A stretch of DNA of 32,447 nucleotides, taken from the IMG/VR virus record IMGVR_UViG_3300009285_000326, positions 1-32,447 of that record. One strand, given 5' to 3'. Each line of letters starts with the position of its first letter. Within the stretch, counting starts at the first letter, position 1. Positions 1 to 32,447 of this stretch are shown here, piece after piece. This DNA comes from a virus. A program made the position numbers and the translations under genes. The notes beneath the pieces were generated by a model, which did not search any database, was not told the DNA's origin, and saw nothing but the letters and a program-made list of their open reading frames with translations.

Positions 1-115
1 AACGTATGTACGTTTCGTCTTTGAGTTCCAGCTTTTCGATTATTTTAGAGTGGTCGTCGATGGACGAGTAGTATAGTTCGTCTTTCGTTGCGACGCCGCT
101 TACGTAGTAGCACAT
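1..115 (-). CDS. Second copy of hendecad-repeat protein, 5' part, cut by left window edge
   Basis: The ATG at 113-115 directly follows the TGA of the copy to its right (TGAATG). The 38 complete codons seen begin MCYYVSGVATKDELYYSSID and match the first 38 residues of the neighbouring gene except one residue (E for G at position 13). The rest lies outside the window, so I cannot tell whether this copy also carries the 11-residue repeats. Function unknown. The tandem arrangement and start-stop abutment suggest cotranslation with the first copy. Confidence 0.7.
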   Translation of the reverse strand, partial: MCYYVSGVATKDELYYSSIDDHSKIIEKLELKDETYIR

Positions 116-129
116 TCAGACCACCTCCA
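1..129. repeat. Direct repeat, left copy (partner at 670-798)
   Basis: Positions 1-129 match 670-798 at an offset of 669 bp with two mismatches (78/747 and 123/792). The repeat covers the end of one gene and the first 38 codons of the next, and presumably continues left of the window. The 669-bp offset equals the length of the intervening gene, so this is a whole-gene tandem duplication. The mismatches argue against a simple assembly overlap. Confidence 0.9.
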
Positions 130-784
130 ATTTCACGAACGTTCCCGCCTTTCCGACCGCTCTGACAAGCTTGGCGTTGATGGCATCGAGTTCTGGCTGC
201 CACTTGGCGTTGATGGCATCGAGTTCTGTCTGCCGCTTGGCGTAGAGGGCATCGCGTTCTGTCTGCCGCTTGGCGTAGAGGGCATCGAGTTCTGTCTGCC
301 GCTTGGCGTTGATGGCATCGAGTTCTGTCTGCCACTTGGCGTTGATGGCATCGCGTTCTGTCTGCCGCTTGGCGTAGAGGGCATCGAGTTCTGTCTGCCG
401 CTTGGCGTAGAGGGCATCGCGTTCTGTCTGCCACTTGGCGTTGATGGCATCGCGTTCTGTCTGCAATCTCTGCGTGACTGGGTGGATTTTTTTAGCCAGT
501 ATTATCGCTTCCCTCGCTATCCTCGGAGCCTCACGCTCGTACCATTCCGGTATCGCATCTCCGCTCGGGTCGAGTTCGTACCTCCATTTGGTCACTCGCC
601 CTTTCGGGATTTCGGAGCGTTGTTTTTTGTTCGTGTTCTCCACCCCTCCGATGGTTGGGTAGATCTCGAAACGTATGTACGTTTCGTCTTTGAGTTCCAG
701 CTTTTCGATTATTTTAGAGTGGTCGTCGATGGACGAGTAGTATAGTCCGTCTTTCGTTGCGACGCCGCTTACGTAGTAGCACAT
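116..784 (-). CDS. Coiled-coil protein with nine 11-residue repeats
   Basis: This 222-residue protein is of unknown function. Residues 1-107 form an N-terminal region (MCYYVSGVATKDGLYYSS...) with mixed beta and helical character. Residues 108-206 are nine contiguous 11-residue units of the form Q-T-E-(R/L)-D-A-(I/L)-(N/Y)-A-K-(W/R), and a short basic tail follows. An 11-residue (hendecad) period fits three helical turns and predicts a long, nearly straight coiled coil, so an elongated oligomeric fibre or spacer is plausible. The ATG abuts the stop of the upstream Cys-rich gene. A second copy starts immediately downstream. Whether it is a virion component or an accessory protein cannot be told from sequence. 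Confidence 0.8.
   Translation of the reverse strand: MCYYVSGVATKDGLYYSSIDDHSKIIEKLELKDETYIRFEIYPTIGGVENTNKKQRSEIPKGRVTKWRYELDPSGDAIPEWYEREAPRIAREAIILAKKIHPVTQRLQTERDAINAKWQTERDALYAKRQTELDALYAKRQTERDAINAKWQTELDAINAKRQTELDALYAKRQTERDALYAKRQTELDAINAKWQPELDAINAKLVRAVGKAGTFVKLEVV
167..463 (-). repeat. Nine in-frame 33-bp tandem repeats
   Basis: Nine contiguous 33-bp units encode the 11-residue hendecads of the gene at 116-784. Units differ mainly at a few codons (R/L, IN/LY, W/R), which shuffle like interchangeable cassettes. There are no spacers, so this is not a CRISPR array. Copy number is probably unstable by slippage or recombination. Confidence 0.92.
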
Positions 785-798
785 TCAGACCCCCTCCA
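670..798. repeat. Direct repeat, right copy (partner at 1-129)
   Basis: Right-hand copy of the gene-boundary duplication. It contains the last codons of the Cys-rich gene (785-1270) and the first 38 codons of the hendecad-repeat gene. The boundary bases GTCTGAATG are conserved in both copies. Confidence 0.9.
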
Positions 799-1270
799 CG
801 TCAGCGACGTCCGGGCGCATCCCGGCCTTGTGCTTCGCGCATCCGTCCTGCGTCGTGACTCCGCAGCCGCGCACGCCGCAGATGTGAGTCCATCCTGGGT
901 ACATCTTGAGCTGCTCGTCAGTCATCGGCTCGGCATCGGCGCAGGTCTCGCACGAGCCCTTCGGCGCGGTGGACCTGCGCGTGAGCGCGCTTATGCGGCT
1001 CTCTGCGAGCTTCGGGCGGGCGTGGGGGGCTGGCGTGGAAATGGGAGTGCGTCCCATCCCGTCGGCCTCAGCTTCAGGGCTGACCGTCTGTCCCGTGGAA
1101 ATTGCCACCCCCCCGCCGCCTGGTCGAACCTGGGAGGAACACCCAGGCTGGCGAGCGTGATTCCTTGCGCGCTGCACGAGCCCCCGCAGGTGCGGCGCGA
1201 CGTTCATATCTCCGGCGTCTTCCAATTCCTCCGCCCCGCCTCGGGCGGCTGTCGCTGTTCCCAGGTTCAT
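785..1270 (-). CDS. Proline-rich protein with C-terminal Cys/His cluster
   Basis: 161 residues, not assigned to a family. The N-terminal two thirds are Ala/Pro/Gly-rich and probably disordered. The last third carries a likely zinc site: CETC, then CGVRGC and a final C-x2-H. The ATG at 1268-1270 has a GGAGG about 9 nt upstream, and the stop abuts the next gene's ATG. It is the second gene of the leftward operon starting near 1403. A regulatory or nucleic-acid-binding adaptor is possible, but nothing specific shows this. Confidence 0.6.
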   Translation of the reverse strand: MNLGTATAARGGAEELEDAGDMNVAPHLRGLVQRARNHARQPGCSSQVRPGGGGVAISTGQTVSPEAEADGMGRTPISTPAPHARPKLAESRISALTRRSTAPKGSCETCADAEPMTDEQLKMYPGWTHICGVRGCGVTTQDGCAKHKAGMRPDVADVEGV

Positions 1271-1274
1271 CGTT

Positions 1275-1403
1275 TCATTCCTCCAGTCTATCTAGGCGCG
1301 CCTCGGCGTTTGCGAGCCTGGCGGTCAGCCGGGCGAAATCTCTGACGAGCTGATTGCCCGTCGCCTCGACCTCCGCTATCCGGCTCCGCTTGCGCGCCGT
1401 CAT
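1275..1403 (-). CDS. 42-residue coiled-coil microprotein
   Basis: A short frame of 42 codons plus stop begins MTARKRSRIAEVEATG and ends in a heptad-like helix (ARLANAEARLDRLEE). It sits directly downstream of a TATA-like element, about 25 nt from the ATG, which fits a leaderless first gene of the leftward operon. The following gene's Shine-Dalgarno is inside its last codons. A small coiled-coil regulator or assembly factor is possible; the function is unknown. Confidence 0.55.
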   Translation of the reverse strand: MTARKRSRIAEVEATGNQLVRDFARLTARLANAEARLDRLEE

Positions 1404-1426
1404 CGGCTCGGTTATGTCCGAGGTTG

Positions 1427-1437
1427 CTATATATATT
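1427..1437 (-). promoter_or_regulatory. TATA-like promoter of left leftward operon
   Basis: On the minus strand an alternating AAATATATATA tract ends about 24-34 nt upstream of the ATG at 1403. This is the spacing expected for an archaeal TATA box driving a leaderless or near-leaderless transcript. Confidence 0.55.
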
Positions 1438-1452
1438 TTTGTAAAGCACGAG

Positions 1453-1484
1453 GCTTAACTAATTAACCGAGTTGCTTAACTCAA
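1453..1484. promoter_or_regulatory. Candidate operator between divergent promoters
   Basis: Between the two diverging TATA boxes lie two direct GCTTAACT repeats (1453-1460 and 1474-1481), 21 bp apart or about two helical turns. The second is within an inverted repeat GAGTT-gctt-AACTC. This layout fits a dimeric repressor binding on one DNA face and controlling both operons. The binding protein is unknown. Confidence 0.4.
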
Positions 1485-1494
1485 TTTACGAGAG

Positions 1495-1502
1495 TATAAA
1501 TA
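1495..1502 (+). promoter_or_regulatory. TATA box of rightward operon
   Basis: TATAAATA is the only clear TATA box on the plus strand near the rightward genes. A start site about 25 nt downstream would give a leader of roughly 40 nt, ending in the GAGGTG ribosome-binding site before the ATG at 1562. Confidence 0.6.
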
Positions 1503-1561
1503 CTACATACGGCATATAGGTATTTGTCGAGGGCGAGCGAACCCGCGACGAGGTGAAAAAA

Positions 1562-1867
1562 ATGACAGACGAGAGGGAAAATGGCGCGAACGAAGAGGAG
1601 GGAACATACGAGTACCGCAGAGCGGAAAACAGATGGATAAAAATAAATGAGGAAGGCGACCTATGCCGCGACATCGAGCGCCCCCGAAAAATGTATCGGC
1701 TCTGCTATCCCGGCGTAGCGGCCCGCGCACTCCCGGCTATGCATATTGGGCCATGCTGCGAGAGGTGCGCGGAAGAATATCGGGAGCGCATCATGATGGG
1801 GGGGACTGGCGCAGTATGGGATAATGCGCCCATACCCCCAAGTGCCATCAAAAAACTGGGGGACTGA
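1562..1867 (+). CDS. Cys-containing hypothetical protein, first gene of rightward operon
   Basis: 101 residues from the ATG at 1562, chosen because GAGGTG (1550-1555) lies 6 nt upstream. The GTG at 1553 would place the start inside that ribosome-binding site. The N-terminus is acidic and hydrophilic. The middle holds three spaced cysteines in a row (C-C-x2-C, in PCCERC) plus two single cysteines, suggesting a metal site. It is one of only three rightward genes, so it is transcribed separately from the virion block. It may be an early or lysogeny-type function, but no family is recognised. Confidence 0.65.
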   Translation: MTDERENGANEEEGTYEYRRAENRWIKINEEGDLCRDIERPRKMYRLCYPGVAARALPAMHIGPCCERCAEEYRERIMMGGTGAVWDNAPIPPSAIKKLGD

Positions 1868-1872
1868 GCGCG

Positions 1873-2019
1873 ATGACCTATAAGCTATGCCCACAATGTC
1901 AGTCCTGCCTCGCCTATGTGCGGACGAGCATCACCGCCGCCGGACAGCGGGCGTACCACTACCGATGCACCGCTCCGGATTGCCGGGCCCGCGTGAAGCT
2001 CCTCCCGCCGCGAGCATGA
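1873..2019 (+). CDS. 48-residue zinc-ribbon protein
   Basis: The ATG at 1873 begins MTYKLCPQCQSC and a second knuckle follows (YRCTAPDC), giving a CPxC...C-x4-C single zinc ribbon. The rest is basic. It starts 5 nt after the previous stop and its stop overlaps the ATG of the next gene. This is the classic size and shape of archaeal-virus zinc-ribbon microproteins, probably nucleic-acid or protein binding. Partner unknown. Confidence 0.65.
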   Translation: MTYKLCPQCQSCLAYVRTSITAAGQRAYHYRCTAPDCRARVKLLPPRA

Positions 2020-2312
2020 TGTTTGCGCGAGCCGGAGGAGATGCCCGAAAGTATAATGTATCGCGGGGGCACATGCACTCACTGATGGAGGCCGACGCGG
2101 AGATGGATTTAATGGATATCATCGGACTATCCATGATATTCTTTGGCTCGCTGATTGCGGTGATGGATGGGCGCGCGATGGTCGGGCTGCTGTCGCCGTC
2201 CTTGCCGATAACGAAAATGACTGTGTGCGCCACGACGATTATTCTGGAGGGATTCGCCATTGGCATCGCGGCTCGTGCGTACACTCGATGCTCCGGCCAC
2301 TATACAACCTGA
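2016..2312 (+). CDS. Small membrane protein with two predicted helices
   Basis: 98 residues from the ATG at 2016, which overlaps the zinc-ribbon stop; an in-frame ATG at 2085 would give 75 residues. Two hydrophobic segments are visible, one around IIGLSMIFFGSLIAVM and one around VCATTIILEGFAIGIAA, joined by a short loop. The last gene of the rightward operon, it runs tail to tail into the fibre gene with a 13-nt overlap. It could be a holin-like, exclusion or signalling membrane protein. Sequence alone does not decide. Confidence 0.6.
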   Translation: MMFARAGGDARKYNVSRGHMHSLMEADAEMDLMDIIGLSMIFFGSLIAVMDGRAMVGLLSPSLPITKMTVCATTIILEGFAIGIAARAYTRCSGHYTT

Positions 2313-3223
2313 GTCTGGTAAATGTATATTGCGGCCTGGTACAGGATGGCAGCGTTCAAGTTGCTAGACCTAACCGTTATCTTGTAGGTATGTCCAGGGA
2401 CGAGCTGGTTTTCAGTCCCGACCGTGAGCGCGGACGATACGATACGCTGTGCGACGTCCTGCGTTGTAGTAGTGACCGTTGCGAGAAGTTCGTTCGAGTC
2501 CGTCACGTCGTAGAGCTTGAGCGTCGCCGTCCCCGCTCCGGCAAACATTCCGGCTGAGACGTGGAGCTTGGCGGTGAACGTGAAATTATTTTCGTCCGCC
2601 GCGGGGATGAGGTCCGACGGTATAACGCACTGCCCGCACAGGACTTCGCTGGAGCTGTCGCCGCCGAACCCCGAGCCGATGCCCGCGCCCCCAGTAGTGC
2701 AGTCTGCGGACTGGCTGACTGTAAAATCAATGTGCGCGTGCAATCGGACCTCTCCCACCGCGCGCGGATATCGTTGCCCTGCGCATCGCAAATCGAATAT
2801 CTCCGCGTCGGTGATGGACGTATCGCCGTGCTCGACGAACACGATGGCGAGCGGAATGTCGTTATCGTCCGTGACATCGGGCGGATTGGGTGTCGCTGCC
2901 GCCGTGCCTGCGACGGCTATGGGATTCCCTCCACTCTGGTCGTACACGATGAGGTCGTACCTGTCGAGGCTTGCGTGCGCCGCAGTAATTACCACGTTGA
3001 CCGTCGCGGCCTCCGTGTACGTTGTGCCGTTGATGATGCACGAGCCAGCCGCGACATCGACGGACATGTCTGCACCGGCGGCGCGCTGCGACACGAGCAG
3101 GTCCGTGTCGGTGATGCTGGTCATTACCGGGCCTGCGCCGCGCAGCGCCTTTGCCATAGCAAGGAACTGAGCGCCCCAGGATTGAATCCCCTCCGTGATT
3201 GCGTAGATGTGCGCGTTTGTCAT
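2300..3223 (-). CDS. Tail fibre / receptor-binding protein candidate, copy A
   Basis: 307 residues, last gene of the tail module. The N-terminus (about 1-45) has a helical start, MTNAHIYAITEGIQSWGAQF. Residues about 50-132 form a beta-rich shaft or adaptor that is nucleotide-identical to the neighbouring gene. The C-terminal ~150 residues are a distinct Ser/Thr-rich beta domain with no match to copy B by eye. Position after the baseplate genes, paralogy and a variable C-terminus support a fibre or receptor-binding role. The start lies close after copy B's stop (3226). Confidence 0.7.
   Translation of the reverse strand: MTNAHIYAITEGIQSWGAQFLAMAKALRGAGPVMTSITDTDLLVSQRAAGADMSVDVAAGSCIINGTTYTEAATVNVVITAAHASLDRYDLIVYDQSGGNPIAVAGTAAATPNPPDVTDDNDIPLAIVFVEHGDTSITDAEIFDLRCAGQRYPRAVGEVRLHAHIDFTVSQSADCTTGGAGIGSGFGGDSSSEVLCGQCVIPSDLIPAADENNFTFTAKLHVSAGMFAGAGTATLKLYDVTDSNELLATVTTTTQDVAQRIVSSALTVGTENQLVPGHTYKITVRSSNLNAAILYQAAIYIYQTQVV
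2827..3073. repeat. 247-bp block identical to 3723-3969
   Basis: Reading both blocks base by base I find no difference over 247 bp (offset 896), including silent positions. It encodes the central domain running from GADMSVDVAAGSC to AIVFVEH in both fibre genes. Flanking sequences diverge sharply on both sides. This indicates recent duplication or ongoing gene conversion. Confidence 0.93.
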
Positions 3224-3225
3224 TA

Positions 3226-4119
3226 TCAGGTCTCCGCGTAGAACTCGATGGCGGCTTCGTACACCCAGGAGATGTAGGCGGCGTCCGACGTCTTGACCCT
3301 GGCGCGGTATTCATGCGCGGTCACTATCTGATTGCTCGTGCCATACGTCAGGTCCGCGCTGACCTTTATCTCCGCCGTCGTCGAGGTGGACGTGACTGTC
3401 GTAATGCTCTCAGCGTCGGTGTTGTCGTACAGTTCAACGGTCGTCGTCCCGCTGGCGTTGTTGCTCCGCAGGGTTGCGACGAACTTGGCGACGATTGTAG
3501 CGCCCGCTATCGCCCCGGGGAACTCGTCGCTCGTTATCTTGGAGATACCGGCCACGACGTAGCTTGTGGTGGCGTTCGACGTTCCCGACCCTATATTGGC
3601 GTCGTCGTTCTGCTTGCAGATGGTGATTGGAATCCTGCCGACCAACGTTGACGAGCTGAGCCCCGTTGCGCGAGCTCCGCATCGCAAATCGAATATGTCG
3701 CTGTTGACGATGCTCGTGGCCGCGTGCTCGACGAACACGATGGCGAGCGGAATGTCGTTATCGTCCGTGACATCGGGCGGATTGGGTGTCGCTGCCGCCG
3801 TGCCTGCGACGGCTATGGGATTCCCTCCACTCTGGTCGTACACGATGAGGTCGTACCTGTCGAGGCTTGCGTGCGCCGCAGTAATTACCACGTTGACCGT
3901 CGCGGCCTCCGTGTACGTTGTGCCGTTGATGATGCACGAGCCAGCCGCGACATCGACGGACATGTCTGCGCCCGCGCCCTTCTCGGTTGCCTTGAACGCA
4001 GTCCCGGCGAGCGTGTTGAGTACAACGCCGTTTCCTCGGAGCGCCTTGGCTATGGATTGTATCATCGCTCCGAATACTGTTCCGCCCTCCGTGAACTCGG
4101 TTATTGAAAAGTCCGCCAT
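3226..4119 (-). CDS. Tail fibre / receptor-binding protein candidate, copy B
   Basis: 297 residues, paralogue of the downstream gene. N-terminus MADFSITEFTEGGTVFGAMI with the shared KALRG motif near residue 27, then the identical central domain, then an unrelated C-terminal beta domain of about 145 residues rich in Thr, Ser and Ala. It lies just after the 122-residue baseplate gene. Two fibres with a common core and different tips suggest either two receptor specificities or a heteromeric fibre. Confidence 0.7.
   Translation of the reverse strand: MADFSITEFTEGGTVFGAMIQSIAKALRGNGVVLNTLAGTAFKATEKGAGADMSVDVAAGSCIINGTTYTEAATVNVVITAAHASLDRYDLIVYDQSGGNPIAVAGTAAATPNPPDVTDDNDIPLAIVFVEHAATSIVNSDIFDLRCGARATGLSSSTLVGRIPITICKQNDDANIGSGTSNATTSYVVAGISKITSDEFPGAIAGATIVAKFVATLRSNNASGTTTVELYDNTDAESITTVTSTSTTAEIKVSADLTYGTSNQIVTAHEYRARVKTSDAAYISWVYEAAIEFYAET
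3723..3969. repeat. 247-bp block identical to 2827-3073
   Basis: Partner of the identical central-domain block in the neighbouring fibre gene. Confidence 0.93.
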
Positions 4120-4120
4120 C

Positions 4121-4489
4121 TTACGCCCTCCCTATCGTCACGTCTATCTGGTACTTCACCGAAATATCCACCGTCTTGGCGATGCCAGTATGCACCTGGC
4201 GCAGAATCATCGTCCCCGCCGTCGCCGCCGTGAACGCTCCGACCTCGGTGAGCGTGCTGCCGTTCGCGTCACCAGCGGCCAGCGTCATCACATACCGGCG
4301 CTTGTATGAAGACGGGCTGGAGCCTGTCGCTGCGTTCCTATCGGCGGCGTCTGGATAGACCTCTGTGCCCAGCGCCGTGTCGCCCTCGACCGCCGCCGTC
4401 GTTCCGGTCCCCACTCCGAGATGGGTTATGTCGTTGCTCGTTCCGCCAAGCCTGTCCCTGACCCACGTCAGACCTCCGTTGACTATCAT
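4121..4489 (-). CDS. Baseplate / fibre-attachment structural protein
   Basis: 122 residues beginning MIVNGGLTWVRDRLGG and followed by ITHLGVGTGTTAAVEGDTAL. I recognise this pattern as typical of phage baseplate or fibre-proximal proteins: a short helix, then a compact beta domain with the GVGTGTTA turn. Its ATG overlaps the hub stop by 4 nt (ATGA) and the fibre genes follow, so it probably links hub and fibres. The family assignment is by pattern only. Confidence 0.6.
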   Translation of the reverse strand: MIVNGGLTWVRDRLGGTSNDITHLGVGTGTTAAVEGDTALGTEVYPDAADRNAATGSSPSSYKRRYVMTLAAGDANGSTLTEVGAFTAATAGTMILRQVHTGIAKTVDISVKYQIDVTIGRA

Positions 4490-6327
4490 AGCGTTATCAC
4501 CGTCCGCGTCGTGCCCTGGTTGCCCGAGAGATATCCTGTGTTGCCGTACACGCCGTTCGTGGCGTGCCCGGCGATGAATGACGTGCCGACAGTCGTGTAC
4601 GCAATCGTGCCGCTCACGCTCAACGTCAAATCCTCGTAGAAGTTCGCCACTCGCGTTGTTATCGCGTCCGCGTCGATGTCGTACCCCATTATCTTGCGCA
4701 TCTTGCGCATCAGCTCCGCGATGTGGATGGCCGAGGTCTCGTCATAGTACGCCAGCTTGAGCACACACAGCTCGTCGGGATATGTGTACGACCTCTCCAT
4801 GACCAGCATATCCTCGTTGATGGTCCGAGATGCGAACGTCGCCCTTATCGTCGTCCCGGCTTCGAGCGTCTCGAACCCGATGGCCTGCACCTCGGCGGAG
4901 TTGATTACCCATGCCGTCTCCGCGAGCAGCGCGTTCCCGCGAGCCTCGCACTCGTCGGTGTCCGCCAGGGACTTATCGACGATGACCTTGGACCGCACCT
5001 TGTTGTAGTATTCCTGGCTTGCCAGGTCGTCAACCTGCACGACCGGCTGGCCTCCGACGGCGTCGGGGTCGCCGTACACTGTGTATTGATTTATCATGCC
5101 GCTGCCGCGCTGGGGGAAGTGCCCGATTTCGTTGGTGAGGTCGTCGTCCTCTATCGTGAGTCCCGACGCGGTGACGCTCCGCTCGCCCCAGTTGGCGACG
5201 AGGTCGTTGTCAACCCAGAAGTCGTATCCCGTATCCTCGCACAGTTCCATGATGGCCTCGTATGCCGTCATGCCCTTGAACGTCCTGGTGATGCTGTCGG
5301 CCGTCGTGGTGATGCCCGTGGTCGTCAGCGACGGCGCGTAGGTCGTCACCAGATGCGTCACGATGGCGCTCCTGGCCTGGGCGGTGTAGGATTCCACAAT
5401 CATCTCGTCCATCAGCTCGGAGGCGTACCCGCGCCCGCTGAGCACGATAACCTCGCCATACTCGTCGTTCATCTCCTTGTCTATATCCTCTACGCGCCCG
5501 CGAATCAGCAGAGTGCTGCGGGCGTAAATCCTAACGTCCGCAAACAATGTGAATGCGTCGTCATTGACTCCGTTCTGGTTGTCTATATACGCCTGAAACT
5601 CCGGCGCTGCCAGGGTTATTCCGGTCTTCACTCGCTCGACAATGGCGTCCCGGTTGGGTGTGTTATTGATTAGCAAGCCGCTGGTGGCCGAGTCCGTTAT
5701 GGTCAGGTTGTCAAACCACATGTCCTTTGTCGCAGTCTGAGCTGCATACAGGGCCGCATACAATTTTATTTTTCCCATGCGTGCCGAGCCCCATGTGGCT
5801 GTGTTGTAAAAGTCTGCATTGGTGCAGACCGCCTCGTCGGTCCACGCCCCGCCCGTCACCGTGACTGTATATTTCTTGGTGCTGTCGTTGGCGACGATTG
5901 TAAATGTGTACCAGACATCGTTAACGGGCTCCAGCGCAGTATGCGTCAGAGTGGTTGCGGTGTAATAGAAAATTCTGTATGGGTCACTCGCCCCTGACTG
6001 GGGCTTTATCCCCATTTCGATGGCGTTGAGCGCTCCAGCAGTATCCATGATGACGATTCGCGGGGTGCAGTTGGTGGCGCTGCCCATGCGCACCGATACC
6101 ACCATCGTCGTCCGGTGATTAATGGTGCTGAAAGAGCGGACGGCATAGGCCGCATTGCCGTAATTCACAATTTGAAACCTGCACGATGCCGCGCCGGCGC
6201 TGAATTGAGCGGTGTCTATCTTCGCGGTAGAGCTGCCACCCCTCGTCACCAGCCACTCGTCGTCGTAGGCGTCCAGGTCTTGCTCGTCCGAGCCCTCGAA
6301 ATCCTCGCTGAGCAGTTCGATGGTCAT
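4486..6327 (-). CDS. Tail hub protein with N-terminal jelly-roll (LamG/CBM-like) domain
   Basis: 613 residues from the ATG at 6325-6327, which overlaps the previous stop (TAATG); the frame is open further upstream but that would run into the distal tail gene. Residues about 1-205 look like a concanavalin or jelly-roll domain, starting LLSEDFEG and closing with MWFDNLTITD as many carbohydrate-binding modules do. Residues about 220-613 resemble the tail-hub (gp27/late-control D type) fold, with the stretches RIYARSTLLIRGRVEDID and YEAIMELCEDTGYDFWVD. It should cap the tail tube, with the extra domain possibly binding surface glycans. Confidence 0.7.
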   Translation of the reverse strand: MTIELLSEDFEGSDEQDLDAYDDEWLVTRGGSSTAKIDTAQFSAGAASCRFQIVNYGNAAYAVRSFSTINHRTTMVVSVRMGSATNCTPRIVIMDTAGALNAIEMGIKPQSGASDPYRIFYYTATTLTHTALEPVNDVWYTFTIVANDSTKKYTVTVTGGAWTDEAVCTNADFYNTATWGSARMGKIKLYAALYAAQTATKDMWFDNLTITDSATSGLLINNTPNRDAIVERVKTGITLAAPEFQAYIDNQNGVNDDAFTLFADVRIYARSTLLIRGRVEDIDKEMNDEYGEVIVLSGRGYASELMDEMIVESYTAQARSAIVTHLVTTYAPSLTTTGITTTADSITRTFKGMTAYEAIMELCEDTGYDFWVDNDLVANWGERSVTASGLTIEDDDLTNEIGHFPQRGSGMINQYTVYGDPDAVGGQPVVQVDDLASQEYYNKVRSKVIVDKSLADTDECEARGNALLAETAWVINSAEVQAIGFETLEAGTTIRATFASRTINEDMLVMERSYTYPDELCVLKLAYYDETSAIHIAELMRKMRKIMGYDIDADAITTRVANFYEDLTLSVSGTIAYTTVGTSFIAGHATNGVYGNTGYLSGNQGTTRTVITL

Positions 6328-6836
6328 TACTCGGTCCTCATCGAGCCCACAGCTATCACCAGGCCAAACTCGAACTTGTTCTCTCCCGCGATTCGATTGC
6401 AATCCAGCTTGACCACGGAGCCCCGGAGAATCGCGCCCGTCGCGTTGTCGCATATATAATCTGCCGTTCCGCTGGTCCCAGCCTCAAACATGACCGTCAC
6501 GGGGCTGTCCTCGTCGTCGGGGTCTTCCCACCAATTCTGACATGCGTACTCGAGGTCCAGGAACTTGGTGACCTCGTGCAGCCCAGTCTCCCCGACAAGC
6601 GAGCCCTTCAGCGTAATCATACGCTTGGCCTTGCCCTTGTCGAACAGCGTGGCGTCCACTGTGTTGAGCCTGGTTATCGGCTTCGGCTGGCGCTGGAGCG
6701 AGTACGATTCCACGTCCACCGACAGCACGATTTTAGTCAGCGAAGTCCTGGCGGCAGGCGTGGAGTCGTTGGTGCGCGCCACGTCGTTGGTCGTCACTAC
6801 CCAGTCCGTGCGCTTGATTATGCATTCACCCGCCAT
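6327..6836 (-). CDS. Distal tail protein (Dit-like) candidate
   Basis: 169 residues, between the tape measure and hub genes, where siphoviruses encode the distal tail ring protein. Predicted mostly beta (MAGECIIKRTDWVVTT..., KRMITLKGSLVGETG) with an acidic loop WWEDPDDEDSP. The start overlaps the tape-measure stop by 11 nt and the stop overlaps the hub ATG. Assignment rests on position, size and beta character rather than on a diagnostic motif. Confidence 0.6.
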   Translation of the reverse strand: MAGECIIKRTDWVVTTNDVARTNDSTPAARTSLTKIVLSVDVESYSLQRQPKPITRLNTVDATLFDKGKAKRMITLKGSLVGETGLHEVTKFLDLEYACQNWWEDPDDEDSPVTVMFEAGTSGTADYICDNATGAILRGSVVKLDCNRIAGENKFEFGLVIAVGSMRTE

Positions 6837-8169
6837 AGTAGCTGTGCCTCCCGGATTGCCTGCTTATCGCCCGTGATACTTTATCGGCTAGGTCGTCGAT
6901 GTCCACGTCGCTGCTGACGCGCTCGATGTTGATGGTCACCGACGTTCCCCCGCCGCCCATCGGACTGTCGCCCTGGAACGCCATGACATTATCGTTGGGC
7001 GAGATGGCTATCGGCCCTTCTCCAGCGCGCCATATAACATCGCCGAAGGACGGCATCTCAAGCCCGCCAAGCCAGTTTCCGATTCCCTGCCCCACGCCGC
7101 CAATTCCCTCTCCGATGCCGCTGATTGTGCCCCACGCGCTCAGGATTGCATCGAACACGGGCTTGATGATGTTCTTATAGACTGCATCTATTCCGTCGGC
7201 GAGAGTATCCCACGCCGTAGAGAGTGCGGACCATACGGGCCTGATGACGTTCTCGTATCCCCACTCGATTGCGGTCGAGAATGCGGCCCAGGTGGGCTTG
7301 ATTCCGGACTCGTATGTAGTGCTAAAGATGGAAGATAGATAGCTCCAGGCCGCAGATAGGGCGCTCCACGTCGGGCGGATGATGTTCTCGTATCCCCACT
7401 CGATTGTGTTAGATAGCGCGTTCCAGGCGGGCTCGATGACTGCCTCGTAGACTGCCTTGAAGGTAGAGCCCAGCACGTTCCAGGCGTCGCCGAGCGCCTT
7501 GAATATCGCGCCCGCGTCAAGTCCTAGATTCTCGAACGCATCGAGAAGCCACCCAAGGCCAATCACTAGCGCGCCCACGGCTGCCGCGATTGCGACGAGT
7601 ACCCCTAGCAACGGGCTTACAAACGCTGCGGCTAGAGCAAGCGCAAGGATTGTGATGGCCTGCAATATCTCGGGATGGCGTTGCAGCGTGGCTATGACCT
7701 CATTGAGAACAGGGAGGAGCAGCTCGAACGCCTGCGTCAGCGCCGTTCCAACCACCTCCATGACATCCCGAATCATCGGGGACAAATCCGCGAACGAGTC
7801 TGCAAGCGTCCACATGAACTCAAGCAGCGGGTCGATTATCGGAGATATGATGTCCACCAGCACGTCACCTATGTACCCGAGTATTTCGTTGAACTCCTCC
7901 ATGTACGCGCCGAACATCGCGCTATGGCGCAGGAATATCATGAAGAATGCCAGCGCGTTCCCCGCGATAAGCTGGAACATCTGGTTCGCGCCGCCGACAA
8001 CCTTGTTCACGCCGCCCATCATGCCCTGAATCTTTCCGAACGCGCCGTCGAAGCCCTTCTCGAGCTTGCCGAACGAACCGAGAACGCCTTCGAGCCCCGA
8101 GGACGATATGACTGCCTCCAGCCCCACGCCACCGCCCGCGCCCGCCGCCGCAACTGCCGGTAGTACCAT
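6826..8169 (-). CDS. Tape measure protein
   Basis: 447 residues. The N-terminus is Gly/Ala-rich and helical, a long hydrophobic segment lies near 168-207, and residues about 241-340 hold five degenerate repeats around Y-E-x-I-I-x-P-x-W-x-A-L-S. The C-terminus (GEGPIAISPNDNVMAF... SVTINIERV ... DKVSRAISRQSG) is the motif that usually closes tape measures. It is placed downstream of the tail chaperones, as expected, with zinc-ribbon genes between. At the usual rule of about 1.5 Angstrom per residue it would set a tail near 65 nm. Two repeats are also similar at nucleotide level (around 7245 and 7380, 135 bp apart). Confidence 0.85.
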   Translation of the reverse strand: MVLPAVAAAGAGGGVGLEAVISSSGLEGVLGSFGKLEKGFDGAFGKIQGMMGGVNKVVGGANQMFQLIAGNALAFFMIFLRHSAMFGAYMEEFNEILGYIGDVLVDIISPIIDPLLEFMWTLADSFADLSPMIRDVMEVVGTALTQAFELLLPVLNEVIATLQRHPEILQAITILALALAAAFVSPLLGVLVAIAAAVGALVIGLGWLLDAFENLGLDAGAIFKALGDAWNVLGSTFKAVYEAVIEPAWNALSNTIEWGYENIIRPTWSALSAAWSYLSSIFSTTYESGIKPTWAAFSTAIEWGYENVIRPVWSALSTAWDTLADGIDAVYKNIIKPVFDAILSAWGTISGIGEGIGGVGQGIGNWLGGLEMPSFGDVIWRAGEGPIAISPNDNVMAFQGDSPMGGGGTSVTINIERVSSDVDIDDLADKVSRAISRQSGRHSYYGG

Positions 8170-8565
8170 TTAAATCACCGCCTGACATAGCTTGCACAGC
8201 CAACGGTCGAACGATTCCCACGCGCTGCCTCGCTTGACGCGGATGGTTATCGGCGTGCCGTCAGTCAACCCGAAGTACCCATTGCAGACGTGGCAGCACG
8301 CAACGATATCGCCCCCGAACCCGTATGCGCTGTGACAGCGTTCGCAGAAGTGAACCACCATCGTCCCTCCTGTCTCGCTCAGGGCGATGGTGGTGGATTT
8401 TGCGAGTGAAGACGGGATGATCGTATCGCATTCGTAACAGCGGGTGGAGTCCGTTATCGCCCCCTGCGGGCACAACATTGCCGCGCATGGACTGCAGTAC
8501 CAATAGTCCGATACCACCACGCCGTCGCCCGCCGGTTTGAACGCTCCGCAACTTTTACACTTCAT
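8170..8565 (-). CDS. Multi-zinc-ribbon protein inside the tail module
   Basis: 131 residues with six C-x2-C knuckles (residues 3/6, 24/27, 43/46, 74/77, 91/94, 124/127), enough for three zinc ribbons. Its stop abuts the tape-measure ATG and its start lies inside the end of a shorter zinc-ribbon gene. Tail modules normally have nothing between chaperones and tape measure, so this may be a tail assembly adaptor or a late regulator. Family unrecognised beyond zinc ribbon. Confidence 0.75.
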   Translation of the reverse strand: MKCKSCGAFKPAGDGVVVSDYWYCSPCAAMLCPQGAITDSTRCYECDTIIPSSLAKSTTIALSETGGTMVVHFCERCHSAYGFGGDIVACCHVCNGYFGLTDGTPITIRVKRGSAWESFDRWLCKLCQAVI

Positions 8566-8662
8566 CTCCGCACTCCACGCACTCGAACACCATGACGCCG
8601 CCCACTTCGACGAGCCGCCCGTACTCCTGGGCCACGTAATGGCCGCACTTGTGGCACTTCAT
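8555..8662 (-). CDS. 35-residue zinc-ribbon microprotein
   Basis: The ATG at 8660-8662 has GGAGG upstream (GGAGGAAATAACATG). The product MKCHKCGHYVAQEYG ... FECVECGDEV has two C-x2-C knuckles separated by 24 residues, a complete single zinc ribbon. Its end overlaps the start of the 131-residue zinc protein, whose own start MKCKSCG is similar, so the two may be related by duplication. Confidence 0.7.
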   Translation of the reverse strand: MKCHKCGHYVAQEYGRLVEVGGVMVFECVECGDEV

Positions 8663-8663
8663 G

Positions 8664-8861
8664 TTATTTCCTCCGCATCGCATCCGCTTCCCTCTCCTTC
8701 GTGAGCTTCAGCAGGTACAACAGAGCCCCGACCCTGCGCGAGTCCAGCTCGCCCAACTCCATCGGCGAGATGTGCAGATAGTACGCGGCCTGGAACTCGG
8801 CCATCCACGACTCCGTTTCTGGGGAGATCTTGAGCCCCGACATCCCCATCGTCAGTTTTTT
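8664..8861 (-). CDS. Tail assembly chaperone, frameshifted C-terminal extension (GT-like)
   Basis: The frame has no ribosome-binding site of its own but is reached by a -1 shift on the A AAA AAC heptamer at the end of the upstream chaperone. Reading through gives ...DDTKN-LTMGMSGLKISPETE... and a total product of about 174 residues. Residues of the extension are mainly helical (EFQAAYYLHISPMELGELD, LLKLTKEREADAM). In siphoviruses the minor frameshift product bridges tape measure and tail tube during assembly. An internal ATG at 8849 could alternatively start a separate 61-residue protein. Confidence 0.7.
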   Translation of the reverse strand, partial: KKLTMGMSGLKISPETESWMAEFQAAYYLHISPMELGELDSRRVGALLYLLKLTKEREADAMRRK

Positions 8862-9187
8862 GTGTCATCCTTCGACAATCCCGCCGTGATGGCGTCCACC
8901 ATCGGCAGCAGTACCTCTTTCTCAATTTGCGCCCCGAGCTCGGCAGACATCCTCATCTTGTCCGCAGCCGTGAAGGGGGACTTGACCACGAACGCATCCC
9001 AGAGCGCATCCATCATCGTCGCATAGTCGAAGGCCATCTTGCCGCCCGTGAACGTCACGGCGCGCTTGATGATGTTATTCCGCGTGTTCCAGCTTATCTC
9101 GGTGCGGACCTCGAACTCCAGCGGCTCCTCGTCCCAGACGACGACGACCTTCTTGGTGATGTCCTTGATGAACTTGTCTCGCGCCAT
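8852..9187 (-). CDS. Tail assembly chaperone (G-like)
   Basis: 111 residues between the tail tube gene and the tape measure region, the standard position of the first tail assembly chaperone. It starts MARDKFIKDITKKVVVVW with a short beta region, then is helical (AADKMRMSAELGAQIEKEVL). It ends within 3 codons of the slippery site and TGA at 8852. It should coat the tape measure during tail assembly and be absent from the mature virion. The longer frameshifted form is described separately. Confidence 0.75.
   Translation of the reverse strand: MARDKFIKDITKKVVVVWDEEPLEFEVRTEISWNTRNNIIKRAVTFTGGKMAFDYATMMDALWDAFVVKSPFTAADKMRMSAELGAQIEKEVLLPMVDAITAGLSKDDTKN
8855..8861 (-). promoter_or_regulatory. 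Programmed -1 ribosomal frameshift site (A AAA AAC)
   Basis: On the minus strand the codons ACA AAA AAC are followed at once by TGA. The heptamer A AAA AAC in the zero frame is a canonical X XXY YYZ slippery site. A -1 slip continues CTG ACG ATG into the open downstream frame. Position at the end of the tail chaperone matches the conserved siphovirus G/GT arrangement. Confidence 0.75.
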
Positions 9188-9191
9188 GAAA

Positions 9192-10355
9192 TCACCACGC
9201 CCACGTCGCGTCCTTGACTTCGACGGTCAGGTACTGCGCAGTCAGGTCAATGTCCACCGGCATCGGACCTTCCTCAGGTATGTTGTGCGGCGCGGACAGC
9301 ATCCGGCAGTTCTTGAGCGTGAACTGGATGTAGTCCGTTGCGCTGCGGGCGAGCTTGAGCACCACGTCGAACACCGCGCCCGGCGTTGCGATGTACGCCC
9401 AGTGCGTCGTCGCTATGGGGACGATGGTCATCTTGCCCGTCGCGTCGTAGCGGCCCGTGGTGAGGAACTTCGGCAGGTTGGCGGCGCTGGAGCCCTGGGC
9501 GTATGTGGCCTTCGTCGCTATCTTGTTGCTGACGCTCCACTTGGTGACCTGCGCAAGCGCGCTCCCGCCCCATGTGAGCGTTGCGGTGTCGTACAGGTAC
9601 GGCTCTGTGGTCGGGACGGTTATCGTGGATAGCGACGTGCCTGCGGCTTCCGTGGACATGCAGCCGAAGCCGTGCTTCGCCGTCAGCGGCCCGCCTTCCT
9701 CGCAGGACCATTCAGAGTCGCCCACGACGCAGCCGTTGTAGTACCGCACGAAGTTGTCGATATTGGCGATTCCAGCCTCCAGGGTGAACGTCGGCAGCAC
9801 TCCGGTGTTGTAGGTGAACGTGTGTGTGTACGGCGCTACGACCTCCGCGCACGTCGCGAGAGATGCGTGAGCCTTGCGCAGCTTGAAGTCCAGCGTCAGG
9901 GTGTTGGTTGCGACGTTGGTAATCTTCCGGCATTCCGCGTTCGTGCCCGTGTCTATCTGGATGTAGTCGTTGGTTTCGTATCCGGTTGCGCTCGTGAGGA
10001 TGACCGTCGTCGCTCCCACGACCGTCGCGCCGTTGAGCGTGGACGCGCCCGTCCCGCCCGCCGTGCCCTGCGTGGACACCGAGCCCAGCGCGTACACGAG
10101 CATCTGAGGGTTGTGGACCACACCGGGCAGGGAGCCGCCCGAGAACTCCGTGCGGCCCTTGCTGTGCCACAGCGGTATCGGCCCGTTGCCCCTGGCGTAC
10201 TCCTTCTTCCATCCGGTCTTGCCGTCCGGCAGCTCGACCGCGCCGAGCAGCATCCCAGGCCACGTCGCCGTGGTCGTCGCCTTCGTTCCCTTCGTCGATT
10301 CGTCGCCTATGCCGATCTGAGTCCGCTCGGCTAGGTACGGCTCTGTGTTCGTCAT
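9192..10355 (-). CDS. Major tail tube protein with inserted beta domain
   Basis: 387 residues preceded by GAGGAGGT 6 nt from the ATG. The N-terminus (AERTQIGIGDESTKGTKATT) and the C-terminal TAQYLTVEVKDATWAW fit tail tube proteins. Residues about 100-172 (GATTVILTSATGYETNDYIQ... NTLTLDFKLRKAHA) form a separable beta domain commonly found inserted in tail tubes, probably exposed on the tail surface. No sheath gene follows, supporting a non-contractile tail. The gene sits between the terminator fusion and the chaperones in canonical order. Confidence 0.85.
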   Translation of the reverse strand: MTNTEPYLAERTQIGIGDESTKGTKATTTATWPGMLLGAVELPDGKTGWKKEYARGNGPIPLWHSKGRTEFSGGSLPGVVHNPQMLVYALGSVSTQGTAGGTGASTLNGATVVGATTVILTSATGYETNDYIQIDTGTNAECRKITNVATNTLTLDFKLRKAHASLATCAEVVAPYTHTFTYNTGVLPTFTLEAGIANIDNFVRYYNGCVVGDSEWSCEEGGPLTAKHGFGCMSTEAAGTSLSTITVPTTEPYLYDTATLTWGGSALAQVTKWSVSNKIATKATYAQGSSAANLPKFLTTGRYDATGKMTIVPIATTHWAYIATPGAVFDVVLKLARSATDYIQFTLKNCRMLSAPHNIPEEGPMPVDIDLTAQYLTVEVKDATWAW

Positions 10356-10567
10356 TCGATTACCTCCTCGCTAAAGCGTTTGACCTCTCCGCGATTGATT
10401 AGTTCCTCCGCGAGCTTGCGGGGGAGCTTTACGGGCACTCCGGGCACGAACTCAGCGACCACGGGCTGGTTTAGCCTGAACCCCTTGTCGCTGACTACCG
10501 TAATGTCCTGGCTTTCAATTTCCTGCGCGCTCTGAGCTGTTGGTGTCTTTTTCGCCATGTCGTTCAC
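10352..10567 (-). CDS. Small hypothetical protein before tail tube gene
   Basis: 71 residues from a GTG at 10567 that overlaps the upstream stop (GTGA); an ATG at 10558 would shorten it by three residues. The N-terminus is Lys/Gln/Ser-rich and probably disordered. The C-terminal half (PGVPVKLPRKLAEELINRGEV) looks like a small fold seen near head-tail genes of many phages, but I do not assign a family. It overlaps the tail tube ATG by 4 nt. Confidence 0.6.
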   Translation of the reverse strand: MNDMAKKTPTAQSAQEIESQDITVVSDKGFRLNQPVVAEFVPGVPVKLPRKLAEELINRGEVKRFSEEVIE

Positions 10568-12381
10568 GTCCTTGTCGTGTTGAATAGTTTTCTGAGTTCA
10601 ACGTCCATGATGGCGTTGAAATAATCGGGATACTCGGACGGCTTGGTGATTTGATTGACCCATATCCTATCCCATCCTCCGGTCTGCACGTTGCGGAAGC
10701 CGTTCAGAACGCGCTCCGCTTCGTCCACGAGCGCCTTGCACCGCACGCGGGCGTCCGTGGCGTTCGCGGTCTTGATGTCGATTGTGACGAACGTGGACAC
10801 GTCGTAGCGCGTCATGGACTCTCCGCGCGGGAGTCGCACGTCCGGGCGCTCCGAATAATAGACCTTCAGGATGTCGCCGTCTCTAAGGTTGTACAGCCCC
10901 CTGTCGCCCGCGTCTATGATTGTCGGCTTCGTGACGTTGCTGGCGTTCCAGTTCGCGTCTAACAGGCCGACTATGGTCGTGACGGGGTCGCTGTCTTCCT
11001 CCGTGATTGTGAGCGTCAGGCTGGTATCGTTGTCGCCGCCGTCGGTGAAGTTCGCCTGTATCTTCAGGTTGTGCGCCCCCGTCGGGGCTTGCCATCCGTA
11101 GATTCGGCCTGTGTAGTGCGCGTTGTTGGTCGATGTCATCGTGACGTACTGATTGGTGGTTCCCAACCTGATTACCACACTCTCGTCAGCGGAGCCGTCC
11201 ATGCCCGCGATGTCGCATTCCACCAGGGAGCTGCCCGTGGTTCCGATGCTGCTGTCGTCGATTGTGGCGTTGGAGATTACGGGCGACGCGAGTGGAGTAG
11301 CGACCATCGTTATCGCAATCGGTACTGAGCTTGTGCCCCAGTCTGCGCCGTCTGTGAAGTCGTGCGTTGCCGTCTGGAATACATAGCCCGCCTTGCCGAA
11401 CGCAAGCGTGTAGCTCCCGTATGTGGTCGTGCTCGTTGGCGTGCCCCAGGTCATCGCTCCCGCTGTCGTTCTGATGTAGGTTTCGACCTTTTGTAAGCAC
11501 CATATCGCGTCGTTGTACGCCGTTGGAGATTCGGGGGTGCATAGGCCGTCTGCGCCCGTGATTCCTGACGCAAGGGGCATATCCACCCCGCCAGTAGCTT
11601 CCGTCGCGGAGTAGTACGTTCCTGAGAGTGCCGTGGAGCCGTCGGTGGTAGTTTTGACGAAGGCGCGACGGTAGAACTGGACGCACAACAAGGCTTGCGC
11701 AACGAAATTTATACTTCCAGCGCCGCCCCCCGCCAGCGTAATCCCACCAACAATTCGGACACTTGACGACTGAATTACATTCATCCAAAAGCCTGACGCC
11801 TGTGATGCCGTAATGGTACACGCAATTAGTGTCATATCGCCATATTGCTTGTAAATGCCATAAGAGGCGGTCAATGCGCACGATTCAAGAACCGTATTAG
11901 CGCCATTCGTATATAAAACATAATTGCCGGTAATTTTTGCTGTGCAGTTGTACCAGTACAAATTGCCCTGCGTGTATATTGCCCCAGTCGTAGCCGAATT
12001 GCCCGACGCATCCTGCCCCCAATCAATGTTAAATATATTATTTGGGCCCCATAAAGTCGTTGCTCCGCTTTTGTACCCCGTCGTGCCGCCAATCGCGCAA
12101 CGTATCGCGGACTGTTTGGAAAACACGCCCGTTTCGGTCATGCAATTCAGCGAGCCATAACAGGTGAACGTTTTATTTGCGACCTCTCCGTTGCCTAACG
12201 CGATTGCCCAGTTTGCCCCCGTGGAATCGTGAACCAGATTTAGCGCGACATCGGCATTGACCGTAAGGGAACCGATTCCCGTCAGCGTCTTTCGGTCTGC
12301 GAGAGAACTGCCGTTCGCCGCTCCAGCCGCGACGTTGGAAATCCACGTCGTTGTGCTGATTGTCGTGTCCACGGCTGCCAT
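10564..12381 (-). CDS. Chimeric beta-helix / Ig-like / tail-terminator protein
   Basis: 605 residues. Residues about 1-230 look like a right-handed parallel beta-helix (repeating VLYTNGANTVLESCALTAS-type rungs). About 235-345 resembles a carboxypeptidase-regulatory-like beta domain, about 350-460 an Ig-like domain (TITEEDSDP at its end). The last ~110 residues (RYDVSTFVTIDIKTANATDA... DYFNAIMDVELRKLF) have the pattern of a tail-terminator or tail-completion protein, in the right place before the tail tube. Base composition is mosaic: 22 of 60 bases are G/C at 11881-11940 against 39 of 60 at 10741-10800. The beta-helix half probably decorates the neck, like whiskers. Confidence 0.65.
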   Translation of the reverse strand: MAAVDTTISTTTWISNVAAGAANGSSLADRKTLTGIGSLTVNADVALNLVHDSTGANWAIALGNGEVANKTFTCYGSLNCMTETGVFSKQSAIRCAIGGTTGYKSGATTLWGPNNIFNIDWGQDASGNSATTGAIYTQGNLYWYNCTAKITGNYVLYTNGANTVLESCALTASYGIYKQYGDMTLIACTITASQASGFWMNVIQSSSVRIVGGITLAGGGAGSINFVAQALLCVQFYRRAFVKTTTDGSTALSGTYYSATEATGGVDMPLASGITGADGLCTPESPTAYNDAIWCLQKVETYIRTTAGAMTWGTPTSTTTYGSYTLAFGKAGYVFQTATHDFTDGADWGTSSVPIAITMVATPLASPVISNATIDDSSIGTTGSSLVECDIAGMDGSADESVVIRLGTTNQYVTMTSTNNAHYTGRIYGWQAPTGAHNLKIQANFTDGGDNDTSLTLTITEEDSDPVTTIVGLLDANWNASNVTKPTIIDAGDRGLYNLRDGDILKVYYSERPDVRLPRGESMTRYDVSTFVTIDIKTANATDARVRCKALVDEAERVLNGFRNVQTGGWDRIWVNQITKPSEYPDYFNAIMDVELRKLFNTTRT

Positions 12382-12611
12382 TATCTCAAGTCCTCCGGGT
12401 TAATCTGCTCGCGCCCTCCCGCTTCGATACTGAGCCTCAATTCTATGGCGTGGCGTTCCATCGCAATCTCGTCGCAATCTCCGACCTCTCCGAAGTACGG
12501 CGATCCAATCTCGCGCAGTTGATATCCATCGTCGTACTCGTAGATGCTCGTGCAGCGCGGGTTTCCGTCCGCGTCTGTTCCGTGGTCCACGACCTCGACG
12601 AGCTTGACCAT
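12381..12611 (-). CDS. Small head-tail region protein, unknown
   Basis: 76 residues from the ATG at 12611 (MVKLVEVVDHGTDADGN), chosen because it follows the preceding stop by two bases (TGACGATG). The frame is open further upstream but would overlap two other genes. It is acidic and contains two separated cysteines. Position between connector and terminator suggests a head-closure or stopper role, but no motif confirms it. The stop shares a base with the next gene's ATG. Confidence 0.6.
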   Translation of the reverse strand: MVKLVEVVDHGTDADGNPRCTSIYEYDDGYQLREIGSPYFGEVGDCDEIAMERHAIELRLSIEAGGREQINPEDLR

Positions 12612-12613
12612 CG

Positions 12614-12700
12614 TCACGCGCCCCCTGCGAACGCGCTCCACGCCGCCGGGACGTAGTCCGGCCACGGCTCGCGCTCCGTGCTGAAGACCGTGGTCGTCAT
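12614..12700 (-). CDS. 28-residue microprotein in head-tail operon
   Basis: A frame of 28 codons, MTTTVFSTEREPWPDYVPAA onward, starts in an ATGA overlap with the connector stop and ends 2 nt before the next ATG. Both junctions look like translational coupling, the main reason to call it. It has Trp/Pro-rich content and no recognised fold. It could simply be a coupling leader. Confidence 0.45.
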   Translation of the reverse strand: MTTTVFSTEREPWPDYVPAAWSAFAGGA

Positions 12701-13410
12701 ACTATCAGCGCCCTCCGAGGCATGACCGTCCACTTCATCTCGTCCATCCTGCGCTTGATGTCCTCGTCGAGCATCCTGAGCGTTCCGTCCACAGTGGGGC
12801 GCTCGATGCCCGGATGCCCGCCCGACGCTATGACTCGCGTCGTGTCCATGAGCAGCACGTCCTTCGCGGCCATCCGCGTGGCTAAATCCTCGATGTCGCG
12901 GGGAACCGTCGCGGATCCGAAGTAGTACGTCACCCGGATGCCGTTCTTGTGCCTGAACATCGGCCAGCCCTTCTTGAAATATATCCGTGATTCCGCGTAG
13001 TCGATGTAGTAGTCCGAGCCCATGCCGAGCGTCTTGGTGGCTACCCAGTCGACCCACGCGGAGCCGTTCCAGACTTCTATCTTCCAGGGGTACGTCACCG
13101 AGGACGCGAGCGCGGGTCCGAAGTTAAGCTGGACGTAAAGCGGGTATGTCCAGTACGGCGTAGTTTCCGCGTTCTGGATGGTGTGCAGTTCCTCTGTGAC
13201 CTTTGAGTTGCGCCAGGCCGTCTCGAAGAAGGCGTCGATGATTCCCTCCGCTCTGAGAATGAAGTCCGTGACCACGGTCGATGTGGGTGTCGCTCCCGAA
13301 GATGCGAAGACGGGGCGCTGCAAGAGCTGCGCAACCTTGTCTGTGGTCGTGTACGTCACCGTGGACGCTACCGGTACTGGTATCGGGCCGTTCGCCCTTC
13401 CTGTTGCCAT
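12697..13410 (-). CDS. Head-tail connector (adaptor) protein candidate
   Basis: 237 residues from the ATG at 13408-13410, preceded by AGGTGAAAAGA; the upstream GTG overlaps that ribosome-binding site. Helical parts (VAQLLQRP, DFILRAEGIIDAFFETAWR and a long C-terminal helix region with DEDIKRRMDEMKW) flank a beta-rich insertion (SAWVDWVATKTLGMGSDYYI, then AESRIYFKKGWPMF). This is the layout of HK97 gp6 / SPP1 gp15-type adaptors, which bind beneath the portal. It lies upstream of the terminator, as expected. Assignment is by pattern. Confidence 0.65.
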   Translation of the reverse strand: MATGRANGPIPVPVASTVTYTTTDKVAQLLQRPVFASSGATPTSTVVTDFILRAEGIIDAFFETAWRNSKVTEELHTIQNAETTPYWTYPLYVQLNFGPALASSVTYPWKIEVWNGSAWVDWVATKTLGMGSDYYIDYAESRIYFKKGWPMFRHKNGIRVTYYFGSATVPRDIEDLATRMAAKDVLLMDTTRVIASGGHPGIERPTVDGTLRMLDEDIKRRMDEMKWTVMPRRALIV

Positions 13411-13454
13411 TCTTTTCACCTACCTACATACATCAAGGGTTTTGGGAAACGTTT

Positions 13455-13769
13455 TTATCCGAGCGCGAATCCGATGGCCGTGCATAGGAGTCCGACCAGG
13501 AGCACTATGACTCCCATGTAGGCCGTCTTGGTCTTCTCCACTGCCTCCGACTCCGTCTTGCGCGCTGTGAAGCACGTTGTAGCGTGCTTGTCTATCTCCG
13601 TGTCGATGGTCGCCTTGACCGCTTCCGCGCAGTCTGCGGCCTGTTGCGCAGCCTCCGCAGAAGACTTCGCCATCGCTTCTACGCTCACGACGCGGTAATA
13701 GATGTGATCCAGCTTGTCGTTTATCGTCATCGACGAGAACGCTGCCGCATCCACCGCGCCGTTTGCCAT
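13455..13769 (-). CDS. Coiled-coil protein with C-terminal membrane helix (holin-like)
   Basis: 104 residues. A hydrophilic N-terminal region has a coiled coil (about 20-80, Ala/Glu/Lys-rich, with two cysteines) and ends in one strong membrane helix, YMGVIVLLVGLLCTAIGFAL, at the very C-terminus. This is the architecture of XhlA-type hemolysin/holin accessory proteins. It lies 6 nt downstream of another multi-helix membrane protein, so the pair may form a lysis or membrane-remodelling cassette. Confidence 0.6.
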   Translation of the reverse strand: MANGAVDAAAFSSMTINDKLDHIYYRVVSVEAMAKSSAEAAQQAADCAEAVKATIDTEIDKHATTCFTARKTESEAVEKTKTAYMGVIVLLVGLLCTAIGFALG

Positions 13770-13775
13770 TCCCGC

Positions 13776-14063
13776 TCACGCCTCCGGCTTTTCGTCTCTC
13801 GTCTTCAGCGGCTTGGCGACGAGCTTGGCCGCGCCCCACGTCAGGGAGAATCCCCAGGCTGCGGCGTAGACGAGGCTTTCCGGGCCGAGAGCTGCGAACG
13901 CCCTTATGTCCGCCCAGGTCGTCAGTATCGCCGTCACCGCCGCGCCAAGCGCACTCAGCGTGTAGTAGTGGCTCCATGCCGTCGGCTTCTTCAAATAGAA
14001 CGGCAGTACCGCCCCAATCGCTACGCCTACGCACGCCGCTCCGATTATCGCATATTCGTCCAT
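13776..14063 (-). CDS. Three-helix membrane protein, holin candidate
   Basis: 95 residues, preceded by GGAGGGAAAAAGACATG. Three hydrophobic segments are visible (AIIGAACVGVAIGAVLPFYL, a segment around YTLSALGAAVTAILTTW, and SLVYAAAWGFSLTWGAAKL) and the C-terminal tail is charged (KPLKTRDEKPEA). Size, three helices and charged C-terminus match class I holins. No endolysin is seen nearby or elsewhere in the window, which would fit a host without a peptide-crosslinked wall. Confidence 0.6.
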   Translation of the reverse strand: MDEYAIIGAACVGVAIGAVLPFYLKKPTAWSHYYTLSALGAAVTAILTTWADIRAFAALGPESLVYAAAWGFSLTWGAAKLVAKPLKTRDEKPEA

Positions 14064-14079
14064 GTCTTTTTCCCTCCGT

Positions 14080-14499
14080 TCAATCCATCGGCCCCCTGCC
14101 GAAATACACTATGACCCTGCCCGCCGAACCTCTGCCCTCCACCCTCGATTGAGAGGGTGCGGACGTCAATGTCAATCGCCCGGCGACCGTGACGCCCGTG
14201 AACGTATCCGCCGTGCTTCCGACCTGCGTCGGATAGACGCTCTCTGTGTTCGTCGCGTGCCTGTTCTGAAGCAGATTCAGCGCAACGTCCACGCCGTCCT
14301 CGTCCGGGAGCGTCATGTCGTAGTTGGCCGTTGGAACGAAATCGCCGTCCGGGTCCGTGACTATCCTGGTTATCGAGCCGTAGTACGAGCGCTTTGACTG
14401 CTGCGAGAACGTGTGGCCTTCCACCGTGTCCTTCCACAGTATCACTAGCTTGCCCGTCTTGCCGTTTTGCACGTAGTTCCAGGATACCGTTTCAGCCAT
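14080..14499 (-). CDS. Small virion structural protein, paralogue 1
   Basis: 139 residues. It shares with the next gene upstream a Trp near the N-terminus, TRIVT, a DED-x-(V/I)-DVAL-x-LL motif, NRH, TESVYPTQVGST and VAG-x-LTL, so the two are clear paralogues with diverged sequence. It ends in a basic tail. Placement between capsid and connector genes suggests a capsid decoration or minor head protein; a tail-fibre-like trimer is an alternative. GAGGT lies upstream of the ATG. Confidence 0.65.
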   Translation of the reverse strand: MAETVSWNYVQNGKTGKLVILWKDTVEGHTFSQQSKRSYYGSITRIVTDPDGDFVPTANYDMTLPDEDGVDVALNLLQNRHATNTESVYPTQVGSTADTFTGVTVAGRLTLTSAPSQSRVEGRGSAGRVIVYFGRGPMD

Positions 14500-14506
14500 C
14501 TATCGA

Positions 14507-14896
14507 TTACCTCATGTAAATCGTGATCATGCCTTTCTTCGAGTTCCCCGCGTTCGAGATGTTGAGCGTCAGCGTTCCCGCTACCGTTATCCCGGTCCAC
14601 GTCGATGCCGTTGAGCCGACCTGCGTCGGATAGACCGATTCCGTCGTTGATGTGTGCCTGTTCGCGAGCAGCCCGAGCGCCACGTCTATCGAGTCCTCGT
14701 CTGTGATTGTGGCATCGTAATCCGCTGTCGGCGCGGTAGCGCCGGGGTTGGTGACGATGCGCGTGATGGTCCCGAATATGGGCCACGGCGATGTCTGCGC
14801 CACAGTCCCGCCCGTGCTGTCGCTCGTCCAGTCTATGGTCACCTTGCCGCTCCCGTTGTTGAATATCTTGTTCCAGTTCGCGCTGTCGTCCGCCAT
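14507..14896 (-). CDS. Small virion structural protein, paralogue 2
   Basis: 129 residues from the ATG at 14894-14896, chosen because GGAGGTAAAAAC precedes it; the open frame extends 12 codons upstream without such a site. Motifs TRIVTNPG, DEDSIDVALGLLANRHTSTT and TESVYPTQVGST match the downstream paralogue. Predicted to be beta-rich. Its role is probably structural. Having two paralogues may mean a heteromer or alternating decoration. Confidence 0.65.
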   Translation of the reverse strand: MADDSANWNKIFNNGSGKVTIDWTSDSTGGTVAQTSPWPIFGTITRIVTNPGATAPTADYDATITDEDSIDVALGLLANRHTSTTESVYPTQVGSTASTWTGITVAGTLTLNISNAGNSKKGMITIYMR

Positions 14897-14920
14897 GTTT
14901 TTACCTCCGAATTTTAAGGA

Positions 14921-14946
14921 GAGGGGAGGCACATTGGCCCCCCCTC
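14921..14946 (-). terminator. GC-rich hairpin, possible terminator or attenuator
   Basis: GAGGGGAGG (14921-14929) can pair with CCCCCCCTC (14938-14946) with one mismatch and an 8-nt loop, just after the stop at 14955. There is no long T run on the transcribed side, so it may attenuate or process the late transcript rather than end it. Confidence 0.35.
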
Positions 14947-14954
14947 GTTATTAC

Positions 14955-15083
14955 TCAGTCGTCGCTCTTCTTCGGCTTGTAGGCTGGAGTGGCCTTCGGC
15001 GCTTTGGTCTGCTTTCCCAAGTTCGCCTCCAGCTTCTCGACCATCTCCGCCGTGAGCCTCTGCCTCTTGATTTCATCGCTCAT
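14955..15083 (-). CDS. 42-residue charged microprotein
   Basis: MSDEIKRQRLTAEMVEKLEA followed by a Lys/Pro-rich tail ending KPKKSDD. One amphipathic helix then a disordered basic tail is all that can be seen. It begins shortly after the beta-helix gene's stop and is followed by a GC hairpin. It could be a minor head component or assembly peptide. Confidence 0.5.
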   Translation of the reverse strand: MSDEIKRQRLTAEMVEKLEANLGKQTKAPKATPAYKPKKSDD

Positions 15084-15088
15084 TCAGT

Positions 15089-16069
15089 TCACCCCGCTGC
15101 GGTGTTCGGGTCCACTTCCGTGGAACCAGCCTGCGTGTGGTTGCCGAGTATGCCCGTGGGCGAAGCCGCCGACTCTATCGGCGTCTTGCTGGACGGGACG
15201 GTCACGTAGTTGTCGGTTATCAGCGGAGTCGCCGTCGCGTTCCAGTCTATGCCGATTGGCGTTCCCGCGCAGCCCGCGAGGTTGATGTGGTTCCGCTCGA
15301 TGACCGTGCCGTAGGCGACGAAGTCCACATGGACCACCATGCCTATCGCGCCCGAGACATCCGAGTAGAACCTGTTGTGGTGGATGTACGAGTCAATGAG
15401 GTACTGGTCTGCGCCAGAGGTGCTGTATATTCCGTAGGTGTGGCAGCCGCCCGCGACGCCGAAGCTGTTGTACGCGATTTCCGAGCCCCTGACGTTCTGG
15501 ATGGTGATGGCCTTCGTTGATGCGTCGGCGTCGCTGTTGAACACGTTGCCGAGTATGCGGCAGTTGTCGCACGCCATCAGGGTCATCGCCGGAACGTCAG
15601 TTGTCATGTTGAACTGCACGTTCTCGATGGACGAGTTGGCCGCGCCCCAGTATATCAGGCCGTATGTGAACGGCCCAGTGCCGGTGTCGGTGATGTTCAC
15701 GCCGCTGTCGGAGCCCGGTATGCCCAGGCCGTGGATGTGTATGCCGTGCCCGTAGACGCGCAATGGCAGCGTCGGAGCGTATGTGCCCGGAGCGATGAAG
15801 ACGTGGTACTCGGCGTCGTCGTCGTAGTTGTCCCGCGCCATCTTGTTGCCTGTGGTGTTGCCCCAGCACTTCTCCAGCGTCTGGAACGCAGTCTCAGGGG
15901 ACAGGCCGTCGTTGGAGTCGCTGCCGTTCTCTTCGTCGACCCAGTATATCTTGCCCGCCTTGCCCTTCATCGTGCCGTTCAGTCCGCCGTTCGCCGTGAT
16001 GCTGTGCTTGAATATGAGAGGGTTGTTAGCCTCCGGCATCGACTCATGGGCCCATCTTGCATTTGGCAT
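15089..16069 (-). CDS. Parallel beta-helix (pectate-lyase-like) virion protein
   Basis: 326 residues from the ATG at 16069; a TTG at 16087 is an alternative start. Residues about 30-60 contain IYWVDEENGSDSNDGLSPET, the typical opening of pectate-lyase-superfamily beta-helices (a GSD-x-NDGL motif before the first rungs). The rest shows Asn-rich rungs (IENVQFNMTTD, CRILGNVFNSD, SEIAYNSFG, LIDSYIHHNRFYSD, VIERNHINL). No catalytic set is evident. Its place directly after the capsid gene suggests capsid decoration or a head fibre rather than a tail depolymerase. Confidence 0.7.
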   Translation of the reverse strand: MPNARWAHESMPEANNPLIFKHSITANGGLNGTMKGKAGKIYWVDEENGSDSNDGLSPETAFQTLEKCWGNTTGNKMARDNYDDDAEYHVFIAPGTYAPTLPLRVYGHGIHIHGLGIPGSDSGVNITDTGTGPFTYGLIYWGAANSSIENVQFNMTTDVPAMTLMACDNCRILGNVFNSDADASTKAITIQNVRGSEIAYNSFGVAGGCHTYGIYSTSGADQYLIDSYIHHNRFYSDVSGAIGMVVHVDFVAYGTVIERNHINLAGCAGTPIGIDWNATATPLITDNYVTVPSSKTPIESAASPTGILGNHTQAGSTEVDPNTAAG

Positions 16070-16093
16070 TTCAGTTACCCCCTGCAAGCTCCC

Positions 16094-17233
16094 TTACTGG
16101 AGGTCCCTGAGCTTTCCGAAAGCCCTCGGCTTGTCGCAGATGAGTTCGCCCGCGCCGTACCACACGCCCTTCGTGATGTGGCCGACGGTGAACATGTCGC
16201 TGTTGTCGTGGAACGCGAGCGGTATGGCGTTGGCGAGTTCGATGTGGTTGAGGTCCAGCAGGTATATCCTGCTGATGGTATCCTTCACGACGCAATCGCT
16301 GCGGATGATTGGCGCGCCGTCCCATGTGGTTATCTTCCATCCGCCCTTGCCGCCGGTCGCCGTCTTGATGCCGTCGCCGACGGTCATGGTGAATGTGTCC
16401 GAGCCGAACCGGAGCTTCGCGGCCTCCAGCTCGCTCCACGCAGTCCACGAGTCGAACCCGGTGAGGTACATCTTGTCGCCCTCGGCGTTCCAGTACATCT
16501 CCTGGCCTTCCCTGAGGTCGTTGATGAGGCTTTCCGAGAGCGTCCTGTCCACGCCCGAGGCGTGCAGCGAGTTGGCGTCGAGAGTCGTGTTTGCGGACCT
16601 GTCGATGCTGTACAAGTCCTCGTCCGCCGCGTCGTAGCTGAGCGCGGTGTTCTCGCCGCTCGACCCGCAGATGCGGTCTAGGGACTCGACGTTGTACGCT
16701 GCGAGGGTTCCCATATCGACGAGCAGATCTGTCTCGAAGGCGTGGAAGAAGTCCTCCGCAAAGCTCGCGTGCGAGCTGTTCTTGTCGAGCGCGTCGGCTA
16801 TGCGAGAGTAGCAATCCATCCTCTGCGAGAAGTCGTGTACCTTCTCCCATTCCTTGATGGTCGGCGCTATCTCAATCCACGTCTCCTCGGCCGCCGTCCC
16901 GAGAGTTCCGCCTTCCGCGACTCCGAGCCCGGACGATACTGCCGCCACAGTCTTGGCGCGCCAGCCCTGCTTGGTCCATGCCTTCTTCGGCAGGCAACCG
17001 TACAGGTTCTTGAGCGTCGAAACCTGCGATACGACCTCCCTGGTGTACGTCGCGTTGTACGCGCCCGTGTCGCCCGAGGTTATCGCAGCCTTCAGTATCT
17101 GGTCCATGCCTATCGGAGCCATCGCCTGGGCGCTGCCGTCCTCCGACGCTGGAACCATGCCGACCTGTCGGTCGTACCAGCTCATCAGGTTGGGCGTTGT
17201 CTCCCGCCATATCCTCAAGTCTTCGTTTATCAT
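16094..17233 (-). CDS. Major capsid protein, HK97 fold
   Basis: 379 residues, immediately downstream of the protease/scaffold gene. The N-terminal 40-50 residues are helical and followed by TLKNLYGCLPKKAWTKQGWR, an E-loop-like stretch, then IEIAPTIKEWEKVHDFSQRM and a spine-helix region (SFAEDFFHAFETDLLVDMGT). The C-terminal part alternates beta strands (DKMYLTGFDSWTAW, IYLLDLNHIELANAIPLAFH) as in P- and A-domains. Because the protease carries the scaffold in the same polypeptide, no long delta domain is needed. It forms the icosahedral shell. Confidence 0.85.
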   Translation of the reverse strand: MINEDLRIWRETTPNLMSWYDRQVGMVPASEDGSAQAMAPIGMDQILKAAITSGDTGAYNATYTREVVSQVSTLKNLYGCLPKKAWTKQGWRAKTVAAVSSGLGVAEGGTLGTAAEETWIEIAPTIKEWEKVHDFSQRMDCYSRIADALDKNSSHASFAEDFFHAFETDLLVDMGTLAAYNVESLDRICGSSGENTALSYDAADEDLYSIDRSANTTLDANSLHASGVDRTLSESLINDLREGQEMYWNAEGDKMYLTGFDSWTAWSELEAAKLRFGSDTFTMTVGDGIKTATGGKGGWKITTWDGAPIIRSDCVVKDTISRIYLLDLNHIELANAIPLAFHDNSDMFTVGHITKGVWYGAGELICDKPRAFGKLRDLQ

Positions 17234-17234
17234 C

Positions 17235-18722
17235 CTATTTCCCTCCTTTTGCTCTGAGTTCCGCCTGAACCTTCGTCAGGCGTTCCTCGACTGTCATCGT
17301 CTCCAGCGCCTTCATTACGGGCGTCATCAGGAGCGACGGCTGGCCGTCCGAGTTCGGGGTGTTGTCCACCGCGACGCCCTTGGACTTCTGGACCGATGCC
17401 TTGACCTTCGCGTCCATGTCCGAGAGCTGCTTCTTCATCTCCTCGTTGGCCTTCCTGAGGGTTTCGACCTCAGCGTTCTTCTGTTCCTCCACGGGCTCGG
17501 GGTCTTCCTTCTTGACGCCCTTGGAAACGGCGGCCATGAGTTCCGCGACCTGCTTCTCCAGCGCAGCCACGCGGCCCTCCATGTCCCCTCCGTTCGGCGG
17601 CGCGGCCCCTGGCGGGGGCGCGCCTGCCGGCTCCTCCTTTTTAATTTCGTTAGGCATTGCCTTTTCCTCCTGCTTCTTGTCAATCGCCACACCCTCTGGA
17701 GGGGAGCTGGCCGGTAGACTGTGATTCTCTAAAACTGCGATAGCGGCAACGTCGGCGGGTATCGATGCGGTAAGCGCCCTGAGCGCATCGCCGATGGATT
17801 TACCAACGGCGATTCTTTGTTCAGTCGAGAGTAATCCGCGCTTGACCAGTTCGTCGCAATACACGGTGTATGCCTGGTGGATATGCCCGGTGAGAACTGC
17901 GCCGAGTGTCCCCGCATCTCCCGATTTCTCTACGGCGTTTGTACTCTCAATCTCCGCACCCTGGCCGACGTGCGCGCACATCTTCTCTGCCGTGTCCTTG
18001 TCGTGCCCCTTGCAGCCCATCATGTGAGCGATGCAACCTTCGCGCCCTGCGACGAACAACCCCTTGCCGTCGATGTGGCCGCACTTCTCGACCGCCGAGT
18101 GCGCGGCGTCGAACTGCTTGGCGAACGTCGCGCCCATGAGCGGGTCGAAGTCCTTGGCGATGCTGACGCTTGTAACGTCCGCCATCGGGTTCGCGCCGGA
18201 GTCCCCGACCCAGCCGACGCCCCACATGGACATGTCAGATAACTCGCGCAACCCACCAGGGAGCTTGCGCTGTGCGTTCGGAGAACCCTTGATGCTCGAC
18301 ATTCCCCGCGTGCCATACCGCTTGATGTGATTCCAGGCTTCGTCGTGCGCTGGATTGTTGCTGTGAACGCTGTCGTAAATCCCGACTCGAATCTTTATCT
18401 TGCCGTCCTCGATTCTCCAGGCGATGGCCTTGCCGATGGGGAAGCCGGAGTGCTGCCATTCGTAGTACCCGTTCTCCATGTACCACGGCATGGCCTTGGC
18501 GAGCGCGGTCTGCGGAATGGTATCCCCGTGCGCGTCCCCGGCGTCGGATGAGATGAACGTCTCCACGATCCTGTCGTTCGACCATGACCGCTCGTCGAGC
18601 CACGGCGAGTTCTTGATTCGCCCGTCCACGATGGACGCGAGTATCGCGCCGTAGACCTCGTTCGTCGGCGGATGCTGCGGGTCGTATGCGAAGCCGTCGC
18701 CCTTGAGTTCGAGGTTCGGCAT
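17235..18722 (-). CDS. Capsid maturation protease fused to scaffold (XkdF-like)
   Basis: 495 residues. The N-terminal ~190 residues resemble the XkdF-type prohead serine protease: a strand leading to ETFISSDAGDAHGDTIP, a conserved-looking YYEWQHSGFPIG with candidate catalytic His91, and candidate serines in RGMSSIKG (142-143). Residues 214-251 hold a Cys/His-rich helical module (C214, H216, C230, H233, C237, H240, C249, H251). From about 340 the protein is Pro/Ala-rich and then a Lys/Glu coiled coil (about 385-450), typical of scaffolding. It would shape and then process the procapsid. Confidence 0.75.
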   Translation of the reverse strand: MPNLELKGDGFAYDPQHPPTNEVYGAILASIVDGRIKNSPWLDERSWSNDRIVETFISSDAGDAHGDTIPQTALAKAMPWYMENGYYEWQHSGFPIGKAIAWRIEDGKIKIRVGIYDSVHSNNPAHDEAWNHIKRYGTRGMSSIKGSPNAQRKLPGGLRELSDMSMWGVGWVGDSGANPMADVTSVSIAKDFDPLMGATFAKQFDAAHSAVEKCGHIDGKGLFVAGREGCIAHMMGCKGHDKDTAEKMCAHVGQGAEIESTNAVEKSGDAGTLGAVLTGHIHQAYTVYCDELVKRGLLSTEQRIAVGKSIGDALRALTASIPADVAAIAVLENHSLPASSPPEGVAIDKKQEEKAMPNEIKKEEPAGAPPPGAAPPNGGDMEGRVAALEKQVAELMAAVSKGVKKEDPEPVEEQKNAEVETLRKANEEMKKQLSDMDAKVKASVQKSKGVAVDNTPNSDGQPSLLMTPVMKALETMTVEERLTKVQAELRAKGGK

Positions 18723-18725
18723 TTC

Positions 18726-19160
18726 TCATCCCCTCCTCATGTGGACCTGGACGTTCTGCGCGAATTGGTTGTTCTGCCTTGCGCGGGCTGTGACGCGGTC
18801 GATGGCGTTCTGGAGCCACGGCTGCGGCCTCGTTCCGGGGTGATGCACACGCTTGGCGAACACGTCGCCGCCCTCGCCCTGGAAATGCAGCGCCTTCGCG
18901 TTGCGCGGTACGATATCGTGCGGCGCTGTCCCGTCGTGGACGTACTTTCCGTATGGTGAGTTGTAGCCGACGACCGCGTACCCGTCGCCGTATCGCACGT
19001 TCCCGCTGCGCTTGAGGTTCCCCTCATCGACGGGGACTGTCCGGTCGCACTCGCGCATGATTTCGTCCGCCAAGTCCCAGATTGCGCGCTTGACCGCCCG
19101 ATTGAACGCTTCGGCGTCCTTCTGAACGTTGCCCGTCTTCTTCAGTTCGAGCTTGAACAT
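18726..19160 (-). CDS. HK97-gp10-like head-tail protein
   Basis: 144 residues from the ATG at 19158-19160, chosen because it overlaps a TGA in TGATG; an upstream ATG at 19190 would run through the neighbouring fragment. Motifs VPVDEGNLKRSG, SPYGKYVHDGTAPH, NAKALHFQ and HPGTRPQPWL are characteristic of the HK97 gp10 family, a neck protein between connector and tail. It is unusual here in lying upstream of the protease and capsid genes rather than after the connector. Confidence 0.8.
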   Translation of the reverse strand: MFKLELKKTGNVQKDAEAFNRAVKRAIWDLADEIMRECDRTVPVDEGNLKRSGNVRYGDGYAVVGYNSPYGKYVHDGTAPHDIVPRNAKALHFQGEGGDVFAKRVHHPGTRPQPWLQNAIDRVTARARQNNQFAQNVQVHMRRG

Positions 19161-19261
19161 CAGGCTAACCTCCGCAAAACTTCGCCCCATTCCATCTCGA
19201 CTACATCGACCTCAATGTAACTGCTATCGTTGCCAGTCTTCTTCAGCTCGAACTTAAACAA
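19160..19261 (-). pseudogene. Orphan fragment duplicating the start of the gp10-like gene
   Basis: From a possible TTG at 19261 the frame reads LFKFELKKTGN and then SSYIEVDVVEMEWGEVLRRL before a TGA that overlaps the gp10 ATG. The first 11 residues parallel MFKLELKKTGN of gp10, with mostly silent nucleotide changes; the remainder does not match. I read it as the stump of an older gp10 start left at a recombination boundary. It may alternatively be a translated 33-residue coupling peptide. Confidence 0.55.
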
Positions 19262-19484
19262 TTTCCAGACCCCCCGGATACTGTTTCAGCAAAGCCTCGA
19301 TGTCCCGCGCTATCGGATGATTGATTTTCTGCAATGAAGGCAACCATGTTTTGTCGATTATTCCGCCATTGAAAAGATTGCGCTGAATAAGTTCCGTGCT
19401 TTGCGCAAGTTTAATAAATTCCGCATACGCCGAACTCGTAGCGAGTAAGAAAATTTCATTGTCTGCCTTCAAATCAATCGTCAT
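19254..19484 (-). CDS. Candidate immunity protein for the MuF nuclease
   Basis: 76 residues from the ATG at 19482-19484, which overlaps the toxin stop as ATGA. It starts MTIDLKADNEIFLLATSSAY and is predicted mostly helical, ending HPIARDIEALLKQYPGGLEI. No family is recognised. The reasons for calling immunity are position directly after a polymorphic C-terminal nuclease, tight coupling, small size and the same AT-rich composition (22 of 60 G/C at 19321-19380 against 36 of 60 at 20401-20460 in the MuF region). It could equally be an accessory or structural protein. Confidence 0.55.
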   Translation of the reverse strand: MTIDLKADNEIFLLATSSAYAEFIKLAQSTELIQRNLFNGGIIDKTWLPSLQKINHPIARDIEALLKQYPGGLEIV

Positions 19485-22333
19485 GTATTCGGCCCCCAAT
19501 TTCCTGATTTGTCCCACGACCCGATTTTCTTACTGTTCTCGCGGTTAACAATATATTCTTTATCTTCCACGAATTTTCCTGGTTCGATTTCATGAATATA
19601 CACGTCGATGCTGCTCTCGGTAATTACGTTCATGTAAATCGTGTTCCATGCCTTTCCGTACTCTGTGGCGAAAGACTGCTTTTGTCGAATCTGATTAGGC
19701 CACATAACGATTTGTCCGACCTGTGTTGTTTTGACTTCCACCAATTCACCGTTGAATAAATCAAATGGCGCGTTGCGGCAATCGTTGGCGATGTGATATT
19801 TTTTCATTAGTTCTGGACTAAAATCGCCCTGACGCGCCCGATGTACCGGAGCAATGCCGGGTATCTGTGTTACAAGTTCTTCGCCCTTATCGCCGACAAG
19901 CGTATTGAATTTTGGGTTGCCAATTTTTTGACGATTGGAAAAAAGCGTGTCTGCTTCGGACTCTCCTTCGGCTGGTTTACCGGGCCCAGTCTCGTAGTAA
20001 TGTCCGCCCTGCGGTCCTTGCTGGACTCTCGCGCCTTCGGGGGCTTTCTCGCCAGGCTTCAGGTAAATGCGCGCCTTCTGGAAACCCTTGCCGATTTCGC
20101 TGAACTGCGTGCGCCTGGATACGACATCCTTACAGCGAGGGTGCGGTAGGAATCCGTTGGTGATGCGCCTCAACTCTTCGAGCGGATACGGGTTGCCCTT
20201 GTATGGGCCATACACCTTCTTTCCGACTTTTGCGGTTCCTCCTTTAGCGATGGCGTTGCATATAGGGCACGGACTCCCTTCAACCTTATTCTCGGAGATG
20301 GTCCAGTCGTACTCCGCATCCTTGTAGAACTCGGGGTACTTCTCCCAATGTCGGGCGCGCCCTTCGTTCGTGATGCGCGTTGTCTCGCTCCGCACGATGC
20401 GCTCGATGTCGCTGCGCTTCGTCTGCGCAACCTCTACCAGCCTGTCAGTGACCGCTTTCACGTCCATGCCGCCGGGCTCGCCGTACATGCGCTTCAGCTC
20501 GTCGAAGAGCGCGCTGACGGTGCCCTTGCTCTGCGTGCGGATGTTGGTGAGCATCCCTTCTCCCGATGTCAGGAGCGCGTCCAGGGCGTTCCGGTCGGGC
20601 TGCTCGAACGCGGCCTTCACCATGTCGCTGGACTCGGACTCGAACGATAGTTGGTAGGTTTCAAGCGCGTAGTCGGTCGTGGCCTTGACCATCCAGTCCT
20701 CGAACTCGGACGCCAGCATAACGGGGTCCGCGCCCTTGTTGACCTTTCGGGCGACGGTTTCCAGGGCTGCGGCCAGGCGACCCATGAACGCCTTCTCCAG
20801 CGTTGCGAGTCCGCTGACGAGTTCCGGGTTCCAGCGCGGCGTCAGCGCCTTCTCGACGCTCGCCTGCGTTGGCGAGAGTGGGTATGGCTGAGGAGCCTGA
20901 GCATACGCTCCCGGAGTTGCACCCGCGTTCGGCGCAGCCATACCCGTGATGTTGATGTCGAAGTCCATGTCCATCGTCGCTTCGACGCCCGCGTTCTTCA
21001 ACTGCGCGAACGTCCCGGCCTGCGTCGCTCGGAACTGCGCGGCCTTCTGCTCGTCCGCAGGGCGCGGGCTGCCGAGCCGATACTCCCACGCGGTGATCTC
21101 TGGGAATAGCGGCAGAATCTGAGTGTTGATGAACTCCTCAATCTGGCCTTGAATCTCGCGCACGGTGTCGAACGAGCCGTCCATGTTCTCCGTCTCGTCG
21201 CCGAGCTTTCCCGGCGTCGGCCTTCCGAGGAACTGCATGGACACCCCGAACCGCAGCGCGACCTCTTCCGCCAAGTCCTTGCGGAGCTGGAGCATTGAAA
21301 GGTCCGTGTTATCGCCCATGAGGTCCACGACCGCCGGGGGCGCTTGAACGCCGAGCCACGCATCGCGGCGAATCTCGGGATGCGCGGCCTTGAACGTCAG
21401 CAGTTCCTCCATCATTATGTTGATGGAGCCCTGAGTCATGCCGGGGAACGAGATGAGCTTGCCGGGGCGCTTGTTCATCGAGTACGCGGACCACAGGTAT
21501 GCCGATGTCCAGCCGATGGTCTGCGCCTCCCGGAACACGCTCTGGAGCGACGGCTCGCCGTACATGGACGTTCCGAGCGCCTTGGTGTTGCCGTGGAGTA
21601 TCTCGCCCTTCGCCCACGCCATCACGACCTTGTCGGTGTCGTTAATCTGGACGTAGACCGTCTCAACGACTTGCGCGCCGCAATCGCAGCGTTCTCCCGC
21701 GCCCTTGAAGACGAGCCGCTGTTTCGATAGGCAGGCCGGGCAATGGTATCGCTCGCCGGGAACAACCTGGCGTATGTATTCCGCGCTCAGCACGTCGAAG
21801 CCCACAACGTCCTCGCCGTCGTGGAGCACTTCCCAGTACCACTCGTCGATGTACATCAGGTAGTATGCCGTGTCGCGCACGAGGTCTTTCCAGGTCTTGC
21901 GCACGTTGCCAGTCTTCGCGTCGGTGTTCGGGCGTCGGAGGATTGCATTGAGGCGCTTGTATTCCAGCGGGCTCGGCTTCGACAGCAAACGGCTTCCGCA
22001 CTGGCAGGCGTCATCCTCCGGGGCTTCGTCGTGCTCCGTGTCGCACGCCTGGCACTTGACCGCGTAGATGGGCTCGAAGCCGCCCGGCGCTTTCGTGACC
22101 TGGCTGACGATTTTATCCGCGACTGCGCCGATAATCCACACGCTGCGCGGCAGGCGCATTAGTATGCGAGGGTCGATGATTCGCGTGTAAAGCCCATTGC
22201 GGACCTCCATGTTCGAGTACAGCCCTTGCGACGATTGCCCGCGAGTGCTGGAGCCCTTGCGGAACTCGTCGCGAGGGATGCCGTCAACTGACGCTAACGA
22301 CTTGGAGAACCATGTGCGCGGGTCTAAACTCAT
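19481..22333 (-). CDS. Portal-MuF fusion with C-terminal PD-(D/E)XK nuclease-like domain
   Basis: 950 residues from the ATG at 22331-22333, just downstream of a TATA box. Residues about 1-480 are a portal (KRPGKLISFPGMTQ, EEVALRFGVSMQFLG, PEITAWEYRLGSPRP) with two zinc-knuckle insertions (C94, C97, C110, C112; C198, C201, C216, C218). About 530-750 is a MuF head-morphogenesis domain ending CPIC...GFLPHPRCKD. A linker at 754-793 (KPGEKAPEGARVQQGPQGG) leads to a domain with E818/E819, D858, E866 and K868 arranged as in PD-(D/E)XK nucleases (FDLFNGELVEVKTT). The portal acts as the DNA channel. The tail could be a delivered DNase. Confidence 0.8.
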   Translation of the reverse strand: MSLDPRTWFSKSLASVDGIPRDEFRKGSSTRGQSSQGLYSNMEVRNGLYTRIIDPRILMRLPRSVWIIGAVADKIVSQVTKAPGGFEPIYAVKCQACDTEHDEAPEDDACQCGSRLLSKPSPLEYKRLNAILRRPNTDAKTGNVRKTWKDLVRDTAYYLMYIDEWYWEVLHDGEDVVGFDVLSAEYIRQVVPGERYHCPACLSKQRLVFKGAGERCDCGAQVVETVYVQINDTDKVVMAWAKGEILHGNTKALGTSMYGEPSLQSVFREAQTIGWTSAYLWSAYSMNKRPGKLISFPGMTQGSINIMMEELLTFKAAHPEIRRDAWLGVQAPPAVVDLMGDNTDLSMLQLRKDLAEEVALRFGVSMQFLGRPTPGKLGDETENMDGSFDTVREIQGQIEEFINTQILPLFPEITAWEYRLGSPRPADEQKAAQFRATQAGTFAQLKNAGVEATMDMDFDINITGMAAPNAGATPGAYAQAPQPYPLSPTQASVEKALTPRWNPELVSGLATLEKAFMGRLAAALETVARKVNKGADPVMLASEFEDWMVKATTDYALETYQLSFESESSDMVKAAFEQPDRNALDALLTSGEGMLTNIRTQSKGTVSALFDELKRMYGEPGGMDVKAVTDRLVEVAQTKRSDIERIVRSETTRITNEGRARHWEKYPEFYKDAEYDWTISENKVEGSPCPICNAIAKGGTAKVGKKVYGPYKGNPYPLEELRRITNGFLPHPRCKDVVSRRTQFSEIGKGFQKARIYLKPGEKAPEGARVQQGPQGGHYYETGPGKPAEGESEADTLFSNRQKIGNPKFNTLVGDKGEELVTQIPGIAPVHRARQGDFSPELMKKYHIANDCRNAPFDLFNGELVEVKTTQVGQIVMWPNQIRQKQSFATEYGKAWNTIYMNVITESSIDVYIHEIEPGKFVEDKEYIVNRENSKKIGSWDKSGNWGPNT

Positions 22334-22356
22334 AGCGTAAAGAAATTGGCGCGTTA

Positions 22357-22365
22357 GTATATATG
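22357..22365 (-). promoter_or_regulatory. TATA box of the virion operon
   Basis: CATATATAC on the minus strand lies about 29 nt upstream of the portal ATG, so the transcript would be leaderless or nearly so. The 104-nt gap 22334-22437 is the longest gap in the leftward virion block and otherwise holds no gene. It probably separates late structural transcription from the upstream genes. Confidence 0.55.
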
Positions 22366-22437
22366 CAAATGCGATTACATAGAGGGCGCAGTCGGAGCAT
22401 TGCACCATGCAACGACTTGATTATTGGTGGTTTTTGT

Positions 22438-22671
22438 TTAAAAATCCCCAACAATATGGGCGTATCTCTGTAGGAGGTATCTAATATCTTCGTCGCTTAG
22501 TTTTCTATCATCTCTGTCGAATTTTTGCCTTGCCCTCGCATATGCCCTGCATTGTTCGCATATCTTTTTTGAGGCGTCTAATTTGGGTCCACCACACGAA
22601 ACACATTGCCCATTAGCATGTAATTCCGCCCTCCGCCTTTTTTGGTATCTCTTTTGATAGTCCGAACTCAT
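22438..22671 (-). CDS. Small zinc-binding basic protein
   Basis: 77 residues from the ATG at 22671. It starts MSSDYQKRYQKRRRAELHAN, a basic helix, followed by CVSCGGPKLDASKKICEQC, a two-knuckle zinc site, then a charged helical tail. Such proteins recur in phage genomes without a known function. A nucleic-acid-binding role is plausible. It is the last gene before the virion promoter. Confidence 0.65.
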   Translation of the reverse strand: MSSDYQKRYQKRRRAELHANGQCVSCGGPKLDASKKICEQCRAYARARQKFDRDDRKLSDEDIRYLLQRYAHIVGDF

Positions 22672-22673
22672 TA

Positions 22674-22919
22674 TCACTCCGTGGATTTCTTGACAAATTC
22701 CTTGCCCTTCCTCGTCGTGATGCAAACCATCGCCCGCCCAAGGGTTTCGATGCGGACGTACCTGCGCTCGATGGCGATGGCGCGCAGCGCGAAGAACGCG
22801 GGCTCGGACACGTTGAGCGTTCGCCGCAGGGCGCGCATCGTCCGGGCGCTCAGGGGTTTGGTCAATATGCTGAGACGCACGAAGGACAGCAGCTTCTCGT
22901 CGTAGTCCAGGCGCGTCAA
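22674..22919 (-). CDS. Winged-helix-like DNA-binding protein candidate
   Basis: 81 residues, basic, with a helical core (LSARTMRALRRTLNVSEPAF) and a beta-hairpin-like end (YVRIETLGRAMVCITTRKG), which fits a winged helix-turn-helix. It ends 2 nt before the next ATG. Its position next to the virion promoter makes it a candidate late regulator, but no target is shown. Confidence 0.5.
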   Translation of the reverse strand: MTRLDYDEKLLSFVRLSILTKPLSARTMRALRRTLNVSEPAFFALRAIAIERRYVRIETLGRAMVCITTRKGKEFVKKSTE

Positions 22920-22922
22920 CTC

Positions 22923-23159
22923 TCACCGCCCCCTCGCTCGCGGTCGCAGTATTCCTCCGCAGAGCGCGCAGTAGTCCGCGCCATCGTCGGGAACTATCGA
23001 CTGACATCGCGGGCACTTCACACTTTCCTCCTCGTAATTCCACACGCTCTCACACGCCCCACATATACCTTTTTTACAATGCCCAACGATAAATGGGTTG
23101 TCCTCCATAAACGTATTATCTGAGCCGCAATCCGGGCATCTCGTCGTTGTTTTAATCAT
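22923..23159 (-). CDS. Zinc-ribbon protein with two ribbons
   Basis: 78 residues. Visible knuckles are CPDC, CKKGICGAC, CPRC and CALC, making at least two complete zinc ribbons, followed by a basic Arg-rich tail. The ATG follows the preceding TAG directly. The pattern resembles double-zinc-ribbon adaptors; the partner is unknown. Confidence 0.65.
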   Translation of the reverse strand: MIKTTTRCPDCGSDNTFMEDNPFIVGHCKKGICGACESVWNYEEESVKCPRCQSIVPDDGADYCALCGGILRPRARGR

Positions 23160-23447
23160 CTACGCCACCTGCCTGCCGCGCTCTCGTATCTGGTACGCCC
23201 GCCGTTGTCGCGTGCTGCCGAAATGCTTTACCACGCTCGCGCCCTTCGGGTATCGCTTGTTGTGCGCGAACGATTCCTGGCTGCTGCGCTTCCGGTGCTG
23301 GCTGTGCGCTTGCGACGGGCAAGTGATGTGGCACTTCTTTTCTCCCTCCCAGGTTATGAAATCCTCCCAGCTCTGATAGTTCCCACACCATTGGTCCTTG
23401 TCGTGTATGCACCGGAACGGCTCACGCGGCATATTGAACTCGTTCAC
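23160..23447 (-). CDS. Basic Cys/His-containing hypothetical protein
   Basis: 95 residues from a GTG at 23447 with GAGGTG 6 nt upstream, the same spacing as other genes here; a GTG at 23456 inside that site is less likely. An HNH-reminiscent region is FRCIHDKDQWCGNYQSWEDF and KKCHITCPSQAHSQHRKRS, rich in Cys, His and Lys, and a Lys/Arg-rich tail follows. It could be a zinc-binding nucleic-acid protein. I do not see a complete HNH motif. Confidence 0.55.
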   Translation of the reverse strand: MNEFNMPREPFRCIHDKDQWCGNYQSWEDFITWEGEKKCHITCPSQAHSQHRKRSSQESFAHNKRYPKGASVVKHFGSTRQRRAYQIRERGRQVA

Positions 23448-23452
23448 CCTTT

Positions 23453-23668
23453 TCACCTCGCTGGCAAGCCCGCTTTTCTACGCATTTCAGCATCTACATT
23501 TTCAATTTTCTCGCACTCGCCATGCCTTACGACGATTAACTTGTGCTTGCCGCCGAATACCATGTATTCCAACGGCCCATTCATAATAAGCTTTATGTCC
23601 GCAGCCATGCGTTCAATATCTGCCTGACTCGCTTCGGGGTATGATATTACCAACCTATCACCTGGCAC
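23453..23668 (-). CDS. Small hypothetical protein (GTG start)
   Basis: 71 residues from a GTG at 23668 (MPGDRLVISYPEASQADIER). A longer frame reaches 23818 but overlaps two other genes, and GAGGT lies close upstream of the GTG. An alpha/beta protein with helix ADIERMAADIKLIMNG and strand YMVFGGKHKLIVV. Its start overlaps the end of the preceding 33-residue gene. Function unknown. Confidence 0.55.
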   Translation of the reverse strand: MPGDRLVISYPEASQADIERMAADIKLIMNGPLEYMVFGGKHKLIVVRHGECEKIENVDAEMRRKAGLPAR

Positions 23669-23748
23669 AATACCTCTATGACGACATCCTTGCCCATCAC
23701 ATCGCCGACAATCTCTTTTCCATCTTTGACTATTGTTATCTTGTCCAT
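23647..23748 (-). CDS. 33-residue microprotein
   Basis: The ATG at 23748 overlaps the previous TAA (TAATG) and GGAGGG lies upstream. The product MDKITIVKDGKEIVGDVMGK onward is an alternating beta peptide ending in GW. It overlaps the next gene by about 20 nt. Unrecognised; called on coupling and ribosome-binding site. Confidence 0.5.
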   Translation of the reverse strand: MDKITIVKDGKEIVGDVMGKDVVIEVLCQVIGW

Positions 23749-24110
23749 TAATGACCAGCCCTCCTTTTTCGTATGCACCCTTTACATCCATCGGGATTGT
23801 CGCATTTCCAATAGCCAACCATGTACGGGCACATCTTCCCGAATCTATTAGGAGTGCCCTCGTCGATTACGTCCTTGCCATCTCCGACATGAATCTGAAA
23901 TGTACTTTTCCACGGAGCAGGAGGTGTGAGCGGTGGCACTTTGAAATCGCACTCCGCGATGAACGCGCCGCCTTCGCCAATCTTTATCTCGCCATTTACA
24001 GCGACTCGGTACATCACACCCTTACCCCGGATTATCGCCCATATCGCTTTTAGCTTGTCCCGCAGTTTATTGTACTTCCCGCAATCCCACTCCGCGTATG
24101 TCATTTTCAT
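23748..24110 (-). CDS. Hypothetical protein with C-terminal Cys cluster
   Basis: 120 residues beginning MKMTYAEWDCGKYNKLRDKL. The body is beta-rich (MYRVAVNGEIKIGEGGAFIA) and ends with CPYMVGYWKCDNPDGCKGC and a basic tail, a likely zinc site. It starts one base after the terminase stop, with the ribosome-binding site inside the terminase's last codons. Function unknown. Confidence 0.6.
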   Translation of the reverse strand: MKMTYAEWDCGKYNKLRDKLKAIWAIIRGKGVMYRVAVNGEIKIGEGGAFIAECDFKVPPLTPPAPWKSTFQIHVGDGKDVIDEGTPNRFGKMCPYMVGYWKCDNPDGCKGCIRKRRAGH

Positions 24111-24111
24111 C

Positions 24112-25392
24112 TCACATTCCTCCTAACAGTCGTTGAATGTCCACTGATACTATCCCCGAGCCCATGCCCTGGTTGAGCGCATTGAATGACCCACTCATCG
24201 CATCGACCTGGTCGTCATGCGAGCCTTCGGGGAACGCCTCCAGCTCGCTCAGGAGCGCCTCCGTCCATTCCGCGTTGACCACCGACACGTTGCCCTGCGC
24301 CCACGCCGCGCTCGCAGCCCTCGCCCTCGTCGCCTTGTCCCCCGTGCTGCGGACTCCCTGGAACGCATAGCCCTTGAGCACCACGCGGGAATAATGGTCC
24401 GTCATCCCCTTGCCGGAGCTGCCTCCCTCCTCCTCCATGCGTATCTCGACATTGCGCCCGTCGAGCTGCGCGGTTTGCAGAATCCTCGCCTCTGTCTCCA
24501 TCGGCGGCGCTCTGATGCGCACAACGTCCATGATGCAGTACCGCCCGTCCTTCTCGCCGAGCTTGAGCCCCACGGTGTAGTCGGGGTCGCGCCCCGGCTT
24601 CGGCGCGGTCGCTGCCATGTCCCAGTACCGGACGGTGCGAAGGACTGGCATCAGCGCGTCCAGCAGCGGCGGGATTGCGGAACGCTTGAACATATCGCCC
24701 GAGCCGGAAACGTTCCAATCGCCATACCTGAGTTGCGCGGCGCGAACTGCGTTAATGATGGCTAGCCGATTTAGATTGTCCTCGTAGTCCGCCCGGTTTA
24801 TGTGTGGGTTGTCCACCAGCGACGCGGGGACGAACGCGCGCCCTTCAGCGGCAAGTGCATCGGATGCAGGAATGATGTACATGGCTTTGACCCAATCGTG
24901 ACCGATTCCTCCGGGGTTCGATGCGCCACGCATTCGTGTTGGAACCCAATCATCCCGCCCCTGCGTCAGGCGCGTTATCATCGAGATATACTGTCTCGCG
25001 CTGAACTGTGTCATCTCATCATACCCGATGAAATGGTAGTCACTCGATAGGTATCTGTCCTCATCGCCTACCGTATCCATGTAGCCGAATGTTAGGGACG
25101 CGCCGCCAGGAAAGTTCCAACGGTGATCCTGCCCGTTGTAGTCCGCCTTGCCGCGCAGCCACTCACGCGACAGGTCAAACAACCCCCTAGGGAGATTCAG
25201 TTCCGCGAATGTCCGCCTCATCAGCAGCGCCCGGTAGTTCGGGACTTCCGCGTACATCAGCGCAGCCATCAGGAGAGCTGCCGTCTTGCCACCCCTCGCC
25301 GCGCCTCCGTAGAAGACCTCCTTCTCGTCGCGCAGCAGGAACGCAGCCTGCTTGAGCGTAGGCTTCCACGGGATGTAGGGGTTGTCGAGCAC
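24112..25392 (-). CDS. terL: Terminase large subunit
   Basis: 426 residues from the nearest canonical start (GTG 25392). The packaging ATPase has Walker A GGAARGGKT (residues 29-37) and Walker B FIGYDE (D125, E126). The nuclease domain has RYWDMAAT (D258), an acidic EEE near 320-322 and HDDQVDA (D393, D394, D397). This motor cuts and pumps viral DNA into the procapsid. The GTG has no ribosome-binding site. In the same frame an ACG at 25422 lies after GGAGGGG and reads TLNKAAFAAL into the known start, so the true N-terminus may be 10 residues longer. A putative small terminase is three genes upstream. Confidence 0.92.
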   Translation of the reverse strand: MLDNPYIPWKPTLKQAAFLLRDEKEVFYGGAARGGKTAALLMAALMYAEVPNYRALLMRRTFAELNLPRGLFDLSREWLRGKADYNGQDHRWNFPGGASLTFGYMDTVGDEDRYLSSDYHFIGYDEMTQFSARQYISMITRLTQGRDDWVPTRMRGASNPGGIGHDWVKAMYIIPASDALAAEGRAFVPASLVDNPHINRADYEDNLNRLAIINAVRAAQLRYGDWNVSGSGDMFKRSAIPPLLDALMPVLRTVRYWDMAATAPKPGRDPDYTVGLKLGEKDGRYCIMDVVRIRAPPMETEARILQTAQLDGRNVEIRMEEEGGSSGKGMTDHYSRVVLKGYAFQGVRSTGDKATRARAASAAWAQGNVSVVNAEWTEALLSELEAFPEGSHDDQVDAMSGSFNALNQGMGSGIVSVDIQRLLGGM

Positions 25393-25425
25393 TAGCGCGG
25401 CGAAGGCGGCCTTGTTAAGCGTGTT

Positions 25426-25635
25426 TTACCCCTCCTTTTTTCCACGATTTCGCCCCGCACGCGCGCGCACTATAACGCGAGGCTCGCCTCCCAATACAAA
25501 ATCCTCAACTCCAAATCCGTGCGCTAAATAGTGCGCGTCGCCATCCAACGTGATGACGAGCGTGTACACCATCACATCGTCCAGCGCGTCAAAGATGAGC
25601 ATACCGTCCTTCCGCCTGAATAGTGTGGTTGTCAT
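25426..25635 (-). CDS. Small hypothetical protein upstream of terminase
   Basis: 69 residues, beta-rich (MTTTLFRRKDGMLIFDALDD, VYTLVITLDGDAHYLAHGFG) with a basic Arg/Lys tail. Its last codons provide the GGAGGGG that would serve the terminase. Starts 2 nt after the previous stop. No family recognised. Confidence 0.6.
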   Translation of the reverse strand: MTTTLFRRKDGMLIFDALDDVMVYTLVITLDGDAHYLAHGFGVEDFVLGGEPRVIVRARAGRNRGKKEG

Positions 25636-25637
25636 TT

Positions 25638-25820
25638 TTATTTTCCCTCCAGCTTTTCGCGCATGAAAGATATGTCAAACCCCAACGAGAGTATGCCATA
25701 ACCGACCATGCCAATTATATCGCCCACCCACCAATTCCACACAAATCCTATAGAGCACATTAGGGCAGCCAGGGCTCGTATGAGTCTATATAGCAGCCGC
25801 CATCCGCTTTCATATTTCAT
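25638..25820 (-). CDS. Two-helix membrane microprotein
   Basis: 60 residues with two hydrophobic stretches (ALAALMCSIGFVWNWW and GDIIGMVGYGILSLGF) and a charged C-terminus (MREKLEGK). The ATG overlaps the small-terminase stop (ATGA). A holin, antiholin or exclusion protein is possible. Nothing decides between them. Confidence 0.6.
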   Translation of the reverse strand: MKYESGWRLLYRLIRALAALMCSIGFVWNWWVGDIIGMVGYGILSLGFDISFMREKLEGK

Positions 25821-26476
25821 TCCTTCACCTCCTCGAACAATTCCGCGAACTCCTTGATGCGCTCCCGAACGTCCCCGCGCTCGTTGCGCAACTTCGCAAC
25901 GACCTCCGCCTCCAGCTTCGCCCGCAGCTCGGGCGAGAGGTCGTTGATGTTATTGACCTGAACCCCCACGTTTATCTGGAGCGTCTTCGTCAGCCGCCCC
26001 ATCTGCTCCAGCGTGCGCATGACGCCGCTTATCGCTGCGTTGTGGTCGTCGTTCATCTTCATCGCCAGCGCGTACCGCTTCCCCGCGTCGTCGCCGAGCT
26101 GCCCCTTGGCGAGCGCGTTGAACTTGCGCTCCGCCTCCACGACCGCCGTCAGGCGCTGTTGCTGTCCCGTCAGGAGCGCGTTCAGTTCCCGCATGATGCG
26201 CTGCGCCTCGTTCGTTGCGCCCGCGACGAGCGGTGCGACACGCTCCCTGTCGCGCACGACCTCAGGGGCTGGCGCGACAAATGCGACAGTGTCGCAACCC
26301 GTCGCCCCGCGTGCGCGCTTCCTTGAGGGAGCTGTCGCACTGACGGCGTCGCACGTCTTCAGGACGCGCCGGACCGTCTCGTGATGGCACTGAAACATGA
26401 CTGCTATCTCGCGGTAGGACTTTCCCTTTGCGTATAGCCTGCGCATCTCTACGATGTCTGATTCCGTTAGTCGCAT
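25817..26476 (-). CDS. Terminase small subunit candidate
   Basis: 219 residues from the ATG at 26476 (MRLTESDIVEMRRLYAKGK), chosen because it overlaps the end of the preceding zinc ribbon; the frame extends 9 codons further. Residues about 1-45 are a helix-turn-helix (SYREIAVMFQCHHETVRRVL) like resolvase or TerS DNA-binding domains. The remainder is a long coiled coil (EAQRIMRELNALLTGQQQ, then AVVEAERKFNALAKGQLG) for oligomerisation. With the large subunit close downstream, a pac/cos-recognition role is likely; a transcription regulator is the alternative. Confidence 0.65.
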   Translation of the reverse strand: MRLTESDIVEMRRLYAKGKSYREIAVMFQCHHETVRRVLKTCDAVSATAPSRKRARGATGCDTVAFVAPAPEVVRDRERVAPLVAGATNEAQRIMRELNALLTGQQQRLTAVVEAERKFNALAKGQLGDDAGKRYALAMKMNDDHNAAISGVMRTLEQMGRLTKTLQINVGVQVNNINDLSPELRAKLEAEVVAKLRNERGDVRERIKEFAELFEEVKE

Positions 26477-26553
26477 TGTAGGCACGTCCCGCATATACCG
26501 CATCGGTTCTCTTCTTCCTGTACGTCCTGTCCGCAGTTAGGGCACTTGCTCAT
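26467..26553 (-). CDS. 28-residue zinc-ribbon microprotein
   Basis: MSKCPNCGQDVQEEENRCGI continues CGTCLQCD, giving CPNC and three further cysteines in a minimal zinc ribbon. GGAGAGACATAAC precedes the ATG. The stop overlaps the next gene's start by 10 nt. The complete ribbon in 28 residues and the coupling support it despite its size. Confidence 0.55.
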   Translation of the reverse strand: MSKCPNCGQDVQEEENRCGICGTCLQCD

Positions 26554-26554
26554 G

Positions 26555-26689
26555 TTATGTCTCTCCTTCGGCGTGATTAGACGACGGTGAGGGGGAGGCG
26601 GTTGGTGGGGCGACGAGGGACGCTTTCTTTCCTTGCATCACCTGCTGCCACGCGGGGACTCCGGACTCGTTATTCGACATGAATATCAT
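26555..26689 (-). CDS. 44-residue Pro/Ser-rich microprotein
   Basis: The ATG at 26689 overlaps the preceding stop (ATGA) and the TAA is one base from the next ATG. The product begins MIFMSNNESGVPAWQQVMQG and becomes Pro/Ser-rich and disordered. No family. Called on its coupled position in a continuous chain of small genes. Confidence 0.5.
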   Translation of the reverse strand: MIFMSNNESGVPAWQQVMQGKKASLVAPPTASPSPSSNHAEGET

Positions 26690-26844
26690 CGAGTCACCTT
26701 CACGTAGATGTCTGAGGCGCTCGTCTTCATGGCGATGTCCGCGATGAACGCGAGCTTGTCCTTCGTCGTTATTTCGTTATAGCTCCCCCTCTCGATCAGT
26801 ATCCACTTCGCCCTTTCGTCGAACCTGAACCATACTTCGGTCAT
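26686..26844 (-). CDS. 52-residue hypothetical protein
   Basis: MTEVWFRFDERAKWILIERG followed by a Lys-rich helix and ending DIYVKVTR. The ATG at 26844 overlaps the previous TGA as ATGA and its own TGA overlaps the next ATG. Mixed alpha/beta, unrecognised. Confidence 0.55.
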   Translation of the reverse strand: MTEVWFRFDERAKWILIERGSYNEITTKDKLAFIADIAMKTSASDIYVKVTR

Positions 26845-27245
26845 CGTTGTTCACTCTCCTTTCCAAATTTCCTATTTAACGAACAACCACCACACCCTGC
26901 AATCTTGTCGTGATAACCGGTTGAACATTCCGGTTGACCACATGGCAAAATGCTTTCCTCACCGAGCGGAGGTTTTTGACCATAACAATTTTCCCAAGTA
27001 TGGTCTATCGATGATTTCCAATCCCCCTTTATCTCCGTCGCACCCAGTGCGAGCGCGCAAGCGTCGCAGAGGACTACGTCGACCGCTATCGGGGACGGAT
27101 GCCACGACACGAACTGCGATGCGTCCGTCCCATAGGGGTGCTGATACGGCATCTGGAATGGCATCGCTACGGGTACGCGCCGCTTCCGGTCGTCCGTCAG
27201 TTCCCCGCAACCTACGCGCTGACAGCGCGAACGGGAGCCGCTCAC
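26841..27245 (-). CDS. Cys-rich zinc-binding hypothetical protein
   Basis: 134 residues from a GTG at 27245 that overlaps the upstream stop (GTGA); a longer frame starts at 27266 but would overlap more. Cysteine pairs CQRVGC near the N-terminus and CDAC in the middle could bind one zinc. A C-terminal group (CGQPEC, CGGC) could bind another. No catalytic motif is visible. Confidence 0.6.
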   Translation of the reverse strand: MSGSRSRCQRVGCGELTDDRKRRVPVAMPFQMPYQHPYGTDASQFVSWHPSPIAVDVVLCDACALALGATEIKGDWKSSIDHTWENCYGQKPPLGEESILPCGQPECSTGYHDKIAGCGGCSLNRKFGKESEQR

Positions 27246-27568
27246 GATTTCACCACCCGATACCACTTACGTTTTGCAGTCCCCTCGGACATCTTCACTA
27301 ACTCGACGCCGTTCCCCCGCATCCTCTTTAATAATATTCCAGCCGCGCCCGAGGATATGCCCCACGCCTTGGCCGCATGACGCGCCTGGAACTGACGATT
27401 ACATGGCAGTAAAGATACGTCGCCGATTCGCATCAACTTCAACGTTTCAGGTTTCAATCCATAGCAAACTTCATGATAAAATCCCTTGCGAACGACTTTG
27501 ATTTTATCGCCAAACTTTAGGTGCTCCCCACAACCTTCGCACGTAGCATTTTCATTTCGCCCACTCAT
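27242..27568 (-). CDS. Zinc-knuckle / winged-helix DNA-binding protein
   Basis: 108 residues. The N-terminus (CEGCGEHLKFGDKIKVVRKG, then YHEVCYG) is a LIM- or TRASH-like zinc site. The C-terminal part, HAAKAWGISSGAAGILLKRM and GVELVKMSEGTAKRKWYRV, reads as a winged helix with recognition helix and wing. It is a good candidate viral transcription regulator of the early/replication operon. Its ATG abuts the previous TAA. Confidence 0.6.
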   Translation of the reverse strand: MSGRNENATCEGCGEHLKFGDKIKVVRKGFYHEVCYGLKPETLKLMRIGDVSLLPCNRQFQARHAAKAWGISSGAAGILLKRMRGNGVELVKMSEGTAKRKWYRVVKS

Positions 27569-27820
27569 TTACTTCCCCTCCAGCTTGGCGAGTAGTTCTT
27601 TTACTCGGCGCATAACCTTATCAAAATCCCCATCGCCGTATTTTGGGCGTGACGGTAGGCAAAACCAATATGAATTTATCAGTTTCAGCAACTCGTGCAT
27701 TTCCTCGACGTGCCACTCACGCATACGGTCTATACCACCCTGATAATATGTTGCGACTAGCGCGTTGCCATTATTTTCAGCATCTAATTCCAACGCTTCC
27801 AATTCCGCTAGTGTTTTCAA
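27569..27820 (-). CDS. 83-residue helical hypothetical protein (TTG start)
   Basis: Starts at TTG 27818-27820, which forms a TTGA overlap with the preceding stop and has GGAGG upstream. A charged helical protein (LKTLAELEALELDAENNGNA, MREWHVEEMHELLKLINSYW, then FDKVMRRVKELLAKLEGK). Unrecognised. Confidence 0.55.
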   Translation of the reverse strand: MKTLAELEALELDAENNGNALVATYYQGGIDRMREWHVEEMHELLKLINSYWFCLPSRPKYGDGDFDKVMRRVKELLAKLEGK

Positions 27821-27978
27821 GCTCTCGCCTCCTTTGCCATCGGCCTCGTGTCGCGTTCGTACGGGTCTGGGGTCGTCGGGACCATCGTCCCGCCGCACAC
27901 CTTGCACATGACCTGCGACCGCCCGTCCCGCACTTCGACCGCGCGCCGCCTGTGGCTGCTCTCGCATTCGTACATCAT
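27817..27978 (-). CDS. 53-residue zinc-ribbon protein
   Basis: MMYECESSHRRRAVEVRDGR ... MCKVCGGTM contains C-x3-H and C-x2-C, a plausible treble-clef or ribbon site, with a Pro/Arg-rich tail. Two consecutive ATGs make the exact start uncertain by one residue. The stop overlaps the next TTG. Confidence 0.55.
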   Translation of the reverse strand: MMYECESSHRRRAVEVRDGRSQVMCKVCGGTMVPTTPDPYERDTRPMAKEARA

Positions 27979-27987
27979 CTTGCACAC

Positions 27988-28245
27988 CTACACACGCTCC
28001 CACAGGTTCGGTTTATTTGCTGACCTAATCAATTTCAGCGCCCCACGCTTAAGCATCACCCTGAGACATCCCGCTATCTCGCGCGAACTCAGACTATAAT
28101 GCCGATGACCTCCGGCGCGCCCATACCCCTTCTGGATATATTCCTTGTTAAGTTTCTCAGATAATGATTGGCTGGTAAATTTACTGCCCCTCGGAAACCG
28201 ATCCACTCTGCCGATTACTTCGTTTCGAGACTTCTTTAAGACCAT
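27988..28245 (-). CDS. Winged-helix-like basic protein
   Basis: 85 residues, strongly basic. The segments FTSQSLSEKLNKEYIQKG and HYSLSSREIAGCLRVMLKRG resemble the helices of a winged-helix domain, with an end strand (LKLIRSANKPNLWERV). The ATG abuts the MCM stop. A DNA-binding regulator or replication accessory protein is likely, target unknown. Confidence 0.55.
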   Translation of the reverse strand: MVLKKSRNEVIGRVDRFPRGSKFTSQSLSEKLNKEYIQKGYGRAGGHRHYSLSSREIAGCLRVMLKRGALKLIRSANKPNLWERV

Positions 28246-30333
28246 CTACATCACCTTCCAGACACCTTCCCTTGGAGTGTAAAGCCCCAGCTCCCGGCCC
28301 GCCTTCTTCAGCAGCGTCTCGACGCGGTTCGCGGGAATCCCGAACGTCGTGGCGATGCCCTGTATTTTCTCCAGTTGCGCTCCAGCCTTGTCCTCCGCTA
28401 CCAGGTCCTTGACTATCTCCGCGAGCTTCTCCATCTGCTGTATCTGCGAGCGCGGGAGGCCCGTCATCACGACGTCTATCCCCTCGATGCCGATGACGCG
28501 GTTCATGAAGTCCTTGAAGATGCCGATAGCGCGCTCCGCGTCCTGCTTCGTGACCTCCTTAGACAGCCTCGACCGCGCAGACGCCTCGGACAGGCGCACG
28601 AGCGCCTCCAACTGACGAGCCGTTATCGGGACGGCCTTCGAGTCCCGGCCCGCTCCACGGCGCACGGAGACGTAGTACTCCTCGATGGCCCGCATAGCAT
28701 CCTCGTCCATCCTCGGCTTGATGCCCCGGGCGAACGCGATGTACTTGCGGAGCATCGCCTGCGGGATGACGGGAACGACGTCCGCCGGGACCTCTCCGCC
28801 TTCGTCGGACGCGATGCCCTCTCCGAGCCTGTGGGCCTTGAGCATGTGCTCTGCTATCTCGGTATCCTTCTGCTCGTTCGGCCGGTCGAATATCGGGAAG
28901 ATGAGGTCGAACCTGCTCAGGAGCGTCGGCGGCAGGTTTATCTCCTCCGCTATCGGCGTTCCGGGCTGAGTCTGAAACCTACCCATCTTCGGGTTCGCGG
29001 CCGCCAGGATGCTCGTCTTGGCGCTCAGTGTGACCTTCGCGGCCTTGGTGACGGTAATTGTCCCCTGCTCCATCGCCTCGTGCAGCGAGCTTCGGTCCTG
29101 CTCCGTCATCTTGTCGAGCTCGTCGATGCACGCCCCGCCGCCGTTCGCCTGCACGAGCACGCCGGCCTCGACGACCCATCTGTCCCCGCCGAACTCGTCC
29201 TTCACGACCGCGGCCGTGAGGCCCGCCGAAGACGTGCTCTTTCCGGAGGCGTAGATGCCGCGCGGCCAGAGCCTTGAGACGTACTTGAGTATCTGAGATT
29301 TCGCGGTACCGGGGTCTCCGACCAGGAGGAGATGGATGTCGCCCCTCAAGTCCGTCCCGTCCGGCATGTGCTTGTCCACGCCTCCGAACAGATGCAGCGC
29401 GATGGCGAGCTTCTCCACGGGGTATCCGCGTATCGTCGGGCAGATGGAGCCCACGAGGTCCGCGTCGAGCGTCGGGGACTGCGAGATGCCCCTCAGCGTT
29501 GCCTCCATCTCCGACGTTATCTCAATGTCCGCCATCCCCTCGTCGAGGCTCTCGACGGTGTTGACGTCCAGGAAGATGCTCGTCGTGTTGCTCCGCTCGC
29601 TGCGCTTGCCCTTGGTCCGGCATCTCACCGCGCCGTTGAGTATTACCCGGCCCCCCGCCCTGGCGACGCCCGCCTGGTCGCCCTCAACCATGCACACGAG
29701 CGCCGCGGACTGCGCGTCCGCCGCCTCCCCAGGCATCTCCTGAATCTCAATCTTCTGCGAGTCGATGAACGTGCTGAACTCGGGGACGAGCCTGAAGGAT
29801 GTCGAGCCGCTCACGCGCCCGCATCCGCTGTTGCCGAACTGGTCCATCATGCCGTCCTTGATGCACTCCAACGGCTCTGCCTGGACGTCATCCACCTGCT
29901 CGACCGGGATGTGCCGGCCGCAGCGCAGGCATTCGAACATCGCCGTCGTGTATCGCGGCTGGACCTCTGTCGCGCGCTTGATCAGGCCGCGGACGCTCAC
30001 GAACTTGCCGAGATGCCCGACGCGGATGTCTCTGATTTCTACTCGTCGGTCCTTCGGCAGCCCGCGAATCTGGAGGACGATGTCCACGCCGTCGGGCGAG
30101 CCCGCGGGGACGAGTTCCTTGATTACTCGCTCTCCCGCCGCGAGCATCGTCCGCGGATGGGTGAAGAGTCGGGCCGCGAAGTCCGGGTCGTAATGGTCGA
30201 GGTCCGCGTATTCCACCACCAGGCTTCTCACGACGGGATAGGCGTCGGCGACGCGCTTGATTTCCTGGCATCGCTCGGCCGCGTCAAAGAAGCCGGACCA
30301 TTTCCTGCGCAGCTCGCCCTTGATGTCGTTCAC
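28246..30333 (-). CDS. mcm: MCM replicative helicase
   Basis: 695 residues from a GTG in a GTGA overlap with the methyltransferase stop. The N-terminal MCM domain carries a zinc site (C135, C138, C157, C171). The AAA+ core has Walker A GDPGTAKS (339-346), Walker B CIDE (402-405), sensor 1 in AAANPKMG (N447) and arginine finger LLSRFDL (R474). A C-terminal winged helix (about 630-695) follows. All motifs are intact, so it should be an active hexameric 3'-5' DNA helicase. Viral MCMs are usually acquired from the host and let the virus control its own replication start. No primase or polymerase is seen. Confidence 0.96.
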   Translation of the reverse strand: MNDIKGELRRKWSGFFDAAERCQEIKRVADAYPVVRSLVVEYADLDHYDPDFAARLFTHPRTMLAAGERVIKELVPAGSPDGVDIVLQIRGLPKDRRVEIRDIRVGHLGKFVSVRGLIKRATEVQPRYTTAMFECLRCGRHIPVEQVDDVQAEPLECIKDGMMDQFGNSGCGRVSGSTSFRLVPEFSTFIDSQKIEIQEMPGEAADAQSAALVCMVEGDQAGVARAGGRVILNGAVRCRTKGKRSERSNTTSIFLDVNTVESLDEGMADIEITSEMEATLRGISQSPTLDADLVGSICPTIRGYPVEKLAIALHLFGGVDKHMPDGTDLRGDIHLLLVGDPGTAKSQILKYVSRLWPRGIYASGKSTSSAGLTAAVVKDEFGGDRWVVEAGVLVQANGGGACIDELDKMTEQDRSSLHEAMEQGTITVTKAAKVTLSAKTSILAAANPKMGRFQTQPGTPIAEEINLPPTLLSRFDLIFPIFDRPNEQKDTEIAEHMLKAHRLGEGIASDEGGEVPADVVPVIPQAMLRKYIAFARGIKPRMDEDAMRAIEEYYVSVRRGAGRDSKAVPITARQLEALVRLSEASARSRLSKEVTKQDAERAIGIFKDFMNRVIGIEGIDVVMTGLPRSQIQQMEKLAEIVKDLVAEDKAGAQLEKIQGIATTFGIPANRVETLLKKAGRELGLYTPREGVWKVM

Positions 30334-30956
30334 TTCGACGCCTCCGGTGAAGTAACCTGGGTTAGTTCATCAGATTGGTTAGTTGGACAGCTTACACCGC
30401 CCTTACGGTTCCCCGTGCTATCGTTGAGGGAATCCGCCCATCCGGGCGGAGCGATGCATTCTTTGGCGGGTTCCGTCGATGGCTCGGGAAATTTCATAAA
30501 GGTGACCCAATAGGTTTTAGAGTTGGAGCCGGTATTATGCCCGAATAGTGGTTGTTGCCCGAACAATTCTAACAACTTTTTCAGGGGAATCTCCTGGTCG
30601 CACCATTTGAATATCAAAACCCCATAGTCATCTAACACTCTCCAACACTCGGAGAAACCTTTTGATAAATCGGACTGCCACGTTTGAGCATTAAGGCAGC
30701 CGTACTTTTTCCGGTAGATGCTCGTTGCCCCAAGCGTTGCGAGGTGCGGCGGGTCCCAAACAACCAACTTGAATGTTTTGTCAGGAAAATCCATAGCCCG
30801 AAAGTCCATAATCACATCTGGGTTAACCTCGAAAGATGGCCGTTCTTTTCTAATTCCAGGGCCCTCTTTCCTTATGTCGATGTAAAGAGCGGCATCATGG
30901 TGCTTATTAAACCACATTTCCCGACCACCACAACAGGCATCGAGAATGGCCTTCAC
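30330..30956 (-). CDS. SAM-dependent DNA methyltransferase-like protein
   Basis: 208 residues from a GTG at 30956 in a GTGA overlap with the upstream stop; a longer open frame runs to 31163 but lies over another gene. SAM-binding motif I is ILDACCGG (4-11). The catalytic-type motif IV is WDPPH (D68), a DPPx variant of DPPY/NPPY. The start MKAILDACCGGREMWFNKH matches a widespread phage class I methyltransferase family. Its composition is lower in G/C than its neighbours (27 of 60 at 30781-30840), suggesting acquisition. No cognate endonuclease is adjacent, so it may protect viral DNA. Confidence 0.75.
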   Translation of the reverse strand: MKAILDACCGGREMWFNKHHDAALYIDIRKEGPGIRKERPSFEVNPDVIMDFRAMDFPDKTFKLVVWDPPHLATLGATSIYRKKYGCLNAQTWQSDLSKGFSECWRVLDDYGVLIFKWCDQEIPLKKLLELFGQQPLFGHNTGSNSKTYWVTFMKFPEPSTEPAKECIAPPGWADSLNDSTGNRKGGVSCPTNQSDELTQVTSPEASK

Positions 30957-31153
30957 GGGGAACCCCCGCTTTGATAAGTGACTTCGTTCCCATTGGTCAG
31001 CGACCCCGGGCTGGCCTCCAGGCCCGCCTCCGCGCTCCGCCGAGGCTTCCTGCAATGAGCGATGGCCTGGCCGAGCATCGCGCCCCAGTGCTTCGCCTCC
31101 TTGCGCACCGTTGGCTCGTCGTCCGTCATCTTCTCCCAATCTGATTTCGCCAT
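30953..31153 (-). CDS. 66-residue hypothetical protein
   Basis: MAKSDWEKMTDDEPTVRKEA, helical, then a Lys/Arg-rich section with a single Cys and a Gly/Ser tail. The stop forms GTGA with the methyltransferase start. Unrecognised. Confidence 0.5.
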   Translation of the reverse strand: MAKSDWEKMTDDEPTVRKEAKHWGAMLGQAIAHCRKPRRSAEAGLEASPGSLTNGNEVTYQSGGSP

Positions 31154-31159
31154 TTCCCA

Positions 31160-31747
31160 TCACCGCTCTATCTTTGCCACCTGATACGCTTCGACCGTGC
31201 CCCGCTGAATCCCGGACAGGCTCGCGGGTTCCTTGCCCGAGTCGAGCAGCTTGAGGGCCTCTGCCGGCGATACGGCGAGCCTAGGCAGCCGCAGGGCCGC
31301 GGCATCGCGCGTCAGCCATCCGAGCAAGTCGAAGCGTCGCCTCAGCAGGTTGCGATCGTAGAGGCCTCTGACGCGCGCCCACAGGCTGCGCAGCTCCCTG
31401 GCCTCGGACTCGTATCGTTCCTCTTCCCGAATCCTCGCGCTCGTCGCTTGCTCGGTCTCCACGACGAGCAGGATGTCGTCGAGGTTCCCGCCCAGGTCTT
31501 TGTGCGCCTCGGCCTCGATACCCTCCAGGGCGGCTCGCGCCTCCGAGCGCCTCGCCTTCCAGGACAGGGCTTTCGCGTGCATCGGATGAATCTGTATAAT
31601 CTCCCGGTCGAACGTCTCACGAACCCAGGCCGAGAGATTGAACTCGGGATGCGCTCCGCAATATTCCTTGATGCTCGCGGTGACATTGATCATCTGATGC
31701 TCGGTTGCGCTCAACTTCTTTCGTCGTCCCATCGTTATCCCATCCAT
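31160..31747 (-). CDS. RHH-like coiled-coil protein, first gene after early promoter
   Basis: 195 residues from the ATG at 31747; an ATG at 31732 (MGRRKKLSATEHQ) and a TTG at 31750 are alternatives. The N-terminus, INVTASIKEYCGAHPEFNLS followed by AWVRETFDREI, has a short strand and two helices as in ribbon-helix-helix proteins. A long charged coiled coil (EARAALEGIEAEAHKDLG, then RIREEERYESEARELRSLW) follows. As the first gene after the AT-rich promoter and upstream of MCM, it may be an autoregulator. The RHH reading is tentative. Confidence 0.55.
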   Translation of the reverse strand: MDGITMGRRKKLSATEHQMINVTASIKEYCGAHPEFNLSAWVRETFDREIIQIHPMHAKALSWKARRSEARAALEGIEAEAHKDLGGNLDDILLVVETEQATSARIREEERYESEARELRSLWARVRGLYDRNLLRRRFDLLGWLTRDAAALRLPRLAVSPAEALKLLDSGKEPASLSGIQRGTVEAYQVAKIER

Positions 31748-31771
31748 CAAATCAATCTAATGAAAAAATAA

Positions 31772-31786
31772 CATATATATATATAA
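31772..31786 (-). promoter_or_regulatory. TATA promoter of the early / MCM operon
   Basis: An alternating TA tract (TATATATATATAT) lies 25-39 nt upstream of the ATG at 31747, fitting a near-leaderless transcript. The whole gap 31748-31818 is A/T-only apart from a few bases and could also unwind easily as an origin, though no origin repeats are visible. Confidence 0.55.
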
Positions 31787-31818
31787 AATATTAAATATAT
31801 ATATACGCTATTTTTCCT

Positions 31819-32019
31819 CTAGACCTTCTTCTGCTTGCCCTCCTTCTTGACGGCCGCGAGCTTCCTGTCGGCCTCGTCGCCCTGGTCGTTCTGAGTATCA
31901 GTTGGTTTGAGTTGAGGCACTCCAATATCCTGCTGCTCATTATATCCGAGATATGTCTCGGGAGATATAAATGAGACGCCCGGATTGCTCGACGCCTGGC
32001 ACGTCGCATCGTCGGCCAT
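31819..32019 (-). CDS. 66-residue hypothetical protein
   Basis: MADDATCQASSNPGVSFISP then a Gln/Asp-rich part and a Lys-rich end (AAVKKEGKQKKV). The ATG directly follows the TAG of the upstream gene. It resembles short disordered phage proteins (SNPGVSFISP loop); no function assigned. Confidence 0.55.
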   Translation of the reverse strand: MADDATCQASSNPGVSFISPETYLGYNEQQDIGVPQLKPTDTQNDQGDEADRKLAAVKKEGKQKKV

Positions 32020-32328
32020 CTACAGCACCTCCATTATATCGTCCGTGATGCGCTTGGCGAGCGCCTTGTCGCTCATCGGGTCGTCCACGTTCGACAGCGC
32101 GTCCTCGACCGCCTTCTCCAGAGCCTTGCGGTCGACGGGCTTCTTCGGCTCCGGCTCCATCAGCTCCGCAATCGTGCGCGCCGTCTGCGCGTTTATTTTG
32201 CGCACCAGCCTCAGCACGATGTCGAGCTTCTCCTCCATGCGCCCCATGCGGCAGTTCGGGCACATGCAGCCCTCCTCGATGACGTTGCCGACGTTCATCG
32301 GCCCCTCGCGCTTGTGGTCGTCGCTCAT
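32020..32328 (-). CDS. Helical hypothetical protein with a Cys knuckle
   Basis: 102 residues. N-terminal MSDDHKREGPMNVGNVIEEG is followed by CMCPNCRMGRMEEKLDIVLR, a single C-x-C-x2-C knuckle, and then helical segments (TARTIAELMEPEPKKPVD, ALEKAVEDALSNV). Its ATG overlaps the stop of the Ala/Ser-repeat gene (ATGA). Possibly a small DNA-binding or oligomeric regulator; no family. Confidence 0.55.
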   Translation of the reverse strand: MSDDHKREGPMNVGNVIEEGCMCPNCRMGRMEEKLDIVLRLVRKINAQTARTIAELMEPEPKKPVDRKALEKAVEDALSNVDDPMSDKALAKRITDDIMEVL

Positions 32329-32447
32329 TTGTCACCCCGCATGTATGCCAGGAGTTTCTTCCCAAATCCTTCTAAGGCGGCGCTCCGGGCGGCGCTCTCG
32401 GCGGCGCTCCGGGCGGCGCTCTCGGCGGCGCTCCAGGCGCTCCAGGC
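32325..32447 (-). CDS. C-terminal part of an Ala/Ser-repeat protein, cut by right window edge
   Basis: The last 40 codons read AWSAWSAAESAARSAAESAA continuing RSAALEGFGKKLLAYMRGDK and TGA. The tetrapeptide SAAE/SAAR alternates, giving 12- and 24-bp tandem repeats. Such Ala-rich degenerate repeats occur in phage surface proteins and form helices or collagen-like rods. The stop overlaps the next gene's ATG (ATGA). A second reading frame is also open through the repeat (LERLERRRERRPERR...), but the chosen one ends in the coupled TGA. Confidence 0.6.
   Translation of the reverse strand, partial: AWSAWSAAESAARSAAESAARSAALEGFGKKLLAYMRGDK

Follow-up and report, generated by a model that had tools for sequence, protein, structure and literature searches.

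The window analysed here, the whole of a single IMG/VR virus record (IMGVR_UViG_3300009285_000326) of 32,447 bases, encodes the structural module of a tailed virus on its minus strand. Its main genes are as follows.

24112-25392, minus strand: terminase
19481-22408, minus strand: portal protein, 975 aa
18726-19190, minus strand: neck or MuF-type protein
17235-18722, minus strand: protease/scaffold
16094-17233, minus strand: major capsid protein
12697-13419, minus strand: head-tail adaptor (phrog_17057; homologues in haloviruses and in 55 viral loci)
9192-10355, minus strand: tail tube protein (phrog_290, E = 5e-22; Phage_tube_2; matches to haloviral tail tubes)
6826-8169, minus strand: tape measure protein
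down to 2300, minus strand: tail-tip genes

The capsid, adaptor and tube proteins are nearest to those of haloarchaeal tailed viruses, and the capsid is also close to that of a Methanofastidiosa virus. Moreover, the terminase is nearest to that of psiM2 of Methanobacterium, and the MCM helicase has matches in archaeal viruses only. The record is an archaeal siphovirus. Directly after the major capsid gene, a minus-strand gene (15089-16087) encodes a 332-aa protein that reads as a right-handed beta-helix; it has no relative in the fetched loci and is possibly a head decoration. The tail tube protein carries an insert of ~75 residues (about 96-172) that its aligned haloviral counterparts lack. 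Two minus-strand pairs are also of note: 2300-3223 and 3226-4119 encode tandem paralogous fibre- or baseplate-like proteins that are 53% identical, while the adjacent small proteins at 14080-14499 and 14507-14932 have the motif SVYPTQVGSTA in common and look like tandem paralogues.

Between the adaptor and tube genes lies an ORF with an ATG start that overlaps the stop of the preceding ORF, and a Shine-Dalgarno-like GGAGG occurs 10 nt upstream, at 12392-12396. Its boundaries are exactly those given by a first-pass annotation of this DNA. A second, short product from an internal start near the domain border was considered and rejected, as no start codon occurs between residues 416 and 514, and the gene thus yields one long product. 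When the whole protein was searched against IMG/VR, phage records and PDB sequences, no credible match and no full-length homologue came up. The gene and its parts can be laid out as follows.

10564-12381, minus strand: whole gene, tail terminator with an N-terminal decoration, 605 aa
12172-12381, minus strand: N-terminal stretch, residues 1-70 (pLDDT about 30)
11671-12171, minus strand: probable right-handed beta-helix, residues 71-237
11224-11670, minus strand: linker or domain, residues 238-386 (pLDDT <50)
10999-11223, minus strand: five-strand stretch of beta-sandwich type, residues 387-461
10567-10998, minus strand: terminator domain, residues 462-605

Terminators are compact, conserved parts of tailed viruses, and residues ~462-605 are a true tail terminator of the SPP1 gp17, T5 p142, lambda gpU and HFTV1 type. 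The domain has the fold, is homologous to a family with a solved terminator, lies between adaptor and tube, and is the sole terminator of the record. Direct database searches with the whole protein did not recognise it, and an initial profile built from 11 haloviral terminators supported a sequence link only weakly. Synteny provided a further line of evidence: HVTV-1 gp127, HCTV-2 gp37 and HHTV-2 gp44 are short genes between adaptor and tube. An adaptor-based genome scan led to two contigs of archaea, of which one belongs to a Methanolobus MAG. In both, the post-adaptor gene (136 and 145 aa) is similar to the target across its residues ~464-600, and the Methanolobus copy shares 27% identity with it in 108 aligned columns (BLASTP E = 2e-5 as a single comparison). 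Scanning again with the adaptor yielded 55 viral loci, nearly all with a terminator-like gene. A family profile of 46 homologues, with the window left out, matches a single window ORF, the target, at E = 8.1e-18 over residues ~464-599, a value that is somewhat favourable because the window domain was part of the profile used to collect the homologues; the next-best window ORF scored E = 0.61. Evidence apart from this E-value comes from the BLASTP match, from synteny and from the fold, and hhalign gave the domain a probability of 98 against the family. The order adaptor, terminator, tube is kept in relatives.

Structure prediction agrees with this assignment. AlphaFold2 modelled residues 462-605 with a mean pLDDT of about 80, helped by an alignment that included haloviral terminators. 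In the PDB fold comparison, the first 49 matches are confined to residues ~453-605; almost every one is a named terminator or neck of a phage, or a cap from a contractile system. Against named terminators and caps, Z ranges from 14.8 to 8.4 over residues ~460-605 (HFTV1, 14.8; T5 p142, 14.4; P74-26, 13.4; lambda gpU, 11.4; T4 gp15, 9.2), and the BFVD fold matches of the domain are likewise terminators. The family profile has one significant match among PDB sequences, the SPP1 gp17-like tail completion protein of HFTV1 (9fkb_Pa, E = 4.1e-5). The first-pass annotation had read the C-terminus as a terminator, and profile, fold and gene order bear it out; residues ~495-605, where it placed the domain, do fold in this way, but the border lies near residue 462 and the front comprises ~460 rather than ~490 residues. 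With the 46-homologue profile, no second terminator gene was found among the ORFs of the record, which may itself be incomplete. A YpM match at residues 555-590, inside the terminator domain, fell below the Pfam cut-off and was taken as chance.

The front was predicted with low confidence, and the three domains previously proposed for it fared differently. Residues 71-237 match the pectate lyase 4yza across 147 residues (Z = 8.1), in a model whose confidence is low to moderate (pLDDT 52-70 in residues 131-220). In addition, residues 130-215 show a 20-residue periodicity (p = 0.012) that fades over wider ranges. The proposed beta-helix is thus moderately supported, and residues ~71-237 probably adopt this fold, although our confidence is modest. 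Residues 387-461, which had been called Ig-like, form five strands in both models (pLDDT about 50-65), consistent with a beta-sandwich type, but the stretch has neither a Pfam match nor a convincing fold match, and its Ig-like identity is unproven. The separate model of residues 226-470 was too poor either to assign a fold or to discard one, its best match being to unrelated folds at a Z of 4.5. The supposed regulatory-like domain found no support, as residues 238-386 have no significant Pfam match. Neither a binding motif nor an enzyme signature was detected.

The front also sets this protein apart from its relatives. When residues 1-465 were compared as three pieces, no relative was detectable in about 170 loci, and none occurred in public phage records. 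Bare terminators, which the first-pass annotation had suggested looking for, are the rule: in 35 non-identical syntenic loci with both adaptor and terminator, the latter is 134-191 aa long and the front is present in 0/35. Among 480 archaeal genomes of two phyla, only three carry the terminator family, as open frames of 145-149 aa that lack a front. The best 50 BFVD matches likewise include no terminator with a front, the longest being 307 aa. Scans with capsid, terminase and tube gave few useful neighbours, and a scan with the terminator alignment gave no match. No second virus with the fusion was found among the relatives and databases compared, and a literature search of partial coverage revealed no report of a terminator fused to a carbohydrate-binding module.

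Solved terminators form a ring of six copies, with beta-sheets lining the channel and helices outside (PMC12886913, PMC11784142). By analogy, residues 462-605 would form a ring, presumably a hexamer, that closes off the completed tail tube and serves as the docking point for the head. In the predicted model, the first element of this domain is a helix (466-476), and since terminator helices lie outside the ring, an N-terminal fusion should exit at the periphery. The front would then leave the ring outwards, as six copies of the probable beta-helix on a beta-sandwich stalk. The six appendages at the head-tail junction envisaged by the first-pass annotation do follow, by analogy, from the hexameric state of known terminators, whereas the front that would form them is predicted at low confidence. 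We consider it likely that the protein is an archaeal siphovirus terminator with an N-terminal decoration of ~460 residues, whose hexamer bears six outward appendages as an accessory neck collar. Such a collar would be part of the terminator rather than a whisker protein of its own. The virus retains separate tail-tip fibre genes, and since tail-tip proteins and a pair of paralogous fibre-like proteins are also encoded in the record, its role would be an accessory one. Its most likely use would be accessory adhesion to the archaeal cell surface, through the S-layer or glycans; the binding of host glycans in particular, also suggested earlier, is a conjecture. It is tempting to go further and view the ring as an adhesion device, with six beta-helix neck arms that bind or cleave surface glycans of the archaeal host, but this bolder reading is rather doubtful. 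If true, this would be a siphovirus whose collar is part of its terminator, next to relatives in which the adaptor carries the extension.

Decoration of the neck is recurrent in this virus group, mostly on the adaptor, where N-terminal domains have been gained repeatedly. Of 37 adaptor frames, for example, 7 measure about 295-326 aa, versus about 210-260 aa in the others; judged by eye, their about 85-110 extra N-terminal residues resemble small beta domains of FN3, Ig or CarboxypepD_reg type. These extended adaptors are listed below by locus.

L098:9692-10657: extended adaptor
L120:3506-4483: extended adaptor
L122:6156-7067: extended adaptor
L136:9665-10567: extended adaptor
L139:9686-10627: extended adaptor
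L160:2604-3500: extended adaptor
L167:6562-7446: extended adaptor, the only one of the seven with a CarboxypepD_reg Pfam match, a weak one

In a further adaptor of 454 aa (L104:8933-10297), an insertion of about 130 residues looks like a beta-sandwich. At L147:10594-11847 and L161:4317-5525, two related ORFs of about 400 aa occupy the place between adaptor and terminator that holds a shorter neck protein in other loci.

The extended adaptors also lend some credence to a structural rather than adhesive front, one that braces the head-tail joint or touches neighbouring neck or tail-tube parts, in the manner of the Ig-like domain on the R4C adaptor or of the proteins that decorate stopper and terminator in phage 812. 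Particles of phage 812 that lose their neck decoration have deformed necks (PMC12886913), and the R4C domain contacts the capsid (PMC10276861). We regard bracing as possible but on the whole unlikely, as 460 residues with a probable beta-helix far exceed the bracing domains described, and collar beta-helices have been tied to glycan binding in 936 phages (PMC6669499), if by analogy only. Host-surface binding is our first guess, and neck bracing the second.

How the front was acquired can be judged in part from composition. The first-pass annotation had inferred a graft from a shift in G+C along the gene, and its figures are right in kind: G+C is 37% at 11881-11940 and 65% in the 120-base stretch 10700-10819, which spans 10741-10800. 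As an argument they are weak, because 12 of the record's 60-base windows have <=40% G+C and the last part of the target gene also falls to 48%. GC3 is more telling, at 0.57 over residues 1-235 (including the helix), then 0.70, and then 0.80 in both sandwich and terminator. Helix codon usage has a mean log probability of -1.35, against -0.86 to -1.10 for the other genes tested, except for a methyltransferase at -1.40. Residues about 785-930 of the portal (19481-22408) form an atypical stretch inside a structural gene as well, with a GC3 of about 0.46. Since this part of the portal and the methyltransferase are about equally atypical, base composition was downgraded as proof of a graft. Nevertheless, atypical codon usage together with absence from the 35 syntenic relatives favours acquisition of the helix part, and a graft is plausible; the sandwich part looks ameliorated or native.

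The same compositional shift, and the want of a second example of the fusion, might suggest that the record joins two sources, either as an assembly chimera or because a stop codon that separated two genes was broken. A chimera would require two joins inside a conserved gene order in which adaptor, tube and terminator domain all belong to one virus group, there is no composition break at the domain border between sandwich and terminator, and relatives have no separate gene resembling the front at this place; such an artefact is thus highly improbable. Lastly, terminator and tail-tube folds are related (PMC11784142), but it is scarcely credible that the C-terminal domain is some other ring protein of related fold, given a fold list filled by terminators and caps, a fitting gene order and the profile match to the HFTV1 tail completion protein.

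Adhesion of archaeal viruses is poorly known, and a collar of the kind favoured here would offer them a way to contact the host from the neck. An N-terminal appendage of ~460 residues on a siphovirus terminator would also show that the ring tolerates a large graft. Moreover, the analysis places an unannotated family of archaeal-virus proteins (HVTV-1 gp127 and its kin) as tail terminators. What is new is the fusion of a decoration to a siphovirus terminator, and its size; the literature search, partial in coverage, returned no such fusion.

Among the closest known systems is the terminator of HFTV1 (9fkb / 9h4p), with which the target shares its fold (Z 14.8 over 138 residues, 14% identity) and a profile match (E 4e-5). 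HFTV1 is also an archaeal siphovirus with its terminator between head-tail connector and tube (PMC12494034), but that protein has 157 residues and no front. HVTV-1 gp127, HCTV-2 gp37, HHTV-2 gp44 and their homologues in archaeal viral contigs (phrog_19972 in part) belong to the same family and occupy the same gene position, but are undecorated in all 35 loci compared. Terminator domains with additional domains are known from contractile systems, including phage 812 gp99, PVC16 and T4 gp15 (PMC11784142, PMC12886913). The additions described there serve the sheath, by locking it, and in the fold comparison the core of these large terminators starts within about the first 10 residues, with no long N-terminal front. 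The R4C adaptor similarly has an extra beta domain, peripheral and Ig-like, fused to a neck ring protein (PMC10276861), but this is a single small domain on a dodecamer. Finally, the 936 lactococcal phages carry beta-helix domains, as is probable here, in a collar where head and tail join (PMC6669499). In groups D and E, these reside on a protein distinct from the terminator, NPS, which is 500-900 residues long and has a BppU-like N-terminal ring domain and a C-terminal beta-helix, whereas the ring domain of the protein described here is a C-terminal terminator on the same chain as its decoration.
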